From Lota lota (lineage: Eukaryota > Chordata > Actinopteri > Gadiformes > Lotidae), in NCBI GenBank assembly GCA_026745465.1, contig JACYXH010000744.1:62001-126000 (forward strand): a DNA stretch of 64,000 nt. Reading direction: 5' to 3'. The notes under the pieces are model-generated. The model searched no databases and was not told where the DNA came from. It saw only the letters and a list, made by a program, of their open reading frames with translations. Position 1 is the first letter of the stretch, and each line of letters begins with the position of its first letter. The position numbers and the translations under genes were made by a program. Of this stretch, positions 1 to 64,000 are shown one piece after another.

Positions 1-106
1 AAACACATAGCCCTACATAACCACTCAACCAACACCTTAGATACACCCAACATTACTAAACAAGAACATACAGCACTGAGACACCTGGGTAAATACAAAC
101 ACATAG

Positions 107-1483
107 TTATTAAACCCGCCGACAAAGGCTCCAAAATAGTCATCTTAGATACACAACAATATCTCTTAGAAGCACACACACAGTTAGCCAACACATTACA
201 TTACAGACCCATACAGGAAGCGCTCCAATTGGCTACACAACAGCAAATTCACAGCATATTTACTGATCTACATAGACTTAAATACATTTGACATAGACAG
301 AAAATATACTTAGACAGCCCAGACACACCACGTGAACGCCTGTTCTACCTCCTGCCCAAAACCCACAAGGTGCCCGAGTCCTGGACGGTCCCTTTCTTGG
401 TGCCGCCGGGATGTCCCATCATCTCCCACTGTGGTAGAGTCCTCCCCAGCAGCTGAGTTCATCAAACACTACCTCAGTCCCCTCTCCCGCAGACACCCCA
501 GTTCCATCAAGGACACATATCATTTCATCCAGACAATAAACAGGACACGGGTTTCCACACATGCCTTTTTATTCACCATTGATATAGATTCACTGTACAC
601 CAACATGGACATAGATTCTGGCCTGCGTCACCCAGATCCCGACAGGCCCGACAGTCACCTGTTAGAATTACTCACCATCAGCCTGCGCAGGAATGACTTT
701 GTCTTTAATGACAAGCATTACCTCCAGACGCACGGCACAGCAATGGGCAAAAAGTTAGCACCCAGCTATGCCAACATCTACATGGCGGACTTTGAGCATA
801 CTGCTCTAAAGAAATGCCCATTGCTGCCACAGGTGTACTGTCGCTTCCTGGACGACATCTTCAGGGTCTGGCCGCATAGTTTAGATCACTTCCTGCAATT
901 CATACACATACTGAATACACACCATCCCACAATTAAGGTTAAGTACACACAACACGCACAACACATAGACTTTCTGGACACAACCGTATTCTTCCCACAC
1001 ATAAATGCACCACACACAGTCCTTTACACAAAAGTATATTTCAAACCCACGGACACACACGCACTCCTACACAAAAGTAGTTTCCACCCCAAGCACACAT
1101 TGGCGGGTATAATTAAATCCCAAATCATACGGTTTCACAGACTCTGCACAGAGGAGACGGACATGCACGGGGCCCTCAGGACCCTCTTCCGGGTCCTGAG
1201 GGCCAGGGGGTACACAAGGCGCTTTCTGTGGTCCATCAAGTCCAGCACACTGGCAGAACTGGTGCCTCACGCCTCCATAGGGGACCCCACACCACCGGGG
1301 TCTCACGACTCTGCTAGTGGGGGCCAATCACCCGCCGCCTCCCCCCACCCTAATCCTAACCCCCCGCCCCCCCGTGCGCCTCATCCCAACCACTCACCAC
1401 CCACTACGTCTCACCATAACCATCTTTCATCCACAGCGGTACATTCTAGCCAGCTCTCGGTCACCTACTGCGTCTCCCATTAA
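107..1483 (+). pseudogene. Penelope-type reverse transcriptase, inactivated
   Basis: RT motif A reads DIDSLYTNM, motif B reads HGTAMGKK then APSYANIYM, and motif C reads YCRFLDDIF. A downstream FLDTTVFF and a FKPTDTHALLHKSSFHP-type thumb segment also match the Penelope pattern. The N-terminal piece (about 107-455) and the core (about 446-1483) are in different frames; a one-base shift falls near the CTCCCCAGCAGCTGAG stretch at 440-455. A TGA at 289-291 interrupts the N-terminal piece; the other copy has TCA there. In motif B this copy has Leu where the other has Phe. The 383-codon core frames of the two copies differ at only three residues that I can see. The protein would have primed cDNA synthesis from the element RNA. 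Confidence 0.87.
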
Positions 1484-1489
1484 CCCACC

Positions 1490-1945
1490 TGGGGCCTCTG
1501 CTAGGGACCCCCTCCATCTCCCTAACCCTAACCATAACCACCTTCCCTCTACGCCTCACCTTAACCGGCCCCCCTCCCACACTGGGGGGGCGGACACAGC
1601 GTCCGTCCCCCACCACGGGCCGGTGGAGGCGGGGCTTCCACTAGGAGGGCCTGGTTCCCTGAGTCAGGTTATCTTCCCCAACAGGTTTCCTGAGGGGACC
1701 CCTGACATCAGGAGAGGAGTTGATCGGGGACCCCAGTCACACACACAAATCATACCACTCATCAGCACATTCACACAAAACATCTTACACATACACTCCA
1801 AACTGAAACACGCTTTCACTCGCGCACAACACAACAATCACACACTCCAAAACCACAAAATAATATCGGCCTACCGTAAGAACCCTATCCTGCAGGATAT
1901 CCTTCTCCACGGAAATCAGAAGCGCCCCCTCTCCACACCAAGGTC
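1490..1945 (+). pseudogene. Pro/Asn/His-rich linker between RT and endonuclease
   Basis: The open frame 1317-1952 covers the linker. It is low in complexity (runs like NPNHNH, PPSHTGG) because the DNA is built of CCCTAACC/CCATAACC-type motifs, related in composition to the G-rich tracts at 16.2, 23.9-24.4 and 25.4-26.3 kb. The frame then shifts by one base near 1940 before the endonuclease begins; the same shift is present in copy 2. The linker is non-catalytic as far as can be seen. Confidence 0.55.
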
Positions 1946-1954
1946 ACTTTAGGC

Positions 1955-2274
1955 AGCTGGCGGTCATCCTGAACCGGCACGCCTCCACCTCCAGCCCTAT
2001 CCCGCAAAACATCACCATACACAATAAAAACATAATATATGCCATCACCTGCTCAGATTGCCATAATATATACATTGGAGAAACCAAACCCACCATATTA
2101 GTTAGACTCAAACAACATTTCTACACAATACACATAGGCACACTCAACACTCACCTCGTACAACACTTCCAACAACATGCGGTCACCTCACTACTCATCA
2201 CTGGGCTGGAGATGAAGGCGTGCTGGTCGGACAGACAGAGGAAGGCAGCGGAACACAGATGGATCAAAAAATGA
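1955..2274 (+). pseudogene. GIY-YIG endonuclease domain of Penelope-like element A
   Basis: Translation from about 1955 reaches NIIYAITC at 2029 and NIYIGET about 15 residues later. These correspond to the GIY and YIG strands; in Penelope elements the first motif is often degenerate. A conserved Arg/Lys helix (RLKQH) and a C-terminal DRQRKAAEHRWIKK tail follow, with TGA at 2272-2274. In active relatives this domain nicks target DNA to prime reverse transcription. The domain itself reads without a stop, but it is out of frame with the linker. Confidence 0.82.
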
Positions 2275-2479
2275 AAAACACTTACCCCCTTGGGCCTTAA
2301 CATGAGGGAGTAGGGGCCACGCTGGGGCGGGGCCCTGGGCGCTGGGACGTCCTGGGTCGCCTCCTTTTGGGGGTTCCCTGCATGGCGTCGGGCCAAATAT
2401 GTATATATGATGTTGCATGCATTTCTCATGTTTATAGCACTTACCCATATTCCATGGGCACACGGTTTTATTGAGGCTT

Positions 2480-3160
2480 TGGACCTCTTTTATTGTCATT
2501 CATTTATCTTATTTTAGTCCGCTGGAGCTTTTAATTCTTTGTATGAATCTGAATGGTTACATGGTTTTCAAGACATTCTCTATTTTATACATTTGTGTTT
2601 ATTCATTCATTTATTTAATATTCATGGATTTATATATTTATTACTTAGATTCTTTAATGATTTTTTTATCCAATTTCTTATTCCAATTTTATCACCCTGC
2701 ACTTATTTATCTTTACTGGGTTTTCTAATATTGATGCTTCTCATCATTATTTTACCAAGCACTTATTTTTTACTTTCCCCTTTTTTGTGTGTGTGTGTGT
2801 GTTCATAACTATGCCTTTTTCCATATACTATTTATGTGTGATCAGCATGTATTATTTATAGGTGTGCGGAGTTTTATTAAAGTTACGCCTGCATTTTTAT
2901 CCATGAGCTCTTTACATTTGCAGTGTGCTCCTTTACAATTTATGATTATTCATTACTGTTAATATTATTATGGATGTGTGTGTGTGTGGGTTTATATGTA
3001 TATATATGTATGCATATGTATGTATGTATGTGTATATATATATACATACATATGTATATGTTTGTGGGTGTGTATGTATATATATGTATATATGTATATA
3101 TACATATATGCATGAGTGAGTGTGTGTGTGTCTGTGGGCGGGTGAATTAGGGACCTCTTT
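2480..3160. other. AT-rich sequence ending in a TATG/TG microsatellite; no gene
   Basis: This is AT-rich with short chance reading frames. It ends in an interrupted (TATG)n/(TG)n tract at about 2960-3135. The reverse-complement copy is at about 16440-17100. I see no gene in it. Confidence 0.7.
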
Positions 3161-3237
3161 TCACAAAGATCCCCCCCCAGCGGGACTATAAATAGGGGTT
3201 GCTCACTTTTTATCCTTTCTCCTCCCTGTGCCTTACT

Positions 3238-3420
3238 GCCAGGAAGGCGTGGCAGAGGGAAGCTGATGGCAGAGCCGTGCTGGAGGACCTGCCTGGGGAA
3301 GGACGTCCTTGTGGGGCGAGTGACACCCGACTCTAAAGGGAAAACCACTGAGGAGAGAGAGCTGAATGTGGTACTGGAGGTCCTCGTACAGGGCAGGATG
3401 GGGTCACATGGTACAACCCA
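3238..3420 (-). repeat. Dispersed ~180 bp module D, copy 1
   Basis: This is the reverse complement of sequence at 15950-16140 and 25178-25365, with more diverged relatives at 31203-31330 and 32587-32725. Landmarks of the plus-oriented copies are CTTTAGAGTCGGGTGTC, then CACAAGGACGTCCTTCACC, then GGCAGGTCCTCCAGCACGG. The origin is unknown. Read on one strand it stays open for about 60 codons in several copies, but no family is recognised. Confidence 0.75.
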
Positions 3421-3585
3421 CACTGATTGGTGATTTAGTGTCTCTAATGAGGCTTTTGTAAATGTAAAAGCGTCTGCCAAATGTCTTAATAGTGGGTAGG
3501 GATTGGGTCTGTGCTCAAAAGATACATAAAGGGATACTTACAGGGCTGAGAGTAGAAATCCCTCACCCCCACACATTTACCAAAT
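3420..3585 (+). repeat. SINE-tail-like dispersed repeat
   Basis: It contains TGTAAATGTAAAAGCGTCTG followed by CCAAATG, a widespread fish SINE/non-autonomous element signature, and continues into a GGGATACTTACAGGGCTGAG block. Related copies lie at about 15780-15935 (reverse), 44610-45330 (reverse, interrupted by an insertion) and 56390-56535. Confidence 0.6.
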
Positions 3586-3624
3586 CCCATTGTGCTGTTT
3601 TGTAAGCTGAAAATCGAATAAAAA

Positions 3625-4010
3625 CCAAATGACTCTTTGTAACACTTGATAACCGTTTGGGACATCAGTGGAGATTAGGGTGAATACAACTGACGGATAT
3701 TAATTATTAATAGACTACGTATTCATTCAGTCAATCATTGGTTACGGTGCATTAATACATTCCTTAGTGAAGTCCAATGATAATATTCAGATGGCTATGC
3801 AATAACAAGGTGATAGACTAGTAGTCTGCTAAAGCTGCTGCATGTCCTTTTAATCTTGTAATTAATAAGTGACTCTTTATAACACTTGCTAAATGTTTCT
3901 GACGTCAGTGGAGTTTAGCGTGAATAAAAGTGACTGAATGAATACGTAGTCTATCAGTAATTAATGTCAGTCAATCATTCGTTATGGTTCATTCATTTAT
4001 TACTGAATCA
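3625..4010. repeat. Two diverged copies of a ~65 bp motif
   Basis: GACTCTTTGTAACACTTG at about 3630 and GACTCTTTATAACACTTG at about 3872 each lead into a similar CATCAGTGGAG / GTCAGTGGAG stretch and a GTGAATA segment. Both are mirrored in the other arm at 15400-15730. No gene is seen here. Confidence 0.6.
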
Positions 4011-4015
4011 AATGA

Positions 4016-4395
4016 TGTGTGTGTGTATTGTTCTGCTACAGCTGTATGTGTGTCTTGTTCTGCTACAGCTGTGTGTGTGTGTGTATTGTTCTGCTACAGC
4101 TGTGTGTGTGTGTATTGTTCTACTACAGCTGTGTGTGTATATTATACTACAGCTGTGTGTGTGTATTGTTCTGCTACAGCTGTGTGTGTATTCTTCTACT
4201 ACAGCTGTGTGTGTGTGTGTATTGTTCTGCTACAGCTGTGTGTGTGTGTGTATTGTTCTACTACAGCTGTGTGTGTGTGTATTGTTCTGCTACAGCTGTG
4301 TGTGTGTGTATTCTTCTACTACAGCTGTGTGTGTGTATTCTTCTACTACAGCTGTGTGTGTGTATTGTTCTACTACAGCTGTGTGTGTGTGTTCC
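4016..4395 (+). repeat. Minisatellite, ~26-34 bp units of TG run plus TTCTRCTACAGCTG
   Basis: About 13 units of a variable (TG)n followed by TATTGTTCTGCTACAGCTG or a close variant. The other arm has a shorter version (about 15170-15340), so copy number changed after the duplication. The apparent cysteine/valine-rich reading frames across it are artefacts. Confidence 0.9.
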
Positions 4396-5580
4396 CAGCC
4401 CTCCCCGTGCCTCAAGGTCCCCATCCTGTGCAGCCTCCTCCTCCTCTGCCAAGAGGCCAGCCTGCCAAAGACCAGCCCCCCCACTGTGAGGCAGGACCAC
4501 CAGGACCCTCCTTGGTTTGTGGCCCACGTCCCCTCGCTGAGTCAGATGTCATTGAATAATGGATTACAGCCATTCAACTGTCATTTATTAGTGCCATTGT
4601 GGTGGATAAGCACTTTAACAAAATAAGAGCGGTACAGAAGACTTTATTGTCACTTGGAACGAGTAACAACAAAAGCTGAGTTAGTTTGTAAAAGAACTAA
4701 CTGGCCTCTCCCCAGACTTTGGCCTATATGCTCCATTCTGCACATCCATACGTCACTACCTCATCCTATGTGGAAATCCACTGCTCCCTTATTGTCCTCT
4801 TGGCCCTTGTCTGATACTATGTATGGAAATATACTAGCTGTATACATACAACATAGCAGACACACACATTCACCTCTTAGTATCAAGAGTGGTACCATGA
4901 TACTTTGTTTTTTCTCCACACTTATTTGAGAAGAATTCTACATTTCTCCCATACCATTCAAGATGTTAACAATATTGTTGTGTTCCACAGACCGGCTCAC
5001 CAGACCTACCGGTGACACCCGGAGCGTCCGGACCCCAGGGCCCAGGAGCCGGACGACGTCTCGATGCACCACCTCCGGCCCCCGCCACGCTCACCGTGTA
5101 AGAGGACGAGTCCCTCGCCCACGAAGGACATCAAGGACATCATAAATAATCAGTGTGTTTTAGTGGAGTTGTAGAGTCATCTATGTTATGTAGACATGGA
5201 TCTATGTTGTGTGTTAGTTAGTAAAACTAACCAGAAGAAATATTAACCCAGCAAGTGATTTATGTACTTTATGTGTGTGTGCATGTGTGTTCCCACATCG
5301 GACCCCACGGACCAGAAGGGACGATCTGTCATGAATGAAGAGTGTTTTTATTGATTAGTTTAGAGACGAGTGTAGTTGTAGGGTTTAGTTTAGAGTCAGG
5401 CTTATGTAGACATGTATCTATGCTGGGTTATATTTCATCAAACTAATCACAACAAGTGATGAATACATTACAGATAATGTGTACATGTATCACCCTGAAC
5501 ACACAGGTGTTACTTTGGTGCATGTTGCTGAATTTGTGCTTACAGGAAAGGAGGCCTCCACCACGTGTAACATTATGAAT
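4395..5580. other. Non-coding arm sequence; no gene recognised
   Basis: This is moderately GC-rich to 4560, then AT-rich. The same sequence is at 14080-15170 on the other strand. Short frames at 4654-4929 and 4963-5145 are conserved between the arms only because the DNA is nearly identical. I see no domain or splice structure that would support a gene. Confidence 0.5.
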
Positions 5581-5584
5581 GTTG

Positions 5585-6405
5585 TGGCTCTAGCCCAACA
5601 CCAAGTGAGTTAAATGGGTAGGTCAGAGGTCATCACAAGATAAACACCATGAACAGGAGCACAGAATGACTGGAATAAGGGGGGTATTTAATATGACTGG
5701 CTATTCAAATATGTATCTAGACATTTGGAAGGTTGGAGAACCATCGTACATTAGAGTAACAGACCCCAGTTGTCTGATAAAATGTACTACATCAAATGTA
5801 CTACCTATAATGGCAAAACATTAAAGAAGTTAGAGCTTGTTCTCACAACCCTGACTTTAGAAGTCAGAACGAATGTCATTTAGGTCAGTTGCATAGTTGA
5901 TATGTTGCATGAGATCGTTTTTCGTTGTTAAAATAAGAACTTGTTTTGTGTTGCTTTATCCCAATATTGGCATTATCTGATAATACAGCACATGCTGCAC
6001 TGTACTATAATGAGACTACAACGACTGTGTGTAGAACTTTATAGTGTCATGCCTTTACTCCTATAAAAGCAACGTCTCTGTGTTATGGCAAAGTCATTGT
6101 ACGGGTTAGTTATGGCTGCGTTGTGTCGAGGCCTGTGATGACCTCTGACCTGGTCGTTTGAATGACTTCCATTTGGGCTAGAGCCACCAGATCTATAGTG
6201 TATGGTGTTGTTTAAGCCCTCTTTAATTTAAAACAGACTGGATGTTTCTAGCTTACTCCTAAAAGCCACAATTAATAAGTTTATGTTGCGCCCTCCATTT
6301 GTGTAGTACCCTTTTCGGCCAGATGAGGGCAGGGTTTGACAAATGTAGGATGGTTGTAGCACCTTCCAAACGGATACATATAGAACATTTAAACAGCCAG
6401 AGTGA
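5585..6405. repeat. Inverted pair of a 'GTGGCTCTAGCCC' repeat with DR1-like sites
   Basis: The unit starts GTGGCTCTAGCCCAA and soon has AGGTCAGAGGTCA. It runs forward from 5585 and reversed towards 6195, so this 0.8 kb is itself a small imperfect palindrome. More copies lie at 12480, 12810, 13400 and 13980 in both orientations. The repeat family is not identified. Confidence 0.65.
5620..5632 (+). promoter_or_regulatory. DR1 nuclear-receptor half-site pair (AGGTCA-G-AGGTCA)
   Basis: A perfect direct repeat of AGGTCA with one-base spacing, the class of site bound by HNF4/PPAR-RXR/COUP-TF receptors. The same 13 bases occur at 6139-6151 (-), 12835-12847 (+), 13356-13368 (-) and 13934-13946 (-), each inside the GTGGCTCTAGCCC repeat. 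Function is inferred from the motif only. Confidence 0.4.
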
Positions 6406-7230
6406 TATACGACTCCACCCAACTCACCGAGGTCATTTCCCCATTCATTGTTTATTAATCTTCCACATAATGTCAGTGGTAAAACGGAGCCAGGAAGGCG
6501 CTATGAGTCCAACCGGCAATAACCCCAACCCTCCCAGGATCCTTTGGGGCACCTCGCCACTTCTTCTCCCTTGTGGTGGAAACAGCTAAAGACAACTTCG
6601 TCACAAGCTCTGCCCTCTGGTGGCGGAACTAGGTAACGACAACCTATTGACTCCTACCGCAGAACCCAACGTGGGGAAAGCTTTACGTTTAGAAGTTATT
6701 TAAAGCTTTTAAATAAAGCAGGGACGTTTTCTGCAAACCATTTTTTTTTACAATGAATGAAGTTATTTAATGGCTTCTTTACCATGGTAATGGGTCAATT
6801 TAGTAATTAGTTGCTGTGGCAGGTTTTCATAGCAACCCTTATTCGACAGGCAGACATTGAGAAACAATGCCAGTTACCTTGACTATCCTCCAGTAAGCTG
6901 AAACAAAGTTAAAGAAATTACTAGAGCACATTTTCTTTTAGAAAGGCATTCAAATGTTCACAAATGAGGGGATATATGTGACATTATTTTTGCTTGACTA
7001 CAATTCAAGATGTGTGTTAAACAAATCAAAGCACATAGTGCCGTCTTTGCCTCCTAAATATAGAAGAAACGTTATTATTTTTATTATTATTAGGTATTCA
7101 GTGTATCTGTGGATACCTATTATTAGAATTATTTTTCTAGTTGATATATTATTTGTCTTGTTCCTTATCAGTTGCACTTCCAGCCCGATAGAGGGCAGTG
7201 TGATTCAGATTTCATCACTTCTTCTTCTGA
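6405..7230. other. Spacer DNA upstream of DNPEP fragment; no gene
   Basis: Unique relative to the palindrome arms. AT-rich, with a short GC-richer patch at 6480-6660 containing two GCCCTCTGGTGGC-like pieces. No coding region is seen. Confidence 0.5.
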
Positions 7231-7233
7231 GTC

Positions 7234-7343
7234 CTGACAGCTGATTGGCTCACGCTGTTCTGACAGCTGATTGGCTCACGCTGTCACTGGTGCTGAGACA
7301 GAAGCTCTCTTCTCGCCCTACTTTCAAAGTCCATTTAATGCAG
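7234..7343 (+). promoter_or_regulatory. Candidate promoter/5'UTR exon of DNPEP fragment with doubled CCAAT box
   Basis: A 25 bp sequence (CTGACAGCTGATTGG then CTCACGCTGT) is present twice, at 7234-7258 and 7260-7284. Each copy holds ATTGG, the reverse CCAAT box, 26 bp apart. About 60 bp downstream a consensus donor CAG|GTAAGAG follows (exon end 7343). The next exon begins at 7612 with the start codon. A non-coding first exon behind an NF-Y-type promoter is the simplest reading. Confidence 0.5.
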
Positions 7344-7611
7344 GTAAGAGCCATAAAACAGCACGCTTGTTTTTTGGACCTTGATGTCTGGATTTGTTCC
7401 TCATGCACAGTAAAGTCACTTTGGTACTGAGATCTGGTTGATTCGTCTGTTGTGCATTGTAGCTCCATAAGCTAACGCATTAGCTACTGGAACTAACGGG
7501 CGCTTCTTTAGTTAGGATTTAGGATTCATGCTTTTTAATTGCAGGGTAAGTGCCCAGTAGCCGACCTTTTTAAAATACCAACCTGTGCTTTTCTCCGTCC
7601 TCCTTGTCTAG

Positions 7612-8306
7612 TCCCTGATCATGACTTCCAAGGACGCTGTGCAGAAAGCTGCCAAAGACTTCCTGCAGGTTGTCAACAAAGGGGTCTCCCCATACCACGG
7701 TAAGACTCTGCTAGACCTCGGTCTTCATGTTTGCTTACCTCCATGTGCAAGTACTATGCGATGCAATGCATTCATTTTGGAGTACACTGAAAGATAAAGC
7801 TCATCAGAGTCCTCTGCCACAGTTCCCATTAAAACTTAGAAAATGAGTGTCTGCTGCTGTCACTGCCCAATGAAGAAATGGCTGAAAAGGATTTCCTTTA
7901 TATCCACTTTATTCTTGAGCAACTTTCTAGTTCACATATTATTTGATGGAGTAAATGGCTGCAGTAGAAAAGTTAAATAGTGCCGGTTGAATCATTGTTT
8001 CAACTGAAAAGTTGTTCATGTTATATTTTCATTCAAACTTGGGTGGAATAATCTTTGATGGTCCAGGATCATGCTCTACATTCTCATCTGTCTCTGTCGT
8101 CTGTCTGTCTGTCTCTCTCTCTCTCTGTCTGTCTCTTTCTCTCTGTCTCTCTGTCTGTCTGTCTCTCTCCCTCCCTCCTCCAGTTGAAGCCGCGCTCTAA
8201 GAAGACCTCCCAGGGATGTCTCCAGGTGGGGGTGGAGTGCTACGGCATCTGGAACACCTGGTTAGACCGTGACCTCACCGTGGCTGGCCTGGTCATGGTC
8301 TTTTAG
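7612..8306 (+). pseudogene. DNPEP: Aspartyl aminopeptidase (M18 family) gene fragment
   Basis: Two exons are visible. Exon 7612-7699 (acceptor TTGTCTAG, ATG at 7621, donor CACG|GTAAGA) encodes MTSKDAVQKAAKDFL and continues QVVNKGVSPYH, matching the N-terminus of aspartyl aminopeptidase, including the phase-1 split. Exon 8184-8306 (pyrimidine tract and CAG acceptor) encodes a segment with [14 protein letters not shown] then [13 protein letters not shown], matching the family's VGVE-YGGGIW-TWFDRDL-LAG segment. The exon(s) between, which carry the first metal-ligand region (GAHTDSP), are absent from the 484 bp intron. Two glycines are missing at the GGG, Phe is replaced by Leu, and TAG follows in place of continued coding. 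Nothing downstream resembles the rest of the roughly 470-residue enzyme. It is a broken partial duplicate, not a working peptidase. Confidence 0.83.
8097..8175 (+). repeat. CT/CTGT microsatellite
   Basis: A pyrimidine-rich (CTGT)n/(CT)n run directly in front of the second DNPEP-like exon. It may double as that exon's polypyrimidine tract. Confidence 0.85.
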
Positions 8307-8555
8307 ATGTGCCAAGCAGATGTTACGCACGCACCTCACAGCAATTTGTGCCAATCGATGGACCCCATGAGCTAGTGAAAATATGGCACGCAAGTCATTT
8401 GTTGTGCTCAACTTTAAATACAAAAATACAAATCGCCACTCGCACAAATTTCACCAAATGTTTTCCCCAAAAGAGTTTGCCTGCTAGTCTTTTTTTTTTA
8501 AACAATGTCAAGTGAATTGTAAAGTCACTTATAAACTCTGACTGGAACACACACA

Positions 8556-8632
8556 GTGTCTCAGTGGCGCAGTGGATAGAGCGGTTAGTGATCTGTTCTG
8601 GAGACAGGGGTTCAACTCCCACCAAAGACACT
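8556..8632 (+). repeat. tRNA-like unit 1 (A and B box present)
   Basis: It begins GTGTCTCAG and ends AAGACAC, so a six-pair acceptor-like stem can form. TGGCGCAGTGG fits the Pol III A box and GGTTCAACTCC fits the B box exactly. Two of five T-stem pairs mismatch and the 3' side is about two bases too long, so it is a tRNA-derived repeat rather than a working tRNA gene. Confidence 0.7.
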
Positions 8633-8714
8633 CTCCCTTGAATCAAAACATTTTAAAACAAACAATGTCATGTGAATTGTAAAGTCAAGTATAACTTCTC
8701 ACCAAATCTAGTTG

Positions 8715-8789
8715 GTGCCTCTGTGGCGCAGGTGATAAAGCTGTCAAGTATCTGTTCTGGAGACACGGGTTCGATTCCTGCTGTGTGCA
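8715..8789 (+). repeat. tRNA-like unit 2
   Basis: Starts GTGCCTCTGTGGCGCAGG and carries a perfect B box GGTTCGATTCC. It has the same central TATCTGTTCTGGAGACA segment as unit 1. Same orientation as unit 1. Confidence 0.7.
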
Positions 8790-8920
8790 TGCTTGTGAGA
8801 ATGGCTGTATGGTGAATGGATGAGTGCGAATGGCCGTCTGTGAGGATGGATTGCGGTGAATGACTTAATTCACAGTAATCCATTCACCCAGACAGTCATT
8901 TGGAATGAATGGGCGAGTGG

Positions 8921-8998
8921 GAATGACTGTCTGGGAGAGTGAATGGCTGTGAATGAGTGCACTCATTCACAGCCATTCATTCTCCCAGACAGTCATTC
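8921..8998. repeat. Zero-spacer inverted repeat, 39 bp arms
   Basis: The left arm 8921-8959 (GAATGACTGTCTGGGAGA...) and right arm 8960-8998 are reverse complements with one mismatch and no spacer. The centre is GAATGAGTG|CACTCATTC. An overlapping 14 bp inverted pair (CCCAGACAGTCATT ... AATGACTGTCTGGG) uses the left arm again. Units built on GAATG/AATGA recur over 8800-9020. Confidence 0.92.
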
Positions 8999-9056
8999 GA
9001 AATGAATGTGTGAGAGAATGGATCCCTTCACTAGATAGTTGTTCCCACGAACTGCC

Positions 9057-10140
9057 CATGGCAGGAATTGAGCACAAGTCCCCAGAACAGATACAGAACA
9101 GCTAAATCACCTGGAGGCACCCGGTTTTGGTAAAAGTTTGACTTTAGATTTAACGATAATTTATGTAGATTTAAACATATTTAAACATTTTTACAATTTA
9201 TTTAGCATTCAGAGGAGATTGACATTGGGTGGATTTGAACCCAGGTCTCCAGAACTGATATACAACAGCTCTATCCCTTGCGCCACTGAGACACTTGCTA
9301 TGAACTGGTCGAAGTTTATATATGACATTACATATAATGTCATATAATGTATAATGCATTCAGAGGAGATTGTCATTGGGTGGATTTGAACCCAGGTCTC
9401 CAGAACTGATATACAACAGCTCTATCCCTTGCGCCACTGAGACACTTGCTATGCTTTGGTCGAAGTTTACATTTGACATCACTTATAATGACGTTGTTTC
9501 AAAATTCCATAAGCATTCAGAGGAGATTGTCATGGGCTGGATTTGAACCCAGGTCTCCAGAACTGATATACAACAGCTCTATCCCCTGCGCCACTGAGAG
9601 ACTTGCTAGGATATGGTTGTGTGTGGTTGGAGGGACTTAAACCCATCTTTCCAGAAAAGATAAAGAACTGCTCTCACAACTGAACCACTGAGTCATTGAC
9701 TATTAGCTGCTCTCACTTAATAATTGATATTACTATTCACATGACATTGTTTCTAAAATGATATTCTGTTTCCATTGACGGCATGTTTGGCGAGACTTGA
9801 ACCCATGTCCCCTGAACTCCAAATGAACAGCTCTATGGACTGCACCACCCGGATGTCTGGTGAGACATGTCCTGAGGTTTTAATTGACATCACCATGACA
9901 TCATTACATATCTCAAATAACATTTCCATATACAAACTTTCCTGCAGGAATTGAACCAACGGCTCCAGAGACGATAACAAACAGCTCTCTCTGATGCAGT
10001 GAGTGACTGGCATTGATAAGGTTTGATGCTTTGATTTACATTATGATTGACATGACATCATTTTGACTCTTGGCAGCCCTTAACACATGTTCTCCCAAAC
10101 GGACAACCCACAGCGCTCTGGACTACGCCACCCAGATGCA
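9057..10140 (-). repeat. Array of eight more tRNA-like units
   Basis: Reverse-strand units lie at about 9057-9121, 9224-9294, 9375-9445, 9532-9602, 9621-9697, 9785-9858, 9940-10008 and 10075-10138. The best three (9224, 9375, 9532) read on the minus strand from GTGTCTCAGTGGCGCA to GGTTCAAATCC, with clear A and B boxes. Spacing is about 100-160 bp. The linker AGCATTCAGAGGAGATTG is shared by at least units 9224-9532, so part of the array grew by tandem duplication of a ~155 bp unit. Later units are decayed. Confidence 0.75.
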
Positions 10141-10155
10141 TGCATGCTACAGAAT

Positions 10156-10156
<1 letters not shown>

Positions 10157-10192
<36 letters not shown>
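10157..10192 (+). repeat. (GA)n microsatellite
   Basis: An uninterrupted GA run of about 17 units just after the tRNA-like array. Confidence 0.95.
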
Positions 10193-10434
10193 TAATACAT
10201 TTATATATTTGCATTTGGTCGAGGCATCTTAAAACACAGAGTGTGTCAAAGCTTGAGCAGGGGGGTAAACTGTTGGATGTGAGCTAATGTTGGATGACTC
10301 TAACAACCTCCCCCATGACAGAGGGACCTTGACCCCATGACCCTAGACTCTGGCTCTATGATGCTAGGCTATCCTCTGAACCCTGAGGTCAAGAGACTTA
10401 GGCCCAATCCCAGTTCCCTCCTTGCCCCTACCAC

Positions 10435-11310
<876 letters not shown>

Positions 11311-11314
11311 ATTC

Positions 11315-11899
11315 TTTATTCTTTATTATTCGTTGGTTCCTATAACTATATAAGCCTAATTATAAAGGGTAATGAAGGTTTAATAGAAGAGTTCTCAACA
11401 GCTTTATTCTTTATTATTCGTTGGTTCCTATAACTATATAAGCCTAATTATAAAGGGTAATGAAGGTTTAATAGAAGAGTTCTCAACAGCTTTATTCTTT
11501 ATTATTCGTTGGTTCCTATAACTATATAAGCCTAATTATAAAGGGTAATGAAGGTTTAATAGAAGAGTTCTCAACAGCTTTATTCTTTATTATTCGTTGG
11601 TTCCTATAACTATATAAGCCTAATTATAAAGGGTAATGAAGGTTTAATAGAAGAGTTCTCAACAGCTTTATTCTTTATTATTCGTTGGTTCCTATAACTA
11701 TATAAGCCTAATTATAAAGGGTAATGAAGGTTTAATAGAAGAGTTCTCAACAGCTTTATTCTTTATTATTCGTTGGTTCCTATAACTATATAAGCCTAAT
11801 TATAAAGGTAATGAAGGTTTAATAGAAGAGTTCTCAACAGCTTTATTCTTTATTATTCGTTGGTTCCTATAACTATATAAGCCTAATTATAAAGGGTAA
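11315..11899 (+). repeat. 88 bp satellite, ~6.6 copies
   Basis: The unit starts TTTATTCTTTATTATTCG and includes CCTATAACTATATAAGCC and TAATAGAAGAGTTCTC. Starts fall at 11315, 11403 and 11491 and then repeat every 88 bases, with one base missing in the sixth copy. The same unit is present in reverse at 63187-63590. Confidence 0.95.
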
Positions 11900-12575
<676 letters not shown>

Positions 12576-15169
12576 TTTATATCACTCTGGCTATTTAAAT
12601 GTTATATATTTATCCGTTTGGAAGGTGCTACAACCATCGTAATTTGTCAAACCCTGCCCTCATCTGGCCGAAAAGGGTACTACACAAATGGAGGGCGCAA
12701 CATCAACTTATTAATTGTGGCTTTTAGGAGTAAGCTAGAAACATCCAGTCTGTTTTAAATTAAAGAGGGCTTAAACAACACCATACACTATAGATCTGGT
12801 GGCTCTAGCCCAAATGGAAGTCATTCAAACGACCAGGTCAGAGGTCATCACAGGCCTCGACACAACGCAGCCATAACTAACCCGTACAATGACTTTGCCA
12901 TAACACAGAGACGTTGCTTTTATAGGAGTAAAGGCATGACACTCTATAAAGTTCTACACACAGTCGTTGCAGTCTCATTATAGTACAGTGCAGCATGTGC
13001 TGTATTATCAGATAATGCCAATATTGGGATAAAGCAACACAAAACAAGTTCTTATTTTAACAACGAAAAACGATCTCATGCAACATATCAACTATGCAAC
13101 TGACCTAAATGACATTCGTTCTGACTTCTAAAGTCAGGGTTGTGAGAACAAGCTCTAACTTCTTTAATGTTTTGCCATTATAGGTAGTACATTTGATGTA
13201 GTACATTTTATCAGACAGTTGGGGTCTGTTACTCTAATGTACGATGGTTCTCCAACCTTCCAAATGTCTAGATACATATTTGAATAGCCAGTCATATTAA
13301 ATACCCCCCTTATTCCAGTCATTCTGTGCTCCTGTTCATGGTGTTTATCTTGTGATGACCTCTGACCTACACATTTTAAATCACTTGGTGTTGGGCTAGA
13401 GCCACAAGATTGATATTATTACATGTGGTGGAGGCCTCCTTTCCTGTAAGCACAAATTCACCAACCTGTACCGAAAGCAACACCTGTGTGTTCAGGGTGA
13501 TGAATACATTACAGATAATGTGTACATATATCACTTGATGGGATATTTGTTCTTATTAGTTTTAATAACTGTATACATAACAGACTATACTCTCTAAACT
13601 AAACCCTACAACTACGCTGGTCTCTAAATGAAACCGTAACACTAAAAACACAACATAGATACTAAAGTCGTGCATTTAAAACAGACTCCAGGTTTCTAGC
13701 TTACTCCTAAAAGACACAATACATTGTTCATATTGCAGACGCCATTTTACGTAGTACATTTTATGTGGTACATTCTATCGCCCAGTTAGGGTCAGTATTA
13801 TTCGAATGCACGATCGTTCTAGAAGCTTCCAAATGGATAAATATTACATTTGAATACCCAGAGTCATATAACCCCCCCCCCCCCCCTTATTCAAAAGTCA
13901 TTCTGTGCTCCTGTTTATTAATTGATCTTGTGATGACCTCTGACCTACCCATTTAACTCACTTGGTGTTGGGCTAGAGCCACAACATTCATAATGTTACA
14001 CGTGGTGGAGGCCTCCTTTCCTGTAAGCACAAATTCAGCAACATGCACCAAAGTAACACCTGTGTGTTCAGGGTGATACATGTACACATTATCTGTAATG
14101 TATTCATCACTTGTTGTGATTAGTTTGATGAAATATAACCCAGCATAGATACATGTCTACATAACCTGACTCTAAACTAAACCCTACAACTACACTCGTC
14201 TCTAAACTAATCAATAAAAACACTCTTCATTCATGACAGATCGTCCCTTCTGGTCCGTGGGGTCCGATGTGGGAACACACACACACACATAAAGTACATA
14301 AATCACTTGCTGGGTTAATATTTCTTCTGGTTAGTTTTACTAACTAACACACAACATAGATCCATGTCTACATAACATAGATGACTCTACAACTACACTA
14401 AAACACACTGATTATTTATGATGTCCTTGATGTCCTTCGTGGGCGAGGGACTCGTCCTCTTACACGGTGAGCGTGGCGGGGGCCGGAGGTGGTGCATCGA
14501 GACGTCGTCCGGCTCCTGGGCCCTGGGGTCCGGACGCTCCGGGTGTCACCGGTAGGTCTGCGTGAGCCGGTCTGTGGAACACAACAATATTGTTAACATC
14601 TTGAATGGTATGGGAGAAATGTAGAATTCTTCTCAAATAAGTGTGGAGAAAAAACAAAGTATCATGGTACCACTCTTGATACTAAGAGGTGAATGTGTGT
14701 GTCTGCTATGTTGTATGTATACAGCTAGTATATTTCCATACATAGTATCAGACAAGGGCCAAGAGGACAATAAGGGAGCAGTGGATTTCCACATAGGATG
14801 AGGTAGTGACGTATGGATGTGCAGAATGGAGCATATAGGCCAAAGTCTGGGGAGAGGCCAGTTAGTTCTTTTACAAACTAACTCAGCTTTTGTTGTTACT
14901 CGTTCCAAGTGACAATAAAGTCTTCTGTACCGCTCTTATTTTGTTAAAGTGCTTATCCACCACAATGGCACTAATAAATGACAGTTGAATGGCTGTAATC
15001 CATTATTCAATGACATCTTACTCAGCGAGGGGACGTGGGCCACAAACCAAGGAGGGTCCTGGTGGTCCTGCCTCACAGTGGGGGGGCTGGTCTTTGGCAG
15101 GCTGGCCTCTTGGCAGAGGAGGAGGAGGCTGCACAGGATGGGGACCTTGAGGCACGGGGAGGGCTGGGA

Positions 15170-15345
15170 ACACACACACACAGCTGTAGTAGAACAATAC
15201 ACACACACACCTGTAGTAGAACACACACACACACAGCTGTAGTAGAACAACACACACACACAGCTGTAGCAGAACAATACACACACAGCTGTAGTAGAAT
15301 ACACACACACACAGCTGTAGCAGAACAATACACACACACATCATT
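15170..15345 (-). repeat. Minisatellite, TG run plus CTACAGCTG (short allele)
   Basis: About six units against about thirteen in the left arm at 4016-4395. Reverse orientation. Confidence 0.9.
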
Positions 15346-15949
15346 TGATTCAGTAATAAATGAATGAACCATAACGAATGATTGACTGACATTAATTACT
15401 GATAGACTACGTATTCATTCAGTCACTTTTATTCACACTAAACTCCACTGACGTCAGAAACATTTACCAAGTGTTATAAAGAGTCACTTATTAATTACAA
15501 GATTAAAATGACATGCAGCAGCTTTAGCAGACTACTAGTCTATCACCTTGTTATTGCATAGCCATCTGAATATTATCATTGGACTTCACTAAGGAATGTA
15601 TTAATACACCGGAACCAATGATTGACTGAATGAATACGTAGTCTATTAATAATTAATATCCGTCAGTTGTATTCACCCTAATCTCCACTGAAGTCCCAAA
15701 CGGTTATCAAGTGTTACAAAGAGTCATTTGGTTTTTATTAGATTTTCAGCTTACAAAACAGCACAATGGGATTTGGTAAATGTGTGGGGGTGAGGGATTT
15801 CTACTCTCAGCCCTGTAAGTATCCCTTTATGTATCTTTTGAGCAGAGACCCAATCCCTACCCACTATTAAGACATTTGGCTTAAGACGCTTTTACATTTA
15901 CAAAAGCCTCATTAGCGACACTAAATCACCAATCAGTGTGGGTTGTACC

Positions 15950-16140
15950 ATGTGACCCCATCCTGCCCTGTACGAGGACCACCAGTACCACATTCAGCTC
16001 TCTCTCCTCAGTGGTTTTCCCTTTAGAGTCGGGTGTCACTCGCCCCACAAGGACGTCCTTCACCAGGCAGGTCCTCCAGCACGGCTCTGCCATCAGCTTC
16101 CCTCTGCCACGCCTTCCTGGTGGTAACAAACAGTGCTAGT
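15950..16140 (+). repeat. Dispersed module D, copy 2
   Basis: Matches 25178-25365 almost base for base, and both run on into the same GGGACTCAATGTCCGCTCAC and G-rich tract. The left-arm partner at 3238-3420 lacks the G-rich continuation. Confidence 0.8.
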
Positions 16141-16149
16141 TGGGACTCA

Positions 16150-16395
16150 ATGTCCGCTCACAACCGGGGAGGTAAAGGTGAGGGTAGAGGGGAGTTTAAG
16201 ATTAAGGTAGAGGAGGTTACGGTTAGGGTAGATGGGAGGGGGGAGGGGAGGTTAAGGTGGGGGGGGAAGGGGGAGAGGGGAGGTTAAGATTAAGGTAGAG
16301 GAGGTTACGGTTAGGGTGGATGGGAGGGGGGAGGGGAGGTAGAGGGGGGAAGGGGGGAGGTTAAGGTGAGGGTGGGGGGAAAGGAGAGGTTAGGT
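16150..16395 (+). repeat. G-rich GGTTAAGGT/GGTTAGGGT tract 1
   Basis: Irregular units of GAGGTTAAGGTAGAGG, GGTTACGGTTAGGGT and runs of five or more G. Absent at the matching place in the left arm. Similar tracts lie at 23860-24370, 25390-26290 and 29750-29890. Confidence 0.85.
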
Positions 16396-16439
16396 TTTCA
16401 TGTTATATTTCAGTTTTTGTTGGTCAGTCGGACCCTGGG

Positions 16440-16600
16440 TGCATATATACATATATACATATACACCCACACACACACAAACATATACATATGTATGTAT
16501 ATATATACACATACACACACACACATATATACACATACATACATACATATGCATACATATATACATATAAACCCACACACACACATCCATAATAAAGATA
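16440..16600 (-). repeat. TATG/CA microsatellite
   Basis: Reverse partner of 2960-3135 with different repeat counts. Confidence 0.85.
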
Positions 16601-17303
16601 ATAATATTAACAGTAATAAATAATCATAAATTGTAAAGGAGCACACTGCAAATGTAAAGAGCTCATGGATAAAAATGCAGGCGTAACTTTAATAAAACTC
16701 TGCACACCTCTATAAATAATACATGCTGATCACACATAAATAGTATATGGAAAAAGGCATAGTTATGAACACACACACACACACACAAAAAAGGGGAAAG
16801 TAAAAAATAAGTGCTTGGTAAAATAATGATGAGAAGCATCAATATTAGAAAACCCATTAAAGATAAATAAGTGCAGGGTGATAAAATTGGAATAAGAAAA
16901 TGGATAAAAAATCATTAAAGAATATAAGTAATAAATATATAAATCCATGAATAATAAATAAATGAATGAATAAACACAAATGTATAAAATAGAGAATGTC
17001 TTGAAAACCATGTAACCATTCAGATTCATACAATCATCCCAGAATTAAAACCTCCAGCGGACTAAAATAAGATAAATGAATGACAATGAAAGAGGTCGAA
17101 AGCCTCAATAAAACCGTGTGCCCATGGAATATGGGTAAGTGCTATAAACATGAGAAATGCATGCAACATCATATATACATATTTGGCCCGACGCCATGCA
17201 GGGAACCCCCAAAGGAGGCGACCCAGGACGTCCCAGCGCCCAGGGCCCCGCCCCAGCGTGGCCCCTACTCCCTCATGTTAAGGCCCAAGGGGGTAAGTGT
17301 TTT

Positions 17304-17549
17304 TCATTTGTTGATCCATCTGTGTTCCGCTGCCTTCCTCTGTCTGTCCGACCAGCACGCCTTCATCTCCAGCCCAGTGATGAGTAGTGAGGTGACCGGA
17401 TGTTGTTGGAAGTGTTGTACGAGGTGAGTGTTGAGTGTGCCTATGTGTATTGTGTAGAAATGTTGTTTGAGTCTAACTAATATGGTGGGTTTGGTTTCTC
17501 CAATGTATATATTATGGCAATCTGAGCAGGTGATGGCATATATTATGTT
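17304..17549 (-). pseudogene. GIY-YIG endonuclease domain, copy 2
   Basis: Same reading as 2029-2274: NIIYAITC at the start, NIYIGET next, and a C-terminal RKAAEHRWI tail with TGA at 17306-17304. Ile-Asn replaces Ile-Lys just before the end. The Val at the HAV position in copy 1 corresponds to HPV here. It is out of frame with the linker by the same one-base shift as copy 1. Confidence 0.8.
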
Positions 17550-18097
17550 TTTATTGTGTATGGTGATGTTTTGCGGGATAGGGCTGGAGGTGGAGGCGTG
17601 CCGGTTCAGGATGACCGCCAGCTGCCTAAAGTGGCCTTGGTGTGGAGAGGGGGCGCTTCTGATTTCCGTGGAGAAGGATATCCTGCAGGATAGGGTTCTT
17701 ACGGTAGGCCGATATTATTTTGTGGTTTTGGAGTGTGTGATTGTTGTGTTGTGCGCGAGTGAAAGCGTGTTTCAGTTTGGAGTGTATGTGTAAGATGTTT
17801 TGTGTGAATGTGCTGATGAGTGGTATGATTTGTGTGTGTGACTGGGGTCCCCGATCAACTCCTCTCCTGATGTCAGGGGTCCCCTCAGGAAACCTGTTGG
17901 GGAAGATAACCTGACTCAGGGAACCAGGCCCTCCTAGTGGAAGCCCCGCCTCCACCGGCCCGTGGTGGGGGACGGACGCTGTGTCCGCCCCCCCAGTGTG
18001 GGAGGGGGGCCGGTTAAGGTGAGGCGTAGAGGAGGGAAGGTGGTTATGGTTAGGGTTAGGGAGATGGAGGGGGTCCCTAGCAGAGGCCCCAGGTGGG

Positions 18098-19249
18098 TTA
18101 ATGGGAGACGCAGTAGGTGACCGAGAGCTGGCTAGAATGTACCGCTGTGGATGAAAGATGGTTATGGTGAGACGTAGTGGGTGGTGAGTGGTTGGGATGA
18201 GGCGCACGGGGGGGCGGGGGGTTAGGATTAGGGTGGGGGGAGGCGGCGGGTGATTGGCCCCCACTAGCAGAGTCGTGAGACCCCGGTGGTGTGGGGTCCC
18301 CTATGGAGGCGTGAGGCACCAGTTCTGCCAGTGTGCTGGACTTGATGGACCACAGAAAGCGCCTTGTGTACCCCCTGGCCCTCAGGACCCGGAAGAGGGT
18401 CCTGATGGCCCCGTGCATGTCCGTCTCCTCTGTGCAGAGTCTGTGAAACCGTATGATTTGGGATTTAATTATACCCGCCAATGTGTGCTTGGGGTGGAAA
18501 CTACTTTTGTGTAGGAGTGCGTGTGTGTCCGTGGGTTTGAAATATACTTTTGTGTAAAGGACTGTGTGTGGTGCATTTATGTGTGGGAAGAATACGGTTG
18601 TGTCCAGAAAGTCTATGTGTTGTGCGTGTTGTGTGTACTTAACCTTAATTGTGGGATGGTGTGTATTCAGTATGTGTATGAATTGCAGGAAGTGATCTAA
18701 ACTATGCGGCCAGACCCTGAAGATGTCGTCCAGGAAGCGACAGTACACCTGTGGCAGCAATGGGCATTTCTTTAGAGCAGTATGCTCAAAGTCCGCCATG
18801 TAGATGTTGGCATAGCTGGGTGCAAACTTTTTGCCCATTGCTGTGCCGTGCGTCTGGAGGTAATGCTTGTCATTAAAGACAAAGTCATTCCTGCGCAGGC
18901 TGATGGTGAGTAATTCTAACAGGTGACTGTCGGGCCTGTCGGGATCTGGGTGACGCAGGCCAGAATCTATGTCCATGTTGGTGTACAGTGAATCTATATC
19001 AATGGTGAATAAAAAGGCATGTGTGGAAACCCGTGTCCTGTTTATTGTCTGGATGAAATGATATGTGTCCTTGATGGAACTGGGGTGTCTGCGGGAGAGG
19101 GGACTGAGGTAGTGTTTGATGAACTCAGCTGCTGGGGAGGACTCTACCACAGTGGGAGATGATGGGACGTCCCGGCGGCACCAAGAAAGGGACCGTCCAG
19201 GACTCGGGCGCCTTGTGGGTTTTGGGCAGGAGGTAGAACAGGCGTTCAC
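18098..19249 (-). pseudogene. Penelope-type RT core, copy 2
   Basis: Motifs A (DIDSLYTNM), B (HGTAMGKKFAPSYANIYM) and C (YCRFLDDIF) are all intact, with the canonical Phe in motif B. The frame joins the upstream piece only through a one-base shift near 19130, identical to copy 1. The natural start of this frame is therefore not a real protein start. The first 30 or so residues are out-of-frame translation of the preceding segment. Confidence 0.87.
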
Positions 19250-20768
19250 GTGGTGTGTCTGGGCCGTCTAAGTAGATTTTCTGTCTATGTGAAATGTATT
19301 TAAGTCTATGTAGATCAGTAAATATGCTGTGAATTTGCTGTTGTGTAGCCAATTGGAGCGCTTCCTGTATGGGTCTGTAATGTAATGTGTTGGCTAACTG
19401 TGTGTGTGCTTCTAAGAGATATTGTTGTGTATCTAAGATGACTATTTTGGAGCCTTTGTCGGCGGGTTTAATAACTATGTGTTTGTATTTACCCAGGTGT
19501 CTCAGTGCTGTATGTTCTTGTTTAGTAATGTTGGGTGTATCTAAGGTGTTGGTTGAGTGGTTATGTAGGGCTATGTGTTTGTATTTACCCAGGTGTCTCA
19601 GTGCTGTATGTTCTTGTTTAGTAATGTTGGGTGTATCTAAGGTGTTGGTTGAGTGGTTATGTAGGGCTATGTGTTTGTATTTACCCAGGTGTCTCAGTGC
19701 TGTATGTTCTTGTTTAGTAATGTTGGGTGTATCTAAGGTGTTGGTTGAGTGGTTATGTAGGGCTATGTGTTTGTATTTACCCAGGTGTCTCAGTGCTGTA
19801 TGTTCTTGTTTAGTAATGTTGGGTGTATCTAAGGTGTTGGTTGAGTGGTTATGTAGGGCTATGTGTTTGTATTTACCCAGGTGTCTCAGTGCTGTATGTT
19901 CTTGTTTAGTAATGTTGGGTGTATCTAAGGTGTTGGTTGAGTGGTTATGTAGGGCTATGTGTTTGTATTTACCCAGGTGTCTCAGTGCTGTATGTTCTTG
20001 TTTAGTAATGTTGGGTGTATCTAAGGTGTTGGTTGAGTGGTTATGTAGGGCTATGTGTTTGTATTTACCCAGGTGTCTCAGTGCTGTATGTTCTTGTTTA
20101 GTAATGTTGGGTGTATCTAAGGTGTTGGTTGAGTGGTTATGTAGGGCTATGTGTTTGTATTTACCCAGGTGTCTCAGTGCTGTATGTTCTTGTTTAGTAA
20201 TGTTGGGTGTATCTAAGGTGTTGGTTGAGTGGTTATGTAGGGCTATGTGTTTGTATTTACCCAGGTGTCTCAGTGCTGTATGTTCTTGTTTAGTAATGTT
20301 GGGTGTATCTAAGGTGTTGGTTGAGTGGTTATGTAGGGCTATGTGTTTGTATTTACCCAGGTGTCTCAGTGCTGTATGTTCTTGTTTAGTAATGTTGGGT
20401 GTATCTAAGGTGTTGGTTGAGTGGTTATGTAGGGCTATGTGTTTGTATTTACCCAGGTGTCTCAGTGCTGTATGTTCTTGTTTAGTAATGTTGGGTGTAT
20501 CTAAGGTGTTGGTTGAGTGGTTATGTAGGGCTATGTGTTTGTATTTACCCAGGTGTCTCAGTGCTGTATGTTCTTGTTTAGTAATGTTGGGTGTATCTAA
20601 GGTGTTGGTTGAGTGGTTATGTAGGGCTATGTGTTTGTATTTACCCAGGTGTCTCAGTGCTGTATGTTCTTGTTTAGTAATGTTGGGTGTATCTAAGGTG
20701 TTGGTTGAGTGGTTATGTAGGGCTATGTGTTTATTGTTATGGAGGAGTGTGGTGAGGTTTTCCGACAA
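19125..20768 (-). pseudogene. RT N-terminal region with 13 in-frame copies of a 32-residue unit
   Basis: The frame runs 547 codons. After about 12 residues come 13 units of 32 residues (each starts KHIALHNHST and ends ALRHLGKY). It then continues VIKPADKGSKIVILDTQQYL and RLFYLLPKTHK, which are the conserved RT0-region landmarks of Penelope-type RTs (LPKTHK, RPI.S.CG). The unit lies just before the conserved VIKPADKG block. Copy 1 shows one full unit at the window edge; how many more it has is unknown. The frame opens with TTG, not ATG, and sequence upstream is frameshifted, so this is not a complete gene. Confidence 0.85.
19485..20732 (-). repeat. 96 bp tandem array, 13 copies
   Basis: The first lysine codon of the array is at 20732 and the codon of the next unexpanded KHI is at 19484, a distance of exactly 13 x 96. 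Units look identical. The opposite strand is also open across the array (472 codons), a by-product of the period being a multiple of three. Confidence 0.95.
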
Positions 20769-20879
20769 GACGCCCGCCGGTGGTTCCCAGCCAGACGGCC
20801 CCTGAAAAGGTGGAATGGGTCCACCGGGACAGTGGTGGAAAAATTCAATAAGTTTGAGGGACCGGTTGTATTTGTAAAG

Positions 20880-20908
20880 ACCCCCCAGGTCTCAGAGACC
20901 TGGGGGGT
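20880..20908. repeat. Perfect hairpin, 14 bp arms, 1-base loop
   Basis: ACCCCCCAGGTCTC, one A, then GAGACCTGGGGGGT. It lies in the Penelope coding region at a TPQVSETWGV stretch on the minus strand, just after the conserved LLERGLSFIPTP block. Confidence 0.9.
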
Positions 20909-21155
20909 GGGAATAAAACTAAGGCCCCTCTCCAGCAGCTGAGCTTCGGTGTGGGTGAGGTGGAACAGGGTGGATAGGTTGAGGATGTTTGAATCTTGGT
21001 GAAGGGGGTGTCCCTGCTGGGACTTAGCCCCCTTATCTATTTTAACTGTGCTAACCAGTTGTCTAATGTGTCTGTTGCAGTTTGTGGTGTCCAGTGTATA
21101 TTGTCGGTCTGGGTGTGAAATGAGTGGTGGTGAATTTCAAATAATGTGTTGTATT

Positions 21156-21800
21156 TTAAAGTGATGTATGCATTAAAGTGTTTGAGTGTATCCTGGTGTG
21201 ATGTGAATAATTGATGATGGGGACATAGATTGTGGCCCGCGGGTATGTTTCTGTGGCTCTACAGTGAAGTGCCTGAAGCTGGCCCACTGCCGTCTCGCGC
21301 CCCTGCCCCATGTTGTTGATGCCCAGAGAGAGCACCACAATCTTAGTGTCCAGGTTAATGGGGCTTTTTTGGAGGATCTGTGCAATATGGAAGCAGTTGG
21401 CACCGGGATAACTGTCGATTTGGACGTCTATGTGTGTGTGGGGAGGGATCCGACTCAGGTTTGAGTCACCGATGATCACTACGGGTTTGATGGAATCAAT
21501 AGTCCAATCCCTGACTTTATACCTCGTAGGATCGTGTCTGTTGATGTTGAATGTCGTCTTATTCGGTCGAGGCTTGGGGTCGGTGGTTACACTCGGCCGT
21601 CTGCGCTCGGGAGTGAGGGTGCGGGGACTTAAAGTGGCCGAATTAAGAGCGTGGTGGAGTCTCTGCTGTATAATGTGTTGTGAAGGTGTGCTAACGGACT
21701 GGCTGGCCAGTGGAGGAGACCTGTTGTTAGAGGTGGCTTCAGATTGGGATTGCTGTGTGGGACATTTCCCTTTGCTTTGACCCATCATCACCTTAGCCAC
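21156..21800 (-). pseudogene. SGNH/GDSL-hydrolase-like domain of the Penelope element
   Basis: The frame is 214 codons. Residues about 107-120 read VVIIGDSNLSRIP (block I with the presumed nucleophile Ser), followed by a DSYPGANCFHIAQIL helix region and then IVVLSLGINNMGQ (block III). This order matches SGNH-fold esterase modules found in ORF1 of some non-LTR retroelements. The last block (Asp/His) is not obvious because the frame breaks near 21156. The N-terminal 100 residues are polar, with Ser/Gln/Pro-rich sequence. It lies directly upstream of the RT region on the same strand, so it belongs to the element. A role such as RNP or membrane association would be a guess. The family assignment is by motif only. 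Confidence 0.62.
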
Positions 21801-22096
21801 CTGCTTGGGTCTCTCCGCTGTACCTACACCAGTCCGGGTCTGTGGTGGGGCCCGCTGCTTGGATGAGCCTGCAGGACGGGAAACAGAGTGAGTTTGGGGT
21901 GGACTGGTGTCTGTGTCTATAGCTTCTATTGAGGAGGAAACTGAAGAGACTATGTGGCTGAGTTGATGTACTTTCAGGTGGGTGTATGTAGGTGCCGGTG
22001 GTGCTGTCTCTGGGCTCGTGGTGGGCGAGCGCTGGGACCACAGTGGACTACGGAGTGAGTGGGTGACCGTATTGAGGACCTGGGCCTCTACGTGGA

Positions 22097-23225
22097 CTAT
22101 TCTGCCAGCCGGGGGCCCAGGCGCCGGGGTGGAGGAGGGTACCTGGGGGGTATTATTACCAGGGGCCTTATTGGGAGTAGTGGGGATGAGGGGTGAAAAT
22201 CCTCCACAGATAGTATACTATCGGCATCCAGGCCCCCAGTCGGCAAGGCCCTAACCCACGCCTTTGGTTGAGCAGGGGAAGGGGGGGAGGAAAGGGGGGG
22301 AGGGGTTGTGACCGGGGTTGGGGGAGGAGGAGATAGAGCTCGTGTCTGTTCCCCCCCGGGAGTTGCCCTCCCGGAGCCATAATTGGCCAGTGGTGTAGGT
22401 CTGGCCGTGGGGGGGATCGTCAGTGTGTTAACAAGACGACTCCTCTCCCTGGGTGCTCTGGGGGCCAATCCGGGTGGTGGGCTCCTCATACGGTAGCTGG
22501 GGAGTGTGGGACGAGTGTGGGAGATGGTAGGGTGGGGGGGTATAGGGCTGGGGTGGGTAGGGGGAGTGGGCCTGGGGAGTAGGGGGAGGAGGGGAGTGGG
22601 GTTGGGTAGGGGGGGCAGGGGGAGGGGGGAGTGGGCAGGGTGGTGGGAGCGTAGGAGAGGGGGAATCTGGCAGGAGGATGGAGGAGGAGGAGGGCGAGTG
22701 CGGGGCCTGGGGAGGGGGGGATGGAGGGTGGTGAGAGGGTTAGGGGGTCTAGGAGGTGGTGAGGAGAGATCAGGGACGGCAGTGGTAAGATGTTTGTATG
22801 TCTGAGGGAGGGTGGTGGGCCAGAACCGGTGTTTATACCGGGTGCGGGCCCACCTCCTCAAAAGGAAGGCCTGTGGGAAGGAGGGTGGTTAAAACAGTTT
22901 GGTAATGTTCATTTAAAATGACCAGCTTCTGCTTCAGCCAGTTGTCCGTGTTCTGCTTGACCCTGTTGGCTGTAGTTGGGTTAGGGCATGCAGGTTTGAT
23001 GAACTCGGCTAGCTTACCCACCTGTCTGAGCATCCCTGCTGGTGGTGTGTTGGTGGTGATGGCGTGTGAAATGATATTTTGGTGGTGTACTGCTTGTATT
23101 ATCTTGAAGTATGTTTTAGTGATGTGTGTGAGTGGCGGTGGGCTTTGAATGTTGGGAGCTGGGTGTCTCTGTGTGCGTGCATGTGTTGTGTGCATGTGTG
23201 TGTGTGTACGTGTGCGTGGGTGCAT
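22097..23225 (-). pseudogene. N-terminal ORF of Penelope element A (unknown function)
   Basis: Two overlapping frames, 23225-22833 and 22861-22097, join by a frameshift near 22850. The first has a polar start rich in His/Thr from a TG-type microsatellite. A plausible folded part follows, with AVHHQNIISHAITTNT and WLKQKLVILNEHYQ helices. The second begins RRWARTRYKHRFWP and then becomes very proline-rich (poly-P, PPLP, PRP). No domain is recognised. Its position 5' of the SGNH segment suggests an ORF1/gag-like role, which is inference. The opposite strand is G-rich through this region. Confidence 0.45.
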
Positions 23226-23339
23226 GTGTGCGTGCGTGTGTGTGTGTACATGTCTCCGTCTGGGTGAGACAAGGGCCCAAACCTGGAACCATGGTTAAAC
23301 ATGGTGACCAAAACCAATGTAAAATACCAAGACAAAGAA

Positions 23340-23860
23340 TACCATAAAGCATAAAACCATAAAATAAGTCAAAGCAGCAGCTCTGTAAAATGAAGGTATG
23401 AGTAAAAGAGCACAATGCTGGGGGCAGGGGTCAAGGTGGTGGTGGGGTAAAAAATGAGCTTACCCCAGGTTTGCGGTGGTATGGTGAGGAGAGACCTTTT
23501 GTTGTTTGTTCTTGTCCTTTGGTGGCTGGAGATGTGGCTTTTTTGTTGTTCAAATCCAATGTTAGTGTCCCCAAGGGGGTGGGGATCCTCAAAAGGAGCG
23601 AGGCCTGTTTGCTGAGGTCCCCGACCGACAGGGAGTGGTTGCTGGAAAGCACTGGAGCTGTTTGCATTAAAAGAGGCCACATGTCCTACTTTTTCCCCAT
23701 AAAAACCCCAGGTAACCCTTTCCATTAAAACCATGGAGAAAAAAAGCATCAAAGGAAGGAAATAAAACAAGATAAAACTGGTAGAAAAACAGCTCTGTCT
23801 TGGTTAAACAGAAGTTATAAAAATGGTCACCAGTCATAAAAGTGGGTCAAAAAAAACCCT
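23340..23860. other. Sequence between element A and G-rich tract; no clear gene
   Basis: Several minus-strand frames of 80-130 codons overlap here, for example one with LFEDPH-like and Pro-rich text at 23369-23770. No family is recognised. It could be the 5' untranslated part of element A. Confidence 0.4.
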
Positions 23861-24370
23861 AGGGGGAGGGGGAGGTTAAGGCAGAGAGAAGGGGGGGTTA
23901 AGGTAGAGGGGAGGTGAGGGTAGTGGGGAGGTTAAGATTAAGGTAGAGGTAGTTATGGTAGATGGGAGGTTAAGGTAGAGGGAGAGGGTGGAGAGGGGGG
24001 TTTAAGGTGAGGGTGGGGGGAGAGGAGAGGTTAGGATTAAGGTAGAGGTTACGGTTAGGGTAGATGGGAGGGGGGAGGTTAGGGTAGGGGGAGGTTAAGG
24101 TAGAGGGGGGTAGGGGAGAGAGGGGAAGTTATGCTGAGGGTAGGAGGAAGAGGGGAGGTGAGAGGTTAGTAGGGGGGAGGTTACGATTAAGGTAGAGGTG
24201 GTTATGGTTAGGTATATGGGAGGGGGGAGGTTAAGAGAGGGAGGGAGGGAGGGGGAGGTTAAGATTAAGGTAGAGGGAGGGGGGGTTAAGGTAGAGGGGA
24301 GGGGAGGTTAAGGTAGAGGGGAGGGGAGGGGAGGGGGAGGTTAAGGTAAGGGTAGAGGTTAAGTTTAGGG
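23860..24370 (+). repeat. G-rich GGTTAAGGT/GGTTAGGGT tract 2
   Basis: Degenerate purine-rich repeats of GGGGAGGTTAAGGTAGAG with scattered GGTTAGGGTAG. Many runs of four or more G make G-quadruplexes likely on the plus strand. Confidence 0.88.
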
Positions 24371-24740
24371 TAGAGGTTAAGGTTAGAGAATATTGTATAA
24401 TGCTAATATATACGTGTATTAGTCAACTCATTATGGACATTTAACTTACCTCACAACATGCTGAAAAAGCAACACAACAAGGTAGGAGAATTTTCTATTA
24501 GAAAACTCCATTAGTATACATTTGAAAATTTTTGCACACATTGAAACATTTTGGGGAAGCCTTGTCCATTGTCCAGTCCAATTTTGAAACCAATTAGAGC
24601 GGTATATTGTGAAAGCAGCCCATGTATTCAACCATCTCACCCTAACTCTTTCCCTAACACTGAACCCTAACTCCTTGAAGGACAAGGAGCCTCCCACTGT
24701 GGGAAGGAAACCTTGATGGAACACAACATATGGTGACAAA
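24365..24740 (+). repeat. Direct repeat X, copy 1
   Basis: From GAGAATATTGTATAATGC to GGTGACAAAGTCAAGTT it matches 29887-30247 nearly base for base. In both copies it follows a G-rich tract directly. Sequence beyond 24740 differs. Confidence 0.92.
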
Positions 24741-25178
24741 GTCAAGTTGTGTGAGTGTGTAGGCCATGAATCCAGTCCAGCGATGACCTCAGCTCTGATG
24801 AAGCGCTGTTTGTTGGTCACTGAAATGTTGCAAATTGTTCACTTTAAGACTGGATTTGTCTAAGCAGTGTCAGGTAATCAATAATGAACACAATATCCAT
24901 GTTATCTTAGCAGTGGACTACTGACCTGCAGGACTTGAGCTGTTCAGAGATACAGGTGTGATACAGCTCTGGTGTGTCTGCCCCAGACTCAACACAGTAT
25001 TTCAACCGCGCCTTACAAAGATGGATGACACATTTTTCTCATTATTCAAAACCATCCAACATTCAGTTCTTCAGCAGACACTCGTATCCAAAGAGACCTA
25101 GTGAATTCAGATGCATTACATGTAGTCTGAGAACTTGGGGGTGGAACCCAGTACCATGTGATAGAGAGCCCAACACCC
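24740..25178. other. No gene seen; short unique stretch
   Basis: Contains a stretch around 25090-25170 typical of fish dispersed repeats (CATTACATGTAGTC, GGGGTGGAACCCAGTACC). Nothing codes visibly. Confidence 0.5.
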
Positions 25179-25365
25179 CATCCTGCCCTGTACGAGGACC
25201 ACCAGTACCACATTCTGCTCTCTCTCCTCAGTGGTTTTCCCTTTAGAGTCGGGTGTCACTCGCCCCACAAGGACGTCCTTCACCAGGCAGGTCCTCCAGC
25301 ACGGCTCTGCCATCAGCTTCCCTCTGCCACGCCTTCCTGGTGGTAACAAACAGTGCTAGTTGGGA
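25178..25365 (+). repeat. Dispersed module D, copy 3
   Basis: Near-identical to 15950-16140, with AACACCCCATCCTG at its left edge where copy 2 has TGTGACCCCATCCTG. Confidence 0.85.
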
Positions 25366-25389
25366 CTCAATGTCCGCTCACAACCGGGG

Positions 25390-26290
25390 AGGTAAAGGTG
25401 AGGGTAGAGGGGAGTTTAAGATTAAGGTAGAGGAGGTTACGGTTAGGGTAGATGGGAGGGGGGAGGGGAGGTTAAGGTAGAGGGGGGAAGGGGGAGAGGG
25501 GAGGGGAGGTTAAGGTAGAGGGGGGAAGGGGGAGAGGGGAGGGGGGGGTTAAGGTAAGGGTAGATGGGAGGGGGGAGATTAGGGTAGGGGGAGAGGTTAG
25601 GATTAAGGTTGAGGAGGTTACGGTTAGGGTAGATGGGAGGGGGGAGAGGGGATGTTAAGCTGAGGGTAGGAGGAAGAGGGGAGGTGAGGGTAGAGGGGAG
25701 GTTAAGATTAAGGTAGAGGTGGTTATGGTTAAGGTAGAGGGGGGAAGGGGGAGAAGGGAGGTTAAGGTGAGGGTGGGGGGAGAGGAGAGGATTAAGGTAG
25801 AGGAGGTTACGGTTAGGGTAGATGGGAGGGGGGAGGTTAAGGTAGAGGGTTATGGTTAGGTTAGGGGTAGGTGTAGACCCTTAATGCCAGCATTAAAATA
25901 GACATGTAACTCTTGCACTAAAATAAATTAAATGCAATAAGAGAAATACATAATGGACAAATCTAAAAATAAAATAAAAAGTAACATAACCCTGAAACTT
26001 GCTAAACAGTGAGGGTTATGGTTGGGAGAGGGGGAGGGAGTGGTTATGGTTAGGAGAGGGGGAGGGAGTGGTTAGGGTTAGGAGAGGGGGAGGGAGTGGT
26101 TAGGGTTAGGCGGAGGGGAGAGAGTGGGGTTAGGGTTAGGCGGAGGGGAGAGAGTGGGGTTAGGGTTAGGTGGAGGGAAGGGAGTGGTTATGGTTAGGAG
26201 AGGGGGAGAGAGTGATTATGGTTAGGCGGAGGGGAGGGAGTGGTTATGGTTAGGGTGTGGGAGAGGTAGAGATTCCTCTGGGGCTGAGGG
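25390..26290 (+). repeat. G-rich tract 3 with GGTTAGGGTTAGG units
   Basis: Same units as tracts 1 and 2, interrupted by AT-rich DNA at about 25880-26010. Towards 26000-26260 the unit becomes GAGTGGTTAGGGTTAGG plus AGGGGGAGG. Telomere-like (TTAGGG) doublets are frequent but never form a long pure array. Confidence 0.88.
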
Positions 26291-27441
26291 GTAACTGTAA
26301 CTAGGGGGTGAGGGTTAGTAGGTGTGGAGGGTCGAGGTGTGATATCGTTGAGGCCCAAGGGTGCCGCAGAGGAGAGCTTAGCAATCCACCTTCTCTCTGC
26401 TGCTCTCCTCTGACCCAGAGACCAATTGGTGTTGGTCTCTGGGTCAGAGGAGAGCTTAGCAATCCACCTTCTCTCTGCTGCTCTCCTCTGACCCAGAGAC
26501 CAATTGGTGTTGGTCTCTGGGTCAGAGGAGAGCTTAGCAATCCACCTTCTCTCTGCTGCTCTCCTCTGACCCAGAGACCAATTGGTGTTGGTCTCTGGGT
26601 CAGAGGAGAGCTTAGCAATCCACCTTCTCTCTGCTGCTCTCCTCTGACCCAGAGACCAATTGGTGTTGGTCTCTGGGTCAGAGGAGAGCTTAGCAATCCA
26701 CCTTCTCTCTGCTGCTCTCCTCTGACCCAGAGACCAATTGGTGTTGGTCTCTGGGTCAGAGGAGAGCTTAGCAATCCACCTTCTCTCTGCTGCTCTCCTC
26801 TGACCCAGAGACCAATTGGTGTTGGTCTCTGGGTCAGAGGAGAGCTTAGCAATCCACCTTCTCTCTGCTGCTCTCCTCTGACCCAGAGACCAATTGGTGT
26901 TGGTCTCTGGGTCAGAGGAGAGCTTAGCAATCCACCTTCTCTCTGCTGCTCTCCTCTGACCCAGAGACCAATTGGTGTTGGTCTCTGGGTCAGAGGAGAG
27001 CTTAGCAATCCACCTTCTCTCTGCTGCTCTCCTCTGACCCAGAGACCAATTGGTGTTGGTCTCTGGGTCAGAGGAGAGCTTAGCAATCCACCTTCTCTCT
27101 GCTGCTCTCCTCTGACCCAGAGACCAATTGGTGTTGGTCTCTGGGTCAGAGGAGAGCTTAGCAATCCACCTTCTCTCTGCTGCTCTCCTCTGACCCAGAG
27201 ACCAATTGAGAGACAGGTTTGAGATGTGATGTTGAATAAAGTGGACATATAAAAGCTTTCTGTAGGTTCCCTTCTTGATATGATAAAGGTGTTGGTATAA
27301 CCTCTGTTTAACCGTGGCCCCTGTTTCCCCCACATAGATGGCACTGCATTGCTGGCAGCAGATGGCATAAACTACATTGGAGGAGGAGTGAGAAGGTCTG
27401 CAGGATGGGGGCGCCAGTCCCACCTCTGCAACCGGATACAT
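26194..27441 (-). pseudogene. GIY-YIG endonuclease of family B with 11-fold tail repeat
   Basis: Residues about 24-45 read NVVYAICCQQCSAIYVGET, the GIY and YIG strands, followed by VKQRLYQHLYHI, the conserved Arg helix. The C-terminal motif WSLGQRRAAERRWIAKLSS is then repeated eleven times in frame with DPETNTN joins (26 residues each). It ends AAPLGLNDITPR and a Pro/Thr/His-rich extension that runs into the G-rich tract. A normal Penelope endonuclease has this tail once. The 415-codon frame has no internal stop. Confidence 0.78.
26370..27207 (-). repeat. 78 bp tandem array with an internal hairpin, 11 copies
   Basis: The asparagine codons that open successive units lie from 27207 to 26427, exactly 10 x 78. 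Each unit contains GGTCTCTGGGTCAGAGGAG and its reverse complement CTCCTCTGACCCAGAGACC about 30 bases apart, joined by AATTGGTGTT. The array is therefore a train of hairpins and is open on both strands. Confidence 0.95.
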
Positions 27442-27658
27442 ACTTCACGTTGGTAAAGTATGGGTCATGGGCCGTGCGTGCTGCCTTGTTAAGTGCCGTG
27501 TGCACTAACATATCTTTAAGATCTGTGTTGCGGCGGTAGGCCATAATGAACTTGAATGGTGCGAGTGAGGGGATCTGCAGTTGGGTGGAGTTAAATCTCT
27601 GCTTGATCACCTTGTTAAAGGGGCCTAATTGGTGTGAAAACACAGTGATGAATGGGAT

Positions 27659-28400
27659 TCATTTGTGCTCTGTGGTGTTCCTGTTTAGGGGAGGCTGGTC
27701 TGAGGTGAGGAGAGTGGCGACCTCACTTTTAATAGTGCGGAGGAAGCGTCTGGAGTCTCCCCGTGGTCTAAGGGCGCTAAACACAATCTTGGTGGCCTCC
27801 TCCACATGATGGGGGAGGGAAGAGATTCTGTGAAAACGGATGAGCTGTGACTTGATGATGGAGCTGAAAGTGTGTTTGGGATGATAGCTGCTATTAAATA
27901 ATAAGGAATGCCTGTGGGTGTCCTTGAAATAAACCTTGGTCGCCAGGGTCTTCTGTCCCAACACCGCCTCCGTGAAGAACACCACCGTGTCCAGGAAAGG
28001 AACCTGCTGGAGATGGAGAGTGTGAGACAGTTTAATGCGCGGATGGTGTGAGTTCAGGATACTGAACAATTCATTAAACGCTTTCCGATTGGTCCCAAAG
28101 ACCAAATATGTCATCTAGATAGCGGTAACACAATAGGGCACGCGCAGAGCCAAATAAATGTCTGCATACGCTGGAGAGTGTTTCCTCCCCACTGCACAGC
28201 CGCATGTCTGTAGGAAGACAGCGTCATCAAATTAAAGTCATTACGTGTCAGGGTGATTTCCAGGAATTTCTAAATGAAATCATCCGGTCGTGAGAGATCC
28301 GGTGACGCACAAAGGGCTTTCCTAATAGCCTCTAGACCGAGGGGGGTTGCTATGTTTGTGTACGGTGAGTTCACGTCAATGGACAAGATAAAGGTGTTCT
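27659..28400 (-). pseudogene. RT palm and thumb, family B
   Basis: Motif A reads SIDVNSPYTNI (about 28385-28350). Motif C reads RYLDDIFGLWDQ (about 28130-28095), in a frame different from the following FLDTVVFF and KVYFKDTHRHSLLFNSSYHP thumb block (28114-27659). The palm therefore holds at least one frameshift between motif C and the thumb. Pro replaces the usual Leu in the SLYTN motif. Confidence 0.75.
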
Positions 28401-28737
28401 CAGGGACCGTCAAATCTTTTCATGTATTGACGAAGGTGTACGTGTCCTTAATGTAGCCGGGGTGGAGGTGAGACAAGGGATTCATCACATGCTCACAATG
28501 GCGCGACCCGGAGGGACAAGCAGTGGGACAGTCCAACTCTCTGGTGGTTTGTGTATTCTGGGGAGGAAATAAAAGAGTCTAGCTCTAGGGAGGTCGGGCC
28601 CATACAGACAGTGTGCCTGTTCCACAGTTATCAGGTGTTTTGCCTTCATATGGTGAATGAAACCCCTGGCAATGGCCTGCGTTTCTGGATAGATAGGCTG
28701 CGTGAGCGGGCGCTAATACGCCGTGTCATGGAGTTGG

Positions 28738-29433
28738 CTAGCTTCCAATATATAGTTGGTGCGGTCCTGAAGAACAATCTGACCGCCGGCCGTTAGCCGG
28801 TTTGATAATGACCTCGTGGAGGGCTTTTAATGTTTTAAGGGCCTGTTGTTGCTCTAATGTAATGTTCCCTCCTGACACTGGTCGAGGTCGGAGGTCACGG
28901 AAGGACCGGATGTCGTGCTCTATGAGCACCCGTATGGGTGCCGAGATGGCCTCTACTGCCGGTTCCCAAGTGGACGGCGTGGTGAAAGGTAAGTAGGTGA
29001 AGCTGGTGTTGTATTTAAAATAATCGAGGAGCTTAAGGCGGCGGTGATAAATGTGTAGATCTTTCCTCAACAAAACGCCATCTAAGAGGTGTAGGGATAA
29101 AGGTGAGGCCCCTTTCAAGGACCCCCCGTTCCTGTGGGGATAAACAGAGGGAGGAAAGGTTAGTGACGTTGGATCTGACGGACTGCGTTGCGCCTGGTGA
29201 GCCACCCATAAACCCAGCTGGTTCAGCCAGGCCTGCAGCATCGCCCTCGCCGTCTCCAGAGTCCAGTGGATGTTGTCACGAGCCGTCTGGAAGTGGGATA
29301 AAGATAACTGTTTTAAGAAGTTACAGCGGGGATCAACAACCTCAATGCTATCCCTGACCAAGGTGTTGAAAGCTTTAACACAGAGGAGTTGGCGGGTGGA
29401 CAGTAATGGATACTGTGAGGAGTGGGATGGCAA
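28738..29433 (-). pseudogene. RT N-terminal region, family B
   Basis: A 231-codon frame. It ends TLKALHEVIIKPANG, aligning with the VIKPADKG block that follows the 96 bp array in family A. Earlier it reads LLDYFKYNTSFTYLPFTTP, a PLE-type N-terminal segment. It starts about 130 bases after the SGNH block, in another frame. Confidence 0.6.
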
Positions 29434-29509
29434 ACCTGTGGGAATTGATCTCTGGCTATTCTAATTAGCCGGCGGGTGTCCTTAGTGATGGTGATAGTTG
29501 TTTGTTCCC

Positions 29510-29750
29510 TGAGGCACTTGTTTATGCCAATAGAGAAGACCACCAGTTTAATGTCTGGTCTGGGGGACGTACATTTCAACAGGATCACGGCCAAGTGTCT
29601 AAGTGTGGCCCCGGGGAAGCTGTCTGCCTGTATGTCCCCGGGGAAGCTGTCTGCCTGTATGTCCCCGGGGAAGCTGTCTGCCTGTATGTCCCCGGGGAAG
29701 CTGTCTGCCTGTATGTCCCCGGGGAAGCTGTCTGCCTGTATGTCCCCGGG
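29510..29750 (-). pseudogene. SGNH-like segment, family B, with 27 bp in-frame repeats
   Basis: On the minus strand it reads a repeated DIQADSFPG unit, then ATLRHLAVILLKC and LVVFSIGINKC. This aligns with DVQIDSYPGANCFHIAQIL and VVLSLGINNMG of family A. Block I (GDSN) is missing because the G-rich tract begins at 29750. Confidence 0.6.
29613..29750 (-). repeat. 27 bp tandem array, 5 copies
   Basis: CTGTCTGCCTGTATGTCCCC plus GGGGAAG, starting at 29620 and repeating every 27 bases to 29728. It encodes nine residues per unit in the SGNH frame. Confidence 0.93.
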
Positions 29751-30247
29751 GGTAGGGGGGAGAGGGGAGGTTAAGGTAGAGGGGAGGGGGGTTAAGGTAG
29801 AGGGGAGGGGGGGTTAAGGTAGAGGGGAGGGGAGGGGGGAGGGGGGAGGTTAAGGTAAGGGTAGAGGTTAAGTTTAGGGTAGAGGTTAGAGAATATTGTA
29901 TAATGCTAATATATACGTGTATTAGTCAACTCATTATGGACATTTAACTTACCTCACAACATGCTGAAAAAGCAACACAACAAGGTAGAAGTTTCTATTA
30001 GAAAACTCCATTAGTATACATTTGAACATTTTTGCACACATTGAAACATTTTGGGGAAGCCTTGTCCATTGTCCAGTCCAATTTTGAAACCAATTAGAGC
30101 GGTATATTGTGAAAGCAGCCCATGTATTCAACCATCTCACCCTAACTCTTTCCCTAACACTGAACCCTAACTCCTTGAAGGACAAGGAGCCTCCCACTGT
30201 GGGAAGGAAACCTTGATGGAACACAACATACGGTGACAAAGTCAAGT
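29750..30247 (+). repeat. G-rich tract 4 (29750-29885) and direct repeat X, copy 2 (29887-30247)
   Basis: The same G-tract/X junction is seen at 24300-24740. Copy 2 of X lacks a few bases in AGGTAGAAGTTTCTATT relative to copy 1. Confidence 0.9.
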
Positions 30248-30249
30248 TC

Positions 30250-30620
30250 AATTAGTTTAATTCAAGAGCATACCTCTGGTCACATGACATGCAGAACACA
30301 CTGTTGACCTTCCAAAGTCCTCAGCAGTCACATGGCAGTCCTCCACGCTGATCCTGGTGGGTCATCTGGGTCATCTAGTCACAACTCAATCAGGATATGA
30401 ACAAAAGCCGTCTCCAACCTTTTTTATCATTTATTAAATGAAAAAATACAACTTTTAGAGCTTATGTCAGAAAGTAGAGCAGACCCTACAGCAGTCACAT
30501 TTAGAACAAAACTGAGTCGAAATAAATCCTGTTATCTCATAGCACCATTAACCCAGGGAAAGCTTTCTCAAAATCATTTGGATTAGAAGGGATGGCTGCA
30601 GTGACAGCTTTAGGACTAGT
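30250..30620 (+). repeat. Diverged direct repeat Y, copy 1
   Basis: Shares TTGACCTTCCAAAG, AGCAGTCACAT, AAGCCGTCTCC and CATTAACCCAGGGA in the same order as 32250-32520. About 70-80 percent similar by eye. Not coding. Confidence 0.6.
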
Positions 30621-31200
30621 TGAGTAACTGTTGTGGAAATATTAAATCCTACCTATAATATACAACTATATACTAATTATATAAACCTTGTTTATATAAC
30701 TACTAGTCAACTGAAAATGAATGTGTATACATTCTCCTTGGACCTAGAGATCCCTCCCTTCCTTTCTCTAATTGAAAGGTGTTAAGCTAGTTTACATTTG
30801 CATTGCCACTGTAGCCATGAAGTCTGATACTGAGGCCATGCCAATCTACTTCTTTGTTGTGTAGATTCCTTTAACTGTCCTGCAGCCTTGTGGACATGTC
30901 CACTTCACCCATAGTGTCTCTCCAGCCATGACTGACTTCAGCCATGGCCAGTCCTAAAGTCTCCACCATGGTCACTCCCCCTCACCTTTGTACTTCCTGC
31001 CCATCATGTGATATAAGAATCATGTGCACCCATTGTCTCATTGAATGGATGCTTGGTAGCTTTGCTGCCTGCATCTTCCCATGATCATGCTCCAAAATTC
31101 AATCAAATATTTTGCTGTCAAGAAGTGTCTATAAAGAAGTTTTTCTTCATCAGTGGCTAGTTTAGTAGTAGCAGTAGTACTCTATTCCATTGAGGTGGAA
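30620..31200. other. No gene seen
   Basis: AT-rich unique-looking sequence without long frames, domains or splice structure. Confidence 0.5.
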
Positions 31201-31202
31201 GT

Positions 31203-31330
31203 GATAATCACTTTAGAGACGGGTGTCCTTACCCCCACGAGGGAAGTCCTTCACCAGGCAGGTCCTCCAGCCATCAGCTCCCCTCCACCACCGAGTCCTG
31301 GTCTGGCAACAAACTGCAGTGGTTTAGTCT
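31203..31330 (+). repeat. Dispersed module D, copy 4 (diverged)
   Basis: TGATAATCACTTTAGAG, then GTCCTTCACCAGGCAGGTCC. The left end TGATAATCACTTTAGAG is shared with copy 5 and not with copies 1-3. Confidence 0.7.
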
Positions 31331-31910
31331 CAACGTCTGGTAACTACAGCATTATCTGGTCTGGTAACCAACAGTGGTAGTTTGTCTGGTAACTACAGCA
31401 TTATTTAGTCTGGTAACCAACAGTGGTAGTTTGTCTGGTAACTACAGCATTATCTGGTCTGGTAACCAACAGTGGTAGTTTGTCTGGTAACTACAGCATT
31501 ATCTGGTCTGGTAACCAACAATGGTAGTTTGTCTGGTAACTACAACATTATCTGGTCTGGTAACCAACAGTGGTAGTTTGTCTGGTAACTACAGGATTAT
31601 TTAGTCTGGTAACCAACAGTGGTAGTTTGTCTGGTAACTACAGCATTGTTTAGTCTGGTAACCAACAGTGGTAGTTTGTCTGGTAACTACAGCATTATCT
31701 GGTCTGGTAACCAACAGTGGTAGTTTGTCTGGTAACTACAGCATTATCTGGTCTGGTAACCAACAGTGGTAGTTTGTCTGGTAACTACAGCATTATTTAG
31801 TCTGGTAACCAACAGTGGTAGTTTGTCTGGTAATAAATAGCGGTAGTTTGTCTGGTAACAAACACAGCAGTAGTTTGTCTGGTAACACAAGCAGTGGTTT
31901 GAATGGTGTG
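31325..31910 (+). repeat. 49 bp minisatellite, ~10 copies
   Basis: Unit GTCTGGTAACTACAGCATTA plus TCTGGTCTGGTAACCAACAG plus TGGTAGTTT. Starts at 31384, 31433 and onward. The last units decay from about 31830. Confidence 0.95.
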
Positions 31911-32179
31911 GTAACGTTGGTCGTTTGCAGTCATGTCTGAATGGAAGCAATGCAGTTTATGCAAACTTCCCAGTAATACTTCCTCCAGATGCACAGCTCC
32001 AGCATCAGCTCTCCTCAGCCAAGGATTCCTGGTCCGCTAACAAACACAGTGGTAGTAGTTGAGCCATTTATTCTTTGGACGCCTCGTTTAAATCATTCTG
32101 AACCAAAGTGCTGGCTTGAGTGTAAAAGAGGAATGGAATATTCATTTGATATTTTAAACTTGCACTAAGAAACATGCAC

Positions 32180-32725
32180 ACTCTTGTTATTCAGGAAAAC
32201 AGTCAAACATTGTGTGAATTCAACAGGTTGTCAAATGACGTAGAAAAAAGGTTGAGGTTGGTATTAACCTTCCAAAGACTTAAGCAGTCACATCGTAGGC
32301 CTCGTGTTGTTCCTGGTCATCAGCTTCATCTATTCACAATCCACTTTAAATCAGTATACAAATAAAAACCGTCTCCCACCTCAGCCGACAGACTCACTAT
32401 CATTTGTTCAAATAAACCATACAACTTGTAGAACTTGTGCAGCAGTAGCACAGACTCTGTAGCCTTCACATTTAGGGGTTAGAGAGTCTAAATAAAACGT
32501 ATTAACCCAGGGACTGTTTTCTCTAAATCAGCCACCATAAGTAACAGATTTAAGAACAAAAACACTTCAGTAGCAGTGAGTGTGATAATCACTTTAGAGC
32601 TGGGCTTCATTCGCCCCGACCGGGACGTCCTTCGTCAGGCAGGACCTCCAGCACGGCTCCACCATCAGCTCCCCTCCGCCACGGCGTCCCGGTCTGCTAT
32701 CAAACAGCGCTAGTTGGGTCTAACA
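32180..32725 (+). repeat. Repeat Y copy 2 and module D copy 5
   Basis: Y is at about 32250-32520 and D at 32587-32725 (CACTTTAGAGCTGGGCTTC, GACGTCCTTCGTCAGGCAGG). Y and D occur in the same order at 30.25-31.33 kb, so an approximately 1-2 kb segment was duplicated in direct orientation. Confidence 0.65.
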
Positions 32726-33059
32726 TCTGCTAACAAACCTGGGGATGGAAACATTTGCAAAGGGGTAGCGAATATCCAACTTCCTTAAGTTTCCAAGTTG
32801 ACTTATTGAGAAATGTATAACTGGGAAATTAACTGAGAAATGTGTAACTATGGTAGTAGTAGTAGCAGCAATAGGAGCAGAAATAGCTCACGTGACTTAG
32901 GTGACCCAAAATATTACCTCAAATCACAGCTTAGGAAGAATTCACAGTGAAAATTCACAAACTAAAAACTAATAAATCTCCCTCTACAATCGTTTACAAA
33001 AACTAAAAAGAACCTCCGGGCATTTAGCGTTTCAGAACAGCTTGGTGATGGTTACCCTC

Positions 33060-33378
33060 TGGTCCTCAGCCTCCGGTCCACCCTGGTGCCCCATGCCTGG
33101 TCCTCAGCCTCCGGTCCACCCTGGTGCCTCATGCCTGGTCCAGGGGATCTGGTTACCCTCTGGTCCACCCTGGTGCCTCATGCCTGGTCCAGGGGATCTG
33201 GTTACCCTCTGGTCCACCCTGGTGCCCCATGCCTGGTCCAGGGGATCTGGTTACCCTCTGGTCCACCCTGGTGCCCCATGCCTGGTCCAGGGGATCTGGT
33301 TACCCTCTGGTCCACCCTGGTGCCCCATGCCTGGTCCAGGGGATCTGGTTACCCTCTGGTCCACCCTGGTCCAGGGGA
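33060..33378 (+). repeat. 49 bp minisatellite, ~6 copies
   Basis: Unit TGGTGCCCCATGCCTGGTCC plus AGGGGATCTGGTTACCCTCT plus GGTCCACCC, at 33122 and then every 49 bases. All three plus-strand frames are open across it, an artefact of composition. Confidence 0.95.
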
Positions 33379-33379
33379 T

Positions 33380-35450
33380 CCTGTAAAGTCAGACAGCATC
33401 TGTGTAAACACGTTTACACAGAGGTCTTGTTTTGTACAATATGTACATGTAATTAAATCTCAGAAGACGACGTGCTATAACATATTAGCTGTGCTATAAC
33501 TTATTAGCTTTATTTATTAACTAGAGACATACAGGTTGGCCGTCTTCAGGAAGGCAAACTTCCACACACCGAGTCAAGGTACTGAACCAATCACAATCAA
33601 GCATATTCACATCCAATAGAAATCATTGTAACTCCATAATCATTAACATTGATGTCAACACACGGTAACAAATATATTCTATGAATATCACAACAGCAAG
33701 TTCAATTACACTATGGAATGCCACTAACACTAGTGAGCCTGGTTCAACGCTTCCTCGACCACATCTACCTCCCGACCACTCTGCATAGATCACTTTGAGA
33801 AGGTCATATAACGTTACAGAAAAGAATGGGTAAATACGGTAGGTATCAATGTGAAACCGTCCATATCAAACGCTCACCTGCGTGGTTGGATTGACATCTT
33901 GTGCGTCATACAGGTTCAGGATAGCAAGGACTGGAGCTGCCCCCACTGTTAACACAAAACAATCTTTAATAACAAGATATCACACACTGGAATCACAAGG
34001 GAACAACAATTACCAAACACAGGAAGTGATGCAGCAATTTATAAATCCTTTCCTATAAAAACCTGTCCTGCCTCATTTTCCAAGTCAATGAGTGTACGCA
34101 AAAGATATAGTAAGTCTGAATGTGTCACTACTCTTCAATGAGCTTTACATCATGGCCTCACCAAGAATAAACTGAAAACCAATACAACAGTCAGGGTGCT
34201 TAAGAGGAATAACTGTTCTTAGTTTGCTTAAGTTATGTGGGATTTAATCTACAGCCGCAGTTTTATGGTAGCATTTGCGCAACAACGAAACTTATTTGAC
34301 TCTTCTGAACAGCTATTCCATTAGTTTTTACACAAATAAACACGTTTACATTGAACCCTTCCTTTTATTTCTGAAGTTTAGTGGAGACAACACAGAGAAG
34401 ACAGAATTTATTCAGCCCAAGCACTGAAACTGAAAGTGCATTGACCTCACCGTTATGGAGTCCTTTTTAGCCCAGTGGGGAGACGGCAGCGAGGGATGGA
34501 GCTGGGTGTGGAGGCAGACACCTTGTGACACAAACTACAGTTATAATTTCAGCTCTGTAGGGTTAGGGTGAGGGTTTAACTGGGCCAATCACAGCCCAGA
34601 TATTTAAAACACTAGCAGTATCAATAGTAATATAATAGTAAAATGATACTTAGCCATATTCAGCTGCTGGCTTGTTGTAGATCAAAGGAGCCGCACTATG
34701 GAAATAACAAATTGTAATTAAAATGTTGAGGCCTTAAACGATCTCTGCATCATATACGCGACTCGAAAATGTTTACGCAACAACACAGTGTCAGTTGTAG
34801 AGAGCAATCATCAAAGTAGTTTTGGGGGATTTTATAAAAATGTTATGTTTCATTATGAGTGCACTACCTAAAGTACAATAAAGTGATCAAATATTGCAGA
34901 TGGTTACTGATAGAAATAGGGAACCGCCAGATGACCTAATTAGGTACGCTTGTTAGTGATGAGGTTACGCAAATGCCAATCCTAATTGTACTGCCAGATG
35001 CCCTACCAGGTGAATCAACATCCACAACTCATACAGTACTGCAGCATTAGAGGTTCACAAACTGCATATTTCTAACTACTAACCTTGGCAGAAAGCCAAG
35101 GTAACCCAAGTCATACTGGAATCCTAACGTTCCAGTACAAACCAGCAATACATAACCAGCACCTCACCTTGAGCTGAACGACGATGAAGATCTTGTGGTC
35201 CTTTGATCATCTTTGCATTTCAAAATACAGCCAACAGACTTACCTTGAGGTGATCTAGTAGTTTGATGCTGTTGGTATATGTACAAATAATTTTGACTAA
35301 ACAGTTCCCCCATCTAACTAATTAACTACTACCAATAAACAAGGTTCACCAGCGTACAAAAAAACAAACTGATCTGATGCTTTTTGTCCACTTCCTTGCT
35401 ACTCTCTAAAACATGGCATTCAAATTGCATGAGTGTTGCCTTATTGATCT
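33380..35450. other. About 2 kb with no recognised gene
   Basis: AT-rich; no frame longer than 60 codons and no domain. It could be intron or intergenic DNA. Confidence 0.5.
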
Positions 35451-35930
35451 GGGTGTGGTCTGAGTGGCCCGAGATGCATGCTAGGACACTGTGCTATCTT
35501 AAGTCTACAGTTCTGTAGATGTTCCCCCTCAGAAATAACCAAGTGTTCATAAGGCTGTCGTCACATCAGTTACATGAACAGGAACATCCGTCAGGACCGT
35601 GACAGGGACTGCCCAAGGAGAAATGCCAAGGGTAGGATGTGAGGGTTCGAACACTTAGCGACTAGAATACAACCTAACTCTTACAGTAGAGAACCATTGA
35701 GCACATTTCAATGTTACTCTTCATAGATCTTGAAGCCCCAGTTAGGGTTTCTTTATGTCCACATCTGAAGAACAACACACCTGCAGCTTGAAGAGGACCC
35801 TAGTTGGGATGTTTCCAAGATGGTTTCTGATTCAAGGGGACCCATCTCCCAGGTCCAGCTAGCCTCGTCCAATACATTACAATTCAGCCAGCAAAAGACT
35901 TGCGTCTCAGCACAGGAGTACAGAAGATCC
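35450..35930 (+). repeat. Left arm of older inverted duplication 3
   Basis: Matches 37390-37880 in reverse: GAGATGCATGCTAGG at 35470 versus CCTAGCATGCATCTC at 37850, TCTACAG-TCTGTAGATGT, and AGAGAACCATTGAGCACAT at 35690 versus ATGTGCTCAATGGTTCTCT at 37630. Roughly 75-80 percent similar by eye. Confidence 0.8.
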
Positions 35931-36424
35931 ACAGGTCATGGCAGCCATCGATCATGTCGGGGGTAGGAAGGGCAGCCACGTCGCAGACTGTCAAGCTTGA
36001 ATAACCATTTACAAAAATGTTCTGGTGCATTTTCATCTTCTCAGTTGGTTTCCTGTCCATTCTGTCCATTCAGAATGCCATTAGTCCATCATCCATTGTT
36101 CCTAGTATCCATTGTTCCTTTCCATTGTTTGCATAATTCAGTCACACTGCATGACACTCAAGTCATCCTATCCAGTGTGTAGGAGGTGGAATAGAAAGCC
36201 AGATGCTGGATCGCTCCAGGCTCTTGATGTATACTGGATTGCAAAGGCAAATCGTTGATTTGGGCCACAGAATTAAGTCATCCAGAAACGTCGTCCCAAA
36301 AGATACTCAAGGATGTTTTAAATGGAGTAGCGTCGTACTGTAGCTGAAAATTCTAAAGATAAAAATGCAGCGATAAAATACACCACCACATTAAACCAAC
36401 CTGTTAAAATCTTCAGGGGTCAGC

Positions 36425-36950
36425 CCACATCCCATGTCAAGATGCTCACACATAGTATGCTATGTAAGGTCGATCCCTGGCCATCCTTACATGTAATACC
36501 CCATGCCAGGTACAACACTGGCCATGCTCACATGAAGAACCCTATGCCAGGTTGAAAGCTGGCCACACTCACATGAAGTACCTATGCCAGGTCAAACGCT
36601 GGCCACACTCACATGAAGTACCTATGCCAGGTTGAAAGCTGGCCACGCTCACATGCAGTACCCTATGCCAGGTTGAAAGCTGGCCACACTCACATGAAGT
36701 ACCTATGCCAGGTCAAACACTGGCCACGCTCACATGAAGTACCTATGCCAGGTCAAACACTGGCCACGCTCACATGAAGTACCCTATGCCAGGTCGACAG
36801 CTGGCCACACTCACACAGTAAGTATCCCATGCCAAGTTAAACCATGGCCACGCTCACACCGTTTATTCTATGCTAGGTTGAAGCCCGGCCACACTTTCAT
36901 GTAGTAAGAACCCCATGCCAGGTCAACCTCTGGCCCGGCTCACACATGTA
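36425..36950 (+). repeat. ~40 bp minisatellite, ~11 degenerate copies
   Basis: Core ACCTATGCCAGGTCAAACAC plus TGGCCACGCTCACATGAAGT. It lies in the spacer of inverted duplication 3. Confidence 0.92.
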
Positions 36951-37030
36951 TGAACAAATACAAATTAAAGAATTAAACAAACAATTACCATACTTACCAA
37001 ACCAGGTAACAAAGTAAGATAAGCGGAAGC

Positions 37031-37380
37031 AGAAGGAGAACCCAGTGGTAGGTTGGTAGGTCTTAAACAGAAGGACAGACCAGTGGTGGGTTGGTAGGTC
37101 TTGAGCAGAAGGAGAACCCAGTGGTGGGTTGGTAGGTCTTGAGCAGAAGGAGAACCCAGTGGTAGGTTGGTAGGTCTTAAACAGAAGGAGAACCCAGTGG
37201 TGGGTTGGTAGGTCTTGAGCAGAAGGAGAACCCAGTGGTGGGTTGGTAGGTCTTGAGCAGAAGGAGAACCCAGTGGTGGGTTGGTAGGTCTTGAGCAGAA
37301 GGAGAACCCAGTGGTGGGTTGGTAGTTCTTGAGCAGAAGGAGAACCCAGTGGTGGGGTAGTAGGTCTTGAACAGCAGGAT
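37031..37380 (+). repeat. 38 bp minisatellite, ~9 copies
   Basis: Core GGAGAACCCAGTGGTGGGTT plus GGTAGGTCTTGAGCAGAA. It abuts the right arm of inverted duplication 3. Confidence 0.94.
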
Positions 37381-37389
37381 CATCATCAT

Positions 37390-37880
37390 CCCATCTTGCG
37401 AGCAGGCCGATGAGCCCCCTACTGGCTCAGACACGAGCCTTTCTCAGGCTGAACTGCAGAGTAATGGGCAAGGCCAGCTGGCCCTGGAAGATGGGTCTCC
37501 TCAAATCAGCAACCATCCTGGAAAGATCCCAACAAGATCCCTTTCTGAACTGCAGTTGTGCTCTCCTCCAGCTGGGGAGGTAGAGAAACCGTCACCACGG
37601 CTTCAAGATGTATGAAAGAGAACGTTGCAATGTGCTCAATGGTTCTCTCCTGTAAGATCTAGGTTGTGTTCTAGTTGCTAAGGGGACAAGCCCTCACACC
37701 TTGCCCCTGGCGTTTCTCCTCAGGGGAGACCCTGTCAGTATCTTGAAGAACATTCTAATTCACGTAACTGACGTTACGAGGGCCCCTTAAACACTTGGCT
37801 TCTCCCGAGGGGGCACATCTACAGAGCTGTAGATGTCAGACAGCACATTACCCTAGCATGCATCTCTGATCACTCAAACC
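37390..37880 (-). repeat. Right arm of older inverted duplication 3
   Basis: See 35450-35930. A plus-strand frame at 37367-37615 stays open over it, but the partner arm does not preserve that protein. It is not called as a gene. Confidence 0.8.
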
Positions 37881-37909
37881 ACATACCCTCCATCAGAAAG
37901 ACAAAACAC

Positions 37910-38460
37910 ATGTAAGAGAGAGGGGGGCATGAGAGAGAGGGGACAGAGAGAGGGAGCATGAGAGAGAAAGGACTGAGAGAGGGGGGACTGAGAGAGGGGG
38001 GACTGAGAGAGAGGGGGGACTGAGAGAGAGGGGACTGAGAGAGGGGGGACTGAGAGAGGGGGACTGAGAGAGGGGGGACTGAGAGAGAGGGGACTGAGAG
38101 AGAGGACTGAGAGAGAGCGGGATTGAGAGAGGGGGGACTGAGAGAGAGAGGGGGGACAGAGAGAGAGGGGGGACTGAGAGAGAGAGGGGGGACTGAGAGA
38201 GAGGGGGCATGAGAAAGGGGAGACTGAGAGAGGGGGGACTGAGAGAGAGGGGGGGGCATGAGAGAGAGGGGAAAGAGAGAGGGAGCATGAGACAGAGGGG
38301 ACTGAGAGAGGGGGGACTGAGAGAGAGGGGGCATGAGAGAGGGGGGACTGAGAGAGGGGGGACAGAGAGAGAGGGCATGAGAGAGGGGCATGAGAGAGAG
38401 GGGCATGAAAGCGGGGGCATGGGGGGGGGGGGGGGGGGGGGGGGGGGCATGAGGGGGAGG
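37910..38460 (+). repeat. GAGA/GGGGGACT purine tract with a 27-base G run
   Basis: Irregular units of GGGGGGACTGAGAGAG over about 500 bases. Bases 38421-38447 are 27 consecutive G. Serine/proline/leucine frames on the minus strand are artefacts. Confidence 0.95.
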
Positions 38461-39010
38461 CGGGGCGAGAGAGCCTCAACCAACCAGGAGGCCAAAATGA
38501 GGCCTCAGCATAAAAAGGAAAAATCAGGACTTACAGTTTGCAGTTTCTTCTTCATGATTCAGTTGTGATACTCACAGAATCTCCATTTCTTGTTCTTGAC
38601 CTGTGAAGGAGTGCAACGAGCAGATTAGTTTTAGAGCTCAAATGAACCACTGAACACAGTGGCAAAGTTGCTTCCTGTTCTATTAATTATTCATGCGTTC
38701 CTTTCCCCAATCTTGGGCACTTGTCTACTTCCATATTTGTAAAGCGACCAATATATTACAAGTTTTAAAACCCAGTTCTTTATTATTAAGCTTTTGATAT
38801 TTTTAATAATTTGTAAGATACATTCACTTTTTTACAGTGGAAGTGGGCTTCAATCTAACAACTCAAAGTACTTTCACCTGTAAAAACTTTTTTTACTTTA
38901 TTGCATAAAGGTGCAGTTGGAACAGACTTAGCAGATATAGATATACCTTTATCTATATCTCTAAGTGTTTTAATTAGTGAATAATACAATTAAAAAAGCA
39001 AGTTGCTAAA
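38460..39010. other. No gene seen
   Basis: AT-rich with no long frame. Confidence 0.5.
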
Positions 39011-39019
39011 GAAGAAGCA

Positions 39020-39168
39020 ACTAATAGTGATAGATATTTATCCATCTATCTCTATACTTATATCGAAATATATATACATCTATATCTCTATCGCTATCTA
39101 TCCATCAAGATATATATATATATCTATAGCTATATATGTATGTATATATATATATACCTATATATATA

Positions 39169-39207
<39 letters not shown>

Positions 39208-39565
39208 TGGGCGACCTATATCTTGGGCGATATATATATATATATATATATACACCTATATATATATATATATATACCTCTATCGCTATTTATCCATCTC
39301 TCTATAGCTATATGTATATATAGATATATAGATATATATCGATCTCTATATTTATATCTCTATATATCTATCCTATATCTATATAGATATCTCTATATCT
39401 ATCACTGTATCTATCTATATCTATACCTCTATCGCCATCTATCCCTCTCTCTATAGCTACATATATAGATATCTATCTATCTATATACCTCTATCACTAT
39501 CTATCCATTTCTATAGCTATATCTATAGATATCTATATCTCTATATCTATTGACGTTTGGATCAA
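39020..39565 (+). repeat. TATATC/TATC microsatellite
   Basis: Interrupted (TA)n and (TATC)n mix over about 540 bases with a small duplicated TATCTTGGGCGA near 39204-39230. Confidence 0.95.
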
Positions 39566-40107
39566 GAAACGTCAGCCCGTCATCATCATCGTGCCACCAC
39601 AGAGACAAATCAACCGCTTAGCTTCAGCCACTCAACGGGCTATGGCCCGGTGGAACAAAACCAATGAAGCCATCTCGACACACTGTTTATTAGTCCTTTA
39701 CTCAGTCAACGCAGAAAAGAGGAAACAGCGCCCCCCGGTGTCACACATTACAATGGCTAACAGAACAGGGCCAAACACCGCCATTGTGTGACGTCATTTC
39801 CCCGCCTACTACTTGTGATGGCGGCCAATTGAAAGTGAATGAGGTCTGGAGCTTCTAGAAGCGCTAGGCTAACCATGACAGTCACGTTTATTTCAATATA
39901 GCAATAGGCCTACGACTTGTAACAATACTCATTTAAAACACTTTACGTCCCGTTACATCCACAACTAACATTGTTTAACATATCAAGTAGGCCTAGTAGA
40001 AAAACAAATGTTCCTCACAGCAGGTCCAGCTACAGCAGTCGCTTTTACTTCGAAAAGTCTTCGTTTCCTTGCGGTTAACCCGGAAAACAGAGGACCACAT
40101 TTGTCAT
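39565..40107. promoter_or_regulatory. GC-richer patch with CRE and YY1-like motifs; possible promoter
   Basis: TGTGACGTCATTTCC at about 39788 holds a full CRE (TGACGTCA), and GTGATGGCGGCC at about 39817 resembles a YY1 site. No transcript is recognised on either side, so this is a motif-level suggestion only. Confidence 0.25.
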
Positions 40108-40554
40108 TAGTCACACATAGAAGTTGAACCGGAAACTTCCAACCGTGTTGTGGTTTAATTTGTAAAAAATATTTAGGAAATGACCGTGTATTGGAGACAA
40201 AAGACGGCTACTACCAAACTAGTTGCTTTACTGAACGGAAGTAAACAGCGCCACCTGCAACAAGCCCCGCGAACTCATTACCATGGCAACCTAATTAGTA
40301 CACCTACATGCTGGTGTGCATGGAAGCAAATCATAACGTTTTGAAGTTTTAAAAGCCATTTAATTTAGTATATATAAATGTAAAACACCATTGAATTCAT
40401 AACATTGACATATTATACTTTGAAGCCAAAATCATCTGAATTCATTCGTTTTGAATTCACCTCGGCAATCGAGACTGAACGTGATGGAACAGACTGCTGT
40501 CATGGTGGTTATGTTGTGTTACGAGCTTTTTTGAAGCCCTGAAACCTACTGTGC

Positions 40555-41716
40555 TTATTGAGGCCCGACTTTGATTATACATAACTGACATAAACCGTAC
40601 AATTTACCTGAGCCCCGTCCTTCTCCCTGTTGGCCATCGTTGGCTTTAATTCTCCAGCAGTTTGTTTTGATCACATGACTGACGGATGGCGCTCTGATAG
40701 GCCGGCAGTAGATTCGATTGCATTCTGTCTCTACTGCTTTGGCCTTGGAAGGCCCTGCTACTGCAGTTTGAAATTTTATGGCTTTAATTTTCTGGTCCAT
40801 ATTTTGACCACTTGAATATGAGTAATCAATATCGTATGTATATATATAGAGATATCTCGAATATATCAATTATCTTCAACTTGAATTTTTGTATCATAAT
40901 TAGTGAACGCATAATTATTTTATCGTGTTTTTTAAATGGTACAACTTGAAATGCCATATTTGAATTTCAAAGAGGTGATTTCAAAACGAATAAATTCAGA
41001 TGACCTTGTTTTTAAAGTATAATATTTATACGTTATGAATTCAATTGTGTTTACGTCTCGATGTACAAAGTATCATGTTACTACTTAGCCTGCTGATTTT
41101 GATATGAATTATGATGAGGAAACGGCTTAGTGATTAAGGATCTTCAAGTCCTTAACTGAGTTATTAAGTGATTAAGGAGCATGTGATGCTCCTTAATCAG
41201 GGAAAATGTGTCATCAACTAACAGTGGGGGCCAGAGACAGGGCTCTGGCAGGGAGGGGGAAACAGCATGAGGCAAAACCAAATGTAACTGTTTAAAGACT
41301 AACACTTTCCTCAACAGCGTGTAAAGACAGCTGTTTTTCATATATGGGGTCGAAAGGTCAAAAGGAGCCTGCGCCACGCCCATTATGAGAATTTAAAAAG
41401 TTAGAGGGGTGAGAGGTCACGAGATGGAGCATTATCCGAGGCTCTTTTAGTTACTTCCTGTAGGGCTAGAGGCCCTAAATGTATTATCTTACTTGTCCTT
41501 GAGGCCCTCTTTCATATGAAAGAAACCCCAGGTCTCTTTCTCACTCCCAAGTGTCCTTGACCCCTAGGTCACCTACTAATTACATAACTTCCTGTAGGGC
41601 TGGATGTACAGTATATTAGCTACTGTTTTAGTAAATCTTGATGCCCTGATTCATATAAAAGAGACCAGACGTCGTTATCTTACTCTCAAGTCATTCTGTG
41701 CACACACCATTAACGG
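40555..41716. other. Segment present in left arm only
   Basis: The right arm joins CTACTGTGCC directly to AGGGTTAATGGTGTG (near 58990). The left arm has about 1.16 kb between the matching points, and CTGTGC occurs at both edges. The segment includes a diverged inverted copy of 40370-40450 (at about 40950-41035). It also includes a 12 bp-arm hairpin CACACCATTAAC/GTTAATGGTGTG at about 41704-41730. Insertion in one arm or deletion in the other are both possible. Confidence 0.5.
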
Positions 41717-41750
41717 GGTTAATGGTGTGTTTGCATCACTTCCTGTAGGT

Positions 41751-42262
41751 TGTGGTGGGAAAATGACTCAAGGCCCATTCTGAGGTCAGCTTGCTAAAAC
41801 TAATCAGCTTTGATGTGCACACTATAGTGACCTATCTGCCTTTTCGAATATCTACCTCCCCACAGCTGTCTGTTTCTCCTGTATTCCTGCATGGTGCTCT
41901 GTTCCCATATGAGAAACCCCTGAGCAAGCTCCTTTTTCCATAACAATGTATCTGTGCCTGGCCTTGACTGTATACTCTCTCCCCAAACCAGGTGTCCGGC
42001 TTTAATTGGGCATTGAATCTGTTATAGACATTCAAATGGCGCCATCTAGTGTCATTTCTGAGATGTCGCTTGCCCCACTTTATAAAAAGACTTCCCTCCT
42101 GTCTTCGGGGCGCTTTTTTCTCGAGAACTCTGCTCTGCGCGGAGTTGCCTTTGAAATTGTCTCTTTTATGTGCTGCAGCATATGAAATAAATCAACTACG
42201 GATATCCATTTTGTCTTAGCCTTTAATCGAGCCAGCCACCAGTCATCTAATTTGCTACAACA
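41751..42262 (+). mobile_element. Solo LTR (endogenous retrovirus-like), 512 bp
   Basis: Starts TGTGGTGGG and ends GCTACAACA (TG...CA). It is flanked by the 4 bp direct repeat AGGT (41747-41750 and 42263-42266). The right arm of the palindrome has the empty site, with a single AGGT (CCTGTAGGTCTACG read from the minus strand near 58970). TATAAAAAG at 42081 and AATAAA at 42186-42191 are spaced as in an LTR U3-R region. A 4 bp duplication fits gammaretrovirus-like and related ERVs. There are no internal genes. Confidence 0.78.
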
Positions 42263-43729
42263 AGGTCTAGTACCCTCATGTTGATAATTGTAGTAATCTT
42301 TTGAAAGTCTTTTTAGTCTTCCTTTTACTTTATTGACGCATTAACACTTTAAAGCAGGATTAATTGGTCATGATTATCTTGTGCAACAACATGTTTTTAT
42401 AAAATTAACCTTTGGAATAAATGTTTGGGCGGAAGAAAAGCGGACATAAACTCCCTGTTTTCCCACAAAAACATGTCGGCCTGGTCCGTCCCAAAGACGA
42501 AAAAAGTCATCTGTGGGTCACTGGAAAATCTATGTTTTTATTGAAAGAACATCATCAGTTACATAAAATAACATATCATGACTTTCATATAACATACATA
42601 AGCTAGCAGCCCAGGTGACTAATGTTACACAACGCAAAACAACAATTCAAACAACATGCAAGCTGCATGGTTTCAGGGTCAGCAGCATCTATATGAATCA
42701 CTATGGCAACGATAGAAAACGTTCCATTAACTAACAAACTAAACATCCTCTATCTTCACTGACTGAAGATGACAACATTAAAATGAATATTCATCACTAG
42801 AAATGTTATCAAAGCACATTTTAATGTCGTAACTATCTTAAATGTTGCTTTTTCAACTGAGAATATAATGATTGTCATCCATTTTGTTTTGGCAGAACCT
42901 TGACATACGTGACGTATTGCTGTTTCTTCAAACAGTCGATAGGGGGCTAAAACGGTCATATGGGTCGTTTTCAAAGACCTCTACAAACAACTTATTCTGA
43001 CGTTTAGGTTGGAGATCACGTTTCATCGTTGATATTGTCAAAAAGTTAGGTTGATGGTCATTGAACAGCTTATCCAAGAGAGCCATGAATCAGAACTTTG
43101 TATGTTACTCTGTTAACTAAAGCTAGCCTGCTAACATTTCTGATAACTACAGCGGGGCAAACTATGTCATCTATTTATACATTCAGATTATTGGTCTTCT
43201 GGTCAGTGATATTAGGATGACACTAGCAAACAAACATTAAATATGTTACATTTATATGCAAAATAAAGACAAACCAGCACATTCACATCAGGAAAAAGTG
43301 AATCGTCAATATCAATACATAAATATTACCCCCACTTCAATTCCATTAAAACAACATACTCAATCAGAGTTTAAGATAAAACCCTACTGTGTGGATATAA
43401 TTTGTAAATCAGCTAAGCCAGACAGAGATATAAAAGCCAACAGATACTTGATTTAGTCTTTTGAAACCATCTTGAACTCACAATCTCCACATTTCAGATC
43501 AAAGGATTTATGCACGCACAACTGCTCATAAAGAAGTTCACTGATTATAAACTAAAGTATATGTATTCTATATGCTATTCAAGCACAAAATGTGGCCTGT
43601 CACAATGACCATAATGATGGAATGCAGAACTAGCTAGCTACCTCAGACACACTCTGAGCTACAGCATTCAGAAACTTCACTACTCAGGTCTTCTTCAGAA
43701 TCAGCAGCTTTGTTCCCCAGTGAGGCCAA

Positions 43730-46700
43730 TTAGGTGCAGCGAATTTGATTCTCTCTTGTGGAAGTATAGAAGCGCAACTTGTTCACTCCTTCTGTCGGAC
43801 CTGCGGAAATATAAATATAAGAAATGTAATGAAAGTGGCTGAAAAGACCTACAGCTCATTTAATTTATTCATACTCCTAGGTTGAGGGTAGTACATATGA
43901 GGACTTTTATTTTCCCTAACAGGAAGCTCAAACCTCTTACTGTTTCAAGCTGGTGCATGTCTTTACAGAAGGTTAAGCATATTTGGCTTTATAAGGACCT
44001 GGTAATGGCTCTATAGGCTGGACACCAACCTGTAAAACAGATGAAGTTAAGATGTTCTTCACAAGAGCGTGGCCTCCATGTGGATGGTTCCACACTGGAC
44101 ACGCCCCCACAGGGGCTGGAATGTTGTGAACCTTCGTCCCATTGGCTGAAGTCCATCGGGTCACCGGACATCCAAAACCAGGAGCTTCCTGAAAGTGACC
44201 TACCAACATTGAAAGAGATGAAAGAGTTACATGAGTGGAAGGAAGAATAATGTGGCCAAATATTTAGCTTTTGTTATTTTCATGGTATTGTTGATAAGAC
44301 AAAGTGATGGACGGACAGATGATCATAAGGACAGACTTGATTGCCTGATAGACACCAAGGTCTGGCCAGTACCTGCGCAGGCCCACCCAGAGGTGGCTGG
44401 TTAGTGGGAAGGGGGCGCGAGCCACCAGCTCATCAATCATCTCCTGGTCTTCTGGGCCCATGAGGCTCAGCAGGTCCCAGTGAGAGTCTCTGCAGTAGAG
44501 CAGGCCGTCTGACCAGCACAGCCGTGTCCCCACCAGAGTGATGTTCCTCCCCATCTCCTGAATGCTGACGGAGGGTGGAGGAGGCCCTAACTCTGGGGAA
44601 CCAAAAGACAGTGTGGGGGTGAGGGATTTCTACTCTCAGCCCTGTAAGTATCCCTTTATGTATCTTTGAGCAGAGACCTAATCTGTTACGATTACGAGAT
44701 TAGGACCCAAACGCAAGACAAGGAAACCAACAGGGTGCGGGTTGAAAAAGGGATTTATTGTCCAAAGGTACAGGCAAGGGCAAGGCAGGCGGGTAGTCCA
44801 GCAGGCAGTAGGCAGGCGGGGAGTCAGGCAGGCAGAGAGACGTAGACAGGCGGGTGGTCGGGCAGGCGAGGTTCAGGAAACAAGGAAGGCAGGCAGGAAC
44901 GAGGAACAGGAGCGGGAACAGGAACAGGAACAGGAACGAGAGCGAGGACAAGAACGGGAGCGGAACCCGTAACGGGAACAAGAACGGGAGTGGGACCCGA
45001 AAACAAGGAAGTGGCGGGGACGTAGTTATCATGGGAGATAACGAACACTACGAACTAGCACTGGCTTTGTGAGAAGCCAGTGCTTAAGTACTGTGGGGAG
45101 TGATTGGTGAAGAGCTGCAGGTGAGGGTAGACAGAGGGAGTGCACGTGGTGGCTAATTGACGGGAAGAGGTAAACAAAGAAGCACATGGTGAAGTGAGGC
45201 TGGTTGCCACTAGATGGCGGAGTTTGACGGAAACCGAGAGGGTCACGTTACATAATCCCTACCAACTATTAAGACATGTAGCAGACTCTTATACATTTAC
45301 AAAAGTGTAATTAGCGACACTAAATTGCCAATCAGTGTGGGATGTTTTTAAATGAGTACACAACACCTTCAGACACTTGGCAGTACTTTTCTCTCAGACA
45401 TCTCAGCACACTTGAACTCAACTGATGTGAAGGAATATGAGGTGTCTAAGACCATACAGAAAACAACTTACTTTGATACTTCACTCTGAAATATCACAAT
45501 ACAGAACAGTCATGTAGATCAGTGGTGCCAACCTTTGACTTTAGGTCGACCACTGAATTGTCATCAAGACCTTTTGCGGACCACCTCAGATGCAAACAGT
45601 AGAAAATAGATAAATACAAATGCAGTGGCTGACCAAAGAGTGCCAGCAAACCCTTTATACACAAGTATTACTGCAAGAAGGCCATGACCAGTGGGAAACA
45701 TATGTCAGCAACTTTGCTTATGCTCCCTGTGTTTATTCTTCAAACACAAAGCAACACAAAACAAAGCGACTGCAAAAAGCAAATACATATTTTTAACAGC
45801 AAACCATAATAATTTATTCACTGAATATTTATAAATTATTTAAAATGTTCTATGTTCTTTTTTCTATTATTGTAAATTATCCTCGTGTACCACCAGTGGT
45901 ACGCAGACCACCTGCAGTTCCCTCGTGTACCACCAGTGGTACGTGTATTACCTGCAGTACCCTCTTGTACCACCAGTGGTACGTGTACCACCTGCAGTAC
46001 CCTCATGTACCACCAGTGGTACGCAGACCACCTGCAGTACCCTCATGTACCACCAGTGGTACGTGTACCACCTGCAGTACCACCAGTGGTACTCGTACCA
46101 CATGCATTACCCTCGTGTACCACCAGTGGTACTCGTACCACCTGCAGTACCCTCGTGTACCACCAGTGGTACTCGTACCACCTGCAGTACCCTAATGCAG
46201 ACCACAGGGTGAAAACACTGTATGCAGATTGTGCTTTGGTGGATGGTTTTACCCAAAGTGTCTTACAATACTGATGGTGCATACATTGTAATAATAGGTA
46301 GCCCTGAGTGGGAATCAAACCCCTAACCCTGACAGTGTTAGTGCCATGCTCTACCAGTTGAGCTATAAGGAACATCAGCATTTGACTTTTGACCAATGAT
46401 GGTTGACCAACAGTGGTACTGGTACACCCATCCCCCTTTGATGATCATGTAATGATGGACTGGGTTCCTACCTCCGTACACTTTGACCTCACACAACTGC
46501 ACAGCGACTGCTTGACCAGAGGACTTGTAGAAGTTGATAAACCTTCCTTCCATTCCCCAACACTTGACACTCTGAGTCAAGCAGCTTGGGTCATCGTTGA
46601 TGATGGCACACCTGAGGAAAAGAGACAGAGAGAGAAGATACAGTAGTCTGGTGAAGGTATCAGAGACCAGATTCCAGTAGCTGGTGTGTGTCCAGGTGTA

Positions 46701-47628
46701 CTTGAGCAGAGCACTGGCTGTGTTCCCTTATTTTCTGGGAGTATAATATTCTATGCTATTTAGTCATTTACACTTTTATCCAAAGACACTTAAAAGCAGG
46801 TTGAGGTCATTAGGGATCAAACCCAGAACGTTTTGCTGGGAGTCTAACAGTATTGAGTGGAAGTAGGGGAGGTGACACCAGTGATTCACCTTGGATTGTC
46901 GTTACCGTTGTTCACCAGTGAATTCCCGATGAGTATTTCCGCGCCATTGAGCCTCTCCCTCCCGGCATTAATATTAGTGACCTGGATCTCTGACACCCTG
47001 TACACACCAGGCAGCTCCAGCCTCCACCATTGTTTGACCTGGAACTGGGTACAACTGCAGCTGTTGTGCTCCCACTGAGGGTCGGTGTTCCCATCGATGG
47101 CGTTTTCAGCCTCCCCGTCCCCGTACTGGTATGTTGTAGACTGAATAGCCGTGCCGCTCAACGCCAGGTTAATGCGGGATGCAGCTTAATGGAGAGTGGA
47201 ACCACAGAATAGTTTGTCAAGTTGCATTCCAGTGTTCGAAACAAATTGAAATACTTGCCGGATTGGATAACTTGTCATTGGCCCCTAAATGGGGTCACAT
47301 AGAAATACCTGAAAATCCAGGTGACTTCCACAGGAGGATGACAACACCTGGTGATGAGAAATACTATTTACTTAATAAAATAAATACTTCAGCTAATATT
47401 TACAAGCATATATCCTGCAACTATTGAATCTATTCAATATTTAAACTATTCGTGGTAGGAATCTTACACACGCCCACGATCACAAAAACATAGGAGGAGG
47501 TCAACTGTCAAAAGTTATGGCAGGTACATTTTTATTAATTCAATATTATGAACAGGATTATGATAAATACTGTAGTGCTGTGTGGAATACCTACCAATGA
47601 AACTGCAGATGAGACGACTGGACCCCAT
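43730..47628 (-). CDS. Secreted F-type lectin / C-type lectin-domain chimera, copy L
   Basis: Seven coding exons, all with GT/AG borders: 47628-47595, 47347-47309, 47184-46890, 46611-46472, 44592-44373, 44199-44030, 43800-43730. They sum to 969 bases, an intact frame of 322 residues. The order is: signal peptide (LICSFIGVVILLW core), F-type lectin (FTP) domain (GNTDP, WWRLELPGVYRVSEIQVTN, CAII, LCEVKVYG), short Pro-rich hinge (LGPPPPS), C-type lectin-like domain (LCWSDGLLYCR, HLWVGLRR, WFWMSGDP, FSQWDEGS, NFIC) and a 23-residue tail. The F-type ligand triad seems lost: Cys at the His position and INAGRER where RGDCCGER is usual. The CTLD lacks EPN/QPD and WND calcium motifs. A 5'UTR exon ends at 47854, with a second candidate at 49380. 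Polyadenylation signal AATAAA at 42542-42537. Likely secreted; ligand unknown. Confidence 0.86.
44684..45252. mobile_element. TG...CA insertion with 5 bp target duplication, 569 bp
   Basis: Starts TGTTACGATT and ends GTCACGTTACA. It is flanked by TAATC (44679-44683, 45253-45257). The right arm at about 56450 shows the uninterrupted sequence. Termini match as short inverted repeats (TGTTACG/TGTAACG). The interior is a GGCAGGCGGGTAG and GGAACAGGAACAGG low-complexity stretch without coding capacity. Solo LTR or non-autonomous LTR element are the likeliest readings. It sits in intron 4 of lectin copy L. Confidence 0.72.
45882..46195 (+). repeat. 40 bp minisatellite, ~8 copies, in lectin L intron 4
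   Basis: Unit TCGTGTACCACCAGTGGTAC plus GCAGACCACCTGCAGTTCCC. The partner intron has a shorter array at 55620-55825. Confidence 0.93.
46235..46390 (-). mobile_element. tRNA-derived SINE, copy in lectin L
   Basis: On the minus strand TTATAGCTCAACTGGTAGAG (A box) and GGGTTTGATTCCCA (near-consensus B box) form a tRNA-like head. The tail AAGACACTTTGGGTAAAACC is typical of fish SINEs. Same position as 55440-55590, so it predates the duplication. Confidence 0.78.
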
Positions 47629-47853
47629 GGTTCTGGAGAAACAACATGCCCAGACAATAGCTTATACCAGCTACTAGGTATACATTCCTTCACATTAACA
47701 TTATATTAAAAGTGAAAACAAATAGATCACTTGAAATGGAGCTATAAGTAACTGAAATATTACATTAATCTTCAGAGTCCAAAAATGAGGAGTCTACCAT
47801 TACAGAGCAATACAAAAAAAAAATTGTCTCTTTGACTTGAAGATGGTACTCAC

Positions 47854-49460
47854 CGGCAGAGTCTGTAGGTCCTTCTGTATGAATGAAGCGTCTGAATCTA
47901 GGATCAGCACAAGATAAACTTGAAAAGACTTAAGTAATCCAAAGGCTCTTCTTTGCAAACATTAGGGTTCTTACAAGGCATTGACGAGTCTCACAGAAAG
48001 TGTGAGAAACTAAGTGTGAGGCAGACGCGTCCGGGGCTCAGACACTAAAATGAGCAATGCCACGGTCCGGTCGTCAGTATACTCAGTGCCATACCTAATA
48101 GTCTATTCAAATAATGTTTGCAAATATCCACTGGTTTAGGCGGGGCACCAAAACAGCCTCATGATTATCGTTAACTGATTTAATAAAATGTAAGATTAAG
48201 CACAACTCCCAAAGGTACCATATGGTGAAGTGTCAGACATAACAATGGCTTCGCCCTGTCCATGTGAAACTCAATTTAAGGGTATATAACACATAGATGT
48301 CCCTTCATCCTTTGTGCAAAGTGTTGACGTGTCTCACACAAAGTGTGAGGCATTTCATTTGGCTAATGGCTCGCTGCATACGCATCAAGGAGGGTGGACA
48401 GTAAAATGAGCAATGCCACGTTCAGGTCGTCAGTATACTTGGTGCCATACCTAATAGTCTATTCAAATAATGTTAGCAAATATCCATTGCCCTTCACATG
48501 TCCCTGTTCAAGCCGGTGCAAAGCGATCTGTAGAGACAGACGTCAGGGCAAGGTACGTAGCAGTGGGGCCATAATCATTTTAAAGTAAGATACACATCTG
48601 CTATCTGAACATGTAAACCAAAACCGACGTTTAAAAAATAAATGTTTTACATAGAATTACACATAATTGGACAATTTAAATTCTAAATTCTAAAATGGTA
48701 CTTATTAACAATTTATAATGAATACATGGAGAAAATAATACCACCATGTATTTCTTTCCCTTTTAATATCTTTGCATGTCAAATTGCAGAGGAAGGTACA
48801 CAGGCAGACAGAGAAAGACAAGGCTATAGCTAGTAATTAAAACAACTCTTTGACATCTCAACCAATCAAAGGGAAGTCTGTTTATTACATGTGAAGCATG
48901 ATAATAGTGCCAGCAGTGGCAAACCATGACCCTACACAACGTGTTTTAGTGGTACCATTAAAGGGATACGCCCTGATGATACCATGTGTATAGGTACAAG
49001 CATTTCTAGGACCCTAGGTTTATCAAAGACTTTCAAAGTGAGCTACTCACACTTTGGCTTTCTAAATTACGTTTGAGAAATTGATTCTTTTAGCTGGTTA
49101 GATGGTTAGAATTAACCATCACCATCATTGAATTATCTTAATACGACGAGACCCATGTTATATATTTTGTACATCTGTAAGAATATCTGAAATTATACAT
49201 TCTACATTCTATTAAAAGTGAAAATAAATAGATAGTTTGAGATAGAGCCATAAGTAATACACAAATTACATTCATCTTAGGTGTCCAGAAATGAGGAGTC
49301 TACCATTACAGAGTGATACAATAAAATCTTAAAATGGTTTAGTCTCTCTGACTTGAAGATGGTACTCACCGGCAGAGTCTGTAGGTCCTTCTGCTACGAA
49401 TGAGGCGTCTGAATCTAGGATCAGCACCTTATACACTTGGATTTGCATTAATTCATGCAA
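47854..49460 (-). promoter_or_regulatory. Upstream region of lectin L with two copies of the first exon
   Basis: The sequence CTGCCG|GTGAGTACCATCTTC (minus strand) marks a 5'UTR exon end at 47854 and again at 49380. Each copy is preceded by the same GACGCTTCATTC/GACGCCTCATTC-AGATCC-type exon. A diverged upstream block (GAGCAATGCCACGG, TATTCAAATAATGTT) occurs at about 48050-48130 and 48400-48490. Alternative first exons are possible. Confidence 0.55.
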
Positions 49461-52400
49461 AGGCTCTTGTATGCAAATACTAATCCTTAAGCCCTCACTG
49501 TGAGAGCGACTATGGGGTTATCGGCAGGAAAGGAAAGGTGAGAGATATGAGGTGAATTTAACAAAAACATTGCTCTCTTTATTACAACAAACTCCTTTAA
49601 GTTTGAGATACAGGGGAAAACCGGTAAGCAAGGCTAGATGAGTGTTTAATTAATTTAATGTAGAAATTTTACATATTATACCTTTAAGCATGTCTAACCT
49701 AATACCTATACTTAACCATCTAACCAGCTAAAATAAGCAATTTCTAATATCGTACTTTAGAAAGTCAAAGTGTGAGAAGCTCACTTTGATAGTCTTAAAG
49801 CAAAAAACACACAAAAAAACCTAGGGATCTAGAAATGCTTGTATTTATACATATCGTATTTTCAAGGCGTATCCCTTTAATGGTACCACTAAAACACATT
49901 GTCTAGGGTCGTGGTTTGCCACTGCTGGCACTATTATCATGCTGATAATATAATAAACAAACTTCCCTTTGATTGGTTGAGATGTCAATGAGTTGTTTTC
50001 ATTACTAGCTAGGGCCGTGTCTTTCTCTGTCTGCCTCTCTACCTTCCTCTGCAATTTGATATGCAAAAATATTAAATGGGAGGGAAATACATGGTTCTAT
50101 TTCGTCCTCCATGTATTCATTATAAATTGGTAATAAGTATACTTTTTTTTTTTGAATTGTCCAATTTAATGTAGTTCTAATTAAAACATTTATTTTTCAA
50201 ACTTCAGTTTTGGTTAACATGTTTAGGCTAATTACACTTGTCCTCATGAGTAAAAGAGATATCAGATGTGTATCTTACTTAAAAATGATTATGGCCCACT
50301 GCTACGTACCTTGCCCTGACGTCAGTCTCTACATATCACTTTGCATCGGCTCACACTGGCTCTAGGCAGGAAGAACAACCAAATGACAGGATAAAGTATG
50401 CAGATAAAATGGAAACATCACTAGCAGCTGCACCCATTGAACAGGGACATTCGAAGGACGTTGGCTATTTGCAAACATTATTTGTTTAGGCCTTCACTGA
50501 CTACCGGGACATTGCTAGTTTTACTGTGTGACCTCACCGGACGCCGCCAATGCAGAGAGCCATCGCAAGCTGCAAATGACTTTGTGTGAGACAAGTCAAC
50601 GTGTTGCCTGAAGGATCATGGGAAACCTCTCTGTGTGTTATATTGTTGTGTGATGAAGGGGAAAACAAACACACAAGTGTCTCAACTCTATTTTCTTGTT
50701 GTTCCTTTAAATTGAGTTTCACGTGGACAAAGCAAACCCCTTTTTATGACGCCTCACAATTTTTATGTTTTAATGCAGAAATGTTACATATTATACCTGT
50801 AAGTAAAAACAATACAAAATAATTCAAAATGTTTATTCTTTTTCAGATTCATGTGTTTTTCTTTGTGTATTTGGGAGCCAGGAGCGGTCTACAATCTAAA
50901 TGGTGTCATAAAGAGACAGGCACAGTCAACCAGAGGAGATATTCTCATAGATCTACAAAGTATGTTACATAGGTCTAGTCGTTTTTACATAATTTAATGT
51001 TTAAATGTTAGATATTATACCTTTAACCTTGTCTAACCCAATACCTACACCTAACCATTTAACCAGCTAAAATAAGTAATTGATCAACCTTAATTTAGAA
51101 AGCCGACTTGATAGTCTTAAAGGTAAAACACGCACAAAGACCTAGGGTCCTAGAAATGTTTGTACTTATACACATGGCATCATCAGGTCGTATCCCTTTA
51201 ATGGTACCACTAAGACACATTGTCTAGGGTGGTGGTTTGCCACTGCTGGCACTATTATCATGCTGACAATATAATAAACAGACTTCCCTTTGATTGGTTG
51301 AGATGTCAATGAGTTGTTTTAATGACTAGCTAGGGCCTTGTCTTTCTCTGTCTGCCAACATATTAAATGGGAGAGAAATACGTGGCTGTATTTCTTCCTC
51401 CATGTATTCATTATAAATTGGTAATAAGTATACTTTTTTAATTTAATTTATAATGTTTTATAATTAGAATAAGAATCATCCAATTATATGTAGTTCTAAG
51501 TAAAACATTTATTTTTCAAACTTTAGTTTTGGTTAACATGTTCAGGCTACTTACACTTGTCCTCGTGAGTAAAATAGATATCAGATGTGTATCTTACTTT
51601 AAAATGATTATGGCCCCACTGCTACGTACCTTGCCCTGACGTCAGTCTCTACATATCACTTTGCATCGGCTCACACTGGCTCTAGGCAGGAAGAACAACC
51701 AAATGACAGGATAAAGTATGCAGATCAAATGGAAACATCACTAGCAGCTGCACCCATTGAACAGGGACATTCGAAGGACGTTGGCTATTTGCAAACATTA
51801 TTTGTATAGGCCTTGTGAGATGCGTCAACGCTTTGCCTGAAGGATCATGGGAAATATCTCTTTGTGTTATATTGTTGTGTGATGAAGGGAAAATGGACAC
51901 ACAAGTGTCTGTACTCAATTTTCTTGTTTTACCTTTAAATTGAGTTTCATATGGGCATTTTGTTTCTCCAGAACCATGGGGTCCAGTCGTCTCATCTGCA
52001 GTTTCATTGGTAGGTATTCCACACAGCACTACAGTATTTATCATTATCCAGTTCATTATACCGAATTAATACAAATGAACCTGCCATAACTTTTGAATGT
52101 CGACCTCCTGCTATGTTATTGTGATCATGGGCGTGTAAGAGTCCTACCACGAATAGTTAGAATATTTCATAGATACAATAGTTGCAGGATCAATGCTTGC
52201 AAATAATAGCTGAAGTATTTATTTTATTAAGTAAATAATATTTTCCTCATCACCAGGTGTTGTGGCCCTCCTGTGGAAGTCACCTGGATTTTCAGGTATT
52301 TCTATGTGCCCCATTTAGGGGCCTATGACTAGTTATAATTATTAGTATTAGTATTGTGTTTTGAACAATAGAATGCAACTTGACAAACTACTCTGTGCTT

Positions 52401-53480
52401 TCAGTCTCCATTAAGCACCCATTGAACAGGGACATTGGAAGGACGTTGGCTATTTGCAAACATTATTTGTTTAGGCCTTCACTGACTACCGGGACATTGC
52501 TAGTTTTACTGTGTGACCTCACCGGACGCCGCCAATGCAGAGAGCCATCGCAAGCTGCAAATGACTTTGTGTGAGACACGTCAACGCGTTGCCTGAAGGA
52601 TCATGGGAAATCTCTGTGTGTGGTATATTGTTATGTGATGAGTGTATGTATGTGTGTATATGAGTGAACATATGTGTATTGTTTTGAAAATGTTTCACTT
52701 ACAGGTATAATATGTAACATTTCTGCATTAAAACACAAACACAGCGAGGCTTCAGACAAGGGGTTCGCTCTGTTCATGGGAAACTCAATTTAAAGGAACA
52801 ACAAGAAAAGAGTGGAGACACTTGCGTGTCTGTTTCCCTTCACCACACAACAATATACCACACAGAGAGATTTCCCATGATCCTTCCGGCAATGCGTTGA
52901 CGTGTCTCACAAGGCCTAAACAAATAATGTTTGCAAATAGCCAACGTCCTTCGAATGTCCCTGATCAATGGGTGCAGCTGCTAGTGATGTTTCCATTTGA
53001 TCTGCATACTTTATCCTGTCATTTGGTTGTTCTTCCTGCCTAGAGCCAGTGTGAGCCGATGCAAAGTGATATGTAGAGACAGACGTCAGGGCAAGGTATG
53101 TAGCAGTGGGGCCATAATCATTTTTAAGTAAGATACACATCTGATATCTCTTTTACTCATGAGGACAAGTGTAATCAGCCTAAACATGTTAACCAAAACT
53201 GAAGTTTGAAAAATAAATGTTTTACTTAGAATAACATATAATTGGACAATTCTAATTATAAGATTATACTTATTAGCCATTTATAATGAATACATGCAGG
53301 AAGAAATACAACCATATATTTCTCTCCCATTGAATATATTTGCATATCAAGTTGTAGAGGAAGGTACAGAGGCAAAGAGAAAGACAAAGCCCTAAATAGC
53401 AATGAAAACAACTGTCTTTCTCTGTCTGCCTCTGTACCTTCCTCTTGCAATTTGATATGCACAAATATTCAATGGGAGAG
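48650..53480. repeat. Central nest of ~0.8 kb repeats in alternating orientation
   Basis: Copies lie at about 48650-49100 (-), 49700-50500 (+), 50990-51850 (+) and 52700-53480 (-). Shared landmarks are GGTACCACTAAAACACATTG, TTTGATTGGTTGAGATGTCA, TGCCCTGACGTCAGTCTC and TGGCTATTTGCAAACATTAT. Each copy carries CCAAT (ATTGG) and CRE-like TGACGTCA sequence. It is unclear whether this is a mobile element or duplicated upstream DNA of the lectin genes. Confidence 0.75.
51972..52420 (+). pseudogene. Third lectin copy, exons 1 and 2 only
   Basis: Exon 1 (51972-52009, ATG at 51976) and exon 2 (52257-52295) have the same sequence, phase and splice sites as the intact genes: a 34-base coding piece ending TTCATTG|GTAGG and a 39-base piece ending TTTTCAG|GTATT. 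GCC replaces GTC in exon 2 (Val to Ala). The exon 3 acceptor region (CTCCATTAAGC) is present at about 52410. Sequence then switches to ACCCATTGAACAGGGACATT of the central repeat, so the F-type domain is lost. It is a broken copy made by rearrangement. Confidence 0.82.
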
Positions 53481-54174
53481 AAATACATGGTGGTATTTCT
53501 TCCTCCATGTATTCATTGTAAATTGGTAGTGAGTACCATTTTAGAATTTAGAATTTACCTTTTAAAAATAATAATAATAATAATAATATAATAATAATAA
53601 TTTAAAAATATACCTTGTACCTTGCCCTGACGTCTGTCTCTACAGATCACTTTGCACCGGCTTGAACAGGGGCATGTGAAGAGCAATGGATATTTGCAAA
53701 CATTATTTGAATAGACTATTAGGTAGTAAGTATACTGGCGACCGGACCGTGGCATTGCTCATTTTAGTGTCTGAGCCCCGGACGCGTCTGCCTCACACTT
53801 TGTGTCTCACACTTTCTGTGAGACTCGTCAACGCCTTGTAAGAAGAGCCTTTGGATTACTTAAGTCTTTTCAAGTTTATCTTGTGCTGATCCTAGATTCA
53901 GACGCTTCATTCATACAGAAGGACCTACAGACTCTGCCGGTGAGTACCATATTCAAATCAGAGAGACAAACTATTTTAGGATTATTTTGTTATTGATTTG
54001 TAATGGTAGACTCCTCATTTTTGGACTCCTAAGATTAATGTAATATTTCAGTTACTTATAGCTCCATCTCAAGTGATCTATTCGTTTTCACTTTTAATAG
54101 AATGTTAATATGAAGGAATGTATACCTAGTAGCTAGTATTATCTATTGTCTGAGCATGTTGTTTCTCCAGAACC

Positions 54175-57100
54175 ATGGGGTCCAGTCGTCTCATCTGCAG
54201 TTTCATTGGTAGGTATTCCACACAGCACTACAGTATTTATCATTATCCAGTTCATTATATTGAATTAATAAAAATGTACCTGCCATAACATTTGACAGTT
54301 GACCTCCTCCTATGTTATTGTCATCGTGGGCGTGTGTAAGATTCCTACCACAGATATATATACATATGACATATATTTCGTTGATACAATAATTGCAGGA
54401 TATATGCTCATAAATATTAGCTGATAAAAGCTGAAGTATTTATTTTATTAAGTAAATAGTATTTCCTCATCACCAGGTGTTGTGGTCCTCCTGTGGAAGT
54501 CACCTGGATTTTCAGGTATTTCTATGTGCCCCATTTAGGGGCTGATGACAAGTTATAATTATTATTTTAAGTATTTTAATGTGTTTAAACACTAGAATGC
54601 AACTTGACAAACTATTCTGTGGTTCCACTCTCCATTAAGCTGCATCCCGCATTAACCTGGCGTTGAGCGGCATGGCTGTTCAGTCTACAACCTACTCGGA
54701 CATGGGGAAGGCTGAACACTCCATCGATGGGAACACCGACCCTGACTGGTTTCACAACAGCTGCAGCTCTACCGCCTATCAGGCCATTCCATGGTGGAGG
54801 CTGGAGCTGCCTGGTGTGTACAGAGTGTCAGAGATCCAGGTCACTAATATGAATTACGAGAGGTTCAGGCTCAATGGAGTGGAAATACTCATCGGGAATT
54901 CACTGGAGAACAACGGCAACGACAATCCAAGGTGAATCACTGGTTTCACCTACCTTACTTCTGCTAAATACTGTTAGACTCCCAGCAAAACGTCCTGGCT
55001 TTGATCCCTAATGACCTCGACCTGCTTTTAAGTGTCTTTGGATAAAAGTGTAAATGACTAAATAGCATAGAATATTGTACTCCCAGAAAATAAGGGAACA
55101 TAACCAGTGCTCTGCTCAAGTACACCTGGACACACACCAGCTACTGGAATCTGGTCTCTGATACCTTCATCAGACTACTGTATCTTCTCTCTCTGTCTCT
55201 TTTCCTCAGGTGTGCCATCATCAAAGATGACCCAGGCTGCTTTACTCAGACTGTCAAGTGTTGGGGAATGGAAGGAAGGTTTATCAACTTCTACAAGAAC
55301 TCTGCTGCAACATACCCTTTGTCGTTGTGTGAGGTCAAAGTGTACGGAGGTAGGAACCCAGTCCATCATTACATGATCATCAAAGGGTGATGGGTAAACC
55401 AGTACCACTGTTGGTCAACCATCATTTGTCAAAAGTCAAATGCTGCTGTTCCTTATAGCTCAACAGGTAGAGCATGGCATTCACACTGCCAGGGTTAGGG
55501 GTTTGATTCCCACTTGGGGCTACCTATTATAACAATGTATGCACCGACAGTATTGTAAGACACTTTGGGTAAAAGCATCCACCAAAGCACAATCTGCATA
55601 CAGTGTTTTAAACCTGTGGTCTGCGTACCACTGGTGGTACACAAGGGTACTGCATGTTGTACATGAGGGTACTGCAGGTGGTCTGAATACCACTGGTGGT
55701 ATATGAGGGTACTGCAGGTGGTACGTGAGGGTACTGCAGGTGCTACACATACCACTGGTGGTACACGAGGGTACTGCAGGTGGTACACGTACCACTGGTG
55801 GTACACGAGGGTACTGCAGGTGGAATGTGGGATTTTCTCCATGATATGGTCAAATGTACAATAATAGAAAAACGAATATAGATCATTTTAAATACAAAAA
55901 TACCTTTAAAATGTATTACGTTTTTTAGTGTTTTTAAAGATTTGCTTTGATTTGGTTTTGCTGAATATACATAAAAGGGAGCATAAGCAGTGTTGCTGAC
56001 TTCTCATTTCCACTGTCTCCCACTGGTCATGGCCTTCTGGCAGCAATACTTGTGTATAAAGGGTTTGCTGGCACTCTTGGGTCAGCCACTGCATTTGTAT
56101 TTATCTAAGTTCTACCGTTTCCATCTGAGGGTGTCCAAGAAAGATCTTGATGACAATTTAGTGGTCCACCTAAAGTCAAAGGTTGGCACCACTGATCTAC
56201 AGGACTGTTCTGTATTGTGATATTTCAGAGTGAAGTATCAAAGTAGTAAGTTGTTTTCTGTATGGTCCAAGACACCTCATAGCCCTTCACATCAGTTGAG
56301 TTCAAGTGTGCTGAGATGTCTGAGAGAAAAGTACTGCCAAGTGTCTGAAGGTGTTGTGTACTCATTTAAAAACATCCCACACTGATTGGTGATTTAGTGT
56401 CGCTAATTACACTTTTGTAAATGTAAAAGTGTCTGCTAAATGTCTTAATAGTGGGTAGGGATTGGGTGTCTGCTCAAAGATACCTAAAGGGATACTTACA
56501 GGGCTGAGAGTAGAAATCCCTCAGCCCCACACTGTCTTTTGGTTCCCCAGAGTTAGGGCCTCCTCCACCCTCCGTCAGCATTCAGGAGATGGGGAGGAAC
56601 ATCACACTGGTGGGGACACGGCTGTGCTGGTCAGACGCCCTGCTCTACTGCAGAGACTCTCACTGGGACCTGCTGAGCCTCATGGGCCCAGAAGACCAGG
56701 AGATGATTGATGAGCTGGTGGCTCACGCCCCCTTCCCACTAACCAGCCACCTCTGGGTGGGCCTGCGCAGGTACTGGCCAGACCTTGGTGTCTATCAGGC
56801 AATCAAGTCTGTCCTTATGATCATCTGTCCGTCCATCACTTTGTCTTATCAAAAATACCATGAAACTAACAAAAGCTAAATATTTGGCCACATTATTCTT
56901 CCTTCCACCCAGGTAACTCTTTATTCTCTTTCAATGTTGGTAGGTCTCTTTCAGGAAACTCCTGGTTTTGGATGTCCGGTGACCCGATGGACTTCAGCCA
57001 ATGGGACGAAGGCTCACAACATTCCAGCCCCTGTGGGGGCGTGTCCAGCATGGAACCTTCCACATGGAGGCCACGCTCTTGTGAAGAACATCTTAACTTC

Positions 57101-57413
57101 ATCTGTTTTACAGGTTGGTGTCCAGCCTATAGAGCCATTACCAGGTCCTTATAAATCCAAATATGCTTAACCTTCTGTAAATGCATGCACTAGCTTGAAA
57201 CAGTTAGAGGTTTGAACTTCCTGTTAGGGAAAATAAAAGTCCTCATATGTACTACGCTCAACCTAGGAGTCTGAATAAATTAAATGAGCTGTAGGTATTT
57301 TCAGCCACTTTCATTACATTTCTTATATTTCTATTTCCGCAGGTCAGACAGAAGGAGTGAACAAGCTGCGCTTCTATACTTCCACAAGAGAGAATCAAAT
57401 TCGCTGCACCTAA
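54175..57413 (+). CDS. Secreted F-type lectin / C-type lectin-domain chimera, copy R
   Basis: Coding exons 54175-54208, 54477-54515, 54640-54931, 55210-55349, 56551-56770, 56944-57113, 57343-57413 sum to 966 bases, an intact 321-residue frame. The ATG lies four bases into its exon; a 5'UTR exon ends at 53939 (CTGCCG|GTGAGT). Residues 1-25 are a signal peptide, about 26-168 an F-type lectin (FTP) domain (WWRLEL at 76-81, VSEIQVTN at 87-94, LCEVKVYG near the end), about 169-180 a Pro-rich hinge, about 185-299 a C-type lectin-like domain (C194, C202, WVGLRR near 236-242, WFWMSGDP 249-256, C296), then a 22-residue tail. A sequon NIT is at 185. The fucose triad is not canonical: Ser at the His position and MNYERFR where RGDCCGER is usual. 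The CTLD lacks calcium motifs. Possible AATAAA at 58612. Such genes usually act in humoral recognition; the ligand here is unknown. Confidence 0.87.
55440..55590 (+). mobile_element. tRNA-derived SINE, copy in lectin R
   Basis: TTATAGCTCAACAGGTAGAG head with A box, B-box-like GGTTTGATTCC, and AAGACACTTTGGGTAAAAGC tail. Orthologous in position to 46235-46390. Confidence 0.78.
55620..55825 (-). repeat. Minisatellite in lectin R intron 4
   Basis: About five units of GTACCACTGGTGGTAC plus ACGAGGGTACTGCAGGTG. The matching array in copy L has about eight. Confidence 0.92.
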
Positions 57414-59490
57414 TTGGCCTCACTGGGGAACATAGCTGCTGATTCTGAAGAAGACCTGAGTAGTGAAGTTTCTGAATGCTGTAGCTCAGTGTGTCTGAGG
57501 TAGCTAGCTAGTTCTGCATTCCTTCATTATGGGCGTTGTGACAGGCCACATTTTGTGCTAGAATAGCATATAGAATACATTTACTTTAGTTTATAATCAG
57601 TGAATTTCTTCTTGAGCAGATATAGTTGTGCATGCATCAATCCTTTGATCTGAAATGAGGAGATTGTGAGTTCAAAATGGTTTCAAAACACTAAATCAAG
57701 TATCTGTTGGCTTTTATATCTCTGTCTGGCTTAGCTGATTTACAAATTATATCCACACAGTAAGGTTTTATCTTAAACTCTGATTGAGTAGGTTGTTTTA
57801 ATGGAATTGAAGTGGGGGTTATATTTATGTATTGATATTGGTGATTCACTTTTTCCTGATGTGAATGTGCTGGTTTGTCTTTATTTTGCATATAAATGTA
57901 ACATATTTAATGTTTGTTTGATAGTGTCATCCTAATATCACTGACCAGAAGACCAATAATCTGAATGTATAAATAGATGCCATAGTTTGCCCCGCTGTAG
58001 TTATCAGAAATGTTAGCAGGCTAGCTTTAGTTAACAGAGTAACAAAAAGCTCTGATTCATGGCTCTCTTGGATAAGCTGTTCAATGACCATCAACCTATC
58101 CACGTAACTTTTTGACAATATCAACGATGAAACGTGATCTCCAACCTAAACGTCAGAATAGGTTGTTTGTAGAGGTCTTTGAAAACGACCCATATGACAG
58201 TTTTAGCCCCCTATCGACTGTTTGAAGAAACAGCAATACGTCAAGTATGTCAAGGTTCTGCCAAAACAAAATGGATGACAATCATTATATTCTCAGTGGA
58301 AAAAGCAACATTTTAAGATAACTACGGCATTAAAATGTGCTTTGATAAAATTTCTAGTGATGAATATTCATTTTAATGTTGTAATCTTCAGTCAGTGAAC
58401 GTAGAGTATGTTTAGTTTGTTAGTTAATGCAACTTTTTCTATCGTTGCCATGGTGATTCATATAGATGCTGCTAACCCTGAAACCACGCAGCTTGCATGT
58501 TGTTTGAATTGTTGTTTTGCGTTGTGTAACATTAGCCATCTAGGCTGCTGTGTTATGTGTGTTAAATGAAAGTCATGATATGTTATTTTATGTAACTGAT
58601 GATGTTCTTTCAATAAAAACACAGATTTTAGAGTGACCCACGGATGACATATTTCTTCTTTGGGACGGACCAGGCCAACATGTTTTTGTGGGAAAACAGG
58701 GAGTTTATGTCTGCTTTGCTTCCGCCAAAAAATATATTCCAAAGGTTAATTTTATAAAAACATGGATAATAAGCTAATAAGATATAATAATAATAATTAT
58801 AATTATATTATTATTATTATTATTATTATCTTATAATAATATAAGATAATCATGACCAATTAATCCCGCTTTAAATTGTTAATGCGTCAATAAAGTAAAA
58901 GGAAGACTAAAAAGACTTTCAAAAGATTACTACAATTATCAACATGAGGGTCGTAGACCTACAGGAAGTGATGCAAACACACCATTAACCCTGGCACAGT
59001 AGGTTTCAGGGCTTCAAAAAAACTCGTAACACAACATAACCACCATGACAGCAGTCTGTTCCATCACGTTCAGTCTCGATTGCCGAGGTGAATTCAAAAC
59101 GAATGAATTCAGATGACTTTGGCTTCAAAGTATAATATGTAAATGTTATGAATTCAATGGTGTTTTACATTTCCATTTACAAAATTAAATGGCTTTTAAA
59201 ACTTCAAAACGTTATGATTTGCTTCCATGCACACCTGCATGTAGGTGTACTAATTAGGTTGCCATGGTAATGAGTTCGCGGGGCTTATTGCAGGTGGCGC
59301 TGTTTACTTCAGTTCAGTAAAGCAGCTAGTTTGGTAGTAGCCGTCTTTTGTCTCCAATACACGGTCATTTCCTCAATTAGTTTTACAAATTAAACCACAA
59401 CACGGTTGGAAGTTTCCGGTTCAACTTATATGTGTGACTGTTGAAGTCATTAAAATAATCAATACTTAACTAAAGATTATGATTGGTTTG

Positions 59491-60117
59491 TTAGGACTGA
59501 TGTTGGCTTTTTCTCATCATCTGATGAACTTTCTTCCCCAGCTGGGCTGTCTTCACTTCAAATTCCTCCTTTAGAGGTACAACAGGATGGGACTTGTGGT
59601 CCGTCTCTGTGCAGAACTGACACACACACACCTGCTCTGTCTGGCAGAAGAGCTCCAGAAGTCGGTCGTGTTTCTTACACATCCTGTCTTCCAGACGGTC
59701 CATAGGGTCGACCAGCTGATGTTTCTTCAGACATGCAACTCTCTGATGAGGCTCCAGGTGGGTGTGGCAGTAGGAGGTAAAACACACTAGGCAGGACTTC
59801 ACGGCCTTCAGCTGGGTCCCAGTACAGACATCACAGGGAACTTCTCCTGGTTCAACACAAGGCTGCTCTTTGACACGTACAGAACTTCTAAACTGATCAA
59901 CCATCCCTGATATGAAGGTATTGACCTGTAAATATGGTCTTGTGTGTAACAGCTTGTTGCAAACAGGACATTTGCACTGGACTTGGTCATCCCAGAACGA
60001 TGTAATACAGGTTCTACAGAAGTTGTGTCCACATGGTGTGGAAACTGGGCTGTTGAACAGATCCCGACAGATGGAACATGAAAAGTTCTCTTCAGACCAG
60101 GAAGTGCTGGACGCCAT
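59491..60117 (-). CDS. TRIM-family E3 ligase fragment: RING + B-boxes, truncated (finTRIM-like)
   Basis: The chosen start at 60117 (MASSTSWSEENFSC) lies three bases after a splice acceptor (TCTCTTCTAG, intron end 60120), so a non-coding exon precedes it. The frame gives 208 residues. RING is C14-x2-C17, C29-x-H31, C34-x2-C37, C50-x2-C53, then a B-box1-like CDVC...CLVC...HLEPH segment. B-box2 (CKKHDRLLELFC, CQFC, DHKSH) and the first turns of a coiled coil (VKTAQLGKKVHQMM) follow. In relatives the coiled coil continues and a B30.2 domain follows in later exons. Here the family-like sequence stops at about HQMM and TAA follows at 59493-59491, about 50 bases outside the palindrome edge. No donor site is visible. 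It could make a short RING/B-box protein, or be a pseudogene cut by rearrangement. Family role: ubiquitin ligase, often antiviral in fish. Confidence 0.78.
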   Translation of the reverse strand: MASSTSWSEENFSCSICRDLFNSPVSTPCGHNFCRTCITSFWDDQVQCKCPVCNKLLHTRPYLQVNTFISGMVDQFRSSVRVKEQPCVEPGEVPCDVCTGTQLKAVKSCLVCFTSYCHTHLEPHQRVACLKKHQLVDPMDRLEDRMCKKHDRLLELFCQTEQVCVCQFCTETDHKSHPVVPLKEEFEVKTAQLGKKVHQMMRKSQHQS

Positions 60118-60904
60118 TCCTAGAAGAGATAAAAAATAAAAAATAAACGTTATGTTAAAAACAAAGACATTCATTTTCTAATGGTAAAATAACTGTTTAT
60201 AACTAGTTATAATGCATCTATATTCATACATGCGTTGTTATTACAAGCAGAGCCCTTCATCCAACAGGTCGGTACAACATCAATCCCAACATGTGCCTCC
60301 TGCTCCGTATGAACACACACGTCGCTATGGACTCTCACACCGCTACCAACGCGGACGAAAGAGCCCGCTGCCCTCACCATGCGTCCTCCTCATGAAGACT
60401 GATACTTTAATAAATGCGCATGCGTCCTCCTCACGAAGACCACATGATACTTTCATAGCTGCGATTTCGTCCTCCTCATGAAGACCGATACTTTAATAGA
60501 GGTGAAACCAACGTTACAATTCCATTGTTGTCCCGCCACGTCGGATTCAACCAACACATCCAGAGCTGCGCTCCAAACAGCACGTCACCCACCAAGGATG
60601 TGTTGGTATAACCCGACGAGGCGACACAACAAGTGGATTTAAAGGCTTGTTTCGCTGCGCATCCACAAAGTCTCAGCGCGTTTTTCCATGAGGACACATA
60701 CGTTAGCTCAGTGATCTCTTTTAAATCACTGATTCCGCATTGGAAAGTGGTTTTAAAGACTAAAAGAGTAGTTTGGAAACAGAGTAAGTCCATAGCCACG
60801 TGTGTTGATACGGAGCGCAGGAGTACAGCACGCTACAGTACAACATGGCGCCCTGCAGACAGGACGGCTTCAACGAGGATTATGGCTCAACATGTTGGAC
60901 TCAC

Positions 60905-61160
60905 CTTCTAATGTTTCCGTCTGAATATTCCCTTTAAAAAGGCTTCTTTGTCTCCGGAGCGTGAGAAGGGCCGACACGTGGCGTCTCTTCGCTTCGGTTT
61001 AAATGAACTTCCGTCTCCCGAACAAGAGAGAAGGGTCTGTATATTGAGCTCCAGGCTCGGCCACGCCCCTCCGTCGGACCATTTCCGGTCCTGAGCTTGG
61101 AGAAGGAAGTGACGTCTGAAATGGTGAACGCCAGAAGGGACGATACGATCGGCCCATACA
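60905..61160 (-). promoter_or_regulatory. CpG-rich promoter and 5'UTR exon of the TRIM gene
   Basis: On the minus strand a consensus donor AAG|GTGAGT ends an exon at 60905; splicing to 60119 would place the start codon three bases into exon 2. The 250 bases before it are CpG-rich and contrast with the AT-rich DNA beyond 61190. The exact transcription start is not seen. Confidence 0.55.
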
Positions 61161-61189
61161 CATCCATCTACTGTAGGTTTCAACGGGTC

Positions 61190-62640
61190 ATTTTACATCA
61201 AGCACGGAACGAATAAATGTCACGAAAAACTGATGAAATAATTCGGACTGACAAAATGGCGTCAACTTTACATTAGTTACGACGCGAATATGCGGCATTT
61301 TCCAGTAGGAATCGCACAGTGAAATAATTCAACCCCCAACCTAGTTTATGCTCTGTCATTTCACCTAAATATCCTATGTATTTAGAGGATTCAATTAGAA
61401 TGGAGTTTCCCTTTTTAACCCAAGTGTAAAATAGTAAAACAATCACCCCCGATAGTTATAATAGTATTCTAGTTTAAATCCAATATGAAATACATGTATC
61501 ATTATAATCATGTTTTGATTGATATGTTTATGTCTTATGTAATAACCTGAATTAAATCAGAATAATAATAACACAAACAATTCCCCTTTTAACCCAAGTG
61601 TAAAATAGTGTAACGAATTGCAACTTGTGGATGAAGGGATTATGATAAGTGAGTTTGAATTCTGTAATTCATCCATGTTTTGGAAAAGTAAATTTTGGAT
61701 TTTCCCCCATTTGATAATTTAAAGTAGGCTATCACACACAAAAGCAACCTATATTCAGGTACGGCAGTGCAAGGAAACATTGGCTTGTAGCGCAGAATGC
61801 TATGGAGAGGATTGATCAATAGTTAATATTTACAGGTCTATGAATGTAGTTTACTATTACGGATGCAATAAGAGCACTGTGTGTGAGAAACGTAAATAGG
61901 CTGTTACCTCCCCCATTTCCTACATGTATCATAATCATGTTATGATTAGTATGTTATGTCTTATGTAATAACCTGAGTTAAATCTGAATAATAACACAAA
62001 TAGTATTCTTTTATACCATGTTCTGAATATAAAATACAAAATTACTATTATTTGTCAAAGTTCGTATACTGATTAATATGATTGTCAAATAATAATAGTA
62101 ACTTTATTCATGTAAATCATAATTAATAATTAATATAAAAATAATAAAACCTATTGGATGGTTAACAGTATTAATATATGTAAGATACATGACGTCAACC
62201 ATCATCTTCATTCCCAGTAGGAGCAATACAGTTATAGTTATATTATATTATAATATCAACAGTCATTCAGTTAGATTACATTATAATAAACACTTACCAA
62301 AGCTAAACTCCTTTTTACAATTGTGTTGTAACGCAAGACGCAGTGTAGTGACAACAAGTGTGTCTCCAATTCTCTAACTGCGGTTGAACAAGGCTACATT
62401 GCATGAACATTGCACAGAGTAACATCAAGCCACAGTCAAACTTCAGCAGCAGCTTGCAAGTGTATGATAGTTGTGAAAAGGAAAGACTAAAATTGGGAGA
62501 GTGTGCAAGTGCATGTGTAAATGCATGTGGGTGCAGCAGTGGTAAAGTCGGTCGATTAGTCATCCCCAGTTAGGCCCAGTACACACACGTGTACACACTG
62601 CACTCAAAACACAAGATACAACCCTGCACTTCAACTACAA
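61190..62640. other. AT-rich DNA; no gene
   Basis: Two diverged copies of a block with ATCATAATCATGTT, TGTTATGTCTTATGTAATAACC and AATAATAACACAAA (about 61495-61620 and 61920-62000) show a small direct duplication. No coding region is recognised. Confidence 0.55.
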
Positions 62641-62644
62641 TGAG

Positions 62645-62805
62645 CCAAAACCAGGTTGACTGAGAGGTCAAATCCAGGATGACTGAGAGGTCAAAACCAG
62701 GTTGACTGAGAGGTCAAATCCAGGTTGACTGAGAGGTCAAATCCAGGATGACTGAGAGGTCAAATCCAGGTTGACCGAGAGGTCAAATCCAGGTTCACTT
62801 AGAGG
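62645..62805 (+). repeat. 23 bp minisatellite, ~7 copies
   Basis: Unit GACTGAGAGGTCAAATCCAG plus GTT, at 62658, 62681 and onward. Confidence 0.94.
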
Positions 62806-63156
62806 GGAAAGAACAGTGATGCAGATTGTGAGTGAGGAGATGGGCAGAGTGTAATGTGTGCGGTGCACTAATGCACAATCACAGGCTGATCTGAAGCCAG
62901 CAGCCACACACAACCAAAGCACATCAAGCAGCTCACTAAACACTAAGCGTGGGGTGACTCACTGCAGGGTTCCTCGGTGAAGCCCCCCTGTTGGTGGACA
63001 CGTTGTCCGGACTGCTCGCTCAAAACCGCTCAGAACACGTTCGTTCTGGGATGATCTGGGCCTGTTGCTTTTGTTTGTCTGATGTGCTTTGATGCTGATG
63101 TGTCTCTGTGTTCTGTGCTGTACCACAAATTGCCTCTTTGGGGACATTAACGCTTT

Positions 63157-63187
63157 TCTAAGTCTAAGTCTAAGTCTAAGTCTAAGT
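63157..63187 (+). repeat. (CTAAGT)n hexamer, ~5 copies
   Basis: Short perfect hexamer run directly in front of the 88 bp satellite. Confidence 0.93.
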
Positions 63188-63590
63188 ATGCTTATATAGT
63201 TATAGGAACCAACGAAAAATAAAGAATGAAACTGTTGAGAACTCTTCTATTAAACCTTCATTACCCTTTATAATTAGGCTTATATAGTTATAGGAACCAA
63301 CGAAAAATAAAGAATAAAACTGTTGAGAACTCTTCTATTAAACCTTCATTACCCTTTATAATTAGGCTTATATAGTTATAGGAACCAACGAATAATAAAG
63401 AATAAAGCTGTTGAGAACTCTTCTATTAAACCTTCATTACCTTTATAATTAGGCTTATATAGTTATAGGAACCAACGAATAATAAAGAATAAAGCTGTTG
63501 AGAACTCTTCTATTAAACCTTCACTACCCTTTATAATTAGGCTGATATAGTTATAGGAACGAATAATAAAGAATAAAGCTGTTGAGAACT
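63187..63590 (-). repeat. 88 bp satellite, ~4.5 copies, inverted relative to 11.3 kb
   Basis: Reverse complement of the unit at 11315-11899 (GGCTTATATAGTTATAGG, GAGAACTCTTCTATTA). The first two units have AAAAATAAAG where others have AATAATAAAG, and the last unit has an internal deletion. Confidence 0.94.
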
Positions 63591-64000
63591 CTAGCCATAC
63601 TCTTGGTGCATCGCGATGCGTCTCATACACAGAACACAGATTATTGTATTTTTATAGGTCTATATTCCTACAGTTTGAGACAAATTCTCGCTCTGAACCA
63701 CAACCAGGGTTTTCTTTCTGCATTATGTGATTATTCTAGTAACGTTGACTAAAGAGCATAGGTTACTAAGTTTAAGATCATAGAAGACATACTAAGACGG
63801 AACAAGATAAGTGTTTACATTGGTAATGATAAATATTGTAGGTAATATAATTATATAGAATAATGAGGACTGTCAATAACCTCCTATTTATAACAGCCTA
63901 CTTTTATATATAACAAGTATATATTTAAAGTAATAATAACTCAAGTAAAAGTAGTCATCAGATAATGACTTGAGGAAGAGTAAGAAAGTATCTAGTGAAA
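63590..64000. other. No gene seen
   Basis: AT-rich sequence to the window end without a recognisable frame. Confidence 0.5.

Follow-up and report, generated by a model that had tools for sequence, protein, structure and literature searches.

Results

Structure of the gene pair

The window, by which we mean the whole analysed stretch of 64,000 nucleotides from Lota lota, contains two genes that lie head to head and that we rebuilt exon by exon. Each encodes a putative leader, an F-type lectin (FTL) domain and a C-type lectin-like domain (CTLD). For the gene on the plus strand the coding part of exon 1 (54175..54208) supplies the start codon and the first half of the leader; the exon itself starts at 54171, behind a splice acceptor. 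The remaining leader is encoded by exon 2 (54477..54515), the two parts of the FTL domain by exon 3 (54640..54931) and exon 4 (55210..55349), a linker and the first part of the CTLD by exon 5 (56551..56770), the second part of the CTLD by exon 6 (56944..57113) and the coding tail with the stop codon by exon 7 (57343..57413). Exon 3 bears the hypervariable CDR1, CDR2/His52 and CDR4 codons and exon 4 holds one more variable loop. On the minus strand we located the coding part of exon 1 at 47595..47628, exon 2 at 47309..47347, the two FTL exons at 46890..47184 (exon 3) and 46472..46611 (exon 4), the exon with the linker and the first CTLD part at 44373..44592 (exon 5), the second CTLD exon at 44030..44199 (exon 6) and the coding tail with the stop codon at 43730..43800 (exon 7). 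Positions 43730 and 57413 are the stop-codon ends of the minus and plus genes, respectively. The predicted proteins measure 321 aa (plus gene) and 322 aa (minus gene). An earlier note on this DNA had described two divergent genes of seven coding exons with open frames and clean splice sites, and the reconstruction confirmed this description: all 12 introns between coding exons have GT-AG ends and neither frame contains an internal stop.

Each of the two genes probably has an untranslated exon further upstream. The probable untranslated first exon of the plus gene lies at 53881..53939 (3' end 53939, start nominal, donor repeated on both arms) and that of the minus gene at 47854..47915 (3' end 47854, 5' end nominal). 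The putative untranslated exons of both strands have the donor CTCTGCCG/GTGAGTACC in common. Closer to the centre we observed a spare copy of the untranslated exon on the minus strand (49370..49430, ending at 49370 with a nominal 5' end). Sequence similarity also revealed a fragment with spare copies of exons 1 and 2 on the plus strand (51972..52295), for which the similarity stops at ∼52416, where exon 3 would be expected to start.

The pair sits in the arms of a large inverted duplication (40109..59439), as had been proposed. The arm pieces are 80.7–96.4% identical, and the middle is a patchwork of small inverted copies with identities of 75.6–92.7%. A foldback artefact of reading or assembly would give arms of near 100% identity, whereas the arm pieces differ by ∼4–19%. 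We could thus rule out such an artefact and regard the inverted duplication as genuine and of no recent origin.

Domains and ligand residues of the predicted proteins

Profile matches above the curated Pfam cut-offs bore out the presence of an FTL and a CTLD in each protein: across the two window proteins we obtained E-values of 1.1e-12 and 2.4e-15 for PF22633 and of 6.5e-11 and 2.4e-09 for PF00059. In the PDB sequence search the minus protein matched striped bass FBP32 (3cqo, E 2.3e-61), eel agglutinin AAA (1k12) and, in its CTLD, LY75 and the mannose receptor. A search for FTL relatives gave E-values of 1e-61 for 3cqo and 3.8e-23 for 1k12. The top CTLD matches were domains of the IgY-receptor, LY75, PLA2R and MRC1 type. 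For an AF2 model of the Gadus homologue P0002, which is not a window protein, the top Foldseek matches were again 3cqo and 1k12. The FTL part of that model (residues 31–170) has pLDDT values of 74–91 per 10-residue block, whereas the CTLD part is poor (27–60; whole-model mean 61.8). We therefore used the model for the FTL part alone and assign the CTLD by sequence family. Reading the translation by eye, we found an N-terminal leader, MGSSRLICSFIGVV(V/I)LLWKSPGFSA, that resembles a signal peptide and no later long hydrophobic stretch. The proteins are probably secreted.

The earlier note had also seen two sugar-recognition folds in one protein. This holds for the folds, whereas sugar binding would be doubtful in view of the residues at the binding sites. 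The tripeptides EPN or QPD and WND are marks of Ca-dependent sugar-binding C-type lectins. We found none of them in the CTLD translation read by eye, in which WDEGSQHSSPCGG and STWRPRSC stand at the expected places. The excerpts of the 2017 review on which we draw (PMC5712786) give the fucose motif of the FTL as HX24RXDX4(R/K), with the AAA residues His52, Arg79, Asp81 and Arg86. In the alignment the plus gene has Ser, Met, Asn and Arg at positions 52, 79, 81 and 86, and the minus gene Cys, Ile, Asn and Arg, so the motif is absent from both. The His52-Arg79-Arg86 triad is complete in 7/40 distinct family FTL domains and neither window protein is among the keepers; residue 81 is Asn in 39/40. 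The Cys82-Cys83 pair of AAA is likewise absent from both window proteins in the alignment. For the cation motif h2DGx, with h = V, A or I (same excerpts of PMC5712786), the minus gene has the fitting AIDGN and the plus gene SIDGN, with Ser in the first place.

Copy number and arrangement of the family

By the genome search the pair is nothing special: it is one of about 300 similar copies. Three first-look searches of the 575.3-Mb genome returned 298, 318 and 310 FTL-exon candidates, of which 40, 150 and 150 were scored and all matched. A first look for CTLD exons gave 307 candidates, and the best 150, which were scored, all matched as well. Merging the lists left 206 scored FTL exons over 107 contigs. 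From these first-look candidate counts we estimate about 300 FTL-CTLD genes in the Lota lota genome, a number that may be inflated by haplotype duplicates. The RAG1 control gave two adjoining matches belonging to one gene on one contig. Such a single RAG1 does not support genome-wide doubling of the assembly, though some haplotigs may remain.

In the scored lists, which are weighted to the best matches, stop codons occurred in 0/150 and 0/150 FTL exons (two lists) and 149/150 CTLD exons were clean. On the basis of DNA similarity we fetched 20 loci. In 14 of these the seven-exon set is complete, with good splice sites and the frame open throughout; each of the other six lacks an exon or carries a stop, a frameshift or a faulty splice site. 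The order of exons 3–7 was kept in all 20. Scored neighbours within 15 kb were divergently oriented in 23/25 cases and, after merging like-spaced units, in 14/16 (24-pair list), neighbours being adjacent scored entries between which there may be further, unscored copies. A CTLD co-occurrence tally (45 of 71) covered the first 71 of the 150 CTLD matches against a shortened FTL list, and we set it aside. Unit spacings recur, with 5.34–5.39 kb on six contigs and 9.07 kb on three.

Variation in the FTL pocket and in the CTLD

We read 60 FTL sequences, taken as the top matches of three queries and thus not a random sample. Five with stops were dropped and the remaining 55 represent 40 distinct proteins. 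Nine of the eleven contact residues named in the review were used, as residues 26 and 27 fall into a gap of the family. The mean entropy was 1.60 bits at the nine contact columns compared to 0.55 over all 143 (permutation p 1.2e-4). Across the 40 distinct domains we computed a dN/dS of 1.91 for the contact codons (bootstrap 1.39–2.80) and of 0.59 for 98 scaffold codons (0.48–0.68), and for 20 disjoint pairs the values were 2.08 and 0.36 (Fisher 3e-9); all these selection figures come from pairwise counting and not from a site-likelihood test. The contact-codon dN was 0.50, with dS at or below 0.26 in every codon class tallied. When codons were drawn at random the contact dN was extreme, being reached by 0/5000 sets, whereas 12% of the random codon sets reached the contact dN/dS ratio. 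In the variable loops, the ranges of which were picked after viewing the alignment (the exon-4 loop above all), dS was higher (0.26 vs 0.10), and old lineages or conversion tracts may therefore account for some of the excess.

The divergence of introns 1, 2 and 3 was 0.099, 0.127 and 0.070, compared to 0.100 for exon 3 overall. Exon 3 as a whole is thus not more divergent than the introns; only its pocket codons exceed them, the intron values lying far under the contact dN. Divergence is higher than in exon 3 both in the upstream 300 bp (0.24) and where intron 4 begins (0.16). Among the sequences compared, the amino-acid variation of the family is concentrated on the positions equivalent to the fucose contacts of eel agglutinin.

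The CTLD serves as an internal control, with the same genes, the same synonymous divergence and half the amino-acid change. From 22 genes (the 20 fetched and the two in the window) we dropped L012, L014, L015 and L023 for broken FTL frames. For the remaining 18 genes dN/dS was 1.16 in the FTL and 0.57 in the CTLD, with dS of 0.086 and 0.084. L020 was retained in the CTLD set despite an altered exon 5, which lifts the CTLD dN and works against this contrast. Within the 18-gene set FTL identity falls to 76%. The similarity between copies in the FTL is weakly correlated with that in the CTLD (rho 0.18), and L009 and L010 have an identical FTL protein and different CTLDs. FTL and CTLD parts evidently occur in different combinations among the copies compared. 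Reshuffling between exons 3 and 4 is modest: one of 38 exon-3 types was paired with more than one exon-4 type, and five of 34 exon-4 types were paired with more than one exon-3 type, three of the five differing by one residue.

Discussion

Many loci, a diversifying ligand site and a conserved scaffold are what we found for this family, with the locus number taken from a first-look count and the selection figures from pairwise counts. A sharply varying pocket in a protein that otherwise changes much less is what one would expect from a group of recognition proteins. We consider it likely that the pair represents two members of a very large, probably secreted FTL-CTLD family that acts as a germline recognition repertoire, in which the FTL diversifies and the CTLD is constrained. 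The family would have expanded as units of divergent pairs were duplicated again and again. Its inverted pairs, together with the repeats, would favour gene conversion and unequal exchange, which may reassort FTL and CTLD exons. The FTL would be the ligand-selecting part, so that different copies may bind different glycans or other surface ligands, and the CTLD a common assembly or docking part that probably does not bind sugar. Together in plasma or mucus the proteins could form an innate recognition repertoire. The expression, the ligand and the immune role of the family are what we infer here.

Most copies could in principle be haplotigs, that is, assembly duplicates of a small family. Near-identical, like-spaced units do occur on several contigs, and the copy-bearing contigs with a listed length are all below 600 kb, yet C57 and C469 carry copies past 1 Mb. 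RAG1 is present once, and the 60 sequences yield 40 distinct intact FTL proteins with identities down to 76% in the 18-gene set, and we regard this explanation as unlikely. Somewhat less credible still is that the family decays under relaxed constraint after massive duplication, with the missing fucose residues as plain loss of function. The absence of at least one triad member from 33/40 distinct domains, the six defective loci among the 20 fetched and the unexceptional contact dN/dS ratio would fit this reading. However, the contact dN exceeds both the dS of all classes and the intron divergence (0.07–0.16), which means that relaxation alone does not explain the change in the pocket. The scaffold and CTLD ratios furthermore stay at 0.59 and 0.57 and the scored exons are almost all stop-free.

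Some fish have type II antifreeze proteins that are CTLDs, and the constrained CTLD might be the working part, for instance mannose-receptor-like or of antifreeze type, with the FTL as a variable spacer. We think this very improbable, as the FTL variation centres on the ligand pocket and the best CTLD matches are the receptor-type domains named above. The pocket could also diversify by sexual conflict or sperm-egg matching rather than immunity, as in oyster bindin. According to the excerpts of the review (PMC5712786), the bindin FTL is positively selected at eight pocket sites, recombines in an intron within the domain and has isoforms from which the basic triad is missing. The present family likewise shows change centred on the pocket and loss of the triad, and modest recombination inside the FTL. 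Bindins, however, derive from few single-copy genes with tandem FTL repeats, whereas the loci found here number in the hundreds and combine a single FTL with a single CTLD, and the same excerpts present the FTLs of fish mainly as lectins of immune type. We give a gamete-recognition family a low probability.

Returning to the germline recognition repertoire, a bolder version is conceivable but rather doubtful: a vertebrate germline-encoded repertoire of soluble, antibody-like lectins with hundreds of loci, a near-constant CTLD and leader and a hypervariable fucose pocket, whose diversity is kept by divergent-pair duplication and gene conversion and which in gadiforms may have contributed to replacing adaptive recognition. 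Atlantic cod is described as being without MHC class II presentation (PMC7759675). How fish that lack MHC class II recognise pathogens is an open question, and ∼300 probably secreted, diversifying lectins would, if true, be a concrete and testable part of the answer.

Comparison with known systems

The combination of FTL and CTLD has already been described in teleosts (Bishnoi et al., as cited in excerpts of the 2017 review PMC5712786). Our literature search found no report of this large diversified FTL-CTLD family. The protein matches point to Gadiformes. In the databases Gadus, Arctogadus and Boreogadus have proteins, which may be gene predictions, that unite the two domains in a single chain; P0002, P0003, P0004, P0006, P0009, P0010 and P0012 are 315–323 aa long with 68–81% identity. 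These proteins, and the exon order kept in the 20 fetched loci, lend indirect support to a putative transcript that joins exons 4 and 5. Gadus morhua P0002 and P0013, Arctogadus P0003, Boreogadus P0004 and G. chalcogrammus P0006 share the architecture and the C-terminal tail, with whole-protein identities to the minus gene of 65–81%. Gadids have several variants per species, and His52 is replaced in 5/9 gadid rows of our hand-read alignment A1, which we preferred to an automated residue tally.

Among non-gadiform teleosts the proteins of Dicentrarchus labrax (P0034), Thunnus maccoyii (P0035) and Poecilia latipinna (P0045) also have one FTL followed by one CTLD and a similar length, with 45–49% identity over 89–94% of the query. 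However, the non-gadiform FTL-CTLD proteins have His at AAA position 52 and Arg at 79 in all 8 rows of alignment A1 that cover these positions. In a capped, word-limited search each of these species contributed one or two of the 120 matches listed, compared to ∼300 loci here. The automated tally, which is rough as it left seven proteins unparsed and coped poorly with tandem FTLs, gave His52 in 18/49 gadiform, 16/17 non-gadiform FTL-CTLD and 41/83 FTL-only-protein domains and Arg79 in 43/49, 15/17 and 62/83, respectively. By the FTL-only count, loss of His52 would not be confined to the FTL-CTLD family.

AAA and FBP32 have the same FTL fold as the window proteins, their solved chains matching over the FTL domains only. 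Drosophila CG9095/furrowed also has an FTL and a CTLD in one protein, but with CCP domains and, by prediction, a transmembrane segment besides; sugar binding by the CTLD of CG9095 is considered improbable (excerpts of PMC5712786). Oyster sperm bindin, an F-lectin, shares the positive selection on the pocket, the recombination and the loss of the triad in some isoforms, but is described in those excerpts as an invertebrate gamete protein encoded by few genes with one to five tandem FTL repeats. The Lota lota family would be its vertebrate parallel, achieved by many loci instead of few.

The two lectin genes and their palindrome

The two open, cleanly spliced genes described in the earlier note could be rebuilt from the window. 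The plus-strand gene (54175-57413) and the minus-strand gene (47628-43730) each have seven coding exons of near-equal sizes across the pair (34, 39, 292/295, 140, 220, 170 and 71 nt), which are joined across 12 GT-AG introns in total into single open frames of 321 and 322 aa. A leader-like peptide is encoded by exons 1-2, followed by the F-type lectin domain (FTL) in exons 3-4, the C-type lectin-like domain (CTLD) in exons 5-6 and a short tail in exon 7. Both domains were matched in a Pfam check of the predicted proteins, and PDB matches agree. The head-to-head arrangement in a large inverted duplication was likewise recovered: the divergent genes are enclosed by matching pieces from 40109-40554 to 58994-59439 with identities of 80.7-96.4%. 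At the palindrome's centre smaller inverted copies form a mosaic, along with an extra untranslated exon and an extra fragment of exons 1-2.

Intron 4 of both genes contains a minisatellite (window 45881-46193 and 55616-55823) with a 40-bp unit including GTACCACCAGTGGTAC. It separates the FTL exons, which vary, from the constrained CTLD exons and is a possible exchange point. The same intron of the plus-strand gene also holds a tRNA-like match (RF00005, 35.5 bits, window 55451-55519, +), perhaps a tRNA-derived repeat.

Copy number and divergent pairing

The genome searched comprised 575,287,041 bases on 867 contigs and contains the window at C744:62001-126000. For FTL exon 3 we obtained 298 first-look candidates by DNA search and 318 and 310 by protein searches; 40, 150 and 150 of these were scored, respectively, and every one matched. 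For the CTLD exon 150 of 307 candidates were scored. For so large a family the candidate counts are lower bounds, and unscored candidates are unconfirmed copies. Merged by hand, the lists yielded 206 different FTL exons with scores, spread over 107 contigs. RAG1, our control for assembly doubling, mapped to one place, with two adjacent matches on contig C838. Internal stops were seen in none of the 150 + 150 protein-scored FTL exons (many common to both lists) and in 1/150 scored CTLD exons, in lists biased toward intact copies because the best matches ranked first. We retrieved 20 copies by their DNA similarity. Exons 3-7 keep their order in every one, 19 have the full set of seven and 14 are intact throughout. 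In copies L012, L014 and L015 an altered exon-3 length disrupts the frame; L023 has a stop, L020 a bad exon boundary and L027 no exon 2.

Adjacent scored FTL exons less than 15 kb apart were divergent in 23 of 25 cases (1 tandem, 1 convergent), against an expected 1/4 (binomial p 2.5e-12; some pair units are recent copies, so that independence is overstated). After like-spaced units of an earlier 24-pair list were merged, 14 of 16 were divergent (p 2.6e-7). At 15-40 kb the excess was lost (9 convergent, 7 tandem, 5 divergent). The family's unit is the divergent pair, and the head-to-head pair in the window thus exemplifies the usual arrangement.

Variation in the two domains

We compared 60 FTL sequences, the two in the window plus 58 from loci L009-L066. 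Of these, 55 are stop-free and yield 40 distinct proteins, a non-random sample made up of the top-ranking matches for three queries. For their alignment to eel agglutinin (AAA, 1k12) we took the residue numbers of PMC5712786, whose available part names eleven fucose- or glycan-contacting positions. Nine of these have a residue in most sequences and were used (23, 45, 46, 52, 79, 81, 82, 83 and 86). Mean entropy was 1.60 bits at these contacts vs 0.55 over all 143 columns (permutation p 1.2e-4); position 52, the fucose-triad His, is occupied by C, S, H, L, V, A, F or Q and position 83 by nine different residues.

The dN/dS ratio was 1.91 at the contacts (sequence bootstrap 1.39-2.80). Three loop ranges gave 1.36 (1.13-1.65), the exon-4 loop gave 1.97 (1.61-2.53) and the 98 other codons gave 0.59 (0.48-0.68). 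For 20 disjoint pairs the respective values were 2.08, 1.57, 1.83 and 0.36, with a nonsynonymous excess over the neutral expectation at the contacts (p 0.016) and across all loops (p 0.00065); contacts also differed from the rest (Fisher 3e-9). However, the contact ratio was reached by 12% of random nine-codon sets, although the contact dN was reached by 0/5000. As further counterpoints, loop dS is also high (0.26 vs 0.10), whole exon 3 is not more divergent than its introns, and divergence is greater in the 300 bp upstream (0.24) and at the start of intron 4 (0.16).

A different pattern was seen in the CTLD. Across 18 genes with both parts open (16 fetched and the two window genes) dS was alike (FTL 0.086, CTLD 0.084), whereas dN in the CTLD, at 0.048, was about half the 0.100 of the FTL. 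FTL and CTLD similarity correlated weakly (Spearman 0.18) and two copies, L009 and L010, share an identical FTL protein with differing CTLDs, so the two parts have been reassorted. Linkage between exons 3 and 4 is tighter (rho 0.30), with 1/38 exon-3 types paired with more than one exon-4 type.

Of the 40 distinct domains, 7 have the complete fucose triad His52-Arg79-Arg86; neither window gene has all three residues. In a protein alignment of FTL+CTLD database homologues, His52 and Arg79 are kept in 8/8 non-gadiform proteins covering both positions and His52 in 4/9 gadid proteins. This is consistent with descent from a fucose binder, with its pocket released and later diversified in the cod lineage. 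In a rough tally, FTL-only proteins of other species have His52 in 41/83 cases; as it is often absent elsewhere, loss alone is not new and the novelty is the copy-to-copy variation. Triad changes can signal new specificities or lost binding, according to the available part of PMC5712786. The selection results favour new specificities over lost binding.

Other features of the window

A second large palindrome spans 1-6409 and 12578-19580 (best arm piece 97.6% over ~3.1 kb); its outer arms hold an open frame weakly similar to reverse transcriptase (PF00078, under the cut-off; the right-arm copy was tested). At 26194-27444 (-), near retroelement-like frames, a GIY-YIG nuclease frame (PF01541) runs into a perfect 78-bp repeat (10.8 copies, 26367-27208) and resembles a Penelope-type element. 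Just beyond the lectin palindrome's right arm, a RING and B-box frame at 59491-60177 (-) resembles a TRIM-type first exon, as in finTRIM genes. An 88-bp tandem repeat occurs at 11314-11900 and 63183-63592, in opposite orientation, ~51 kb apart and 97-99% identical. A perfect 96-bp tandem array (19475-20732; 13.1 copies, 100%) is open on both strands (frames of 474 and 588 aa).

Discussion

With its number of candidate copies, its pairing and its pocket-focused change, we read the family as a germline-encoded recognition repertoire, presumably expressed and secreted. The FTL would do the selecting of ligands and the CTLD would assemble the protein, probably into oligomers, or dock it. Fish FTLs have mucosal roles. 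A role in immunity seems likelier to us than one in gametes, because there are serum lectins among the fish FTLs (3cqo, striped bass FBP32, comes from serum according to its description) and because Atlantic cod lacks MHC class II presentation, as stated in the available part of PMC7759675.

In literature on fish F-type lectins, fucolectins and Gadiformes or codfish lectin expansions, covering few subscription journals and no supplements, we found no report of an FTL-CTLD expansion. No word starting 'lectin' occurs in the main text of PMC10611466, on the burbot transcriptome, or in that of PMC13011446, a study of codfish genomes. Teleost FTL+CTLD proteins are already published (PMC5712786), and therefore the architecture is not new. 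In oyster bindin, as described in the available part of the same paper, selection is also aimed at the FTL pocket, but in few genes.
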